DNA from: a virus
Reading direction: 5' to 3' (one strand)
IMG/VR virus record: IMGVR_UViG_3300040801_000885
Coordinates: 1 to 42,674 of that record
DNA length: 42,674 bases
Numbering within the stretch: the first letter of the stretch is position 1; every line of letters begins with the position of its first letter. The notes beneath the pieces were generated by a model. The model did not search any database. It had not been told where the DNA came from and saw nothing but the letters and a program-made list of their open reading frames with translations. A program made the translations under genes and the position numbers. This document shows positions 1-42,674 of the stretch, in pieces.

Positions 1-131
1 GCCTGAACGCGGGGCACTCCTGCGCGGACTGCAAGCCCTCACGCGACACGTTCTGCGCGAAGCATCAGCCGCCGCTGATGGACGGCAAGCCCGACCCCGA
101 AACGATTTGCCCGGACTGGAGTAGGCGATGA
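1..131 (+). CDS. Partial small cysteine-rich protein (3' end only)
   Basis: The reading frame is open from position 3 to the TGA at 129-131, giving 42 visible residues; the start lies outside the window. It has a CxxC pair, then a further Cys and Cys/His residues (SCADC, FCAKH, TICPDW), which suggests a small metal-binding protein. The next gene starts inside its stop (ATGA at 128-131), as throughout this operon. If the two window ends are contiguous, the frame stays open back to an ATG at 42641. No function can be assigned. Confidence 0.6.
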   Translation, partial: LNAGHSCADCKPSRDTFCAKHQPPLMDGKPDPETICPDWSRR

Positions 132-289
132 ACACGTGGCATATCATCAGGCACGGTGAAGAGTGTGAGTGTGAGGAGTGTGGGTACCCGCTTTACACGG
201 GAGACTCCGCGTACTACACTGATGACTACGGGCACGTGTTCTGCGGGAAGGCGTGCGCGAAGCAGACGAGCGAAAGGATGGCATCATGA
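128..289 (+). CDS. Small zinc-ribbon-like protein, 53 aa
   Basis: The start is the ATG overlapping the upstream stop, and the end overlaps the next ATG at 286. The protein has closely spaced cysteines near the N-terminus (EECECEECGYP) and a second cysteine set (FCGKAC) about 30 residues later, the usual spacing of a treble-clef or zinc-ribbon fold. Both overlaps imply translational coupling. Function unknown; a role in nucleic-acid or protein binding is only inferred from the cysteine pattern. Confidence 0.75.
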   Translation: MNTWHIIRHGEECECEECGYPLYTGDSAYYTDDYGHVFCGKACAKQTSERMAS

Positions 290-615
290 GCCCGAAGAGC
301 AACCGACTGTGGGGACTCTGTACGGACCTGAACGACAGCGTGTGGGGCAACGACGTGGACGGTGCCGACATGTGCGCCATCGTTCTTGACCACGAGTATC
401 ACGACGACCTGAGCACGTTCTACACGATGGAAGACGACGAGCCCGGACGGTTCTGGGCAGTCCACGGGCGGGGGTTCGGCATCATCGCGCAGAGCCACGC
501 GTACACGGTGTACCTGTGCAACGACACGTGGACCTACCGGGCGGACATGGGCGACTCCGCCATCAACATGTTCACGCACCTGTACGAGAAGCACGAGCGG
601 AAGGGGTGGTTGTGA
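286..615 (+). CDS. Hypothetical early protein, 109 aa
   Basis: It starts at the ATG overlapping the previous stop (ATGA) and reads MSPKSNRLWGL. The protein is acidic and rich in Asp, Tyr and Trp, with no membrane segment and only scattered cysteines. I do not recognise a family. Its place in an unbroken series of coupled small early genes suggests a host-takeover or accessory role, which is inference from position only. Confidence 0.8.
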   Translation: MSPKSNRLWGLCTDLNDSVWGNDVDGADMCAIVLDHEYHDDLSTFYTMEDDEPGRFWAVHGRGFGIIAQSHAYTVYLCNDTWTYRADMGDSAINMFTHLYEKHERKGWL

Positions 616-914
616 TGACCGAGCGGGAGAAGCAGGACGCAGCGAACGCCGAGGCTCTGCTGCGCACGCAGTCGGCGCTTGTGACTGAGCGCCGCCGGGC
701 GGACGCACTGTCGGACATGGTGGACGAGCTTTGGTACGTCATCAACGAGCTTGGCGACGACAGCGCCACCTTTCGCGTGAAGGTTGCCGAGCTTCGCGCA
801 GAGTACCTGTACCGCGAGGAGCCCGACCCTGAGGCTGGAGATTGCATGGGCTGTACCGCCCGAGAGTGTGCAGTATGCTACCTCGCACAGCCCACGACCG
901 AGGAGAAGTCGTGA
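615..914 (+). CDS. Coiled-coil protein with C-terminal CxxC pairs, 99 aa
   Basis: The ATG at 615 shares its A with the previous TGA (TGATG). The first 65 or so residues are charged and heptad-like, rich in Glu, Arg, Ala and Leu, and probably form a helical coiled coil. The C-terminus holds CMGC and CAVC pairs, a probable zinc site. The next gene begins with GTG four bases before this stop. Function unknown. Confidence 0.8.
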   Translation: MTEREKQDAANAEALLRTQSALVTERRRADALSDMVDELWYVINELGDDSATFRVKVAELRAEYLYREEPDPEAGDCMGCTARECAVCYLAQPTTEEKS

Positions 915-1096
915 AAGACATCACCCTGAACAGCGCCGCCGCGCATCGACTGGCGAAGGATTACCTGCGCGTGTGTGCGGACCTCGTTGGTGCGGACTAC
1001 GACGAGGTGAACGAGGAGTGGGTAGAGCGCCTGCTTGACTCGCTGAACGCAACGGTGTATGCTGAGCACTGGCCATACGACGAGGAGCGAGCATGA
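911..1096 (+). CDS. Hypothetical early protein, 61 aa (GTG start)
   Basis: I chose the GTG at 911 because it overlaps the upstream stop (GTGA) and is preceded by AGGAG. Starting further upstream would run through the neighbour in another frame. The product is a small acidic helical protein with no motif I recognise. It overlaps the next gene at 1093 (ATGA). Confidence 0.75.
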   Translation: MKDITLNSAAAHRLAKDYLRVCADLVGADYDEVNEEWVERLLDSLNATVYAEHWPYDEERA

Positions 1097-1290
1097 CACA
1101 CCGGGACCAGACACGCCTGATGCAGGCGGAGCACATGATGAATACGATTGTCCATACTCTCTGGGCTACTGAGCTTGCGCACGCTGGTGGCCGTGCGTAC
1201 ATGAATGTCGTCACCGATGCAATACACAGCATGGAGTTTCACCGGGACGAACTGCGCAAGGTCATCAACAACACGATACCGGAAGGATGA
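1093..1290 (+). CDS. Hypothetical early protein, 65 aa
   Basis: The ATG at 1093 overlaps the preceding stop. The protein is His- and Met-rich and predicted helical (TRLMQAEHMMNTIVHTL...). No signal peptide, membrane segment or known motif is visible. It belongs to the coupled early operon. Confidence 0.75.
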   Translation: MTHRDQTRLMQAEHMMNTIVHTLWATELAHAGGRAYMNVVTDAIHSMEFHRDELRKVINNTIPEG

Positions 1291-1293
1291 ATC

Positions 1294-1536
1294 ATGAGCG
1301 AGTGGATGCTGTTCCGCACGAGCAACGACCGCAACGGCAATCCCCGTGCGGTGTACGTGGAAGTGGACAAGGGCTGCACGCTGCAAGTCGTGGACATGGG
1401 GTACGATGGTATCGAGGCCGCACGTAAGGCGGGCCACACGGAAGCGTACGCCCCGGCCCTGTTCTTCATCACGCCCGAGGAGTACAAGAACCTCAAGCGT
1501 ATGCAGGACATCCTCAAGGGAATGTGGAGGGATTGA
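1294..1536 (+). CDS. Hypothetical early protein, 80 aa
   Basis: The ATG at 1294 follows the previous stop by 3 bases and has GGAAGGA just upstream as ribosome-binding site. The protein is a small mixed alpha/beta polypeptide ending in a helix (EEYKNLKRMQDILKGMW). No family recognised. Confidence 0.75.
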   Translation: MSEWMLFRTSNDRNGNPRAVYVEVDKGCTLQVVDMGYDGIEAARKAGHTEAYAPALFFITPEEYKNLKRMQDILKGMWRD

Positions 1537-1537
1537 C

Positions 1538-1708
1538 ATGGTGAAGGTCCGCATCACATGGAGCGACGGCATCAAGGACTTTGCGTCCTGCCCGACCGTC
1601 GTCGCCGCCGCCGAGCACATCATCCGCGAGCATCGCATGGTGGGCACGGAAGACGACTATCCGGAGGATATCCGCATCATCAAGGCGACCATCGAGGAGG
1701 AGTCATGA
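1538..1708 (+). CDS. Hypothetical early protein, 56 aa
   Basis: The ATG at 1538 lies 1 base after the previous stop, with GGAGGGA as ribosome-binding site. A longer frame upstream is only read-through in the neighbour's sequence. The product starts MVKVRITWSDG and ends in an acidic helix. Function unknown; coupled to the next gene by ATGA. Confidence 0.75.
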   Translation: MVKVRITWSDGIKDFASCPTVVAAAEHIIREHRMVGTEDDYPEDIRIIKATIEEES

Positions 1709-2241
1709 AGACCGCCGACATGAAGCTTGGGGAAGCCTACGCCAAGAGCGGACACCGTGACTGGCGCGGCGACACGTACGAGCACGCGACCAAGGTGACC
1801 CTGCTGGACAAGCGCACGTGGTACGACGACAGTGCGGGGCGCTGGTATGGGGACCGCAAGACGCGCAGCGTCACGCCGCAGTTCGGTGGCCCGGTCAAGC
1901 TTGACGAGAACATCAGCACGCTCAAGCGCTCATTCTGCAAGCGCGGTGTTCTCGTGCGGGTGGAGAGTGGCTGGGACACTGGTAGCGCGCGAGTGGTCCC
2001 GTTCCAGCAGATTGTGGATACGTGGGACGGGTACGCCGCCCGCGTCGTGGACAACAAGGACCGCTACGACAAGGCTCGTGTCGCCGCCGAGGCGCGCGGT
2101 GCGGAGGAGCGGGAGCAGCGCAAGGAGATGCTCGCGTGGGCTGCTGCGCTTGGCATCGAGCCCGCCGTCGTCAATGTGTACGGGCAGCCTATCCTCAGGC
2201 TCACGCACGAGCAAGTGAGGAAGCTTGTCGGGAAGGAGTGA
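1705..2241 (+). CDS. Hypothetical early protein, 178 aa
   Basis: The start at 1705 overlaps the previous stop and has GGAGGAG upstream. The N-terminal 100 residues are basic and look beta-rich (TKVTLLDKRTW, TRSVTPQFGG, GVLVRVESGW). A charged helix then runs from about residue 115 to 145, and a short C-terminal segment ends in LTHEQVRKLVGKE. No catalytic motif is visible. It could be a nucleic-acid-binding protein given its basic charge, but that is a guess. Confidence 0.8.
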   Translation: MKTADMKLGEAYAKSGHRDWRGDTYEHATKVTLLDKRTWYDDSAGRWYGDRKTRSVTPQFGGPVKLDENISTLKRSFCKRGVLVRVESGWDTGSARVVPFQQIVDTWDGYAARVVDNKDRYDKARVAAEARGAEEREQRKEMLAWAAALGIEPAVVNVYGQPILRLTHEQVRKLVGKE

Positions 2242-2243
2242 CT

Positions 2244-2489
2244 ATGTTCGTGCTGATGAATGGGACAGTGGGCTGTATGCCCGACAGCGCGCATGAGTAC
2301 GAGTCGGCGGAGTCAGCCGTCGAGGAAGCCGTCGTCACGTTCGGGGACGCCCTGAGCGTAGACGAGTGTGACGACATGGTGGTTGACCTGTGGGATTACG
2401 GGCTGCACTACTTCACCGACCCCGCCGCCGCAGGCGCAGACTACGTGAGCCTGAGTGTGGCTCTTGACAAGGACAACCCAGTAGCGTAG
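2244..2489 (+). CDS. Hypothetical acidic protein, 81 aa
   Basis: The ATG at 2244 is preceded by GGAAGGAG. The protein is strongly acidic, with a run of Glu, Asp and Ser, and has no recognisable motif. The last part of the gene carries a consensus-like promoter (2464-2492) for the genes that follow. Confidence 0.75.
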   Translation: MFVLMNGTVGCMPDSAHEYESAESAVEEAVVTFGDALSVDECDDMVVDLWDYGLHYFTDPAAAGADYVSLSVALDKDNPVA

Positions 2490-2492
2490 AAT
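2464..2492 (+). promoter_or_regulatory. Sigma70-type promoter inside the early operon
   Basis: TTGACA at 2464-2469 is separated by 17 bases from TAGAAT at 2487-2492. The -35 is perfect, the -10 matches five of six, and the spacing is optimal. The predicted transcript start near 2499 lies just before the next gene, so this would be an internal booster promoter. Function is inferred from sequence only. Confidence 0.6.
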
Positions 2493-2508
2493 GGATGGTG
2501 GCATGGGC

Positions 2509-2853
2509 ATGTTCGACTACAGCGACGAGGACAGGGAAATGCTGGCCGAGCTTGAGAACGCCGGGTACGGCGAGGAAGAGGCGGACATGTACGACGAGGA
2601 GTATCAGATTCGGCGGGCTGAACAGCGTGAGGAGATGGAGTACTTCGCGCAGGCGCAGGAGGACGCCGCCGAGGAGGCCGCACGCATGAGGATGTTGGCG
2701 AGCACGTGCCCCAAGTGCGGGAAGGATTGCGGTGACGCCGACCACGAACCGCCCGACCCGAGCGTGGGCATCATGGGCGGGGTGTACATCAACGAGTGCC
2801 CCAAGCACGGCACGTTCTACACGTACGATGACGGCACACAGGAGGTGGAGTGA
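2509..2853 (+). CDS. Acidic coiled-coil protein with CxxC zinc motif, about 114 aa
   Basis: In-frame ATGs occur at 2491, 2503 and 2509. I prefer 2509 because GGTGG lies 7 bases before it, and because the ATG at 2491 sits inside the -10 of the promoter at 2464-2492 and has no ribosome-binding site. The first 60 residues are a very acidic helix (EDREMLAELENAGYGEEEAD). The C-terminal part has TCPKCG and NECPKHGTF, a likely zinc ribbon. Function unknown. Confidence 0.75.
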   Translation: MFDYSDEDREMLAELENAGYGEEEADMYDEEYQIRRAEQREEMEYFAQAQEDAAEEAARMRMLASTCPKCGKDCGDADHEPPDPSVGIMGGVYINECPKHGTFYTYDDGTQEVE

Positions 2854-3092
2854 TGGAGTCCAAGATGTACAGCGGGTCCCTGCACCCGGCTGCGGGTACG
2901 TTCGACACCGAGCACATCACGAACGCGCACGAGGATGTTCTCGTCAAGGCTCACCTCACCTTCTTCAGGCACGGTGACAACACGTACACGATGAAGGTCG
3001 AGGGTATCGGCATCGGCTTCCGCTGCGCCTGCACGGAGGAGGACGTGGTGGAGCTTATCCGTGTGGCGGAGAAGGCTCTGGCGGGGGAGTGA
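2853..3092 (+). CDS. Hypothetical early protein, 79 aa
   Basis: ATG at 2853 overlaps the previous TGA and is preceded by a strong GGAGGTGG; a GTG three bases upstream is a less likely start. The protein is beta-rich in the middle (HLTFFRHGDNTYTMKVEGIG) and ends in a helix (VVELIRVAEKALAG). No family recognised. Confidence 0.75.
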   Translation: MESKMYSGSLHPAAGTFDTEHITNAHEDVLVKAHLTFFRHGDNTYTMKVEGIGIGFRCACTEEDVVELIRVAEKALAGE

Positions 3093-3097
3093 ATAAT

Positions 3098-3382
3098 ATG
3101 CAGCTTGAGCTTGAGGTTTACGGAGCCCTGTGCGCCCTAAGTACGTTCCGCATCAACGGTGTTGACTGTGACGAGGAACACTTTGGCGAGGGCGCAGACG
3201 ATTGCCCTGACACGGCCGAGCCTTACGGCTGCGGTGACTACCGGTGGAAGCGCATCCCGCTTGAGAAGCAGTACGATGGATTCCTTGCGGACCACGGAGG
3301 TATCACTCCCGAGGAGTACGACGAGGTGTGTGAGAGGCTTGAGGAACTGCTCTCGTTCGGTAGCTGCGGGTGGTGCGTGTGA
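3098..3382 (+). CDS. Cysteine-containing early protein, 94 aa
   Basis: I place the start at ATG 3098, 8 bases after GGGGGAG; a GTG at 3089 overlapping the upstream stop is the alternative. The sequence contains about seven cysteines, including a C-terminal CGWC, and a helical region (EEYDEVCERLEELL). It may bind metal, but the cysteine spacing is irregular. Function unknown. Confidence 0.75.
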   Translation: MQLELEVYGALCALSTFRINGVDCDEEHFGEGADDCPDTAEPYGCGDYRWKRIPLEKQYDGFLADHGGITPEEYDEVCERLEELLSFGSCGWCV

Positions 3383-3507
3383 AGGGGTGGCAGGACATCT
3401 TCGCCTTGACACTGGTCCTGTTCTGTGTTACCCTAGGGTTTGGTATTCTGTTATGGTACTTGTACCTTGTTCTTCTGTTCATTCACATGATAGGAGAGTG
3501 TCTATGA
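3379..3507 (+). CDS. Small membrane protein, 42 aa (GTG start)
   Basis: Reading from GTG 3379, which overlaps the previous stop, gives a protein with a short polar N-terminus and one long hydrophobic stretch of about 25 residues (FALTLVLFCVTLGFGILLWY and following Leu/Val-rich sequence). It ends at 3507, overlapping the next ATG at 3504. The coupling at both ends supports it as real. It is probably a single-pass inner-membrane peptide. The gene body also contains a promoter-like element (3406-3434). Confidence 0.65.
   Translation: MKGWQDIFALTLVLFCVTLGFGILLWYLYLVLLFIHMIGECL
3406..3434 (+). promoter_or_regulatory. Extended -10 promoter with palindromic ACCCTAGGGT
   Basis: TTGACA at 3406-3411, then 17 bases, then TACCCT at 3429-3434, with TGT directly before the -10. 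The -10 is weak but overlaps the perfect palindrome ACCCTAGGGT (3430-3439). The same arrangement, including CTGTGnTACCCTA, recurs at 36289-36317. I infer a regulated promoter with an operator over the -10, driving the gene at 3504 and downstream. Confidence 0.5.
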
Positions 3508-3731
3508 GGGAAGTGAAGAAGACCAAAGCAGGGCTTTACGTTGAGTACACGACGCGCGGAGTGAGCAGCGTTGTGCTCAGGGGCAAGCCTGATAACTGGG
3601 AGCTTGCACTTCCCAACCACAAGATTGACGGCGCATACTGGCGCAAGGCGAAGGGAGTCACGGACGAGGAGCTTGTCGGTATCATCGACTGTTGCGAGAG
3701 TATCCTGCACGCTACAAGGGAGAAGAAATGA
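3504..3731 (+). CDS. Hypothetical early protein, 75 aa
   Basis: The ATG at 3504 overlaps the preceding stop and follows ATAGGAGAG. The product is basic and small (MREVKKTKAGLYVEYTTRG), with an N-terminal beta part and a C-terminal helix. No motif recognised. It is the first gene after the promoter at 3406-3434. Confidence 0.75.
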   Translation: MREVKKTKAGLYVEYTTRGVSSVVLRGKPDNWELALPNHKIDGAYWRKAKGVTDEELVGIIDCCESILHATREKK

Positions 3732-3919
3732 CTGTGTACTACACCGTGGTAGCATCGAACGAAGTGTGTGACGAGGGTATCGAGCAGACCATCTACAAGA
3801 CCACGCAGCTTTCGAACCTCAATGCCATCCTCAACGAGGTGGACGGCTACGGATACGACCACGTGGACCTGACCATCAGCGACGGCGAGGTCCCCGTGAC
3901 CGTCGAGGTGGCGACATGA
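3728..3919 (+). CDS. Hypothetical early protein, 63 aa
   Basis: The start at ATG 3728 overlaps the previous TGA and is preceded by AGGGAGAAG. The small mixed-fold protein begins MTVYYTVVASNEV and ends in a beta-rich segment. Coupled to the next gene by ATGA at 3916. No function can be assigned. Confidence 0.75.
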   Translation: MTVYYTVVASNEVCDEGIEQTIYKTTQLSNLNAILNEVDGYGYDHVDLTISDGEVPVTVEVAT

Positions 3920-4122
3920 ACACCGTTGTCCGCATGTACGACGACAGGGGAGCGCTCTTGGGTGGTACCACGGGCGAGGACATCAAGGTGGCCCTGCTCA
4001 AGGCTACAGCGCTCGTGGACGCGCTTGCGTACCACGGGTACACCGCCGTGCGGGTTGACATCATGCCCGAGTACGACCCGACGTTCGATGAGAACAGTGA
4101 GGTTGACCCCTATGCCGGTTGA
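3916..4122 (+). CDS. Hypothetical early protein, 68 aa
   Basis: ATG 3916 overlaps the upstream stop, with GAGGTGG before it. The protein has an alpha/beta pattern (NTVVRMYDDRGALLGG, then a helix, then TAVRVDIMPEYD). The gene overlaps the small membrane peptide at 4112. Function unknown. Confidence 0.75.
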   Translation: MNTVVRMYDDRGALLGGTTGEDIKVALLKATALVDALAYHGYTAVRVDIMPEYDPTFDENSEVDPYAG

Positions 4123-4183
4123 GGTGGGGCTGCTGGCCATCGGGCTGGCGGTACTCATCTACTGGATAGGAGGTGTGGATTGA
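4112..4183 (+). CDS. Tiny membrane peptide, 23 aa
   Basis: ATG 4112 to TGA 4183 encodes MPVEVGLLAIGLAVLIYWIG plus three residues, almost entirely one transmembrane helix. It sits between two coupled genes, overlapping the upstream one by 11 bases and the downstream TTG start by 4, with GAGG about 10 bases before the start. Short hydrophobic frames can arise by chance, so the call rests on the coupling. Confidence 0.5.
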   Translation: MPVEVGLLAIGLAVLIYWIGGVD

Positions 4184-4419
4184 AACTCTACCGAAGGGAT
4201 AGCGAAACGTTCTTCGTGCGCAGCGACAACCGGGTAGTGTGGGAGCTATTCAAAGACCTCGCTCCCATGCTGTTCACCCCGGGGATGACCGAGCTTCCGC
4301 TAGTCAAGGAGCTTATCGAGCGTGCCCGCCCGTGTGAGTGGGAGGACCTACCGAGGTGGGCGAAGAACCAGATAGCAGAGCTAGTGGAAGAGGGATTCCT
4401 ACCAGAGGAGCAGACGTGA
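4180..4419 (+). CDS. Hypothetical early protein, 79 aa (TTG start)
   Basis: TTG 4180 is chosen because a near-perfect AGGAGGTG lies just upstream and the start overlaps the previous stop. The protein begins MKLYRRDSETFFVRSD and continues with amphipathic helices. No family recognised. Confidence 0.75.
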   Translation: MKLYRRDSETFFVRSDNRVVWELFKDLAPMLFTPGMTELPLVKELIERARPCEWEDLPRWAKNQIAELVEEGFLPEEQT

Positions 4420-4571
4420 TTACTGTATGGGCAACACGGGATGGGGAGTGGGCTATCGAGGACATCGTGTGCAACTACGAGCACGCTATGGGCATCGCCG
4501 TAGAGTGCCTCGCCAACGGCGCAGAGATTCGCCTTGAGTACGGAGCGTGCGATGAGCTTTCCGGAGTGTGA
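4416..4571 (+). CDS. Hypothetical early protein, 51 aa (GTG start)
   Basis: GTG 4416 overlaps the stop of the previous gene (GTGA), with AGAGGAG 8 bases upstream. The product is small and acidic (VITVWATRDGEWAIEDIVCN...). It overlaps the next start at 4552. Function unknown. Confidence 0.65.
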   Translation: MITVWATRDGEWAIEDIVCNYEHAMGIAVECLANGAEIRLEYGACDELSGV

Positions 4572-4797
4572 CCGCTACGAGTGCCCCGAGTGTCCGAGGC
4601 TCGATTGCCCGGACAGGGAGGTGCCAGAGGAGCCGCTTGACAGGACCATAGAGGATAGGGTAGAATCTCTTGAGGGGTGCGTCAAGGCCCTCACGGTCCA
4701 CGTTATCGCTCTCGTGGAGGAGCAAGAGGAACTGAGCGAGCGAGTGAACACCGTGCTAGCAGCTATCGTCAGGGCAGCCACAGGAGAGGAGCACTAA
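4552..4797 (+). CDS. Cys-cluster plus coiled-coil protein, 81 aa
   Basis: ATG 4552 is preceded by GGAG. The N-terminus has a dense cysteine cluster (ECDRYECPECPRLDCPD), probably metal binding. It is followed by a long heptad-rich helix from about residue 35 to 75 (VESLEGCVKALTVHVIALVE). This suggests a small oligomeric zinc protein. It is directly upstream of the SSB-like gene and contains that gene's candidate promoter. Confidence 0.75.
   Translation: MSFPECDRYECPECPRLDCPDREVPEEPLDRTIEDRVESLEGCVKALTVHVIALVEEQEELSERVNTVLAAIVRAATGEEH
4637..4666 (+). promoter_or_regulatory. Candidate promoter upstream of the SSB gene
   Basis: TTGACA at 4637-4642, 18-base spacer, TAGAAT at 4661-4666. The hexamers are the same as in the 2464 promoter. 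It would start a transcript near 4673, about 125 bases before the SSB-like gene. Sequence prediction only. Confidence 0.5.
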
Positions 4798-5384
4798 TGC
4801 CGAGCGCGACCATCGAGTGTCACAACGTCAAGCAGAGCGTCAACGGTCAGTGGATTGACTACAAGCCCGGGGATACGCCCATCAAGGGGCAGTACGGATT
4901 CTCCCTGCGCATCGGCTACAAGAACGGCGAGGAGTGGGAGAACTACTACGTCAACGACGTGCAGATTTGGGAGCAGTTCGCCAAGGGCAACACTGTCGTC
5001 GTTGAGTACGAGGTGCGCAAGAGCAAGAGCGGGCGTGAGAGCAACGTCATCACGGGCGTGGGCTCGCTGGGCACCAGCAACAGCTACGCCGACGTGGCAT
5101 CGGGGAAGAAGGACGCCGCCTTCGCCGCCAACAACGGCTCGCGTAACGACAGCATCGAGAAGCAGACTCACGTCAAGGCGTGGGCCAGCATGTACGCCGG
5201 GGCGGGCACGCTGCCGACCCCCGAGGAGTTTGCGGCCAACGTCATCTCCTCGTGGGAGCGCACGCACAATCCACCGGAGCCCAAGGTTGACTCCCTCGTG
5301 GAGCACGTGACGGCCGCACAGGAGCAGCTTGACGCTACGCCTGAGCCCGAGGCCGAGCAGCCCGCCGACGACATTCCGTTCTGA
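4797..5384 (+). CDS. Single-stranded DNA-binding protein-like, 195 aa
   Basis: The start at ATG 4797 follows GGAGAGGAG. Residues 1-90 have a beta-rich pattern compatible with an OB fold (SATIECHNVKQSV, YGFSLRIGYKNG, NTVVVEYEVRKSK). A low-complexity linker then leads to a very acidic tail ending PADDIPF. A terminal DDIPF is the hallmark of bacterial SSB proteins, where it docks partner proteins. The gene lies directly upstream of a recombination nuclease, and a DnaB-type helicase follows about 1.8 kb downstream. It would coat ssDNA during replication and recombination. The OB fold is inferred; the tail is seen. Confidence 0.7.
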   Translation: MPSATIECHNVKQSVNGQWIDYKPGDTPIKGQYGFSLRIGYKNGEEWENYYVNDVQIWEQFAKGNTVVVEYEVRKSKSGRESNVITGVGSLGTSNSYADVASGKKDAAFAANNGSRNDSIEKQTHVKAWASMYAGAGTLPTPEEFAANVISSWERTHNPPEPKVDSLVEHVTAAQEQLDATPEPEAEQPADDIPF

Positions 5385-5394
5385 GAGGAGACAC

Positions 5395-6312
5395 ATGTTC
5401 GACCTTGACAGGCTCGTTGGAGACTACATCAACAAGCACAACGGCTGGCCGGTCCTAACCCGGTCAGCCGGGCGGGGGCCGTGGGAAGCCGAGCAGCTTC
5501 ACGCTACGGACCTGATGGCCTGCCCTCGTGCCGTGGCCATGCGCCTGCGTGGTGACAAGGCGGAGCCGTTCCCTTCCCAGAAGGTGCGTCAGTTCTGGGC
5601 TGCGAACCAGCAGCACGAGCTTATCTACGCTGCGCTCAAGGACGCAGACTTGCTGGTGGATTGCGAGGTGCCGGTGCCCATGCCTAACGGCTGGAGCGGC
5701 ACGGCCGACATGATTCTCAAGAGCTTCCACAATCAGATTCGTGGAAGAGGAGGGAAGACGGAAGACCGATTCCACGTGGCCGACAGCAAGAACCCGCACC
5801 CGAACATGGTCAAGTACTACGACGGGTACCCCAAGCCTGACGACATCTTTCAGGTGAGCGTGTACACGAGGTACCTGCATGGTGCCCCGCATACGCTGGA
5901 GAACGAGGGAGAAGTGTTCTACATGCCGCTGGGTGGGGCGGGGGAGTACAAGCCTACCCGCTTCCCGCTCGTGCCGTGGACGGAGATTGACGCCCGGGTC
6001 CGGTTCTTCAACGAGGTGCGTGACAACCTGCCCGCCATCCCCGACCCGCTTGAGTTTGAGGTGCGTTGGCCCAAGCGTGGTGAGCCGTTCGGGAACCGGC
6101 GCATGAACAGGGGCATGGCCGGTGGAGACATCGTACTTGGTACATCGTGGCGCTGCTCGTACTGCAACTACCAGTGCCCCAACCGTGACCATCAGGCACA
6201 GCGCGTCGTCAAGGTGAGCACGGCAGGCGGTGAGTACACGATGACATGGAGCAAGGGCATGGAGAAGTACACGGACGCTGTTGAACGCCTACTTGAGGAG
6301 AGTGCAAAGTGA
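5395..6312 (+). CDS. RecB/Cas4-like PD-(D/E)XK nuclease with Fe-S-type cysteines, 305 aa
   Basis: The start at ATG 5395 follows GAGAGGAG. Motifs run in the order expected for the RecB/Cas4 superfamily: Cys43 in a CPRAVAMR block, His74, Asp105 (GTAD), Asp130-Ser-Lys132 (the D/E-x-K pair), Gln153 with Tyr157 (QVSVY), then Cys254, Cys257 and Cys261. One N-terminal and three C-terminal cysteines is the pattern that holds a 4Fe-4S cluster in Cas4 and AddB. The enzyme is expected to degrade or resect DNA ends during phage replication or recombination, next to the SSB gene. No CRISPR genes are nearby, so it is a stand-alone phage nuclease. Substrate polarity cannot be read from the sequence. Confidence 0.85.
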   Translation: MFDLDRLVGDYINKHNGWPVLTRSAGRGPWEAEQLHATDLMACPRAVAMRLRGDKAEPFPSQKVRQFWAANQQHELIYAALKDADLLVDCEVPVPMPNGWSGTADMILKSFHNQIRGRGGKTEDRFHVADSKNPHPNMVKYYDGYPKPDDIFQVSVYTRYLHGAPHTLENEGEVFYMPLGGAGEYKPTRFPLVPWTEIDARVRFFNEVRDNLPAIPDPLEFEVRWPKRGEPFGNRRMNRGMAGGDIVLGTSWRCSYCNYQCPNRDHQAQRVVKVSTAGGEYTMTWSKGMEKYTDAVERLLEESAK

Positions 6313-6545
6313 GCAAGGCAAGGACATGCGATTGGTGCGGCGAGGACATCGGGGCGAACGAGGCGCGCGTGCGCATCCCAGTGACGTACGATGGTGAGCC
6401 CTTCGCCTACCACGTCAGGTGCTACTGTCAGGTGTTCCCTCACGAGTGCCTGCGCCACATCGCAGCGGACAAAGACGCATGGTCCGGGAGTGACTCTATC
6501 CCCAACGCCCTTCGTGTCCTTGGGGCTGCGCTTGCGAAGCGGTGA
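6309..6545 (+). CDS. Zinc-ribbon protein, 78 aa (GTG start)
   Basis: GTG 6309 overlaps the stop of the nuclease gene, with GAGGAG upstream. The N-terminus has CDWCGEDI, and a second cysteine group (RCYCQVF, HEC) follows 30 residues later, so one zinc site is likely. It is coupled at the 3' end to the Vsr-like nuclease gene. A partner role with the flanking nucleases is possible but unsupported. Confidence 0.75.
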   Translation: MSKARTCDWCGEDIGANEARVRIPVTYDGEPFAYHVRCYCQVFPHECLRHIAADKDAWSGSDSIPNALRVLGAALAKR

Positions 6546-6847
6546 GCGCACTTGAGGACATCCTCTTTGAGAAAATCGAGGCTACGTCACCGCTGCGCCA
6601 GCACCGATTCCATCCTAAGAGAAGATGGCTTCTGGACTTTGCTTGGCCCGCTAGAAAGGTGGCAATGGAAGTGGATGGAGGAACTTGGTCTGGTGGACGG
6701 CACGTGCAGGGTGCGGGTTATGAGAAGGACTGCGAGAAACTGAACGAGGCTGCCCTGCTGGGCTGGACAGTGCTGCGTGTAACTGGTAAGATGGTGAAGG
6801 ACGGCAGAGCAGAGGAGTACGTGAGGAGGTTGCTCGATGAGCATTGA
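6542..6847 (+). CDS. Vsr/DUF559-like endonuclease, 101 aa
   Basis: GTG 6542 overlaps the previous stop. The sequence RRWLLDFAWP, then VAMEVDGGTW, then GRHVQGAGYEKDCEKLNEAA and GWTVLRVTGKMV matches a family of short phage nucleases with the very-short-patch-repair/DUF559 fold. The Asp in LLDFAW and Glu-Val-Asp in MEVDGG are the expected metal ligands. In phages these are often annotated as endonuclease or Holliday-junction-resolvase-like, but the real substrate is not established. The complete length matches the family. Its position between SSB, RecB-like nuclease and helicase fits a recombination role. Confidence 0.8.
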   Translation: MSALEDILFEKIEATSPLRQHRFHPKRRWLLDFAWPARKVAMEVDGGTWSGGRHVQGAGYEKDCEKLNEAALLGWTVLRVTGKMVKDGRAEEYVRRLLDEH

Positions 6848-7004
6848 GAAGGAAGCAGCGTCAGCTATGCTTTGGGACTACGTGCGGGTGGAGATTATCT
6901 GCCCCCGCTGCGTGCGCTCCATCGCCAAGTACCTCGTGCCCAAGGGGCAGCCTATCAACCTTGGCCCTGCCGTGTGCCCGAGGTGTGACAAGGAGGCCGC
7001 ATGA
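6837..7004 (+). CDS. Zinc-ribbon protein, 55 aa
   Basis: ATG 6837 overlaps the nuclease gene by 11 bases and is preceded by GAGGAGG. The protein MSIEKEAASAMLWDY... contains CPRC at about residue 22 and CPRC again near the C-terminus, a clear four-cysteine zinc ribbon. Function unknown; coupled to the next gene by ATGA. Confidence 0.7.
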   Translation: MSIEKEAASAMLWDYVRVEIICPRCVRSIAKYLVPKGQPINLGPAVCPRCDKEAA

Positions 7005-7135
7005 ATCCCGCTGAGGCGTACGTCGCCGGGTGGTGGGACGGCTGGGAAGCCTGCCGAGACTACCTGTTCATGGGCGAAGATATGCGCGAGCCTGACCCCG
7101 AGGCGGTGGACGGGTTGTCAGGGGATGCACGATAG
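7001..7135 (+). CDS. Hypothetical protein, 44 aa
   Basis: ATG 7001 overlaps the previous stop and has AAGGAGG upstream. The peptide is Trp-rich near the N-terminus (AYVAGWWDGWEACRDYL) and acidic at the end. A 52-base gap follows before the helicase gene, the longest break in this part of the operon. No family recognised. Confidence 0.6.
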   Translation: MNPAEAYVAGWWDGWEACRDYLFMGEDMREPDPEAVDGLSGDAR

Positions 7136-7187
7136 TATCAGATTTGTATGCGTTACGGTACACGGATGACAACCGGGGACGGTGACA

Positions 7188-8471
7188 ATGTTTGACTTGG
7201 ACAGTGAGAACCCAGACCTATACCCGCACTCCACCGAGGCGGAGCGCTACCTGCTCTCGTGCTGTCTTGTGAACGACAACGCTCTGGACGCCGTGTCGGA
7301 CATCATCGAGCCAGATGATATGTACTGGCCCGCCAATGAGCGAATCTTCCGCAAGATGATGGAGCTTCACAGCGAGAATAAGGTGGTGGACGTTGCCACC
7401 CTGTCGGCCGAAGGCGAGGACGGAGACTTCCTATCGGCCCTGCTTGAGGTCCCCGCCGTAAGCGCCCGGTCTGCCGACTATGCCCGCCAGCTTCGCTCCC
7501 TGTCTATCAGGCGCAAGGTCATCAAGGCTGGTCATCGCATCGTTGACGTGGCCAAGGGTGAGACTGACGCCGACACCGTGCTTGACGAGGCTGAGGCTGC
7601 GCTGTTCGCCGCCAAGGGCAAGCACGAGACAGATGGTCCCGAGGATATCGAAGCGACCCTGTTCAAGCTGGAGTGTGAGCTTGGCAAGGGCACTCCTAAC
7701 TTCGGCCTGCGCACGGGCATTGACGACATCAACGACATCATCATTGGCATGGGGCCGGGCACGTTCAACATCCTCGCCGCCCGCCCGGGCACGGGTAAGA
7801 CGTGTATGGCGCTTGACATTGCCCGCCACATCAGCAAGGAGACTAAGACGCTCTTCTTCTCCATCGAGATGACGAAGAAGGAGATTGCCGAGCGCATGAT
7901 TGCGGCCGAGGGCACCGTGGGGCTAACCAAGCTCCGCACGTGTACGATGGACGACCGCGAGAAGGGAGCAGCGGAGAAGGCCATCAGTAGCCTGCGCACC
8001 CGCAAGCTCACGGTTGACGACAGTAGCTCTACCATGTACGATGTACAGCGTAAGGTCCGCCGGGCTGCCTCACGTGGAGACTTGGGGCTGGTCATCGTGG
8101 ACTACATCCAGCTTCTCAACATGGGGCGCGGGCGTTCGGAGAGCAGGCAGTATGAGGTGGCGCAAATCAGCAGGGCCATGAAGCTACTCGCTCGTGAGTA
8201 CGGTATCCCGGTGCTTGGTCTGAGTCAGCTATCGAGGCAGGAGGACAGGTACGCTGCCCCGAAGAAGCCGACCCTCTCCACGCTGAGGGACTCCGGGGCT
8301 CTGGAGCAGGATGCTGACCAAGTGTGGTTCATCCATCGGCCCGACGAGACAAGCCACGAGTGCGAGTTCATCGTGGCCAAGAACCGCAACGGCCCGATGG
8401 GCGACACGTTCCTGCGCTTCTGGCCACAGTTTACCCCGTTCACGTCTATCACGGGGAAGGGAGTGTCATGA
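7188..8471 (+). CDS. dnaB: DnaB-type replicative helicase, 427 aa
   Basis: The protein has the DnaB N-terminal helical domain (about residues 12-120, beginning HSTEAERYLLSCCLVND) and a RecA-fold C-terminal domain. Walker A is ARPGTGKT at 198-205 and Walker B is LVIVDYIQ at 301-308. GLSQLSRQED and the DSGALEQDAD segment are typical of DnaB motif H4 and the arginine-finger region. It forms the hexameric ring that unwinds DNA 5' to 3' at the fork using ATP. At 427 residues it is slightly shorter than bacterial DnaB. I chose ATG 7188; an in-frame GTG at 7182 is possible. No polymerase or primase gene is visible near it, so it presumably recruits host enzymes. Confidence 0.95.
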   Translation: MFDLDSENPDLYPHSTEAERYLLSCCLVNDNALDAVSDIIEPDDMYWPANERIFRKMMELHSENKVVDVATLSAEGEDGDFLSALLEVPAVSARSADYARQLRSLSIRRKVIKAGHRIVDVAKGETDADTVLDEAEAALFAAKGKHETDGPEDIEATLFKLECELGKGTPNFGLRTGIDDINDIIIGMGPGTFNILAARPGTGKTCMALDIARHISKETKTLFFSIEMTKKEIAERMIAAEGTVGLTKLRTCTMDDREKGAAEKAISSLRTRKLTVDDSSSTMYDVQRKVRRAASRGDLGLVIVDYIQLLNMGRGRSESRQYEVAQISRAMKLLAREYGIPVLGLSQLSRQEDRYAAPKKPTLSTLRDSGALEQDADQVWFIHRPDETSHECEFIVAKNRNGPMGDTFLRFWPQFTPFTSITGKGVS

Positions 8472-8647
8472 GCTTTGACTTGGGTCTGGTCATGGTCGAG
8501 CCCTCGTGCGGAAACTGCGTGCTTGAGCACGAGTGCCCAGTCACTATTGACGACAGAGAGCAGAGCGACCTCGCAATCTCCATGCGGGTTGACTTCTGCT
8601 GCAAGTACCACCGCTCCATTGACGAGCCGTACGGGGGGTTGACATGA
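8468..8647 (+). CDS. Cysteine-containing early protein, 59 aa
   Basis: ATG 8468 overlaps the helicase stop, so the two are translationally coupled. Cysteines in SCGNCVLEHEC and FCCKYH could form a zinc site. The pattern resembles small cysteine-motif proteins found in other phages, but I cannot name a family. Confidence 0.7.
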   Translation: MSFDLGLVMVEPSCGNCVLEHECPVTIDDREQSDLAISMRVDFCCKYHRSIDEPYGGLT

Positions 8648-8895
8648 GCGCCGTGGAGGAGTACAAAAGATACCGCACGCACTTCTCGGACGACTTCATC
8701 TTCAAGAACAAGGCCGACGCCGCCATCGCCGAGCTTGAGGCCCGCCTGCTCGACACCGCCGAACTCTATGAGCGCGCTAACAGGAAGGCTGAGGCGGCGC
8801 TGGAGCGACTTGTCGAATGGATGGTGACACAGCACGACTACGACGAGGACAACGTAAGGGCCTTCGCCCGCCACGACGAGAAGGTGAAGCCATGA
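8644..8895 (+). CDS. Coiled-coil early protein, 83 aa
   Basis: ATG 8644 overlaps the previous stop. The sequence starts MSAVEEYKRYRTHFSDDFI and continues as a long charged helix rich in Ala, Glu and Leu, probably a coiled coil. The opening and general make-up resemble the next gene, which starts MSAVEKCKAFLNSER, suggesting a partial duplication. Function unknown. Confidence 0.75.
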   Translation: MSAVEEYKRYRTHFSDDFIFKNKADAAIAELEARLLDTAELYERANRKAEAALERLVEWMVTQHDYDEDNVRAFARHDEKVKP

Positions 8896-9242
8896 GTGCC
8901 GTAGAGAAGTGCAAGGCGTTCCTCAACTCCGAGCGGGCACGGGGAGCGAACATTATCCCCGACATCGTGATGCCCGCCATCGACGCGCTTGAGGCCGAGC
9001 TTACGGTCTGGGAGGAAGCTAACAAGAGTCTGAGCGAAGCCAAGGAGAAGGCCGAGGCCGAGAACGAGCGGCTGCGCGTCTGCGGGACGTGCGGGCACAT
9101 GGAACAGTGGGATGACGACACACCCGGCTGTCACTACGAGATTTGCAACATTGAGTTCGACGGCGGTGTCGGGGATGCGTCCGTTGCCAGTCCATGCCGC
9201 CTCACCCCGTCCCGCTGGACGCCGTACTGGGAGGAGGGATGA
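8892..9242 (+). CDS. Coiled-coil plus CxxC protein, 116 aa
   Basis: ATG 8892 overlaps the previous stop. An N-terminal helix-rich region with an acidic coiled coil (ALEAELTVWEEANKSLSEAK) is followed by CGTCGHME and later cysteines (HYEICNIEF, PCRL). It may be a paralogue of the preceding gene with an added zinc domain. The arrangement resembles phage proteins sometimes annotated only as hypothetical. Confidence 0.75.
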   Translation: MSAVEKCKAFLNSERARGANIIPDIVMPAIDALEAELTVWEEANKSLSEAKEKAEAENERLRVCGTCGHMEQWDDDTPGCHYEICNIEFDGGVGDASVASPCRLTPSRWTPYWEEG

Positions 9243-9703
9243 AGGGCTCACGTCCCATCACGTACGAGGGGTACGACAGCCCGCCCGACACGTACGGCAA
9301 GGGCCGTGTGTGTGCGTCACGTGGGTGTAACGTCATCCTCTCGCAGTACAACCCGACAGACTACTGCTCCGTACATGAGGGCGAGGGGTTCTACCCGCGC
9401 AGTTGGCAGCCCGAGGTGAACGCTGAGGGTGAGCGTAAATGCCTGCGGTGCGGGGCTTGGCTCTCACCGTTCGCTACGTACTGGCGGACAGACAAGCACT
9501 CACGTGACGGGTACGGGCTCGTGTGCCTGCGCTGCGAGAAGAAGGCGAACACGCACCAGCGCAAGCCGTGGACGCCCGAGGACAGAGAGGCCAAGCTGGC
9601 CAAGCAGCGTGAGTACAACCGGCGGTGGCGGCAGAAGTACCGCTACGAAATCAACAAGCGCAAGCGAGACAAGCGTGCGAAGGAGAACAGCAATGGGGAC
9701 TAA
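9239..9703 (+). CDS. Zinc-finger protein with basic tail, HNH-associated type, 154 aa
   Basis: ATG 9239 follows GAGGAGG. After an N-terminal part with CASRGC and YCSVH, the block KCLRCGAWLSPFATYWRTDK followed by CLRCEKKAN is a zinc module often found ahead of phage HNH nucleases. The C-terminal 50 residues are highly basic (REYNRRWRQKYRYEINKRKR). No HNH catalytic core follows, so this may be a DNA-binding protein or a remnant of a homing endonuclease that lost its catalytic part. Which of these applies is undecided. Confidence 0.7.
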   Translation: MKGSRPITYEGYDSPPDTYGKGRVCASRGCNVILSQYNPTDYCSVHEGEGFYPRSWQPEVNAEGERKCLRCGAWLSPFATYWRTDKHSRDGYGLVCLRCEKKANTHQRKPWTPEDREAKLAKQREYNRRWRQKYRYEINKRKRDKRAKENSNGD

Positions 9704-10082
9704 CTACTACTGGTATCCGTGGATGAGCATGAACGAAGGCGTGAAGCACATCGGGAAGTCGTCGGCCGGGTGGTGCTTCGCCCTCCACGTTGACAGGGAG
9801 GACGACATCCGGAGCCTGTCCGATTGGCTCAGGCGCTTCGCCATGCGGGGCAGCAGAATCGAGAACGAGTACGGCGACCCTATCACGACCGAGGAGATGG
9901 TCCACGTTATCTGCTGCCGTGGGAACGCGAGCGCGGAGGGGGGCGTCGAGCGCTCCCAAGTGTTCCTCGCCGCTAACCACGCGCTTGAAGGGCCGCGTGG
10001 CCTGCTGAGGAGTAAGCTTGATAGCATGTGCGTGGGGTACGGACGAGGCACGTGGGACCTGATAGAGGGGGAGTTCTCGTGA
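9693..10082 (+). CDS. Conserved phage protein of the 'GTNYYWY' type, 129 aa
   Basis: ATG 9693 overlaps the preceding gene by 11 bases. The start MGTNYYWYPW followed by KHIGKSSAGWCFALHV is a signature I recall from a widespread phage family of unknown function, often with a zinc-binding CxxCG insert that is missing here. The family is small, soluble and found in early or accessory regions of many phages. The link is from memory and is not checked. Confidence 0.75.
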   Translation: MGTNYYWYPWMSMNEGVKHIGKSSAGWCFALHVDREDDIRSLSDWLRRFAMRGSRIENEYGDPITTEEMVHVICCRGNASAEGGVERSQVFLAANHALEGPRGLLRSKLDSMCVGYGRGTWDLIEGEFS

Positions 10083-10363
10083 GCGGCACGAAAGCCCCGG
10101 AGAACCCCCTCCCTGTGCCTCAGGCGAGCTACACGATAGAGACAGCCGCTAGGCTTGCGGGTGACGCGAACGACAGGCTGGCAATGGAAGACATCATCGT
10201 GGCTGCACTCGCGGAGGACAGCACGCTGCTTGAGGCTTGGATGCGGAACCCGCCGCGCAAGCTGTCACGCAAGGCGAGGTTCTTCTACTGGAAGCGGCAC
10301 CATATCTGGCAGCCCATCCACGATTGGGCCGCACGCAAGGGAGCGTACTGCGACGAGTGGTGA
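10079..10363 (+). CDS. Hypothetical early protein, 94 aa (GTG start)
   Basis: GTG 10079 overlaps the previous stop and follows GAGGGGGAG. The protein has a helical middle (ETAARLAGDANDRLAMEDII) and a basic aromatic segment (KARFFYWKRHHIWQPIHDW) that could contact nucleic acid. No family recognised. Confidence 0.7.
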   Translation: MSGTKAPENPLPVPQASYTIETAARLAGDANDRLAMEDIIVAALAEDSTLLEAWMRNPPRKLSRKARFFYWKRHHIWQPIHDWAARKGAYCDEW

Positions 10364-10373
10364 GGGAGGAACG

Positions 10374-10757
10374 ATGAAGGTCACGTTCACATGCGAGAAG
10401 TGCGGCAAGGTCGTATCGGTATGGCATGAGCAGACCGTCGAAACCTTTCTAGAGAACGTCAACGACGACAAGGCCGAGGCACTTGACTTCACTTGCCCCG
10501 TCTGCTCCCAGCCCACCTACGGCCCGCTCACCGTTGAGATGGTGGCGGAGGCGCTGTGGGAGGCGCAGAGAAGCGAGTACCAGACCGATTGGGCGGGACT
10601 GCGCAGGACATGTGACCACGCCATCGTTGTGATGCAGCAGGCCCGCTTCGTCCTGCGGTTGCTGGAGAAGTCACCGGGCGATATCAGCGCCGCCTGCACC
10701 ATCCTTGACGCCGTCGACTGGCGCGATTGGCTCCTCAAGATGGCAAGGGAGAAGTAG
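10374..10757 (+). CDS. Zinc-ribbon protein, 127 aa; last gene of the early operon
   Basis: ATG 10374 follows GAGGGAGGA. Residues 4-45 carry CEKCGKVV and CPVCSQPT, a two-pair zinc ribbon, and the rest is helical. It is the last plus-strand gene before the terminator hairpin. Function unknown. Confidence 0.8.
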   Translation: MKVTFTCEKCGKVVSVWHEQTVETFLENVNDDKAEALDFTCPVCSQPTYGPLTVEMVAEALWEAQRSEYQTDWAGLRRTCDHAIVVMQQARFVLRLLEKSPGDISAACTILDAVDWRDWLLKMAREK

Positions 10758-10760
10758 GGA

Positions 10761-10795
10761 CGCAAAAGGGCCGGGGGTTTGTGTGCCCCCGGCCC
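10761..10795 (-). terminator. Rho-independent terminator of the late operon
   Basis: GGGCCGGGGG (10768-10777) and CCCCCGGCCC (10786-10795) form a perfect 10-bp stem with an 8-base loop. On the minus strand the stem is followed by a TTTT stretch (the AAAA at 10764-10767), so it works best for late transcripts coming from the holin gene. It may also slow plus-strand transcripts, but no T-run follows on that side. Confidence 0.85.
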
Positions 10796-10812
10796 CGCTC
10801 CCGCCACAGGAG

Positions 10813-11004
10813 CTACTTGTTGGTATTGAGGGCAGCCATCAGGGATGTCAGCGCAGCAACGACGGCCGCGATAATCTGGATGGCGGAATCAAGCTGCTCC
10901 TGCGTCAGCACACCGAAGGCCAGCAGCGCCGTAGCGGCCACGGCAACGACCGAGTAGATAGCCTTCCGCGCGGCGGGAGTCAAGAACCCAAGGAACTTAT
11001 CCAT
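10813..11004 (-). CDS. Holin-like membrane protein, 63 aa
   Basis: The start at ATG 11004 is preceded by GGAGGAGGTG. The protein has a short N-terminus, one hydrophobic helix (about residues 15-32, YSVVAVAATALLAFG) and a second (about 40-58, IQIIAAVVAALTSLMAAL), then a short tail ending NTNK. Small size, two membrane helices and a location in the lysis region fit a class II holin, which makes holes in the inner membrane so endolysin can reach the cell wall. Assignment is by topology and context, not by sequence family. Confidence 0.75.
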   Translation of the reverse strand: MDKFLGFLTPAARKAIYSVVAVAATALLAFGVLTQEQLDSAIQIIAAVVAALTSLMAALNTNK

Positions 11005-11257
11005 TCTGTTTCACCTCCTCCATCATGACGATTTGCTCGTGGACACCATGCCCACAACACGCAGACTTAGCGCCCGGGATGTGGCCGAGGCAAGCATCGT
11101 AGCCCTCAGGCGTAGGACCCTTGCCGCAGCGGGGGCACGGCCTGTCAGGGTCTTGGTCCACCGGCACACCGTCCTCATACCACCAGCTTCCGTCAGGGCA
11201 ACGATAGACAAGATGTCCTCGATGGTAAGAGGCGTACGTCTCGCCGTCGGGCCTCAT
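10997..11257 (-). CDS. Zinc-binding protein in the lysis region, 86 aa
   Basis: ATG 11257 overlaps the upstream stop, and the 3' end overlaps the holin start by 8 bases. Residues include CPRCGKGPTPEGYDACLGH and CCGHGVHE, a cysteine/histidine set consistent with one or two zinc sites. The N-terminus is aromatic (YASYHRGHLVYRCPDGSWW). Its close coupling to the holin suggests co-expression at lysis, but a direct role is unknown. Confidence 0.75.
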   Translation of the reverse strand: MRPDGETYASYHRGHLVYRCPDGSWWYEDGVPVDQDPDRPCPRCGKGPTPEGYDACLGHIPGAKSACCGHGVHEQIVMMEEVKQNG

Positions 11258-11478
11258 GCTGTCCTGATGATGGTCTGGAGGATTGAGCTAAGCTGGCGGA
11301 ACCGGCTGAACTCCTCCTTGGCAGCGAGGTACCCGTGGAACCCATCGCTGTTCTCACGCATCGCAGACTGCGCAACGGCCATGTAGCCTGCGCATTGCTG
11401 GAGCGCCTGCTTCAACTGCCAGTCTTCCAGCGCAGCGAAGTCTTCCGTGCTCAGTGTTGCAACGTCAAAGCTATCCAT
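11254..11478 (-). CDS. Hypothetical late protein, 74 aa
   Basis: ATG 11478 overlaps the upstream HNH-like gene by 8 bases, with GGTGGAGAATGG context. The product MDSFDVATLSTEDFAALEDW... is predicted all-helical with no membrane segment. It might be a small regulator or chaperone of lysis; no sequence evidence decides this. Confidence 0.75.
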   Translation of the reverse strand: MDSFDVATLSTEDFAALEDWQLKQALQQCAGYMAVAQSAMRENSDGFHGYLAAKEEFSRFRQLSSILQTIIRTA

Positions 11479-11791
11479 TCTCCACCTCGTCTATTCTCCA
11501 CTCCGGGCCAAGGTACAGACCCGCTGTTCTCCACCCCTCTATTTTACGCCGATGGAAGGAGATTGCAAGCCTCTCTACCATCGTGCGATAGGGCTCCTCG
11601 TAGTTGTCCACCAGTGTGTGCCACTCCCGCACGAGGGGAATCAGGAACAGCATCCCATCGTCATGCACCTCTGACCTACGGTAGGGGAAGTGACAGGGGT
11701 CTACTCCGTATCTACCTGTCGCTAGACAGGGCTCGCGCTTGATGAGCGCCTTGTTCCCCGGCTTCGCCCTTCCCCTCTCTTTCAATCCCAT
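11471..11791 (-). CDS. HNH-like nuclease domain protein, 106 aa
   Basis: I place the start at ATG 11791, overlapping the stop of the small upstream gene, although the frame stays open further upstream. The region REPCLATGRYGVDPCHFPYR, then FLIPLVREWHTLVDNYEE, resembles a degenerate HNH core, with a Cys-His segment, the PLV...WH segment and a basic helix after it. Only two cysteines are present, so the zinc knuckle is incomplete. Such genes in lysis regions are often stray endonucleases. The assignment is moderate. Confidence 0.6.
   Translation of the reverse strand: MGLKERGRAKPGNKALIKREPCLATGRYGVDPCHFPYRRSEVHDDGMLFLIPLVREWHTLVDNYEEPYRTMVERLAISFHRRKIEGWRTAGLYLGPEWRIDEVENG
11541..11568 (-). 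promoter_or_regulatory. Candidate promoter for the lysis genes
   Basis: On the minus strand, TTGCAA (11568-11563), a 16-base spacer and TAAAAT (11546-11541). The downstream AGAGGGG matches the sequence after other -10 elements here, notably at 42652. It lies inside the HNH-like gene and would drive the three genes ending with the holin. Hexamer matches are moderate. Confidence 0.35.
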
Positions 11792-11910
11792 TCCGTATCG
11801 GGCATCAGGTCCCTCGCTTCGTCGCGCCATAGCTCGTAGTCCTCCTCGTGAGGTGCCCAAGCAATCGTGCCGTCAGGAAGGCACAGCCAGTATGTCACCT
11901 CGTCAGCCAT
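11782..11910 (-). CDS. Small hypothetical protein, 42 aa
   Basis: ATG 11910 follows the endolysin stop by 1 base (TGAGATG), and the frame ends at 11782, overlapping the next start. The peptide is acidic and Trp-rich (MADEVTYWLCLPDGTIAWAP, then HEEDYELWRDEARDL). The tight packing supports a real gene. No family recognised. Confidence 0.55.
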   Translation of the reverse strand: MADEVTYWLCLPDGTIAWAPHEEDYELWRDEARDLMPDTEWD

Positions 11911-11911
11911 C

Positions 11912-12580
11912 TCACCAGCGTGGAAGCCTGATGACCTTGTTGACCTGTGACCAAGGACGCATCTTCTTCACCACGCCCCCGCCCGGGAGCTTGCTCGACG
12001 TAGCGTTCCCCTCGATGGTGGCGACCAGCTTCATCGGGCCGTAGTTCTTGAGGATGACACCGATGTGATTCCCCCTCGCATCTCCATCCCAGTCGAACGT
12101 GACGATGTTACCCTTGGTGGCCCCGAGCTTGCTCTTGCGGATGTAGCCCTTGGCCTTCGCCCACGATTCCCACGCCGGGACCCACCCGGGGGTCTTCGGG
12201 AGCGAGCCGCCCCAGCCCGCCCGCTTCACGCAGTAGGTCACGAAGGCGGCGCAGTACGGAGCCGGGAAGGAGATGCCGACAGCTTTGAGGTACTTCTCCA
12301 CCGCACCCCAGTTAGAATACGGTGGCCACTCCTTCGTGCCAAGCTCAGCCTCGACCCTCTCCATGAGCTTCACGTCGAACGGCTTGACGATGTTCAGCGT
12401 GGTGGGATTGGGGTATGAGGAAATGACCTTCTTGTTGTTGTAGCGCAGGATGTCCTGCCACGTCCGCTGAGCGGGCTTGCCGAACTTGTTGCTGTAGGCA
12501 TAGAAACCCTTGCGGGTTGCGATACCGTGGGCCTTGCAGTAGCCCTTCATCCAAATCTTAGTAGTGCGATACGACGGCAT
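11912..12580 (-). CDS. CHAP-domain endolysin, 222 aa
   Basis: The start at ATG 12580 is preceded by GAGGAGG. Residues about 100-222 form a CHAP amidase/endopeptidase domain: catalytic Cys110 in APYCAAFV, His172 in GNHIGV, and E190-G191-N192 in TIEGN. The enzyme cuts peptide bonds in peptidoglycan. The first 85 residues are basic (TTKIWMKGYCKAHGIATRKG, KPAQRTWQDILRYNN) and may bind the wall. No signal peptide is present, so release depends on the holin about 1 kb downstream. The lack of a mycolyl-ester hydrolase suggests a host without a mycolic-acid layer. Confidence 0.85.
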   Translation of the reverse strand: MPSYRTTKIWMKGYCKAHGIATRKGFYAYSNKFGKPAQRTWQDILRYNNKKVISSYPNPTTLNIVKPFDVKLMERVEAELGTKEWPPYSNWGAVEKYLKAVGISFPAPYCAAFVTYCVKRAGWGGSLPKTPGWVPAWESWAKAKGYIRKSKLGATKGNIVTFDWDGDARGNHIGVILKNYGPMKLVATIEGNATSSKLPGGGVVKKMRPWSQVNKVIRLPRW

Positions 12581-12589
12581 GAGCCCTCC

Positions 12590-13096
12590 TCAGAAGAGTA
12601 CTTCGGTCAACTTGTTGCCCAGTGCGACGACGAACGGCACTGAGATTCCCAGCACGAACCAGCGGGCGACCCGCCACGCTCGCTTGATGTCTCCAAGCAT
12701 CTCGTCCTCCGGTTCAAAGGCCCCCTCCGGAACTATCTCCTTGCAATGCTCCTTGAGGATTGCAACATCAGCTTCAAGGAGGTTCACCGATGATACCACA
12801 CCGCGCAGAACCACGTCACGCTCTGAGTGCTTTGCCTCAAAGCCCTTGATGAGAGTCTCAAAGTCAGGCTTCAGGAGGTGGACATTCTCCTGCTCGTGGC
12901 ACTCAAGGTCCTCACCAAGCTGGACGAGAGCCTCTTTCAACTTCTTGTCTCGGGCTTGAGAGTCATGGTGCATGGCGACGAGAAACTCGCATACGTCGTT
13001 CACCGTCTTCTCTCCCCCGTTCTTGCGCAGTAGCAGTTTCTCAAAAGCACCAGCAAGTTCTCCGCCGCTATCGACCACTACTCTCACCTCCCTCAT
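12590..13096 (-). CDS. Coiled-coil protein with C-terminal membrane anchor, 168 aa
   Basis: ATG 13096 overlaps the tail collar gene's stop. The long central region is helical and charged (DKKLKEALVQLGEDLECHEQ), and the C-terminus has one hydrophobic segment (WFVLGISVPFVVALGNKL), so a tail-anchored membrane protein is likely. Its position between tail genes and the endolysin fits a second lysis-helper or anti-holin-type protein. It could also be a virion protein; nothing in the sequence separates these. Confidence 0.7.
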   Translation of the reverse strand: MREVRVVVDSGGELAGAFEKLLLRKNGGEKTVNDVCEFLVAMHHDSQARDKKLKEALVQLGEDLECHEQENVHLLKPDFETLIKGFEAKHSERDVVLRGVVSSVNLLEADVAILKEHCKEIVPEGAFEPEDEMLGDIKRAWRVARWFVLGISVPFVVALGNKLTEVLF

Positions 13097-13503
13097 AGTT
13101 TCTGGATGAATGCTAGGGCATAGTATGGTGGCAGATGGTCATCGTAGGCTATCGAGTGGACGTGGCTGAGGCCCTGTGCGTTGTTGCCGTCGCCTTCCGT
13201 GTCCCTGTGGACGGCGGCGTCACCAGTCCCGGTAGCCGCTCCGTGCCTGTGGCGATACTCCCCGCCACTCTGCGTCAGCGTGGTGCCGCCGTCCGACACG
13301 GTTGTCTTGGCGGTTCCGCTGTCGTCTTCCTTGGCCCCGACGACGAACCTGTCCCTCAGGTCAGGCGTTCCGTTGTCGCCGTTGCACAGCGCCCACCCAC
13401 CCGGGATGGTGGCGATGCTCCCACTCCACATGATGATACCACCAACGGGGATACCGTGTGTGCTTCCCCCTGAGTATTCCCCCATAGGTGTGGGCTCAAT
13501 CAT
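13093..13503 (-). CDS. Phage tail collar domain protein, 136 aa
   Basis: The sequence GIPVGGIIMWSGSIATIPGG, then WALCNGDNGTPDLRDRFVVG, is the tail collar motif (Pfam Collar) found at tips of tail fibres and short fibres. It is followed by a His-rich segment (YRHRHGAATGTG, LSHVHSIAYDDH) that in relatives often binds metal ions. It ends with PPYYALAFIQKL. It probably forms the tip of a tail spike or fibre for host contact. It overlaps the upstream 981-residue gene by 4 bases. Confidence 0.85.
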   Translation of the reverse strand: MIEPTPMGEYSGGSTHGIPVGGIIMWSGSIATIPGGWALCNGDNGTPDLRDRFVVGAKEDDSGTAKTTVSDGGTTLTQSGGEYRHRHGAATGTGDAAVHRDTEGDGNNAQGLSHVHSIAYDDHLPPYYALAFIQKL

Positions 13504-16445
13504 GGCACCCGCCTAAGCTCCACGTGAATCGTGCCGACCAGACCGTCATACCCCGAGCGGTCACTGGGGGCCATGTGAATCTGAGCCGACTCGACACGCA
13601 TCTCCTGAGTCTCGTCTTCCCCGTCGTCCGTGAAGTTGTTGTACACGTCCACCACTTCCCCGCTGTCTGCCGCCGCCATGATGAAGCGGATGGCAGTCTC
13701 AGGGTCGTAGTCCCACTCCTTGTTGTTCCGGCACTGGACATCCTTACGGCAGTTGAGGATGACAGCGTATACGTGGGGAGAGTTTGCAGGATAGAACCGC
13801 ACGGTGATGCGCGTGACCTTGAGGCGGTCCTCGTAGTTGCGCACGGGGTTCGTGTCGGCCAAGTCAACCCGCACCTGAACGGAGATACCCGACTTGCCGA
13901 TGTCGGCGTGGGTCACAACCTCTCCGTAAGCAGCGCTCTGACTCTCCATCACCTCGCCGTCCACGATGGGGGTGACGATGAGAGACTGCCCGGTCTTCAG
14001 CGGAGTGTGCTCGACGCTGGCCTTGACAAAGTACTTCTCGACGGAGCCCATATGGAAGGCGGATTCAGAGGTGACGAGGTAGCCACTCCCCGCCTGCTGC
14101 GCCTGATTGATGTAGGCCCACGAGTCGGCGGGGACCGGGATGATTGACGCACCCTGCGCCGAGGCGATACCCTTCATGCCCGTGGTGACGAGCACACCGC
14201 CCTCGTACTCTGGGGTGTAGGCCCCGGCGGGGGTGTACAACATCGAGTGCCAGCGGATGCGCTCCTTGTTCGTATCGGTGCGCGAGTCGCCCGGCCACCC
14301 TACGGACCACATGATTGTGTTCGGGTACTGCGCCGTGCGAAGCTGGTCGTAGGAGACAGACGCTCCCTCGATGTCGTTGATGAAGAGCTTGGCCCCGGTA
14401 GTGTTCCACACGAGGCGGCACTTCGTTTCAGCAGGAGCGGGGATGGACGCAGCTTGCAGGTAGAGGTACTCGTCAATGTCGCACCCAGCGTCGTCCGTGT
14501 AGCCGAGAGAGAAGCGATGCGTGGTCACAGTCGAGCCCGAGATTAGGCCCTGCATTTTGACCCGAATCTCCTTCGTGTCGAGCCCGACGACCACGGTACC
14601 GGCAGCCGACTTCAGGTTGCTGACCGTGAACTCCAGCATCCCGCTCTCAGAGGGCATCTCGATAACGTCAACCGGGTCTGTGCCAGCCACAAGCTTAGCC
14701 CTTATCCACTTGCCAGCATCGCAGCCCCACTGGACCCACGAGTCGTCGTCGGCCCAGTCGAGCGTGAGGTTCGGGGATGTGGATTGCCCAACGGAAATCC
14801 AGTCCTGCCCCTCCGGGTACTCAGCGCCAGCGGAGTTCGGGTTGTCGCAGGCCACGTAGTCGTTGACCCCGCTACCGTAGCGGGCAGACCAGAAGTCAGC
14901 TTCCCCGGCGCTCACGACGAACCCCGGAGCAGTCTCCTCGTAGGGGTCGATGTCCTCAGTCACACCAGAGAACTCGTTGCTTGGGGTCTGCGCGTAGTAG
15001 TAGTACCCGCCGGTCACCACGTTGTACAGGTAGGTGTCCTCGTTGGCGAGGCAGAGGATGTGAGGGCCAGCGCTAGAGAGCCCCTTGATACGGGAGTCAC
15101 TTGCGTTCTTGATGCGGAACAGGCGGGCAACCACGTTGTTAGCGCCCACGATGTACAGTGCTCCCTCGTAGCGGGGCCGCTCTGAATCGTGCGCCGTGGT
15201 GGCCAGAGTGTCTATGTACCCCCCGGCGTATAGCGAGCCAAGGTGGCCGATAACATCGGAGAGGATGAAGCCGTCAGGCATGTTGGAGACTAGCTCAAAC
15301 ATGTTCTCGCTGGAGTGCTGGACCCGATAGATGGAAGACTTGGTGCCGTCGGTCACGCCCCAGTACACGTAGTTCCCGATGGACGACAGGCCAGCCGTGT
15401 CCATGCGTGGGGTAAGGGCACCGGCCAGAGAGATGGGAGTGAAGACGCCGCCGCTGGTGAAGTAGCCCACCGTGGTGCGCGTAGACGCCGCGTTCCGGTC
15501 CTGAGCACCGTACATGTAGCCGCCGCAGAAGTGCAGGGCAACGATGTTCACGTCCGTGGACCACTCTGTCCATGCGTCAGCGGTCGGCTTGCCGCGCCAC
15601 ACCGAACCACAGTCGCTACCGGGGTCGTGGAACGAGGCGTAGACGTACTCGCCGTCCGTTGCGATAGCCGTGCAGTTCTCGCTGGGCTCCTCGTCCGTGC
15701 CTCCAAGGGTCACGGGCTGCCAGCGCAGGGCAATCCACGGCTCCAGCTTGCGGTGTGTGGTCGCCGTAGTGTTGCCGTAGCCACGGGAGACAGTGATGCC
15801 GTCGGTCGTCACCTCCGTGACCAGCACAGCCTCGCCAGTCTCAGGAGCGAAGAGGACATCCCCGGCTGTAACGGTGAAGCTGGCCGTGATATCGCCAAGC
15901 GACAGGTCAACGTCGGTCAGGTTGGAGAGGAGGAGGTCGGTGTCGTCAACAGCACCGAGATACCAGTCATCCGCGCTTCCCGATGCCAAGGAAACGCGGA
16001 GCAGGTAGCGCAGACTGTCGGGATTCCCCGTAGTCTCAGGGGTGAACGAGGCCCAGAACGTGCCAAGAGCGAACCCGGCGACGTTCAGGATGTCAGTGTT
16101 GTCGAACACGAGGCTCCGGGGGCCTAGCTCAAACTCCCCCTCCTCCGAGGCGTCGATGTTCCTCGACTTCCAGAACGCGCTCTCAATCGCCTCAGCGTGG
16201 TCGTAGCTCTTCTGCCCGGCACCACCGTTCCAGTTGTTCACCTCGATGGGGTACGGGGGTGCGGCGTCACGAGCGGTGAAGCTTCCGCCAGCCTGAGCCA
16301 GAGCGGTGGAGGTAGAGACAGGGACATCCGGGGGCTTGGACACAATCTTCATCGGAGACTCAGAGCCCTCGTTCCACAAGCACATGTACCCGACCGAGCC
16401 ACCATCCCGACGGTGAATGATGAGGTCGTATTTGCTACTCGCCAT
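13500..16445 (-). CDS. Large tail or receptor-binding structural protein, 981 aa
   Basis: ATG 16445 follows GAGAGGTGAG. The protein begins MASSKYDLIIHRRDGGSVGY. The middle (about residues 260-500) has repeated blade-like sequences (NYVYWGVTDG, SLYAGGYIDT, GALYIVGANN) that look like a beta-propeller. The segment about 590-760 (FSLGYTDDAGC, RLVWNTTGAKLFINDIEG) looks like a concanavalin/laminin-G jelly roll that could bind glycans. Its position next to the collar protein suggests a tail fibre or receptor-binding subunit. Fold names are my reading of the sequence pattern, not a search result. Confidence 0.7.
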   Translation of the reverse strand: MASSKYDLIIHRRDGGSVGYMCLWNEGSESPMKIVSKPPDVPVSTSTALAQAGGSFTARDAAPPYPIEVNNWNGGAGQKSYDHAEAIESAFWKSRNIDASEEGEFELGPRSLVFDNTDILNVAGFALGTFWASFTPETTGNPDSLRYLLRVSLASGSADDWYLGAVDDTDLLLSNLTDVDLSLGDITASFTVTAGDVLFAPETGEAVLVTEVTTDGITVSRGYGNTTATTHRKLEPWIALRWQPVTLGGTDEEPSENCTAIATDGEYVYASFHDPGSDCGSVWRGKPTADAWTEWSTDVNIVALHFCGGYMYGAQDRNAASTRTTVGYFTSGGVFTPISLAGALTPRMDTAGLSSIGNYVYWGVTDGTKSSIYRVQHSSENMFELVSNMPDGFILSDVIGHLGSLYAGGYIDTLATTAHDSERPRYEGALYIVGANNVVARLFRIKNASDSRIKGLSSAGPHILCLANEDTYLYNVVTGGYYYYAQTPSNEFSGVTEDIDPYEETAPGFVVSAGEADFWSARYGSGVNDYVACDNPNSAGAEYPEGQDWISVGQSTSPNLTLDWADDDSWVQWGCDAGKWIRAKLVAGTDPVDVIEMPSESGMLEFTVSNLKSAAGTVVVGLDTKEIRVKMQGLISGSTVTTHRFSLGYTDDAGCDIDEYLYLQAASIPAPAETKCRLVWNTTGAKLFINDIEGASVSYDQLRTAQYPNTIMWSVGWPGDSRTDTNKERIRWHSMLYTPAGAYTPEYEGGVLVTTGMKGIASAQGASIIPVPADSWAYINQAQQAGSGYLVTSESAFHMGSVEKYFVKASVEHTPLKTGQSLIVTPIVDGEVMESQSAAYGEVVTHADIGKSGISVQVRVDLADTNPVRNYEDRLKVTRITVRFYPANSPHVYAVILNCRKDVQCRNNKEWDYDPETAIRFIMAAADSGEVVDVYNNFTDDGEDETQEMRVESAQIHMAPSDRSGYDGLVGTIHVELRRVP

Positions 16446-16448
16446 ATC

Positions 16449-17414
16449 TCACCTCTCATTCTCCCTCATGATGGTTCCAAGCTCGTTCATCCGCTTGCTT
16501 TCCGAAGACAAAGATGCTACACTCTTACCTTGTAGTCTTTGTCTTGTAGTATTCATACCACCAACCCTCTTGAACCTGTTACCTTTGATATCGTACTCTA
16601 GCTCAAACTCTTGAGATACAAACTCTCTTATGTCATAGAGAAGTTCAAAGGTCTTACTTACTGCACTAGAGAGTATATCATAGGTTGCCTCAAAAGTTTT
16701 GGAGACAAACTCCCTGATACTGTAAGTAGGGGTGAACTCCTTGGATACGAACTCCCTGATGTCATAGCCCAGAGAGAAGCTTTTGTCAATGGGCGTGAGC
16801 GATACGAGCGTTCCGATTCCGATAGACCACCCACCGGCTATCACCGCCGAACTTACGGTCACCTGAGCGTTGTCCATCTCCGTGACGCCGCCCTCCCACG
16901 CCATATCCCCGAAGGCCATCCAGAAATCCGCCGTGGTATTGCCGTAGTCCAGCCGCTCCGTTAGCCCGAGCAGGGACAAATCGTGGGCCTTGATGGTGGT
17001 ACCGTACTCTCCCCCGCAAACAAGAACTATCGGAGACTGCATGTCAACATTGTCCACGCGCCAGCGCGACTCTGAGTTGGCATTCTGCCAGTCGTCTATG
17101 GTTTCCACGGTGAGGTTGTCCCCGGTGTAGACGACGGCCCCGATGGCACCCTTCGCGGAAGAACCCCACACCCATGAGAGGGTCCCGATATCGCCAGCCT
17201 CAAGGACCTTGTAGAAGAGCACGCGGTAGTACCCAGCCTCCTTATCAACCCTAGTCCACCCGCTAGGGGCTGAGGATGTAGCTCCTACTGGGTCGCGGAG
17301 AGTGTGAATCTGAACGAAGGCAAGGTCGCCAACGCTGCACTCAGAGAAGTCCAGAGAGTACGTGGTCGTGGAGGACGATAGGGTCCCCTCGATAGCTCTG
17401 GAGAAGGACCCCAT
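16449..17414 (-). CDS. Tail-associated protein with YDIREFVSK repeats, 321 aa
   Basis: ATG 17414 overlaps the previous stop (TAATG). Residues 1-205 are beta-rich, possibly a jelly-roll domain (STTTYSLDFSECSVGDLAFV). Residues about 212-281 contain five tandem 14- or 15-residue repeats built on a hydrophobic F-x3-Y-D-I-R-E-F-V-S-K pattern. A basic C-terminal segment follows. Similar repeats occur in some phage and prophage virion proteins, where they may form elongated stalks. It sits directly upstream of the 981-residue protein, so a fibre or connector role is likely. Function is inferred. Confidence 0.7.
   Translation of the reverse strand: MGSFSRAIEGTLSSSTTTYSLDFSECSVGDLAFVQIHTLRDPVGATSSAPSGWTRVDKEAGYYRVLFYKVLEAGDIGTLSWVWGSSAKGAIGAVVYTGDNLTVETIDDWQNANSESRWRVDNVDMQSPIVLVCGGEYGTTIKAHDLSLLGLTERLDYGNTTADFWMAFGDMAWEGGVTEMDNAQVTVSSAVIAGGWSIGIGTLVSLTPIDKSFSLGYDIREFVSKEFTPTYSIREFVSKTFEATYDILSSAVSKTFELLYDIREFVSQEFELEYDIKGNRFKRVGGMNTTRQRLQGKSVASLSSESKRMNELGTIMRENER
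16572..16787 (-). repeat. Coding tandem repeat (five 14-15 aa units)
   Basis: The region encodes YDI/YSI motifs at residues 217, 231, 245, 260 and 274 of the 321-aa protein, a period of 14, 14, 15 and 14 residues (42-45 bases). The DNA is clearly more A/T-rich than the genes on either side. The unit reads roughly xFxxxYDIREFVSK. The third unit has diverged (YDILSSAVSK). Confidence 0.8.
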
Positions 17415-17932
17415 TACGCCCCTTCGCTACTGTCGCCCTGTACCTTGATGGTGAAGGCGTTGCCATCCTTGGCTGACGCCGATGCAGACACGATACGCTT
17501 TATCCAGATGGGATAGTTGTCGTCCTCGTCCAGAGTGCCAAGCTCCAGACCACTCGCATAGTCGGTGCAGGCAGCGGAGAATGTGACGGCGGGGTCAGGA
17601 GCCGTGTTCTCGTCGGCAATCGTATCGGCCGTGCCGTTCTTCCCAGCAAGGTCGAGCCCGATTTGAACCGTGTCATCAGTAGACGTAGTGTTGGCCTCAA
17701 TCCACACCTTCGCATTCTGGTATCCGTCAGCGTTGGAGTCCTCGTTCACGATGTACACGCAACGGTAGTCGGTCATGCCAGCAAGGCCCTCTGCACCGGA
17801 CACCGTGTCGAAGAGAGTCGAGAGGGTGACGGCGGTAGTGGACATCGCCCCGCCAAGGGACGCTGCCGGGTCTTCGTTCGCTGCTCCACCGGAGAGGTAG
17901 AGCTTGATGTTGTCAGCGCTAATCATTGCCAT
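17414..17932 (-). CDS. Virion structural protein (probable), 172 aa
   Basis: Start at ATG 17932 with upstream GAGGGGGTGAC. The sequence is beta-rich, acidic and Ala/Thr/Gly-rich with few basic residues (NIKLYLSGGAANEDPAASLG, TDDTVQIGLDLAGKNG), as expected for a phage virion protein. Its place between the head-tail connector candidate and tail genes supports this. No family recognised. Confidence 0.65.
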   Translation of the reverse strand: MAMISADNIKLYLSGGAANEDPAASLGGAMSTTAVTLSTLFDTVSGAEGLAGMTDYRCVYIVNEDSNADGYQNAKVWIEANTTSTDDTVQIGLDLAGKNGTADTIADENTAPDPAVTFSAACTDYASGLELGTLDEDDNYPIWIKRIVSASASAKDGNAFTIKVQGDSSEGA

Positions 17933-17943
17933 GTGTCACCCCC

Positions 17944-18801
17944 TCAGATTCGGTTGACTCGTGGAGACTTGCGGGCACGAGCCAAGGCAATCTCAGCCAG
18001 CCCCCTGTAGTCAGCGGCGATACGCTGAATCTCGTAAATCTTGGGCACGTTGCTACCCTCGACATTGAAGAAGCGGTTAGAGCGAGCCCGCTGCCCAAGC
18101 TGCGATTCGATGAGATGGGCACAGGCGAGCCACACAACGCCCCACTTAGCCTGCGTGGGAATGCCCTGCTCCTCCATCGTGAGCGCATCCGTGTCGTCAA
18201 CCGGGATGTCATCGGTAAGCTCCGTCAACTGCTTGACGTAGTGCAACCGATAGGTACCCGAGCCTTCGGGCTGATAGAGGATGAGCGTCCCGGTGAACTC
18301 GTCTTCCTCCACATCCCACTGTCGGACGCGCTTCGGGGCCGACGTACTGTCGGCAAGGTGCTCCACCCGGAAGAGGTAGGCACAGTCGTCGGGAAGCTCG
18401 TAGCGGTAGGTGGTCGCATCGGCTGTCACGGAGTCCGTGTCGATGACCACCTGATGAAACTCTGCCCACACCTCCAGCAGGGCCTCGTTGATGGCCGCGT
18501 TCACGTCGTCCTCTGGGTAGCGGATGTGCTGGTAGGCCACCCAAATCTCCGCATCCTCAGCCGGGGCGGTTGCGAATGTCGCAACCCCTACCGGGCAGTC
18601 AACAGTCGGAGTAACAGCAGCAGAGGCGACCGTGCAGTCAAGGGAATCCTCTACGATATTCGCATGGGGAAGCTCCCAGATGGCCGACACGCCGTCGCCT
18701 GTGGCTGTAGCTGTAGCTGGAACGGCGTAGTTGTGGAGCTTGGCGTTGACCAGAGTCCTCAGGTCAGACAGCGCCGTTGCCCCGTCAGCAATGGTCAACA
18801 T
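17944..18801 (-). CDS. Probable head-tail connector or adaptor protein, 285 aa
   Basis: ATG 18801 has GAGGGGGTGAG upstream. The segment EDDVNAAINEALLEVWAEFH, then TTYRYELPDDCAYLFRVEHL, is the pattern seen in many connector (neck) proteins, in which a helix with 'AINEAL' leads into a beta-structured domain. The C-terminus has a long helix with LACAHLIESQLGQRAR. In short-tailed phages this position often holds the adaptor that seals the portal. The fold is inferred from the motif and synteny. Confidence 0.6.
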   Translation of the reverse strand: MLTIADGATALSDLRTLVNAKLHNYAVPATATATGDGVSAIWELPHANIVEDSLDCTVASAAVTPTVDCPVGVATFATAPAEDAEIWVAYQHIRYPEDDVNAAINEALLEVWAEFHQVVIDTDSVTADATTYRYELPDDCAYLFRVEHLADSTSAPKRVRQWDVEEDEFTGTLILYQPEGSGTYRLHYVKQLTELTDDIPVDDTDALTMEEQGIPTQAKWGVVWLACAHLIESQLGQRARSNRFFNVEGSNVPKIYEIQRIAADYRGLAEIALARARKSPRVNRI

Positions 18802-18812
18802 AGCTCACCCCC

Positions 18813-19244
18813 TCAGATGAACGTGCCGGAAACAGAGAAGGTGACGCTCTGACCGTGCAGGCCAGCATCGACCAGCGTGTACCGGGAGCGGACCACGGGG
18901 CCGAAGACATACGGCCGGGTAGCGCCAGCGGCAGCATCGGCGGTCACAACGAAGGGAGTGGCGGCGGTGTAGGTAGAGGCGTCGAGAACGGCGATGAACT
19001 TTCCAGCCGCAGCGTTACCGGCCACCTGAGTGAAGTGCGCGGCGTTCATCCACGTGACCCCATCGGGGGCGAGAACGTCAATGAACACGTCAAGCGTGTC
19101 GCCAGCCGCACCATCGGTGGCGCTCACGTTGAGCAGGAAGATTGCCTTCTGCCAAACGGAGGAGAAGGACGGGCTGACGCTGTTCGCTACCGCGACATCG
19201 CGCTCAGCAAGGGAGAAGAATGTTTTGTTTCTCGGTGCAGACAT
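18813..19244 (-). CDS. Virion structural protein (probable), 143 aa
   Basis: ATG 19244 overlaps the preceding gene by 41 bases. The protein is beta-rich and Ala/Val/Thr-rich with no strongly basic part (FSLAERDVAVANSVSP, FVVTADAAAGATRPYVFG), typical of a small virion or decoration protein. No family recognised. Confidence 0.65.
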   Translation of the reverse strand: MSAPRNKTFFSLAERDVAVANSVSPSFSSVWQKAIFLLNVSATDGAAGDTLDVFIDVLAPDGVTWMNAAHFTQVAGNAAAGKFIAVLDASTYTAATPFVVTADAAAGATRPYVFGPVVRSRYTLVDAGLHGQSVTFSVSGTFI

Positions 19245-19827
19245 CGGAACCTCCTAGTTCGCTGTCTTCATGAAGCCGCAGCTTGTCGTCTTCCAGATGA
19301 GCCAGCGCCACGGCGATTAGCTCCTTGCGCTCAAACTCCTTGATTGTGTTGTACAGACGCCCGGGCCTATCGAGCGCGTGCTGCCACCATTCCACAGTGG
19401 CCAGCGTGCAGCCTAGCTCGTAGGCGAGGTTCCCCTTGCGGTTGTAGCTCTCTCGCCACGGGACACCGTGACAGAGGAAGTGCTCGTCCCCCCGGTTCTT
19501 TCTCATGGTGGCGAGGATATCATGCCCCACCGGGGGAATCACGTCAATCTCCAGCGAGAGCACATCATCGTAGCCAGAGGCAGCGTTGATGATGGTCTGC
19601 CAAGCCACGTTGATTTGCTCGCTGCACATCTTGTGGTGCCCCACCCACTCTAGTTCAGGGGGCTCGTAGAAGACCACCGGGATACCATACGACTGTACGA
19701 TATTCGCATACTCTTCCTCGCCCCGCTCCATCGCTACGAGGCGCTCATACTGAGAGGTGGCGGCAGCCCAGCGCGGGAGCGCATAATGCTTGCACTCGGC
19801 GTGCGGGGCTGCCACCAGCGTTCTCAC
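19204..19827 (-). CDS. Glycosyltransferase-like protein, 207 aa (GTG start)
   Basis: GTG 19827 overlaps the upstream stop. The sequence MRTLVAAPHAECKHYALPRW, and then DDVLSLEIDVIPP about 100 residues in, has a nucleotide-sugar-transferase look: an E-x-D motif after a beta strand, as in GT-A enzymes, where it binds the divalent metal. The C-terminal part (YNRKGNLAYELGCTLATVEW) also fits. It may add sugars to virion proteins or cell-surface glycans. Lying inside the structural operon makes virion glycosylation an attractive guess. The family match needs a profile search. Confidence 0.5.
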   Translation of the reverse strand: MRTLVAAPHAECKHYALPRWAAATSQYERLVAMERGEEEYANIVQSYGIPVVFYEPPELEWVGHHKMCSEQINVAWQTIINAASGYDDVLSLEIDVIPPVGHDILATMRKNRGDEHFLCHGVPWRESYNRKGNLAYELGCTLATVEWWQHALDRPGRLYNTIKEFERKELIAVALAHLEDDKLRLHEDSELGGSDVCTEKQNILLPC

Positions 19828-20057
19828 TTCGGCGTCTTCTTCACGACGCGCTTGGTCACTTTCTTCATGACCGGCTTGGCCTTCGGCTTTGCCATTACCT
19901 TCTTCTTCGTCTTGACACTAGCCTTGGCCTTCATCTCCGCAGCCTTCAGGGCACGCGGGTTCTTCTTCAGGTCCTTTGCACCGCCAACCTGAGCCCCAAG
20001 GTACATGCCCTTCCGCTTCTGCGCGAGGGTCGGCTTCTTAGCCTTCGGTTTCGCCAT
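19824..20057 (-). CDS. Lys/Ala/Pro-rich basic protein, 77 aa
   Basis: ATG 20057 is chosen because GGAGGAGG lies 6 bases upstream; an ATG two codons earlier lies right against that site. The sequence MAKPKAKKPTLAQKRKGMYL, with a C-terminal run of KPKAKPVMKKVTKRVVKK, is extremely lysine-rich, with many Ala and Pro, like histone H1 tails. It probably binds nucleic acid, perhaps packaged DNA or RNA, in the virion or during assembly. That role is an inference. Confidence 0.7.
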   Translation of the reverse strand: MAKPKAKKPTLAQKRKGMYLGAQVGGAKDLKKNPRALKAAEMKAKASVKTKKKVMAKPKAKPVMKKVTKRVVKKTPK

Positions 20058-20178
20058 GCTCATCCTCCTCCAGAACCTCCAAGCACCAGTCAATCGTCTG
20101 GATTGCGCCAGCGCAGGCGTTCATGTCGGCTTCAGTCTTAGCTCGCTGAGCCAAGAGGATTTCCCGGGTCAACTCCAT
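20038..20178 (-). CDS. Small hypothetical protein, 46 aa
   Basis: ATG 20178 overlaps the previous gene's stop (TAATG) and the frame ends at 20038, overlapping the Lys-rich gene by 20 bases. The peptide is helical (MELTREILLAQRAKTEADMN) and ends in a very acidic stretch. Its 3' end includes the ribosome-binding site of the next gene, so the two are probably coupled. Confidence 0.6.
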   Translation of the reverse strand: MELTREILLAQRAKTEADMNACAGAIQTIDWCLEVLEEDEHGETEG

Positions 20179-20783
20179 TAGTCGCCCGGAGTGTCGGTAG
20201 TGACCATCAGCCAGTACGAGGTGCCAGCGTCATCGATAATCTTGATGCCGTGAGTGGCAGCCGCGTCGGCGTGACGGGCAACGAACATGTCCGTGGCAGC
20301 CGCCGTCTTCGCGCCGGGAGCCGGGAGGTTGAGCAGGTTGACAAGCTCAGTCGCACCGGAGTGGCTCACGCGAATGAACGCGCTGGCCGCACTGATGGTG
20401 GCCCCGGTGACGATGTTGTCATCAAGCTGGAGAGCAGCAAGCGTGCCGCCCGGGGTGGGCGTGGTGCCCGCAACCTCAAGCGTGGCCCTGATAGCGTTCA
20501 GAGCGCCGCTCACGGTCTTCCCAGAGGCAACCCTGCCGGTCGCATGGAGCGCGTTGATGGTACCGCCGGTCGCGCAGAGCAGACCGTTGGCGATACCCCT
20601 CAGGCGCATAGTCTCGCCCGAGCCAGCGCCAGTGAAGTCAAGGTCGGCGTAGACTCCACGCACGTCGCCCGAAGAGCCAGCGTGCCGGAAATACTGCCGC
20701 CCAAAGATGTGAGCCCCACTGGCCGAGATGGGCCGGTTAGAGCTACCGAGATTGATGCCTGCAACCTTAGGACCATAGGCCAT
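20178..20783 (-). CDS. Virion structural protein (head decoration or minor capsid candidate), 201 aa
   Basis: ATG 20783 is preceded by AAAGGAGC. The protein is beta-rich, Ala/Gly/Thr-rich and contains few charged residues (INLGSSNRPISASGAHIFG, GVYADLDFTGAGSG), like capsid decoration or head fibre proteins. It directly follows the major capsid gene and a stable hairpin, where decoration genes are common. No family recognised. Confidence 0.6.
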   Translation of the reverse strand: MAYGPKVAGINLGSSNRPISASGAHIFGRQYFRHAGSSGDVRGVYADLDFTGAGSGETMRLRGIANGLLCATGGTINALHATGRVASGKTVSGALNAIRATLEVAGTTPTPGGTLAALQLDDNIVTGATISAASAFIRVSHSGATELVNLLNLPAPGAKTAAATDMFVARHADAAATHGIKIIDDAGTSYWLMVTTDTPGD

Positions 20784-20812
20784 AAGATGCTCCTTTCGTT
20801 CGGCTTTGGGCC

Positions 20813-20830
20813 GGGGGGCCGAAGCCCCCC
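20813..20830 (-). promoter_or_regulatory. UUCG hairpin downstream of the capsid gene
   Basis: On the minus-strand RNA the sequence GGGGGGC-UUCG-GCCCCCC makes a 7-bp G/C stem capped by an extra-stable cUUCGg tetraloop. It lies between the capsid stop (20855) and the next start (20783). No T-run follows, so it is more likely an RNA-end or processing stabiliser or partial terminator than a full terminator. Confidence 0.65.
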
Positions 20831-20854
20831 AGCCCTCAGACGATTAGACTAGGC

Positions 20855-22093
20855 TCAGAGCCAAGTCAGGTAGGTCATTGCGGCGTGGGCGTGACCCGGG
20901 TCGATGACCTCCAGCGTGTGCTCACCGAGCGTGCGCTGGTAGTAGATGTCATCGCCGTTGGGCGAAGCCGTACCCTTGCCCCACTCCTGCTTCTCAAACG
21001 GGCGGAAGGGGCGGACAGCCGTCTTCTGCGGGTTCACGAGGAACAGGTGCCCCTTCTGGATGAGGGGGTCAGCGATAACCTCAGCCTCAAAGCCAAGGTC
21101 ACTGACGAAGCGAGTGACGTACCGACCGACGCGGCCTTCCTCCCACGAGGTGCGAACCTTGTCCGCCTCCCACGAGGAGATAACCTGCTGCGAGACACCA
21201 CTCGTCAGAATCTTGTAACCCTCTGACGGGTCGGCACCATTGAGCCACAGCTTGTAGAAGAGCGCGTTCAGAGCATCCGCAGTCAGCGACGTGGTAGTGT
21301 AGTCAACCAGCGGATTGGTCGAGGAGATGTTGTCAACGAGGAAGTCAAGGAACCCCTTGCTGGAGCGGATGACGGTATCGCTACCGACCGCCGTCGCGGC
21401 GTTGAAGCCGTAGAGGATTTGACTCAGAGTCTCGTTCTTGAGCTGCAACAGCTCGCGCTGGTACTGACGCTCAAGGTCGTTCGACACAATCTCCATCGAG
21501 CGAGCAAGCTGGGAGCCAGTGGCCTCAAGCTTGATGCTCTGGATGGCCGTGTAGTTCTCCAGAATCGTACGCGACTTGTACAGGTTCACGTCGTCAGTCG
21601 CCTTCGACCCTTCCTGCTTGTTGCTGAACAGCACGCGGTACTTGTCAGCGGCGGTGTGCGCAGCCGAGCCGGTACCGGAGTTGAACGCGCCCGCATCGCG
21701 GACGACAGTCAGGGCGTCGGTCGAGACAGCGGTGACCTGAAGAAGCTCGTCACGCTGGTACGTACCAATCGGGGTAGCGCGGGTAGCGTTCACCAGAATG
21801 GCACCGACCGGGACCTTGGCACCCTCGCCAGAGGCCACGTTCAGGACAGTCTCACTCGTGCCGTCCTCAACCTCGTCGCCACCAGCATCGTTAGTCTCGG
21901 TGACGAAGATGGTCGGGGCCGCGAGCGACATCCACTCGTGACGGTTCTGGTCAATCTTCGGACCCATAGGGAAAATCTCCAGAGCCCGGGCCTTGGCCCA
22001 CATAGCATCCCAAAGGATGTTGTTGATGCTCCGACCCTGAGTTCGGTCGGTGACATCGAAGCTAGCATAGGACCCTGCGACAGGGATAGCCAA
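20855..22093 (-). CDS. Major capsid protein (SU10-like family, probable), 412 aa
   Basis: TTAGTTAGG and AAGGAGG precede the start at ATG 22093. The protein begins MAIPVAGSYASFDVTDRTQG and has the alternating beta and helix composition of an HK97-fold capsid. The block LYKSRTILENYTAIQSIKLE, then GSQLARSMEIVSNDLERQYQRELL, resembles the family named after phage SU10, which infects Escherichia and is short-tailed. The gene follows a scaffold-like gene and a tRNA and has its own upstream and downstream RNA hairpins. The fold is inferred from position and pattern. Confidence 0.8.
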   Translation of the reverse strand: MAIPVAGSYASFDVTDRTQGRSINNILWDAMWAKARALEIFPMGPKIDQNRHEWMSLAAPTIFVTETNDAGGDEVEDGTSETVLNVASGEGAKVPVGAILVNATRATPIGTYQRDELLQVTAVSTDALTVVRDAGAFNSGTGSAAHTAADKYRVLFSNKQEGSKATDDVNLYKSRTILENYTAIQSIKLEATGSQLARSMEIVSNDLERQYQRELLQLKNETLSQILYGFNAATAVGSDTVIRSSKGFLDFLVDNISSTNPLVDYTTTSLTADALNALFYKLWLNGADPSEGYKILTSGVSQQVISSWEADKVRTSWEEGRVGRYVTRFVSDLGFEAEVIADPLIQKGHLFLVNPQKTAVRPFRPFEKQEWGKGTASPNGDDIYYQRTLGEHTLEVIDPGHAHAAMTYLTWL

Positions 22094-22112
22094 TGCGACA
22101 CCTCCTTAGTTA

Positions 22113-22128
22113 GGTAGCCGAAGCTACC
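22113..22128 (-). promoter_or_regulatory. UUCG hairpin just upstream of the capsid gene
   Basis: On the minus-strand RNA GGUAGC-UUCG-GCUACC makes a perfect 6-bp stem with a cUUCGg tetraloop, ending about 20 bases before the capsid start and a few bases before its ribosome-binding site. It could protect the 5' end of a processed capsid mRNA or affect translation. Together with the 3' hairpin at 20813 it brackets the capsid message. Confidence 0.6.
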
Positions 22129-22129
22129 G

Positions 22130-22228
22130 TTGCTTGACTGTACGTGGCAAGAGAGGGAAGGACTTGGCCATTCCACCCTTGACAAGCACATCATCCACTA
22201 AGGAGATGCCGCATTGTCGTGCCTATGT
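22130..22228 (-). other. Spacer between tRNA and capsid gene
   Basis: About 100 bases between the tRNA and the hairpin upstream of the capsid. No convincing promoter is visible. A 24-codon GTG-started frame on the minus strand is present but lacks a good ribosome-binding site, so I do not call it a gene. The spacer may serve for RNA processing of the tRNA. Confidence 0.4.
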
Positions 22229-22302
22229 TGGTAGCTGGGGAGGGAGTCGAACCCTCATCGTAGGCTTATGAAGCCTTCATGCTCCCGTTGCACCACCCAG
22301 CG
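22229..22302 (-). tRNA. tRNA-Met (anticodon CAU), 74 nt with encoded CCA
   Basis: Reading the minus strand from 22302 gives a cloverleaf: acceptor CGCUGGG paired with CCCAGCU except for a C1-U72 mismatch, D stem GUGC/GCAU with one G-U pair, anticodon loop UUCAUAA (CAU at 22270-22268), T stem GAGGG/CCCUC with loop UUCGACU, then discriminator A and genomic CCA (22231-22229). The 5-bp anticodon stem has an A-A mismatch at its base. A CAU anticodon can be elongator or initiator tRNA-Met, or tRNA-Ile2 if modified. It lies in the late operon between scaffold and capsid genes. Confidence 0.85.
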
Positions 22303-22313
22303 TTACAACCTTC

Positions 22314-22838
22314 TTACGCCCCCGGCGGTTTGACCGTCGAAGGAGCATCCATGAACTCGCTGAACGAGGCATGGACATCACCACGAGCGGCCTTCTCGGC
22401 GCGCTCACGAACCTTGTCACGCGGCGCAATCGCAGTCGGGGCGACTGGCGCGGAGAGGGCGTCGTCATCGCCGTCCTCATCCTCAGTCTCCTCTTCCTGT
22501 TCCGGCTCGCCGCCGTTCAGAGCCTTGGCCTTAGCCTTGGCGAGGTCAATCATCTGCTTCACCTTAGCGGGGTCCGCAACGCCAGCTAGGAATACGTCGG
22601 CAAGTTCTTTCTCGCTGTCGCTTGCCGTGCTGTAGAACTCCGCCACGAGCTTCTCTCGCGCGTTCTGCGCTTCCATCTTCGCCTGCTTCTCGGCCAGCTT
22701 CCGCTGGTTCTTCGCAAGCTTGGCGACTGCGGAGTCCTTCTCGTCCTCCGCCTCCTCCGCTTCCTCCTCGTACGGGGACAGAAGGTCGTCCCAGTCGAGG
22801 TCCGAATCCAACGTGGTAGGGGTCTGTTCGTCGGCCAT
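22314..22838 (-). CDS. Scaffold-like protein, 174 aa
   Basis: ATG 22838 is followed by MADEQTPTTLDSDLDWDDLL. The protein is very acidic with a long heptad-rich helix (about residues 38-100, KLAKNQRKLAEKQAKMEAQN), a low-complexity acidic stretch (EPEQEEETEDEDGDDD) and a basic C-terminal part. Those are the usual features of phage scaffolding proteins, which direct capsid assembly and then leave. It lies just upstream of the tRNA and the major capsid gene, as expected. Confidence 0.7.
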   Translation of the reverse strand: MADEQTPTTLDSDLDWDDLLSPYEEEAEEAEDEKDSAVAKLAKNQRKLAEKQAKMEAQNAREKLVAEFYSTASDSEKELADVFLAGVADPAKVKQMIDLAKAKAKALNGGEPEQEEETEDEDGDDDALSAPVAPTAIAPRDKVRERAEKAARGDVHASFSEFMDAPSTVKPPGA

Positions 22839-22850
22839 TATGGCTCCTCA

Positions 22851-23843
22851 TCAGTACGCTTGAGTCGTTGTGACTCGCGCCGTTTCCTTGTCCATCTGAG
22901 TCAGATACTCGCTCTCGCGGCTCTTCTGGAACGCCTCTCTCTGGGCGTAGGCCGCTGCAACCTTGGCTAGTGTCTGGGCGCTCCCCTTTCTGCCGTACAT
23001 TGCCTTCTTGGCCGTTTCGGCCTCGACCGGCTTTCCGGTCGCGTACTCAAACGACTCCCCTCCAGTAATCATCGTCTGGAGATTCTTCTCAAACTCGCTG
23101 CTCGTGATGCGGCTGTTGAAGAAGTAGCCAATCTCATCGTCGGTGGCGAACTTGTCCGTGTACGCCCTGATGATATTCCTGAACTGGTCCTTCTCTCCGC
23201 GATACCCAGCGAAGTCGAGAGTCCTCTCAAACTTCGTACCGGCAAACTCCGGGTAGGTCTTCTTGAACAGCTTGGTGCCAGAGAGATAGCGGTACATCTC
23301 CCTCATGCTCGTGGGGTTCGTGACCTGACGATACCCCTTCGCTCCCTTGGCGGGCTCTTGCTTGAGGAAGTTCCTCAGAGCCTTGACGCCCGGGTCCCTG
23401 CCCATGCTGGGGAAGATTCTCGACCACATGGTACGGAAGTTGGAGACTGTCTCCTGCCCCTTCCATGTCTTCAAGAACCTTGTCGTGTCCTCCCGCTGGA
23501 CAAGAAGCTGAAACTCTGTCATTGTGTACTTGCCCTTGACCGCCTTGGCGACGAGCGCCTTGTTTGGCGAGATGTTCAGAATCCTCGTGTAGTAGTTGAG
23601 GTAAGGCTTCGACGGATTCCCTCCGCCACCACCTCCGCCACCGCTGTAGTAGCGAGTTCCACCGCCACCGGGGGCCTCCGGTGTACCGCCAGCCGCAGCC
23701 GCAGCCGCAGCCTCAGCGCGAGCCTTGGCAACAGGGGCAAGAACCCTACCTGCTGGCCTGCGCTTGCTGTCGCGGCCGCTGGTAGCTGTACTCTTGCTGT
23801 TGGTACCACCGAAGTAATACTTGCTGTCATCCTGTATCGCCAA
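22851..23843 (-). CDS. Virion-associated protein with glycine-rich linker, 330 aa (TTG start)
   Basis: The TTG at 23843 is preceded by GGGGTGAG; no nearer in-frame ATG exists. The N-terminal 80 residues contain poly-Ala and poly-Gly runs (AEAAAAAAAGG, SGGGGGGGGN). The rest is basic and helical, without known motifs. It is the first gene after the strong promoter at 23863-23891, in the same unit as the scaffold and capsid genes. A head or portal-associated role is plausible but unproved. Confidence 0.7.
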   Translation of the reverse strand: MAIQDDSKYYFGGTNSKSTATSGRDSKRRPAGRVLAPVAKARAEAAAAAAAGGTPEAPGGGGTRYYSGGGGGGGGNPSKPYLNYYTRILNISPNKALVAKAVKGKYTMTEFQLLVQREDTTRFLKTWKGQETVSNFRTMWSRIFPSMGRDPGVKALRNFLKQEPAKGAKGYRQVTNPTSMREMYRYLSGTKLFKKTYPEFAGTKFERTLDFAGYRGEKDQFRNIIRAYTDKFATDDEIGYFFNSRITSSEFEKNLQTMITGGESFEYATGKPVEAETAKKAMYGRKGSAQTLAKVAAAYAQREAFQKSRESEYLTQMDKETARVTTTQAY

Positions 23844-23862
23844 GCCTCACCCCCTAACTTCT

Positions 23863-23891
23863 ATTATAACACACTTATCTGTTGGCGTCAA
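23863..23891 (-). promoter_or_regulatory. Strong sigma70-type promoter for the capsid module
   Basis: On the minus strand TTGACG (23891-23886), a 17-base spacer and TATAAT (23868-23863) preceded by TGT, so an extended -10 plus a near-consensus -35. The promoter overlaps the stop region of the giant gene (ends 23875) and starts a transcript about 10 bases before the leader of the 330-aa gene, feeding scaffold, tRNA and capsid. This would give extra capsid output over the giant protein. Confidence 0.75.
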
Positions 23892-26800
23892 GAAGGTTGT
23901 AGACCCCACCCTCTGTGTCGCCCATGTAGTAGCCCCACTCCTCAGCGAACTTCGGGCTCAGGTTCTTCCACATCTCAACGAGCGCCTGTAGCCTGCGACG
24001 GTACGGCTCGGATGCGTTGGACGCAGGAGAGATACCCTTGCTCCCCATACTCTCGTTCCACGAGTCGAGCATCTGCTTGCGGTACTCCGCCCCGGCTGCG
24101 GCGACAGAGGCCCACGCGGCACGACGCAGCTTCTTCTGATTGGATGCAAAGAAGTCTGTGGGGTCAATGGCCCTCTCCTTGAATGTCTCAACGATGCGCT
24201 GGTAGTCGGGGTTGTCCCGGTCCATCGCCTTGACCACGGCGTTGAGGTAGCTCTGCGGAACGTCGGCAGCAAGCTCTGAGTGCAGGATGCGACCGCCGAT
24301 ACCGTCGCGCCACAACTCCCCACCGTTCTGCTTGTAGAGCTTGTTGCGCTCCTTGATGTACCACTGGCGGACTTCAACCCACTCGCTGCTCATCTGCTTG
24401 AACGGCTTTTGCTTCTCCTGATAAGTGTTGTATAGGTTGTCTAGTTTCATGTAGAGCTTGTTGACGGCGGACACGTCAACGTCCATCCCGATAGACGCAA
24501 GCTGCTCGCCGGGGTTGATGAGCTTCCAGTGCTCGTTGGTCATCAGGTCCTTGAGGATGCGCTTCTGGTAGCTCTCCCGCTTCTCCATAGCCTCCCTGAT
24601 GGCCGGTTCAGATACCGACTCCTCCCAGTCGAACAGCCTACGGTACTGCGGGCTCGCATACTTCTTGAGCGCGTCGGTCACGCGGTGGATGGCACCAGTC
24701 CTGTCCTTGTAATCCCCTGTCGCCCGCCACACGTCGTTGAGGTACCAGTCCTTCAGCCCCTCGTCGTAGGGGGTGATACCGTCGGCGCTCTTGCCGCGCT
24801 CGATAGCAGAGATACCATCGTCGGTGAAGAAGTATCCTTCGGACCTGAACGCCCGGTACATCCGGTTGTTGATGGCCTCAACGTTCCACTTCATCGGGTC
24901 CTTGATTCCATGAGCGTTCACGTAGTTGGTGAGCCAGAACGGAGCGGAGCGCCCGCCGTCCTCGTAGTCGCCCCCAGCATTCGGGTCAGACCAGCCGTCG
25001 CGGTACGACTCCCAGTCCATCTGCCACTGCTTCCGCTGCGCGTCCGTCTTCGCGTACTGGCGGATGGCCTTCTCGGCAATGCTCTCGGCGCTGCGCATAC
25101 CAGCGTCGGCATCCTTCTCAATCTTCTCCCGTGTCTTCGACCAGCCAAGGTTCGCCCAGTACTTCTTCACACCCTCAAGGTAGCCGCCCGGGCCATACAG
25201 GGGCTTGTTGATTACATAGTCGTTCTGGAGCTTGAGCCAGTACTCGCCGCCGATGAGCGGCCTGCCGTTCTTGTAGTCGTTGCGACCGTTGACATAGGGA
25301 ACAGCCCAGAGGTTCTCGGGCTTGGAAATCCAATGCACCTTCTCCTCGTAGTCCATGTCATAGAACTCTTTGATGGCCTTGGCCTTGGGGAACCTGTCAT
25401 ACAACTCTGCCATCTTCTCCTTGTCGCCATAACACTCTGTAAGCTCAAAGTAGAAGTCTGTCATTGTACGTACGCGCTCTGTTCCCCAGAACTTCTGATA
25501 GAAGGGCTTTCCCTCCATATTGTCCTCAAGCTCTTCGGGCATATAGGAGACACGGCCGAAGGGGTTGAACATACGTGAAGCCATGCCAATGATAGCCTCG
25601 GGGTTTCTCACCGCTCCACCCATCGAAGCTATCCGCCAGAGCAAGTCGTCCTGCCGCATCTCCTCCATCGCCACGTCGAAGTCGGGGCGCATACCCTTGG
25701 ACAACTGCGCACGGGCAATGTTGCTGGCCAAACGCTCCCGCTTTACGGGGTCCTTGAACAGGGACATGATGGTCATCGAGTGAACGATGGTCATGAGTCT
25801 AGAGGACTGCGCATTAGGCGTAATGAGGTCGGGGAAGAATCCCCATAGAATGTCATCAAGCTGGAATGTAGCGCTCGTGTTCTTTGATGCGAATGTCATT
25901 CCGGGGATTTTGTTGTAGATATCATCAAGCTCTGTCGCCCCGGTGTACTCCCACTTCCCGGGCTCAGTCTCAGACCAGCCGGTCGCCATGTTGGCCCCCT
26001 TGAAGGGGAGCACGATGAACGGGCTGAACCCCGGGATGGCGAACTGCTCAAAGTTCTCCTGCAAGAAGAACGGCAGCGGCATGAACACGGAGATGGGTCC
26101 AAGCTGGAGCGCCGGATAATCGTTGCGGAACTTCTGACTGATACCAGCAGCAAGAGCCGGATGCCTTGCGGCCAGCTTGCCCCAGTAGGCCATCGCCTGA
26201 CGGTAGGCGGGCTGGAAGAGGAACACGTTTCTGGTCGCGTACTCAAAGCCTGTCATCGTGTGTGAGTAGGATGCAGTCTCGGCCACGTCCATTGCGTAGG
26301 AATACGCCCTGCCAACAGCCCGCTCTTGGTCGAAGCCCAGCTTGATAAGGCGGTCGTACTCAGCACCGAAGTAGTGCATGACGGTCCCCCGGCGGATGAA
26401 CTCGGAGCTTTGCTCCAGCCACCAGAACGGTCCGATGCCAGCCTTCTCAGCGAGTGGGCCGATGATGGGGAGGTTGACACCCCAGTCGCTTGTGGTGCTT
26501 GAGCCCACGACAACCGGCATCTCACCGCCACTGGCCTTGATGCGCTGCTCGATAGCCTTCACCTGTGCCTTGGTGAGCTTCTTGCCGTGGATGTAGGCGT
26601 CCATAAGCTCGTCGTCCTGAGCGAACACCCCAAGCTTCTCAAGCCACTCATCCATCCAGTCGTCAATCGCCTGAGTCCAGCCCTGAGAGCCGAAGTCGTC
26701 ACGAGTAAGACCCTCCGCCATCTTGACATTCGTCTTCGCCTTGCGTAGCTGACTGGCGACAACGCCCTCGTGGGCGCGAGCTTCCTCAAGGGCCTTGAAC

Positions 26801-29800
26801 TTCTCAAGCCCACCCTCTACCTGCGAAGCCTTGTGCTTGGTCCACGCATAGTAGAGCGACTGACGCTCCTGCCTCGTGAGCCGGTCACGATACTTCCGTA
26901 CAATACCCTTGACGTTCGCCAGCGGCATCCCCTCGGGAGCCGTGACCCAATCCGGAAGGTCATCGCCAAGCTCGCCACCCTCAAGGAGCTTGTCGCTCTT
27001 CTGCGGCTTGATGTAGTCCTCGTCAATGAGAGCCTTGAGCATCTTGGCCTCGTCCTTGTCGAGGCGCTGCCCTGACCCCATCTTGTAGAGCAGGCGGTCC
27101 ATCATGTCAAGCTGGGCGCTAAGGCGCTCGCCTTCCGTCATCGCCTGCTTGGCGGCTACGCGCGGCTGGCGGTGCGCACCCCTGTGCTTGATGTCCCTGA
27201 GAAGGTCGAGAACCTCGTTCTCGGTCCAATCGCTCTTCCCCATGAAGCCCTCACCATTGTGAAGACCGCTCAAGTAAGAGGCAACCGCATCGGGAGTCTT
27301 CCCCGGAGTCTTCCGGTGTTCAGACGCGCGGTACCCAGCCCGGAAGATTCCGGACGGGTAGTTGGCCCTCTCCTCTTTCGCTGTTCCTTTCGGGAACTTG
27401 ATGGCAATAGGATGCTCAGTGCCGGGTCCTGTTCCCCTGAGGTAGAGCACAAGCTCGTACTCTGTCTCCGGGTCCATCGTCCCGGCATCGTACTCACGTC
27501 CCATTCTCCCCACAGCGCCAGCCTGTGCGGTCTGCTCAGACGACTCAAGGTCGTCGTAGACTTCCTGCCGCTTGGTGCGCAGCTTCTCGGTCTGCTCCTC
27601 TGGAGTGGTGGACGGCTTGACTTCCTTCTCCGGAGCGGCACCGCCAAGCAGAGCGTCCATCTCCTCATCGTCGGTCATACGCGGGCCAGTGTCAGCCTGC
27701 TCAGCAGCCTCGTCTGCCTTGCCGCCAACGCGCTCAAACCTTACGCCCTTCATCTCTTCTGCCGTTGCGGGGCGGCGCGGACGGCCCCTGACCCAGACAA
27801 TGACCCGCACTGGAATCTCGTCCATGTCCATCTCTGCGGCGGCGAGTGCCCTGTGGTCGCCCTCCTGAATCGAATCCTTGGCGATTCTCGCCACACCGTC
27901 TTCGTCAATGTAGGCTTCTAGGGTGGCCGGGTCAACCGGCTCGCCGTTGGCGAACCTCTGACGGATAGCCGAAAGCTGGCCCTCCTGTGTGCCCTTCGCT
28001 GCGGCATAGTTCTCATCAATGTAGAGGTCTGGGTCGTCTGCTGCGGCAAGGCGTCCGGGCTGGCTGCTCTCGTCAAGGTACTCTTCGGGAGTCATGGTGA
28101 TATCGAGCGTGGACTCTCGTGGATGAGCGCGGAGAGCCGGGTCCATTATATCGTCGTCGTCAGGAAGAACCCAACGCCCCTTCGCCCCAGTGGTTTCGTC
28201 GGGGGCCTTGCGCACAAGGAACGTATCCCGGCCCTCAGTCACCCTTTCCGTGAAACCACGCTTGGAATACCACTCCGTAAGCTGGTCCGTCGTCATGGAC
28301 CCAGCCTTCACATCGTCTGGCTCCGCCAGCGGCCGTACGCGAAGCTCCATACCGTTGTCGTCGGCCCACGCCACGATGTCATCGAGGGCCTGCGTGCCCC
28401 GGCCCTCCCCCCTCATTCCCTGCTCAACACGAATGTCGTTGATGTAGGCAACGCTTGGCTCATCGTCCATGACAGTGATATGGACATCAGTGTCGCCAAG
28501 CTTGGTCTTTACGCTACTCGCCTTGCGGCCACCCTGCTTGATGTGACGGACATCACCGAACGATGTGAGCGGGTTCACCGTCTCCGCTGGCGCGGGCGCA
28601 GGCCCTCCGCCGACGCGACGGCGCGGGACTTTCAGCCTGCTCTCATTCCCAACGCCCCAGACTCTCGTGTCCGTGTAGTTGACCCTCCGGATAGAACCAT
28701 CCGGCATCTCAACACGGAACTCCGTCAGTGGACCATCGTCAACGGACTTGACGACCCCGCGACCAGTCAGCAACGAACCCGCGCCGTCGTCGTACTTGAA
28801 CTCGATTTCATCCCCAACGCCAAGCATGTCGTCGGAGAACTCCGCAACCTCATCGGCAGCCGCAGGCGCGCTTTCGGCTACCTCGTCGCCCCGGCGGGCG
28901 AACCGACCAAGCAACTCTTCCTCAAGCTCCGGAGTCCACGAACCCTTGCGCGTGGCAACGTCAACGGGAATAAGCTCGACACCCTCGTCTATCGCGGCGA
29001 GGGCGCGCTGCCTGCCCTCCTGCGAGGTCCACTCCCCGGCCCTGACATCGTACTCAAGCCACGGACTAGAGATTTCGTCGCCGTCGCGGATTCGCTTACG
29101 CAACTTCTCGATGTTGTCCTCGCTAAAGAATCCCTGCTCGCGAAGTTCTTTCGCGTGGGTCCTCCCCGCAGCGGAGCGAGCCTCTATCTCAAGGTACTCA
29201 TCGGGAGTCATCCACACACGGCGGACATCAGGGTTATCTGCAAGGAACGGTGCAGCGGGCTTGTCAGAGAGCGGCCATTCCCTAGCGGCTGGAGCGGCCT
29301 CTGCGGCAGCCGCAGGCGGACGCTCAGGCACAGCCGCAGCCACAGGCTCAAAGCGCTCCTGCATCCACGCGGCGGTGAACTCGTCGCTTGGGCGACCGGG
29401 CTGGCCAAGCTCGCTGGCGAGCTGACGCCTGCGGGCGACGGCCTCGACGTACTGCTCGTTGAAGTCATCGACCATGCTGTTGGCCTGCGCCAAGGCGTGC
29501 TGCTTCTCCTCGGCCATTGCCTTTATCTCGCCGTCGGGAAGCCACGTACCCTCGTTCATGCGCCGCATCTGAATCAGGTGGAGTCGCAAGCGGTTGCCGT
29601 CCTCGTCGTCCCTGAGAATGCGCTCCCGCATCTTGTTCTTCCAGCGAGTCGTGTACTCCAACATTGTTTCGCCCGGCTCGCGTTTCCCGACTTCCTTCCA
29701 GACCAGCATACCAGTCTCGTTCGGATGCTGTAGCTGCTGAATCTCCGCGTTGAGAAGCAGGTTGTAGTCGGGGTGATTCGTCGTGTACGAGGTCCACGTG

Positions 29801-32800
29801 TCAAAGTTCTTCATCAGCCCGGTGATTTCCGCAGCCTCCTGCTCGCGGAAGAACCCGCGCTCTTCAAGGATGGCCTTCGCCCTCCTTGTGCGGTCGGGCT
29901 CAAGGACCCGGCCGACAAGACCGCGAAGGTTCTGCGGTCGCCAGAACTCGTCAATGCCCAAGGCGGTAAACATGAAGCCGATGCGTGCAAGCGCAACAAA
30001 GCGGAACAGACCGATGGCACCGTTGACGGTCGGCCCCATACCAAAGAGCAGGCCGGTGCCCTGACGGGCCTCGATAACATTGCGCCAGCGACCGCTGTTG
30101 GCGGCTGACACGCGGAGCGGGTCGATGGTGACCTGAACGTGCTTAGCAAGCTGCGCCTCTAGGAACGGAACCGCGTGGCCCTCTTCCTTGATAAGCCCCT
30201 TGGTTTCCTTCAACGACTTGAGGTGGGTCTGCGCGTCCTTGAGCAATCGCTTGGCCTCTTGGACTCCCTGCTTCGTCCCGTGGCCGCGCATCATCATCGC
30301 CCGCTGGTCCTTCAGGGCGGTCTTCGCAGCCCTAACTGTGCGGGTCGCAGCCGTTAGCTCGGCCTTGCGGACGTGGACAAGCGAGCGCTCCTTGACGAGC
30401 GCCTTACCGGCATCGTCCAAGGCAATCCGGGGGTCGTACATCCTCGTTCTCTTCAGCCTGTTGAGGACCTTCCCCCGCGTGGACTTGCCGCTGGCGAGGA
30501 AGGTCTGGAGGTTGTAGAGGTCCCAGTAGGTATCGAGGTCGTCCTTCAGGCCGTTCATCCTCGCAAACTTATTGGCGCTCTTTCGCATCCCGCCTTCAAG
30601 CTTGCGTGCTTGCAGCGCAGTCTTGACGAGCCCCTCCATCTTTTGCTGGAGCCTCTGGGCGTGATACGCATATTCCTCTGGGGTACGAGCATCGCGCATC
30701 AGACGCCAAGCCTTCTCCCGAATCTGCTCCATCGAGACATTCGCGGCGCGCTTGCCCGCTGCGGTATGGGGGAGTCCGCCGTGGGTGAGCTTCCAGAACT
30801 TCTCTGTGTGGAGAAGGAGGTCGTCCGTGAGCGGGTTGAACGTTCCGGTGCGGCTGAACGCATACTTCATCTGCGGTGGAATATACCCGCCCATACCGGC
30901 TTTGTTTAGCTGTCGGGCTCTGCGCCAGTAGACATTGCCCATGTCAATGCGCTGGCCGTGCTCCGTGACGAGCTTGCTTAGCTGGCGGGCAATGAACTCC
31001 TCGTCGGTGGACTCGGCAATCTGCTCGATGATGTGCATCTGCTCGGCACGCTTGCCAACGTACTTGGCACCGAACCGCGTCCCCTCCTCGTAGCCGACAC
31101 CCTTGACGAACTTCCCGCCCTGCTGGAAGTAGCCCAAGCTCTTCTCAACTGCAATCTCCCCGGTAGTCTTCATGTTCAGAACTTCATAGACTGCGATTGG
31201 GTTCTGCTTCTTCTTGGCCAGCGCCATCGCAACAGTGTCATGCCAGAGCGGGCGGTTGAGATAGGCAAGCTCATTCCTTGCGTACGCAAGCTCCGTGCGG
31301 AGGGCTGCCATCTTCGCGGCCTCCACAGATTTCGGAGCGACACCACCGATTCCACGTCCAGCAACCTTCGCTATCGCCGCCTCAAGACGGGCAACCTCAG
31401 TCGTGGCAGAGGCTACCTGCTCAAGGTGACTCGCGTTTGTCGCTAGACGTACGGCCTTGGTCGCAGCGCCGAGAACCGTCTTCGCTCCGCCGGTCGTCGC
31501 CATATCGAGTAGGATGTCCTTGCCGATTGAGGTTCCGTACGCGCTGATTGCGAATAGCGTAGCGTGCTCTTCCCTGTTCCAGCCGTACTCCTCCCACTGG
31601 TCAATCATAAAGGTGTGCATCTCGTCAGTCTCGTAGGCCATCTCGCCAGCACGCTCCCACGCCTCTGGCAACATGGACAGCACTGAACGAGAATCGCCCT
31701 TCCCCTGCGCCTGCTCCTCGACCGTTATGCCAAGGCGGCGCGCCTCTTCGCGGTCCATATCTTGAAGGGCTGAACCGACCAGCATGACGCGGTTGAACCC
31801 TCGTTCAAATCTGTCGAAGACTCCGTACTTCTCTGTCACCCGCTCGTCAAGCTCAAGCACCTTGGGGATGATGACGTGCAGAGCTTCTGACATGTTGACG
31901 TTGGCGGGCGGGCCGTCGCCCTCCTCGATGTCCTTGAGGATTTCGTCAAGGTCTGCGGTGAACTTGGTGACTGTCTCGGTGCGAGTCCCGCCACCAGCCT
32001 CAAAGCGATTGCCCGGGGTGACCACTCCGCGAACCGGACGGCTAACGCCTTCGGTCAGCCCAGCCTCCCACGGAGTCTCGATGATTCCGCTGAGAGTCTC
32101 AAGCTCCTCTTCGCTTGGAGTCCCCAGACCAGCAAGCTCGGACGCCATAGCGTACAGGAATGTGGCGCTTCCCTTTCTGTTCATGTCTATCTTTGAAAGC
32201 GGCATACCGACAAGCTCTTCGTACTTGGCGATTGTCGGATTCCATTGCTCGTCCATCACTTCTTCGTAGAACTGGCGCTGAGCGGGCGGAAGGAAGTCCT
32301 TACCGAACATATCGGCGTACTGCCAGATAAGCTGCTGGTCCGTCCAGTACGGCTTGCGGGCGTTACTGAATCCGTAGTAGAGGTACTCCGCATACTGGTC
32401 AGAAACCTGAATGGGCTGGCTGGAATCGCCGGTCACCCCAAGGGATTGGAGCATGGCATACATATCGTCGCCAACCTCAACCCCGTCAATCACGTCGTCA
32501 ATCAGGGCCTTGGCAGCATCGCGGCGCTTGACCATCTTCTCGGAGCGCAGGTGCTCAGGGGTGGCATCGTGAATCAGGACGTGTGCGAGGTTGCCCTCAA
32601 GAATGTAGCGAGAGACATAGTAGTCAAGCGTGTCATCCCACTTGACTTCTCTCAGGTCGTTGCCGTACTTCTCGGCAATCCCCTCGTCGGGGTAAATCCT
32701 GTCAAGCATCGTAACGATATCCCAGACGGCCTCTTGGTCGTCCCTGTCCTTGATGTTCTTGGTCTTGACTCCAAGCGTTCGGTCGCGGAGTGGCATAAGC

Positions 32801-33408
32801 CGAGACAAGTCCATAACGCGCCCGGGCTGTAGTCCAGCTTTCTCAGCATCCTTGAACTTGTCGGCCTGCTCCTTGTAGAACCAGCGAGCAGCAGAGTAGG
32901 GCTCCATCTTCGTGCGCGTCACGCGGTCGAGTTCGCCATACGCCTCGTCGTAAAGCTCAAGCTCAGGACGCCCGGTCTTCACCTGATGAAGGCCGACACC
33001 CTCAGGGTCCCAAGGAGAGCTTACTCCAACGTTCTTCTTCTCGATGACCTTCTTGAGGGAGACATGCTTGCGGGGGACGATTTGCGTTGGACTCAGGTCC
33101 TCAGGGTCGGGCTCGATGTCCTTCACCCAGTCGGGGAGGATATCGTCGTAGTCGGCCTGATTGTCAAGCTTTAGCCCAGCCGTAGACTTGACAAACTCCA
33201 CCGTCTTCTCTGGGGAGGGGAGCTTGCCAGTCTTATTGAAGTAGGCGTTGCCAACACCTTGGGCTCTGCCCTCGGCGTCCTTGGCTACCTTGGTGGCCTC
33301 ACGAATCGCCCTGCGCGCTATCCGCTGGCCCTCTTCTGCCTTTTCGCGGCGGCGCTTCTTCTCTGCGGCGGTCAGTGGGCCAAGTGACGTTCCCTGAACG
33401 AGAGGCAC
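23875..33408 (-). CDS. Giant polyvalent-like virion protein, 3,177 aa
   Basis: GTG 33408 follows GGAGGTG and the frame is intact to 23875. It is probably injected with the DNA or part of the virion interior: it sits between the portal and capsid genes and no other large internal protein is present. Visible parts: charged helical N-terminus (1-60); helical regions; a hydrophobic stretch near 1141; an Ala/Pro-rich linker near 1366; a ParB-like module (about 1400-1490, RQRALAAIDEGVELIPVDV); a small beta domain (about 1520-1570); a GNAT-like domain (about 1625-1735, MRGEGRGTQAL, WYSKRGF); a second ParB-like module (about 1770-1870, DHRALAAAEMDMDEIPVRV); further helical regions; a hydrophobic region near 2455; and a long helical C-terminus. 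Such mixtures are known from phage 'polyvalent proteins', which act in host takeover or defence evasion. Domain names are my pattern reading. Confidence 0.85.
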   Translation of the reverse strand: MPLVQGTSLGPLTAAEKKRRREKAEEGQRIARRAIREATKVAKDAEGRAQGVGNAYFNKTGKLPSPEKTVEFVKSTAGLKLDNQADYDDILPDWVKDIEPDPEDLSPTQIVPRKHVSLKKVIEKKNVGVSSPWDPEGVGLHQVKTGRPELELYDEAYGELDRVTRTKMEPYSAARWFYKEQADKFKDAEKAGLQPGRVMDLSRLMPLRDRTLGVKTKNIKDRDDQEAVWDIVTMLDRIYPDEGIAEKYGNDLREVKWDDTLDYYVSRYILEGNLAHVLIHDATPEHLRSEKMVKRRDAAKALIDDVIDGVEVGDDMYAMLQSLGVTGDSSQPIQVSDQYAEYLYYGFSNARKPYWTDQQLIWQYADMFGKDFLPPAQRQFYEEVMDEQWNPTIAKYEELVGMPLSKIDMNRKGSATFLYAMASELAGLGTPSEEELETLSGIIETPWEAGLTEGVSRPVRGVVTPGNRFEAGGGTRTETVTKFTADLDEILKDIEEGDGPPANVNMSEALHVIIPKVLELDERVTEKYGVFDRFERGFNRVMLVGSALQDMDREEARRLGITVEEQAQGKGDSRSVLSMLPEAWERAGEMAYETDEMHTFMIDQWEEYGWNREEHATLFAISAYGTSIGKDILLDMATTGGAKTVLGAATKAVRLATNASHLEQVASATTEVARLEAAIAKVAGRGIGGVAPKSVEAAKMAALRTELAYARNELAYLNRPLWHDTVAMALAKKKQNPIAVYEVLNMKTTGEIAVEKSLGYFQQGGKFVKGVGYEEGTRFGAKYVGKRAEQMHIIEQIAESTDEEFIARQLSKLVTEHGQRIDMGNVYWRRARQLNKAGMGGYIPPQMKYAFSRTGTFNPLTDDLLLHTEKFWKLTHGGLPHTAAGKRAANVSMEQIREKAWRLMRDARTPEEYAYHAQRLQQKMEGLVKTALQARKLEGGMRKSANKFARMNGLKDDLDTYWDLYNLQTFLASGKSTRGKVLNRLKRTRMYDPRIALDDAGKALVKERSLVHVRKAELTAATRTVRAAKTALKDQRAMMMRGHGTKQGVQEAKRLLKDAQTHLKSLKETKGLIKEEGHAVPFLEAQLAKHVQVTIDPLRVSAANSGRWRNVIEARQGTGLLFGMGPTVNGAIGLFRFVALARIGFMFTALGIDEFWRPQNLRGLVGRVLEPDRTRRAKAILEERGFFREQEAAEITGLMKNFDTWTSYTTNHPDYNLLLNAEIQQLQHPNETGMLVWKEVGKREPGETMLEYTTRWKNKMRERILRDDEDGNRLRLHLIQMRRMNEGTWLPDGEIKAMAEEKQHALAQANSMVDDFNEQYVEAVARRRQLASELGQPGRPSDEFTAAWMQERFEPVAAAVPERPPAAAAEAAPAAREWPLSDKPAAPFLADNPDVRRVWMTPDEYLEIEARSAAGRTHAKELREQGFFSEDNIEKLRKRIRDGDEISSPWLEYDVRAGEWTSQEGRQRALAAIDEGVELIPVDVATRKGSWTPELEEELLGRFARRGDEVAESAPAAADEVAEFSDDMLGVGDEIEFKYDDGAGSLLTGRGVVKSVDDGPLTEFRVEMPDGSIRRVNYTDTRVWGVGNESRLKVPRRRVGGGPAPAPAETVNPLTSFGDVRHIKQGGRKASSVKTKLGDTDVHITVMDDEPSVAYINDIRVEQGMRGEGRGTQALDDIVAWADDNGMELRVRPLAEPDDVKAGSMTTDQLTEWYSKRGFTERVTEGRDTFLVRKAPDETTGAKGRWVLPDDDDIMDPALRAHPRESTLDITMTPEEYLDESSQPGRLAAADDPDLYIDENYAAAKGTQEGQLSAIRQRFANGEPVDPATLEAYIDEDGVARIAKDSIQEGDHRALAAAEMDMDEIPVRVIVWVRGRPRRPATAEEMKGVRFERVGGKADEAAEQADTGPRMTDDEEMDALLGGAAPEKEVKPSTTPEEQTEKLRTKRQEVYDDLESSEQTAQAGAVGRMGREYDAGTMDPETEYELVLYLRGTGPGTEHPIAIKFPKGTAKEERANYPSGIFRAGYRASEHRKTPGKTPDAVASYLSGLHNGEGFMGKSDWTENEVLDLLRDIKHRGAHRQPRVAAKQAMTEGERLSAQLDMMDRLLYKMGSGQRLDKDEAKMLKALIDEDYIKPQKSDKLLEGGELGDDLPDWVTAPEGMPLANVKGIVRKYRDRLTRQERQSLYYAWTKHKASQVEGGLEKFKALEEARAHEGVVASQLRKAKTNVKMAEGLTRDDFGSQGWTQAIDDWMDEWLEKLGVFAQDDELMDAYIHGKKLTKAQVKAIEQRIKASGGEMPVVVGSSTTSDWGVNLPIIGPLAEKAGIGPFWWLEQSSEFIRRGTVMHYFGAEYDRLIKLGFDQERAVGRAYSYAMDVAETASYSHTMTGFEYATRNVFLFQPAYRQAMAYWGKLAARHPALAAGISQKFRNDYPALQLGPISVFMPLPFFLQENFEQFAIPGFSPFIVLPFKGANMATGWSETEPGKWEYTGATELDDIYNKIPGMTFASKNTSATFQLDDILWGFFPDLITPNAQSSRLMTIVHSMTIMSLFKDPVKRERLASNIARAQLSKGMRPDFDVAMEEMRQDDLLWRIASMGGAVRNPEAIIGMASRMFNPFGRVSYMPEELEDNMEGKPFYQKFWGTERVRTMTDFYFELTECYGDKEKMAELYDRFPKAKAIKEFYDMDYEEKVHWISKPENLWAVPYVNGRNDYKNGRPLIGGEYWLKLQNDYVINKPLYGPGGYLEGVKKYWANLGWSKTREKIEKDADAGMRSAESIAEKAIRQYAKTDAQRKQWQMDWESYRDGWSDPNAGGDYEDGGRSAPFWLTNYVNAHGIKDPMKWNVEAINNRMYRAFRSEGYFFTDDGISAIERGKSADGITPYDEGLKDWYLNDVWRATGDYKDRTGAIHRVTDALKKYASPQYRRLFDWEESVSEPAIREAMEKRESYQKRILKDLMTNEHWKLINPGEQLASIGMDVDVSAVNKLYMKLDNLYNTYQEKQKPFKQMSSEWVEVRQWYIKERNKLYKQNGGELWRDGIGGRILHSELAADVPQSYLNAVVKAMDRDNPDYQRIVETFKERAIDPTDFFASNQKKLRRAAWASVAAAGAEYRKQMLDSWNESMGSKGISPASNASEPYRRRLQALVEMWKNLSPKFAEEWGYYMGDTEGGVYNLLDANR

Positions 33409-33780
33409 TTACACCTCCAAGAAGGGCGTACCGTCACGGACGGCGTTACCCTTGGCTTCGACATCGGCGGCGGCAAGGCGCTTGTACGAGCGCAGCCACG
33501 GGCCGACTAGCTCATCTGCGGCCATCTGCTGAGCGGCCTCAGCTACCCGCGCTGCCCTCCCGAAATCACGATAGAGCGGCGCGTAGGGAGACTCCTGCTC
33601 AACCGGCGCAGGCGTACCTTGCGTCGGTGCTCCCCGATAGGAAGGCCCGCTACTCGGCCTGCCAACGGGGCGGCTGGTTCGCGGAACCAACTCCCCCGCA
33701 CCCTGTTTGGTGCCACCATTTCCGAGCCGTTGAAGTGCCGTGGAGTCCCCATAGACTTTGTTATCCTTGACTGCACTCAT
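33409..33780 (-). CDS. Pro/Gly-rich protein between portal and giant gene, 123 aa
   Basis: ATG 33780 follows GAGGGAGGG, 10 bases after the portal stop. Residues about 25-65 are Pro/Ser/Thr/Gly-rich (TSRPVGRPSSGPSYRGAPTQ) and likely disordered, and the C-terminal part is helical. The stop immediately precedes the giant gene's GTG start (TAAGTG). It may be a small virion protein or a linker of the giant protein's operon. No family recognised. Confidence 0.7.
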   Translation of the reverse strand: MSAVKDNKVYGDSTALQRLGNGGTKQGAGELVPRTSRPVGRPSSGPSYRGAPTQGTPAPVEQESPYAPLYRDFGRAARVAEAAQQMAADELVGPWLRSYKRLAAADVEAKGNAVRDGTPFLEV

Positions 33781-33790
33781 CAGCCCTCCC

Positions 33791-35887
33791 TCACATCATC
33801 GGGGGCATACCCGGCGGCATCCCGCCACCCGGCATCCCACCACCCATAGCTGCCATTGGGTTCATCTCTTCAGGCTCCATGCCCATCGGCATCTCTTCCT
33901 CGGGCATCTCTTCCATCTCCCCGCCCTCAATCTCATAGCCGCTGGTGCCCGGGCTGACGTTCAGTCTCGGGTGGGCCTCAAGGAACTCACGGTCCTCATG
34001 GAACACGAGCCTCTGCTGCTGGACCGCACCGGCAAGCTCCGTGCTCTTCAGGAAGTTGAGCAGCGTAGCCTTGTCGAGCGGGTCAGAGATGTACAGGTCG
34101 ATGTAGCCGTCAGCGAACTCGTCAGCGCTGATACCACCCTCAAGGTACTCACCGACCAGCCACACTTCGCCCTTCACCTTGCTGGCGCTGCGGAACACGT
34201 CAGCGACGGCGGGGGTCACGTCCTCTTCGCCACCGGGCTCTGCACCGGGCGGAGGACCGGGCTCGCCCGGCACGGGGGCGGGCGGAGCGCTACCCGGAAT
34301 ACCCTCGGGTGGTGCAGCGCCCTCGACGGCCCCGCCCTTCTCAGCGGAAAGCGCCTGCTGGTCAGGCGGCATCTGCGGCTGCTGAGCCATCATCGCCTGC
34401 GCTTGAATCTGCGCCATCTCAAGAACCTCGTCCTTGATACGCTGCATCTCAGCCTCAACGTCGTCACAGTCCGGGTCAAGCTCAAGGAACCTGCGCGTGC
34501 TCATCAGCGGCGGATTGCCGCGAGCCTTCTGGAGGTTCGTCACCTGAGCGGCCTGCCTGTCGATGTAGGCGGACGAATCGAGGTACACGTAGACGTGCAG
34601 CCAGTTGGGGTCGATGTCCGCCTTGGGGTCGAACAGGTCCGTGAACATCGAGCCACCCTTGCTGCCGTAGATACCGCCGGCCTTTCCCTTCTTCTTCCAC
34701 AGCATCAGCGCGTCCTCAGTCATGCGCTCAATCTGCGGGTCAAAGGTCTGGAGCCGCATCATCATCCTCTGCTGCGTACCAGACTTCAGGGCCACGACGC
34801 CCTTGCCCGAAACCTCCTGATGATACTCCCCTCGGGAGAGATTGGAGAAGTCCATTGCGTTGTCGAGGTTGTGCTTCATGTCTTCCATACGATACTCGAA
34901 AACTCTGGGGTCGATACTTGCGATTGGCGCTTTCCCGATTGCACCCTGCGGACCCATCGTCACAACGGCGTGCTTATTCCACGTGAAGTTGGCCGGGACC
35001 TCATCCGGGTCCTTGATGAAGGTCGGAGCGTTCATCACGTCATCGAGATACTCCGCCTGCTTGGAGTACAGCCGGTTCAGTTCATCCTGAATCGGGATGG
35101 TCTTCGTGAGGTTCGACGCGCCGAAGAGAGAGTTCGGGATGGCGATTGAACGGAACATGTAGATGGGAACCGTGTCGAGCGGGTTCTTCGCCTCGATGAT
35201 GTTCTCCTCAACACCCTCGATGCAGCGGTAGCGCATGTCCTTGTCGTAGTAGTCGATAACCTCGTACTCTTGGTCGGGAGCAAGGTCGAGCTTCTTGTCG
35301 GCGTACTGGAGGTTGAGCATCCTGCCCAGCGTCTTCTGGATGAAGATTCCTATCTGGACTCTGGTCGAGTCCTCTGGGTCGGCCTGCGCAATGAAGTTCT
35401 CGGGAGAGCGGACGGTCGGCATGGGGACCTTCTCGCCCTTGTCCCACCGGAGAACACCGATACCAGTGCCGAAACAGACCGCGTACCAAGCGGCCTCAGA
35501 AAGAAAGACGGGCATCTGCCACATTCGCCAGAGGTGGGCGATTCCCCGCTCCAGCTTGTCGGAGTACAACTGAGCCTCAGTGTTGCTGGGGATGGGCAGC
35601 GGTACCCGGTGAGAGCGCATGGCCCCCAGCACGGTACGCTGGTCCTCGATAATCTGGTGGAGGAAGGGGATGTTGACCAGAAGGTCAGTGTCATCGTCGG
35701 CCCGCTCCCACGGTGCGTGCTCTCTGGTGGTCGGTGCCGTGATGTAGGCAAAGCGCTCGGACTCCATTGTCTCCCGTCCTAGCGCTCGTGCAATCGCTTC
35801 GTAGCTTGAGAGGCGCTGCTGTGTACCGGGGGTGTTGGCAAGCTCCTCTTTGATTTCGATGATTTCCTTAGCGCTGTAGTTGCTCAC
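33791..35887 (-). CDS. Portal protein, 698 aa
   Basis: ATG 35887 begins MSNYSAKEIIEIKEELANTP. The size and sequence character (LFGASNLTKTIPIQDELNRL, PIPSNTEAQLYSDKLERGIA) fit a podovirus-type portal, the dodecameric ring through which DNA is packaged and ejected. The gene follows the terminase gene, as usual. An acidic/proline region lies around residues 520-565, and the last 45 residues are a Met/Gly/Pro/Glu-rich tail (EEEMPMGMEPEEMNPMAAMG). The tail is unusual and may be a flexible internal extension. Its own extended -10 promoter lies 40 bases upstream. Confidence 0.85.
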   Translation of the reverse strand: MSNYSAKEIIEIKEELANTPGTQQRLSSYEAIARALGRETMESERFAYITAPTTREHAPWERADDDTDLLVNIPFLHQIIEDQRTVLGAMRSHRVPLPIPSNTEAQLYSDKLERGIAHLWRMWQMPVFLSEAAWYAVCFGTGIGVLRWDKGEKVPMPTVRSPENFIAQADPEDSTRVQIGIFIQKTLGRMLNLQYADKKLDLAPDQEYEVIDYYDKDMRYRCIEGVEENIIEAKNPLDTVPIYMFRSIAIPNSLFGASNLTKTIPIQDELNRLYSKQAEYLDDVMNAPTFIKDPDEVPANFTWNKHAVVTMGPQGAIGKAPIASIDPRVFEYRMEDMKHNLDNAMDFSNLSRGEYHQEVSGKGVVALKSGTQQRMMMRLQTFDPQIERMTEDALMLWKKKGKAGGIYGSKGGSMFTDLFDPKADIDPNWLHVYVYLDSSAYIDRQAAQVTNLQKARGNPPLMSTRRFLELDPDCDDVEAEMQRIKDEVLEMAQIQAQAMMAQQPQMPPDQQALSAEKGGAVEGAAPPEGIPGSAPPAPVPGEPGPPPGAEPGGEEDVTPAVADVFRSASKVKGEVWLVGEYLEGGISADEFADGYIDLYISDPLDKATLLNFLKSTELAGAVQQQRLVFHEDREFLEAHPRLNVSPGTSGYEIEGGEMEEMPEEEMPMGMEPEEMNPMAAMGGGMPGGGMPPGMPPMM

Positions 35888-35926
35888 TCATCACCCCTTC
35901 CGTTGCTTGAGTCACTCCTACCCTCC

Positions 35927-35935
35927 ATTATACCA
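35927..35935 (-). promoter_or_regulatory. Extended -10 promoter before the portal gene
   Basis: On the minus strand the TGG-TATAAT at 35935-35927 is an extended -10, and the downstream GGAGGGTAG matches the sequence after the -10 at 38665. No good -35 is seen at 16-18 bases. The predicted transcript starts about 30 bases before the portal start codon. Confidence 0.55.
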
Positions 35936-35990
35936 CAGTATGTGTAATCTATCATGACAACCCCGGAACGATAAGATAATCTCTCACTGG

Positions 35991-36215
35991 TCATAAGGTC
36001 CCATTGTGAAGCTGCATATGACAGCGTATGCAAAGCGGGACGCACATGGCTAGCTCCGCACGCAACTCAGCCTCGTTGGTGAAGTCAGCAGGACAACCGC
36101 GACGGTCATGCACTGGCTCAATGTGGTGGGCACAGATGGCACCTCCACCACCGCAGAGAAGGCACCTACCGCCATGCCACTCTTCTCGTACCCGTCTGTT
36201 CTCCCTGCTAGTCAT
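35991..36215 (-). CDS. HNH endonuclease (packaging-associated type), 74 aa
   Basis: I choose ATG 36215 because AAGGAGGT lies 10 bases before it; a TTG at 36260 is a longer option. The sequence CLLCGGGGAICAHHIEP, then FTNEAELRAELAMCVPLCIR and CHMQLH is a compact HNH core: a CxxC knuckle, HH, N and a second CxxC followed by the C-terminal His (the ββα-metal fold). It lies between the large terminase and portal genes. Small HNH proteins next to terminase genes are known to act with the packaging enzyme (HK97 gp74 is the classic case), so the same role is likely here. A homing nuclease is the alternative. Confidence 0.8.
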   Translation of the reverse strand: MTSRENRRVREEWHGGRCLLCGGGGAICAHHIEPVHDRRGCPADFTNEAELRAELAMCVPLCIRCHMQLHNGTL

Positions 36216-36288
36216 GTCGTACGGGACCTCCTTGGTCCATACCAGCAAGTCCACGCTCAACCCAGAAAAGAATCATCAGTACTTGGGG

Positions 36289-36317
36289 TTGACATGGTTA
36301 TTGAACTGTGATACCCT
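36289..36317 (+). promoter_or_regulatory. Plus-strand promoter with operator-like -10
   Basis: TTGACA at 36289-36294, 17-base spacer, then TACCCT at 36312-36317 with TGA before it. Shares CTGTGnTACCCTA with the promoter at 3406-3434. No rightward gene follows, and the transcript would run antisense into the terminase gene. The region is A/T-rich compared with the rest of the phage. Confidence 0.5.
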
Positions 36318-36329
36318 ATAGACCTTGTA

Positions 36330-36368
36330 CCTAGTAAAGGGTTTATATACACCTTACTAGGGTTTATA
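36330..36368. repeat. Operator-like inverted and direct repeats
   Basis: CCTAGTAAAGG (36330-36340) and CCTTACTAGG (36352-36361) form an imperfect inverted repeat (10 bp with one bulged A). The 10-mer AGGGTTTATA occurs at 36338-36347 and 36359-36368, 21 bases apart, or two helical turns. The region also holds ACCCTATA near 36313 and its complement near 36365. It may bind a regulator or form an RNA stem-loop. Confidence 0.6.
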
Positions 36369-36371
36369 GGG

Positions 36372-38012
36372 TTATACTACTGGTTCTTCTTCTCTATACC
36401 TTGGGTTTAGAACTATACGTCCCGGTCCTTCATTGTAGCAACGGTACCCCGTGTTCTGCTTCCTGACTCCAATCTCTGCGAACCAGAGAGCCATACACAT
36501 GTCGTTGAGTCCATCGGGGAAGAGCATCAACTCGTCAATCATCCTCTCTGCCTTCTCTCTCGTTGACGGGTTGTTGTGGTAGGGGATGCGAAGCAGCCCG
36601 TCCTTCACCATCGTCTGCATCGAAGCCACTCCGGTCAGCGGGTCATTGCGGTTCTGGTTCTGAGTCTCGTGGGGCAGGACCTTGATTCCGTTCAGCGCTG
36701 CCTCTCGCATCCTTGCGTTCTCAAGCAGGTACGACTGCGCAGCGTTGGCCTCTACTCTGGCATGGTCGTACTTGTACAGCGAGTAGAAGCCGGGGATTCC
36801 CGTCCTGTCGTCGCCGTAGGTGATGAGGCTGAGGATGTCATCGAACCCAATCTGAGCCCGGTACACGTCGATGATGTAGCGCTTCATCGGGTCTTCCTTG
36901 CGGTCCACCCCGAGCAGGACTCCAGCGGTGAAGGAGTTGTGGGTACCGCGTCGTCCGGTGCTGGGGTCGATGCCGAGAACGAGATAGTCCACCCCGTCTG
37001 GAATCTGCCCCATCTCTCGCAGGTAGTCCAAGCACCCCGGATACTCAATCTCACCGATGCGCTCTCCGTAGAGCCAATGCTTCTTGAAGACCATCGAGCC
37101 TTCGTCGGCAGCAACGTTACGGAAGCGCTTGTCGAAGTCGATGCGCCCCATCGAGATTTCCTTGGCCCGGAGCTTCTCCGCCGACCAGCGCTCTGGCCAC
37201 AGGGGAATGGTCTTCTCCTTGTCCACCCAGCAGTCGTACTTGATTGCCCGGTAGGACGGGTCCTTGCACTTGATGAGCTTGCCGTGGGGCATGTCGGCTA
37301 CGCGGCCAATCTTCCGGTGAAACATGTCGTCGGGGTGGAACACCGTCCCGGCGATGATTCCCTTCTCGTAGTGAACGTCAAGCGGCCAGTTGATTCCCTC
37401 GGGCACCAGAAGCTTCCCAGTCTTCGGGTCGTGGTTCCAGATGTACTGCGGGGATGTCTCGACGCCCTCCTGAAAGATGTTCCACTGTTTGTCCCTCTGA
37501 GCCTGAGTCGAGACTGTGGTGGGGGTAACGATGTCGTCTGCGAGGAACATGTCGCAACGACGGCCGAGCACTTGGTCGATTGTATTTGCCGACGCAAACA
37601 GGACGGTAGGCTGCGGGTCGTGAATCTGCCTGCCATAGACAATGATGGAATCGTTGTTCCACACGGCGTCACGGCCCTGCGGCTGGAAGCGTCCGAAGTC
37701 TTCTCGCAAGTCTAGGTTCGTTGAGAGGACCGTTCGGATGGAACGAGCATACGTCTTCACCTCATCGTCGTTCTTCATCATCACGATGATGCGGACGTTC
37801 CTGTTCTGGGCAATCTTGTAGACGATGTACCACAGGGAGAGGAGCGTAGATTTACCGTGAGTCGCAGGAAGTAGTACAATGATGCGGTCGGACTCCTCAA
37901 TCATGTAGAGCATCTCGGCTTGCCACTCCGTTATGGAAAGCCCGGAGTAGCGCGAGATGAACAGAACCGGGTCACGGGAGGCGAGGCGAATGAATGTAGG
38001 GTCACTCTTCAA
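36372..38012 (-). CDS. terL: Terminase large subunit, 546 aa
   Basis: ATG 38012 overlaps the upstream gene by 11 bases. The ATPase part has Walker A PATHGKST (49-56) and Walker B MFLADD (155-160). The nuclease part (RNase H-like) has Asp349 in LGIDPSTG, Glu in ARVEANA and Asp in DGLNDMCM. The protein cuts concatemeric DNA and drives it into the head through the portal. Order (putative small terminase, TerL, HNH, portal) is standard. The length is typical. Confidence 0.95.
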   Translation of the reverse strand: MKSDPTFIRLASRDPVLFISRYSGLSITEWQAEMLYMIEESDRIIVLLPATHGKSTLLSLWYIVYKIAQNRNVRIIVMMKNDDEVKTYARSIRTVLSTNLDLREDFGRFQPQGRDAVWNNDSIIVYGRQIHDPQPTVLFASANTIDQVLGRRCDMFLADDIVTPTTVSTQAQRDKQWNIFQEGVETSPQYIWNHDPKTGKLLVPEGINWPLDVHYEKGIIAGTVFHPDDMFHRKIGRVADMPHGKLIKCKDPSYRAIKYDCWVDKEKTIPLWPERWSAEKLRAKEISMGRIDFDKRFRNVAADEGSMVFKKHWLYGERIGEIEYPGCLDYLREMGQIPDGVDYLVLGIDPSTGRRGTHNSFTAGVLLGVDRKEDPMKRYIIDVYRAQIGFDDILSLITYGDDRTGIPGFYSLYKYDHARVEANAAQSYLLENARMREAALNGIKVLPHETQNQNRNDPLTGVASMQTMVKDGLLRIPYHNNPSTREKAERMIDELMLFPDGLNDMCMALWFAEIGVRKQNTGYRCYNEGPGRIVLNPRYREEEPVV

Positions 38013-38619
38013 CGATGACCGTCCCTTCGATGTCGGCTATCTGAGCCTGTACCCGGTCACGCACAGAGTTCGGAAGATTCAGAGTGCCGATGACGTTGTT
38101 GGCCTTGATGACCGGCTGCGGCCCCCTCGTAGAGCTATCCCCCTTCAGTTGGGCCTCCAGCCGGGTGACATCTCGGTAGAGGGCTGCCCGGTCCTTGAAG
38201 GAAATATCCTTGGCCCGGTCTGGGTCAGTGAGGTCGTCCATAAGCGTGCGGTAGAGAGTTGCGCTCATTTCGGTGAGAGCGTTCCCGTCTTCGGTCAGCT
38301 TAGCAAGCTCCTCTTCGTAACCCCCCGCGAGTCGCTGCCGGTGAACGGCGAGCCGTCGCTGGAGGTATTCGTGGTACTTGCCGTCCTTGTTGAACAGGTG
38401 CTTTTCGGTAGCCGTAGCCTTCCAATCCTCGTCCCCGGCGTGGCCCCAGCCGTAGCGCATGGCTTCCCGGTTGACGACGCGGAAGACCTTGAGTCCATCA
38501 ACGAGCCTGAACTTCGGCTTCTTGTCGGGAAACTCGTACGTTCCAATCTCCATCCGTGCTATAGCGTACGCTGTGCGGTCAATCTTTCCCCGAACGCTAT
38601 GGTAGATATGCTCAGACAT
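38002..38619 (-). CDS. Probable terminase small subunit, 205 aa
   Basis: ATG 38619 is preceded by GAGGAGAGAGG. An ATG at 38655 would leave almost no leader after the -10 at 38665, so the shorter start is preferred. The protein starts MSEHIYHSVRGKIDRTAYAI, is helical, with a coiled region (RAALYRDVTRLEAQLKGD) and a beta-rich end (VIKANNVIGTLNLPNSVRDR). It overlaps the large subunit start, as small terminases usually do. The assignment is by position and architecture; no helix-turn-helix is obvious. Confidence 0.6.
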   Translation of the reverse strand: MSEHIYHSVRGKIDRTAYAIARMEIGTYEFPDKKPKFRLVDGLKVFRVVNREAMRYGWGHAGDEDWKATATEKHLFNKDGKYHEYLQRRLAVHRQRLAGGYEEELAKLTEDGNALTEMSATLYRTLMDDLTDPDRAKDISFKDRAALYRDVTRLEAQLKGDSSTRGPQPVIKANNVIGTLNLPNSVRDRVQAQIADIEGTVIVEE

Positions 38620-38664
38620 CCTCTCTCCTCTGTGATATGATGTAGGTGTAGGCATCTACCCACT

Positions 38665-38673
38665 ATTATACCA
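38665..38673 (-). promoter_or_regulatory. Late promoter (extended -10) for the packaging genes
   Basis: On the minus strand TGG-TATAAT (38673-38665) followed by AGTGGGTAG, as at the portal promoter. No good -35 is found. It would start transcription near 38658 and drive the terminase genes. The same short gap also carries the leader of the rightward gene at 38692. Confidence 0.6.
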
Positions 38674-38691
38674 TACATAGGAGTCGCTTAT

Positions 38692-39051
38692 ATGAAGCTG
38701 CTTGTGTCTGACGCCGAGCGACAGCGGGTGTGGAGGACCGAACACCCCGATGCGTGCCGAGAGCATAGCCGGAAATACTACGCAGCCAACAGGGAACGGA
38801 TACTCGCCAAGAAGTACGCTCGCTTCAGAAAGTTTCAGGAGTGGTTGAGAATCCTTACAGGAACGTATCGCTGCGAGTGGTGCGGCGGCGAAGCAAGTGA
38901 CTGGCACCACGTAGACCCCGCAACGAAGCGCTGCGATGTTGCCGGGATGGACGGCTATTCGCTGGACTCGATTGAGGCGGAGCTTGTAAAGTGTATCCCG
39001 CTTTGTAAGGAGTGCCACGGGACATACCACCGGAAGGGGCAGCTTGCATGA
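38692..39051 (+). CDS. HNH endonuclease, 119 aa
   Basis: ATG 38692 has TAGGAG upstream. The N-terminus is basic (SDAERQRVWRTEHPDACREH, RKYYAANRERI). The C-terminus holds the HNH core: YRCEWCGG, then DWHHVDPATKRCDVAG, then KCIPLCKECHGTYHRKG. The knuckle cysteines, DWHH with catalytic His, and the final CxxCHxxYH are all present. It is likely a free-standing or homing-type nuclease that nicks or cuts DNA. It overlaps the next gene's start, and both begin with ATGAAGCTnCTTGTG. Confidence 0.85.
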   Translation: MKLLVSDAERQRVWRTEHPDACREHSRKYYAANRERILAKKYARFRKFQEWLRILTGTYRCEWCGGEASDWHHVDPATKRCDVAGMDGYSLDSIEAELVKCIPLCKECHGTYHRKGQLA

Positions 39052-39806
39052 AGCTACTTGTGATAGACATTGAAACGAGGCCGAACCTCGCGTATGTGTG
39101 GGGACTCTTCCAGCAGAACGTCAACATCCAGCTAATCGAGGAAGAGGCTTCGATGCTCTGCTGGGCGGCGAAGTGGGTGGGCAAGCACAAGGTCACCTTC
39201 CGCTCCGTCTACGATGATGGCAAGGAAGATATGCTTCAGGACCTCTGGGGCTTGCTCAACGAAGCCGATGCCGTCATCCATTACAACGGCAGGAAGTTCG
39301 ACATCCCCCATATCAATCGAGAGTTTCTTGAGGCGGAGATGGACCCGCCTTCGCCCTACAAGCAGATTGACCTTCTGGCCACAGCCCGAAAGCGCTTCAA
39401 GTTTCCCAGTAACAAGCTGGAGTTCATCGTCAACACGCTTGAAATCGGGGGGAAGCTCAAGCACGAGGGCTTTGACCTGTGGGTCAGGTGCATGGCGGGA
39501 GAGGCGAGTGCATGGAAGCTGATGCGCCAGTACAACATCCACGACGTTGCCCTGACAGAACTTCTCTACGAGCGCCTCAAGCCGTGGCTCTACAACGTGC
39601 CGAGCTTCGCAGCGTACCGGCAGGAGAGATGCTGCCCGGCCTGCGGAGGTGATAAACTACAGTCACGAGGCTTCGCCTATACCCAGCAGTCCAAGTACCG
39701 GCGCTATCAGTGTCAGGACTGTGGCAAGTGGAGCAGGGACACAAAGGTGTTCAAGGACAAGGACGGGAAGTCGCAGACGGTTGACATCAGAGAGGTGGCC
39801 GACTGA
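39048..39806 (+). CDS. DEDDy 3'-5' exonuclease with C-terminal zinc ribbon, 252 aa
   Basis: ATG 39048 overlaps the HNH stop. The DEDD motifs are visible: Asp7 and Glu9 (VIDIETR), Asn80 and Asp85 (VIHYNGRKFD), and Tyr162...Asp166 (QYNIHDVA), which defines the DEDDy group. C-terminal cysteines (CCPACG at 195-199, CQDCG at 222-226) form a zinc ribbon of the type seen in transposase-like zinc fingers. In phages such proteins are proofreading or processing exonucleases. There is no polymerase in the window for it to serve, so it may assist host polymerase or act on RNA or recombination ends. Confidence 0.85.
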   Translation: MKLLVIDIETRPNLAYVWGLFQQNVNIQLIEEEASMLCWAAKWVGKHKVTFRSVYDDGKEDMLQDLWGLLNEADAVIHYNGRKFDIPHINREFLEAEMDPPSPYKQIDLLATARKRFKFPSNKLEFIVNTLEIGGKLKHEGFDLWVRCMAGEASAWKLMRQYNIHDVALTELLYERLKPWLYNVPSFAAYRQERCCPACGGDKLQSRGFAYTQQSKYRRYQCQDCGKWSRDTKVFKDKDGKSQTVDIREVAD

Positions 39807-39807
39807 T

Positions 39808-40188
39808 ATGATGGGCGAGGACGATGTAGTGTTTCCTGAATGGATGTTCAATGTTTGTGTCGAAGATGTCAAGGAGGAGAAGAACGTGATGCTCTTGGAC
39901 GTGATGGCAGACCGAATCGTGAAGGCCGAGAAGGAGTTGAAGGAAATCAAGGAGGACCTTCACACCCAGAAACTTCAGAGCTACTACCCGAGCTTCAGGG
40001 AGTTTCGCATCGGGACGGGCCTGCATGGGGCACAGTGCGAAGAGTGCGGCGAGCCGGTGGTGAGGACCGACATGAGCGGTCAGACTGTGGTGTCCTGCCC
40101 GAGATGCAACGTGTCCGTCAAGGTGACGACTTCGTGGTACGACTATATGCTCGCCAAAAACAAGCGGCTTACACTCACCATCAGGTGA
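39808..40188 (+). CDS. Zinc-ribbon protein with coiled-coil N-terminus, 126 aa
   Basis: ATG 39808 lies 1 base after the exonuclease stop; the adjacent ATG at 39811 is also possible, and neither has a strong ribosome-binding site. An acidic N-terminal part and a heptad helix (RIVKAEKELKEIKEDLHTQK) are followed by CEECGEPV and CPRCNVSV, a four-cysteine zinc ribbon. It may partner with the exonuclease, with which it is nearly fused. Function unknown. Confidence 0.75.
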   Translation: MMGEDDVVFPEWMFNVCVEDVKEEKNVMLLDVMADRIVKAEKELKEIKEDLHTQKLQSYYPSFREFRIGTGLHGAQCEECGEPVVRTDMSGQTVVSCPRCNVSVKVTTSWYDYMLAKNKRLTLTIR

Positions 40189-40319
40189 GGGTCGAAGAGG
40201 CAATGCGAGTCTTGGAAGCGTGGTATGACAAACTGTCAGACCGGGACCGAGCATGGCTGGCGGGGGCCATGAGTATTCTCAAGCAGGCGACAAGGAGCGA
40301 GGATGGCAAAGGAAAGTGA
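40185..40319 (+). CDS. Small helical protein, 44 aa (GTG start)
   Basis: GTG 40185 overlaps the previous stop; ATG 40203 with AGAGG close upstream is the alternative. The peptide is amphipathic (VRVEEAMRVLEAWYDKLSDR) and basic at the end. It overlaps the next gene by 17 bases. Real as part of a coupled series, function unknown. Confidence 0.5.
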   Translation: MRVEEAMRVLEAWYDKLSDRDRAWLAGAMSILKQATRSEDGKGK

Positions 40320-40530
40320 ACCGATTGTGTGTGCGGTGTGCGGTAATGAAATCTGTTCATCGAGCTTTACGATTTTCATGAACCCGGAGATTGAGAGCCC
40401 CGAGGACCCGTGGTTTGAAACCATCATGGTCTGTGACCCCTGTCGGGAGAACATCAAGGACCGTGTTGAGAAGTTCGACCCGACATCCCTGCTCACGCTA
40501 TTCGGCATCAACGGACTGGAGGAGAACTGA
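40303..40530 (+). CDS. Zinc-binding protein, 75 aa
   Basis: ATG 40303 follows AAGGAGCGAGG. The protein has CAVCGNEIC near the start and CDPCREN later, a typical zinc ribbon, with an acidic middle. It overlaps the next gene by 1 base. No family recognised. Confidence 0.75.
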   Translation: MAKESEPIVCAVCGNEICSSSFTIFMNPEIESPEDPWFETIMVCDPCRENIKDRVEKFDPTSLLTLFGINGLEEN

Positions 40531-40793
40531 TGAAGCTAAGCGTCAAGGAGCAGCTTGACCTGTGGGACCGATTCGCAGATGAGGCGTACGACATCCTCGT
40601 TGACTTCGTTATCGAGAAGGAAGACGAGATTCGGGAGATGGCCCGGGCTCGCTGCGAGCAGTACGTCGAGGAGTATGGCGACACGGCGTGGTTCTCCGGT
40701 GAGGAGTCCAATATGGTCGAGGCCATGCCTGAGGCCAGCGATACGCTCAACTACATCATCTACGCTATCTACGGTGTGGAGATGGGGAAGTGA
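40530..40793 (+). CDS. Acidic helical protein, 87 aa
   Basis: ATG 40530 overlaps the previous TGA and follows GGAGG. The product is strongly helical and acidic (LSVKEQLDLWDRFADEAYDI, ...LVDFVIEKEDEIREMARARC). No motif recognised. Coupled at both ends. Confidence 0.75.
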   Translation: MKLSVKEQLDLWDRFADEAYDILVDFVIEKEDEIREMARARCEQYVEEYGDTAWFSGEESNMVEAMPEASDTLNYIIYAIYGVEMGK

Positions 40794-40963
40794 ACGGGCG
40801 CTGCAAGCACTGTGCCCTCTACGTCCCGGGGAAAGGCTGCATTGAAGTCCTGCGGGAAAACAAGAGCTACTGCGAGGGCTGCCATCCCAACGGCAAGTGT
40901 TTGTTCAAGCCCCCGAGGTTCGTGCCGCGAGAGGAACTGTACAAGAGGGGCTCTCCGTGGTAA
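40790..40963 (+). CDS. Cysteine-rich protein, 57 aa (GTG start)
   Basis: GTG 40790 overlaps the previous stop and GATGGGG precedes it. The sequence NGRCKHCALYVPGKGC, then YCEGCHPNGKCLF shows at least six cysteines in CxxC-type spacing, a zinc- or metal-binding small protein. The gene overlaps the next tiny frame at 40957. Confidence 0.65.
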   Translation: MNGRCKHCALYVPGKGCIEVLRENKSYCEGCHPNGKCLFKPPRFVPREELYKRGSPW

Positions 40964-41031
40964 GGTGGGACACGGCCTTCTTCATGCTCCTTCTGGCCGT
41001 GCTGGTCCTGATGAGGGTGGTGGGGTGTTGA
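40957..41031 (+). CDS. Tiny membrane peptide, 24 aa (GTG start)
   Basis: GTG 40957, with AGAGGGG upstream, encodes VRWDTAFFMLLLAVLVLMRV and four more residues, almost entirely one hydrophobic helix. It overlaps both neighbours. Similar tiny membrane peptides occur at 4112 and 41197. Chance cannot be excluded, but the ribosome-binding site and coupling support it. Confidence 0.5.
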   Translation: MVRWDTAFFMLLLAVLVLMRVVGC

Positions 41032-41249
41032 AGAAGCTGGCGTGGGGGGCCGACGGGTTCATGTTCGACGGTGGTGGAATCGTGATGTGGGTGGTCTACG
41101 AGGACGACAACGGAGGCTTCCACCGATTTGAGCAGGAGAGCGAAGTCGGATTCCTCAGAATCATGGACAAAGAGTACCCCGACTGGAGGGGGCGGTATGG
41201 ACTCAAGAGATTTAGCCGGGTGGATTCTTGTTGTGGGGATGATGCTTAG
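41025..41249 (+). CDS. Hypothetical protein, 74 aa (GTG start)
   Basis: GTG 41025, with GAGGGTGGTGG upstream, overlaps the tiny membrane gene; a TTG at 41028 is a possible start. The protein is beta-rich and aromatic (KKLAWGADGFMFDGGGIVMW). It overlaps the membrane peptide starting at 41197. Function unknown. Confidence 0.6.
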   Translation: MLKKLAWGADGFMFDGGGIVMWVVYEDDNGGFHRFEQESEVGFLRIMDKEYPDWRGRYGLKRFSRVDSCCGDDA

Positions 41250-41292
41250 CTTGGCTTGGGTCATCTACTGTGTACTAGGAGGACTGGTCTGA
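41197..41292 (+). CDS. Small membrane peptide, 31 aa
   Basis: ATG 41197 follows GGAGGGGG. The peptide MDSRDLAGWILVVGMMLSLA ... is one transmembrane helix with a short polar N-terminus. It starts inside the previous gene in another frame and its stop overlaps the next ATG at 41292. The strong ribosome-binding site supports it as real. Confidence 0.6.
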   Translation: MDSRDLAGWILVVGMMLSLAWVIYCVLGGLV

Positions 41293-41741
41293 TGGAACGT
41301 ATCTGGTGCCACTCATGCAACTGTTACCACTGGATTGAGGACTTCGCTGACGAGGTTACTCTCTACGAGGAGGACATCGCTGAGGCGCTGTGGCAGGCGG
41401 GCCACCCGGACGCTGAGGTGTGGCAGGGACGCGTTGGGCAGCCCGCGAGGTCGTATTGGCAGCAAGCGTCGTTCGTTATCGCTCTGGCGAAGAGAATCAT
41501 CCAAGCTCAGGAGCGGCACGAGCCCTACCCTTGGGAGATGGAAGACGTTGACAAGAAGCGCTACCTGCTGGAGCTTGCAGCGAAGAGCGGCGGGATTCGG
41601 ATGAATGTCTGGTGCCCATTCTGCAAGAAGATGGTTGAGCCCAAGCTAGAGGATAAGGGCGTGCGCAACGGCCACAAGGTCATGACTGGTGAGTGCCCGT
41701 ATTGCGACGGCCCCCTCTGCCGTGACCAGAAGAAGGTGTGA
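41292..41741 (+). CDS. Protein with two zinc-ribbon modules, 149 aa
   Basis: ATG 41292 has TAGGAGG 8 bases upstream, and its A is the last base of the previous TGA. The N-terminus has WCHSCNCYHW, a helical middle follows (EEDIAEALWQAGHPDAEV), and the C-terminus has WCPFCKKM and CPYCDGPLC. So there are zinc sites at both ends. A regulatory or binding role is plausible but not shown. Confidence 0.75.
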   Translation: MERIWCHSCNCYHWIEDFADEVTLYEEDIAEALWQAGHPDAEVWQGRVGQPARSYWQQASFVIALAKRIIQAQERHEPYPWEMEDVDKKRYLLELAAKSGGIRMNVWCPFCKKMVEPKLEDKGVRNGHKVMTGECPYCDGPLCRDQKKV

Positions 41742-41742
41742 G

Positions 41743-42135
41743 GTGAAGAAGCTTGCCGTCGCTGCCGCGTTGCTGTTCGCGCTGCTCTCTATCGGGGGCT
41801 GCTCCGACGCAGACGTGGCCTCAAAGAACCTGTCAACGGCTGCCGACCAGTTTGAGGTTGAGAGGCGTGTCGTGTTCTTCAACGGCATCACCGACACGTA
41901 CCTGCTGGTCATCGAGGGACGCTGCTCCATCAACTACGACGTGGAGGACAAGCAGCTTGAGGTGACCGTGAAGGTGGGGCCTGACGAGTTCAAGAAGCAT
42001 TACCTTGGCCTCTCTGACAACGTGACCTACTTCGTTGAGCAGACCAAAGTCGTGAAGGCAAGTGTCTACCACTACAGGGTCATCTTCAAGCCGTCCGTCA
42101 TCGTTCCGAACGTGGACCTTGAAGTCGGGCAATGA
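41743..42135 (+). CDS. Lipoprotein, possible superinfection-exclusion type, 130 aa
   Basis: GTG 41743 is 1 base after the previous stop. The N-terminus is a signal peptide (KKLAVAAALLFALLSIGGC) ending in a lipobox-like IGGC, so the mature protein would begin with a lipidated Cys at position 20. The mature part is beta-rich (EVERRVVFFNGITDTYLLVI, EGRCSINYDVEDKQLEVTVK, LGLSDNVTYFVEQTKVV). From memory, closely similar proteins are common in actinobacterial phages. A surface lipoprotein expressed early could block superinfection, which is an inference. Confidence 0.75.
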   Translation: MKKLAVAAALLFALLSIGGCSDADVASKNLSTAADQFEVERRVVFFNGITDTYLLVIEGRCSINYDVEDKQLEVTVKVGPDEFKKHYLGLSDNVTYFVEQTKVVKASVYHYRVIFKPSVIVPNVDLEVGQ

Positions 42136-42308
42136 GCAATGAGCACTCAAGGGCTGTTGTCAGCCGGGCGCTGATTCTCTGGCTCCCCTGCATTCTGACC
42201 GGGGTGGACGAGGATGACCTTGAGGTGCTAAAGCAGAAGGGGTGGATGGTGAGAACGTCCTGCAACTTCACGGACTTCTCATACTATTGCACCCCTCCTG
42301 TGGTATAA
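42132..42308 (+). CDS. Hypothetical protein, 58 aa
   Basis: ATG 42132 overlaps the lipoprotein stop. The peptide MSNEHSRAVVSRALILWLPC..., with a hydrophobic stretch (residues about 9-24) followed by an acidic helix, may associate with membranes. It is the last gene before the non-coding right end, and its stop overlaps the -10 element of the RNA promoter. Confidence 0.65.
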   Translation: MSNEHSRAVVSRALILWLPCILTGVDEDDLEVLKQKGWMVRTSCNFTDFSYYCTPPVV

Positions 42309-42309
42309 T
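42301..42309 (+). promoter_or_regulatory. Extended -10 promoter of the right-end RNA
   Basis: TGG-TATAAT at 42301-42309 is an extended -10. No -35 of good match lies 16-18 bases upstream. It would start a transcript near 42316. The same TGGTATAAT occurs before the terminase and portal genes. Confidence 0.6.
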
Positions 42310-42315
42310 GGGGAC

Positions 42316-42432
42316 AATGCGGACGTAGGTGTCGCAGGGGCTCGCCTTATGGCGAGGAGCGTGCCGTAGGGCACGTGGGGTCATCCACCACAATCGGCTG
42401 GGCCGTGCAGGGTGGGTGGCCCCTTTCTGTTT
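42316..42432 (+). ncRNA. Probable structured small RNA, about 117 nt
   Basis: Four hairpins lie in series between an extended -10 promoter and a T-rich end: TGCGGAC...GTCGCA (42318-42336, one bulged base); CTCGCC-TTAT-GGCGAG (42341-42356); CGTGCC-GTAG-GGCACG (42360-42375); and a 13-bp stem (42377-42389 with 42411-42423, two G-U pairs) enclosing a CGGC-TGG-GCCG hairpin (42395-42405). TTTCTGTTT follows the last stem. No reading frame of useful length fits. This is a promoter-to-terminator unit for a compact RNA, of a kind I do not recognise. Confidence 0.6.
42377..42432 (+). terminator. Rho-independent terminator at the end of the small RNA
   Basis: The 13-bp stem GGGGTCATCCACC / GGTGGGTGGCCCC (42377-42389 and 42411-42423) is followed by TTTCTGTTT. 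It should end both the small RNA and read-through from the rightward operon. Confidence 0.65.
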
Positions 42433-42674
42433 CCCAAGCGGGCAACATGCTCGATTCAGGAAACATATTTGCGCACCCCCTGTCTCATCACTCTAAGGGG
42501 GGAAGGAAGGTTGTCAGTGTTGAATACTCTACGTACGGTGCTGACACTTTGGGTTGCCCCGGTTCTCGCCTCCCGCTGACTTTGGTTCTCTGGAGCCGCT
42601 GACTTAGCCCCCCTTGGGGAGATGGAAGAAAGTAGGAAGAATGTGTTATACTAGAGGGGAGGACAACAATAGGA
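42433..42674. other. Non-coding right end with repeats and an outward promoter
   Basis: No convincing gene. TGTCAG (42512-42517) and CTGACA (42541-42546) form a spaced inverted repeat. CCGCTGACTT occurs at 42573-42582 and 42596-42605, 23 bases apart. Short repeats in a gene-free region are compatible with a replication or regulatory site, but nothing proves it. Confidence 0.4.
42644..42652 (+). promoter_or_regulatory. Extended -10 promoter and ribosome-binding site facing off the window
   Basis: TGT-TATACT at 42644-42652 (extended -10), then AGGGGAGG at 42655-42662, which could serve as a ribosome-binding site for a gene starting after 42674. If the window ends are joined, it would drive the early operon beginning at position 1. 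Confidence 0.5.

Follow-up and report, generated by a model that had tools for sequence, protein, structure and literature searches.

A giant post-portal phage protein with a GNAT-like domain between two ParB/Srx-like modules

The question raised by this locus is what a single phage protein of 3177 residues (P0001), encoded between portal and capsid genes, might do with a GNAT-like acetyltransferase domain that is flanked by two ParB-like modules. The window analysed here is a 42,674-base IMG/VR record, and all coordinates refer to this full stretch.

The gene neighbourhood of P0001

The features recognised in the window are as follows.

36372-38012, minus strand: terminase large subunit (TerL; phrog_38, E=8e-53; Streptomyces phage relatives about 25% identical)
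33791-35887, minus strand: portal protein (SPP1_portal, 32.7 bits, over the cut-off; phrog_64)
33409-33780, minus strand: small ORF of 123 aa between portal and giant, matching no family
23875-33408, minus strand: giant protein P0001, 3177 aa, GTG start, with portal-side genes on one side and capsid genes on the other
22229-22302, minus strand: tRNA-Met, between the giant and the capsid gene
20855-22093, minus strand: major capsid protein (SU10_MCP, 103 bits)
13093-13503, minus strand: tail-collar-like protein, score below the cut-off
11912-12580, minus strand: CHAP-domain endolysin-like protein
7182-8471, plus strand: DnaB helicase
6542-6847, plus strand: DUF559 protein

Genes on the minus strand run in the order terminase, portal, 123-aa ORF, P0001, two ORFs belonging to no family, tRNA-Met, SU10-type capsid, and an SU10-adaptor-like protein. 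The GTG start of P0001 lies immediately after the stop codon of the upstream gene and is preceded by GGAGG, and the codon-position GC bias is even over all 3177 codons. This start context, together with the even codon-position GC from end to end, shows that P0001 is one continuous gene. An open frame of 536 aa at 28123-29733 on the plus strand runs antisense to the module region; it is most likely a high-GC artefact, and similar long antisense frames are present in loci L005, L019, and L034.

Direct searches of IMG/VR with either P0001 or TerL as the query found no match, and neither did tblastn of the C-terminal third of P0001 against named phages. NCBIfam returned only weak, implausible matches. 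A search for relatives of the portal protein gave no match, the capsid protein has relatives in other phage types that lack a similar giant protein, and PADLOC found no defence-system match. Within P0001 itself, aa 1-1380 had no recognisable homology, no MPTase, ART, helicase, or methylase was recognised, and the HExxH motif is absent.

Two ParB/Srx-like modules and a GNAT-like domain

The central part of P0001 contains three domains, for which scores are given from profiles built without the window sequences (leave-out profiles).

28927-29238, minus strand: ParB/Srx-like module 1, aa 1391-1494, with MTPDEYL at aa 1400, QRALAA at aa 1467, and G1465 and R1468 of the GxxR motif retained (leave-out profile 68.4 bits; AlphaFold2 pLDDT 85; Foldseek matches to ParB/Srx)
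28189-28515, minus strand: GNAT-like domain, aa 1632-1740, with MRGEGRG at aa 1665, LTEWYSKRGF at aa 1710, and the acetyl-CoA loop R1666-x-x-G1669-x-G1671 (PF00583; leave-out profile 37.2 bits; Foldseek matches to GNATs)
27739-28134, minus strand: ParB/Srx-like module 2, aa 1759-1890, with MTPEEYL at aa 1772, HRALAA at aa 1852, and G1850 and R1853 retained (homology to module 1; leave-out profile 27.6 bits; structural matches to sulfiredoxin)

The initial annotation had proposed that two segments of the giant share a repeated plan, and this proved correct, with the motifs at the places named. Smith-Waterman comparison of aa 1385-1515 with aa 1755-1895 scored 88, while shuffled sequences averaged 30.9 with a maximum of 63 (Z=10.3), and none of 2000 shuffles reached the observed score. 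Judged by these alignment statistics, the two modules are a true internal duplication, homologous beyond chance. The wording and spacing of the motifs needed small corrections: module 1 carries QRALAA rather than R/HRALAA, and MTP precedes RALAA by 67 residues in module 1 and by 80 in module 2 rather than by about 90.

No ParB model in Pfam matches module 1 or module 2, and a whole-protein search of PHROGs gave only a weak match to aa 1456-1487. We scanned viral contigs with both modules and then with five members, which yielded 49 relatives. Some of these are small proteins, about 145-300 aa long, and the others form part of larger proteins that reach 4.9 kaa. The family shares the motif M(T/S)PDEYL ... 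(Q/H)EGRHRALAA ... IPV, and the G and R of its GxxR (GxHR) motif are invariant in 30 members, both window modules included. A profile of 30 aligned domains, again including the window modules, matched SbnI in the PDB (E=0.0012); the five-member profile had SbnI, ParB, and Spo0J among its weak matches, and family members matched ParB-like PHROGs at up to E=2e-5. The Pfam ddrB-ParB model matched none of the 30 ParB-type members.

All three leave-out scores are far over noise. We also compared the AlphaFold2 model of module 1 with known structures using Foldseek, and all of the 50 PDB matches listed were chains of ParB, Noc, KorB, PadC, sulfiredoxin, or SbnI, apart from the structural-genomics entry Atu1540, with a modest best E of 2.5e-3. 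In the model of aa 1600-1900, sulfiredoxins matched the second ParB module. From these profile and model comparisons we consider the ParB/Srx fold suggested by the initial annotation to be established, and the function of the modules to be predicted. SbnI, ParB, and sulfiredoxin have this fold and the GxxR motif in common with the P0001 modules, but the latter have no recognised ParA partner or HTH, and sequence identity is low.

The ParB/Srx-like family, with its M(S/T)PDEYL...EGRHRALAA...IPV signature, is widespread in phages (loci L087-L137, e.g., L092, L106, L124, L126, and L133), where it occurs either solo or within proteins of 1.2-4.9 kaa. One phage protein of 1541 aa (L091:4917-9539) has two stretches that match the ParB-like profile and is a possible second case of duplication.

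The GNAT-like domain predicted between the modules was likewise confirmed. When aa 1605-1745 were scanned alone, PF00583 scored 22.9 bits against a cut-off of 20.7; in a scan of the whole 3177 aa, the score was 18.5 bits, which is below the cut-off. The R/Q-x-x-G-x-G/A acetyl-CoA loop is intact in P0001 (R1666 G E G1669 R G1671), and the model of aa 1600-1900 has a pLDDT of about 90 over the GNAT. Foldseek placed GNATs on top for this GNAT-ParB2 model, and the best PDB match was AcrVA5 (E=3.6e-4, TMt 0.67). AcrVA5 is a very small protein that is favoured by the target-normalised TM-score, so its first rank should not be over-read. A scan of bacterial genomes with the GNAT gave no match. Between the first ParB module and the GNAT, aa 1528-1590 (window positions ~28827-28639) may form a small beta-rich domain, which matches no family.

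A conserved backbone and related phage proteins

The TerL relatives are Beephvirinae Streptomyces podoviruses, and podovirus morphology has been observed by electron microscopy for one member of this group, Abafar (PMC11536984). Their gene order is TerL, portal, small ORFs, a 1.6-kaa protein (phrog_10618; gp10 in Streptomyces phage WRightOn), tRNAs, and capsid, which matches that of the window. An alignment of TerL from five phages was too diverged for scanning. A TerL scan recovered 80 viral loci, and those of sufficient length generally have an ORF of 1.5-1.96 kaa after the portal. These giants fall into two mutually homologous families (hhalign E=2e-35), and the giant post-portal protein (phrog_10618 plus the second family) is near-universal in the TerL group L001-L086.

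P0001 is related to these giants over one stretch.

26110-26787, minus strand: conserved core, aa 2208-2433, shared with the Beephvirinae-type giant post-portal protein and containing the stretch from EFIRRG (aa 2336) to FEYATRN (aa 2388)

Comparing P0001 by BLAST with individual giants or with large proteins from the structural region of WRightOn, CRP-810, and VpV262 gave noise, and for this reason we claim homology only after profile tests with controls. In hhalign, aa 2208-2433 scored 41.8 against one giant family, while controls reached at most 28.7 (100 shuffles) and 27.7 (64 chunks of the same length from other phage giants). This homology covers only about 225 of the 3177 residues, and the remainder is undetectable by hhalign. 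A hydrophobic stretch at aa 1132-1170 had been considered as the counterpart of the LLRLGYALRN region of the giants, but it was dropped because hhalign gave no match there. The C-terminal stretch had been likened to domains of large polyvalent proteins; that assignment was not supported in this form, as no Pfam LPD model matches it and it belongs to the conserved giant.

The Beephvirinae-type giants are shorter than P0001, at 1.5-1.96 kaa, and neither ParB nor GNAT was found in any of 36 of them, nor did any locus of the TerL group give a hit to either domain. The triple module therefore appears to be cargo that a conserved giant virion protein carries. From the sequence comparison, this cargo looks like an addition in the phage of P0001, placed upstream of the conserved stretch; the N-terminal parts of the giants and of P0001 do not align.

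Related domains also occur together elsewhere. Two viral contigs, L110 and L113, encode a 447-aa protein (L110:2707-4047) with a P0001-type GNAT followed by a P0001-type ParB. Its gene lies directly between the portal and scaffold/capsid genes, which were judged by sequence and order and not by a family search. The order of the two domains and the gene interval are thus common to these phages and the window, but the 447-aa protein has a single ParB and an ejection-protein-like N-terminus, and neither the portal nor the capsid of L110 matches its counterpart in the window. In L110, this N-terminus matches an ejection protein annotated in a P22-like phage, with hits to the third of the three putative ejection proteins that Pseudoalteromonas phage H6/1 encodes and to the Vibrio counterpart of this protein.

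Serratia phage Parlo and Pseudomonas phage Skulduggery each have a giant DarB-like protein that also contains an embedded P0001-type GNAT, as do a PLxRFG protein of a Klebsiella phage and a large Vibrio phage protein. In the BFVD, several phage proteins align along the full GNAT-ParB model, but these alignments are only suggestive because the rmsd is high. Stand-alone GNAT acetyltransferase genes are located in the virion gene block of CRP-810 (L002, 20356-20814), one gene before a large hypothetical protein, and of VpV262 (L003, 15489-15971), two genes before the giant ORFU. The association of GNATs with virion genes recurs.

Virion-associated polyvalent proteins contain GNAT and ParB domains (Iyer et al. 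2017, PMC5512222). Like these proteins, including the DarB-like protein of Parlo, P0001 is very large and multidomain, is encoded near late genes, and has the same GNAT type and a ParB/Srx domain; several unrelated domains are thus combined in one phage protein near virion genes. Unlike them, P0001 has no recognised MPTase, ART, helicase, or methylase, and its ParB type is doubled around the GNAT. The absence of named LPD and MPTase domains narrows the polyvalent claim and does not exclude it, because some polyvalent proteins lack them. The parts of P0001 are known from polyvalent-type proteins, and what is new is how they are arranged. The suggestion that the combination may be new holds for ParB-GNAT-ParB on a Beephvirinae-type backbone, which we did not meet elsewhere in this analysis, but GNAT-ParB tandems exist in other phage proteins.

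A possible role at DNA entry

We believe that P0001 is most likely an injected host-modifying or counter-defence protein. More specifically, it is probably a packaged and ejected giant internal-virion protein of a podovirus-like phage, which would deliver a GNAT and two ParB-fold domains to the host cell. The location of the gene between those for portal and capsid, a setting typical for injected phage proteins, the Beephvirinae gene order, the backbone homology, the L110 precedent, and the occurrence of GNAT and ParB in phage giants all support the injected-protein reading. We infer packaging, injection, catalysis, and target from L110 and from the precedents of phage P1 DdrB, T4 Alt, and N4 vRNAP, all of which are packaged (PMC5512222). 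The backbone of P0001 would be a much diverged, enlarged version of the Beephvirinae-type giant post-portal protein, with the ParB, GNAT, and ParB cargo upstream of the conserved core. The protein would be packed in the head and exit with the DNA. After entry, the GNAT may acetylate a protein of the host, and both ParB/Srx modules may bind a nucleotide, hydrolyse it, or act on DNA. The outcome would be either early takeover or protection against host defence.

It is unlikely, though by no means negligible, that P0001 serves in virion structure or DNA ejection and that its ParB and GNAT domains have no enzymatic role and persist as degenerate scaffolding. The backbone is conserved in phages that lack both domains, so its core job is independent of them, and at the present distance the motifs are conserved only as fragments. 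However, the RxxGxG acetyl-CoA loop and the ParB GxxR residues are retained in all three domains, and ParB and GNAT domains recur in unrelated phage proteins. We consider it rather improbable that P0001 acts late inside the producing cell, in head assembly or DNA packaging, without being delivered. Although its gene does lie among head genes, the P1, T4, and N4 proteins named above are packaged, and the related protein of L110 has an N-terminal part that resembles an ejection protein. Chance resemblance, with neither ParB nor GNAT present, deserves almost no credence: there is no Pfam match to ParB on either module and the whole-protein GNAT score is under the cut-off, but the agreement of leave-out profiles, repeat statistics, and structure comparison refutes it.

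AcrVA5 being the best PDB match also invites the idea that the virion delivers the GNAT as an anti-CRISPR acetyltransferase of the AcrVA5 type. Remote phage proteins with the AcrVA5 fold block Cas12a (PMC10799925), and DarB-like antirestriction proteins contain GNATs. The two domains share a compact GNAT fold, but AcrVA5 is a free small protein, unlike the domain of P0001. Besides the bias towards a very small GNAT, the sequence-profile match is insignificant (E=0.56) and many ordinary bacterial GNATs score nearly as well in Foldseek, and we therefore view this identity as very unlikely. A long shot of much the same order is the boldest form of the proposal, in which a virion-delivered AcrVA5-like acetyltransferase between two nucleotide-binding ParB modules would disarm a host nucleic-acid defence at DNA entry and would be an exchangeable payload of the ejection protein conserved across a widespread group of podoviruses.

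For the phages concerned, P0001 shows that the Beephvirinae-type giant post-portal family, which has no known function, is able to carry enzyme-like cargo. The ParB family of P0001 is common in phage giants and yet has no Pfam model. GNAT and ParB, two domains of injected phage proteins, are linked here as a recurring pair. At least two phage lineages encode it in the same interval between genes, and this recurrence gives experiments on virion-delivered host modification a concrete target.
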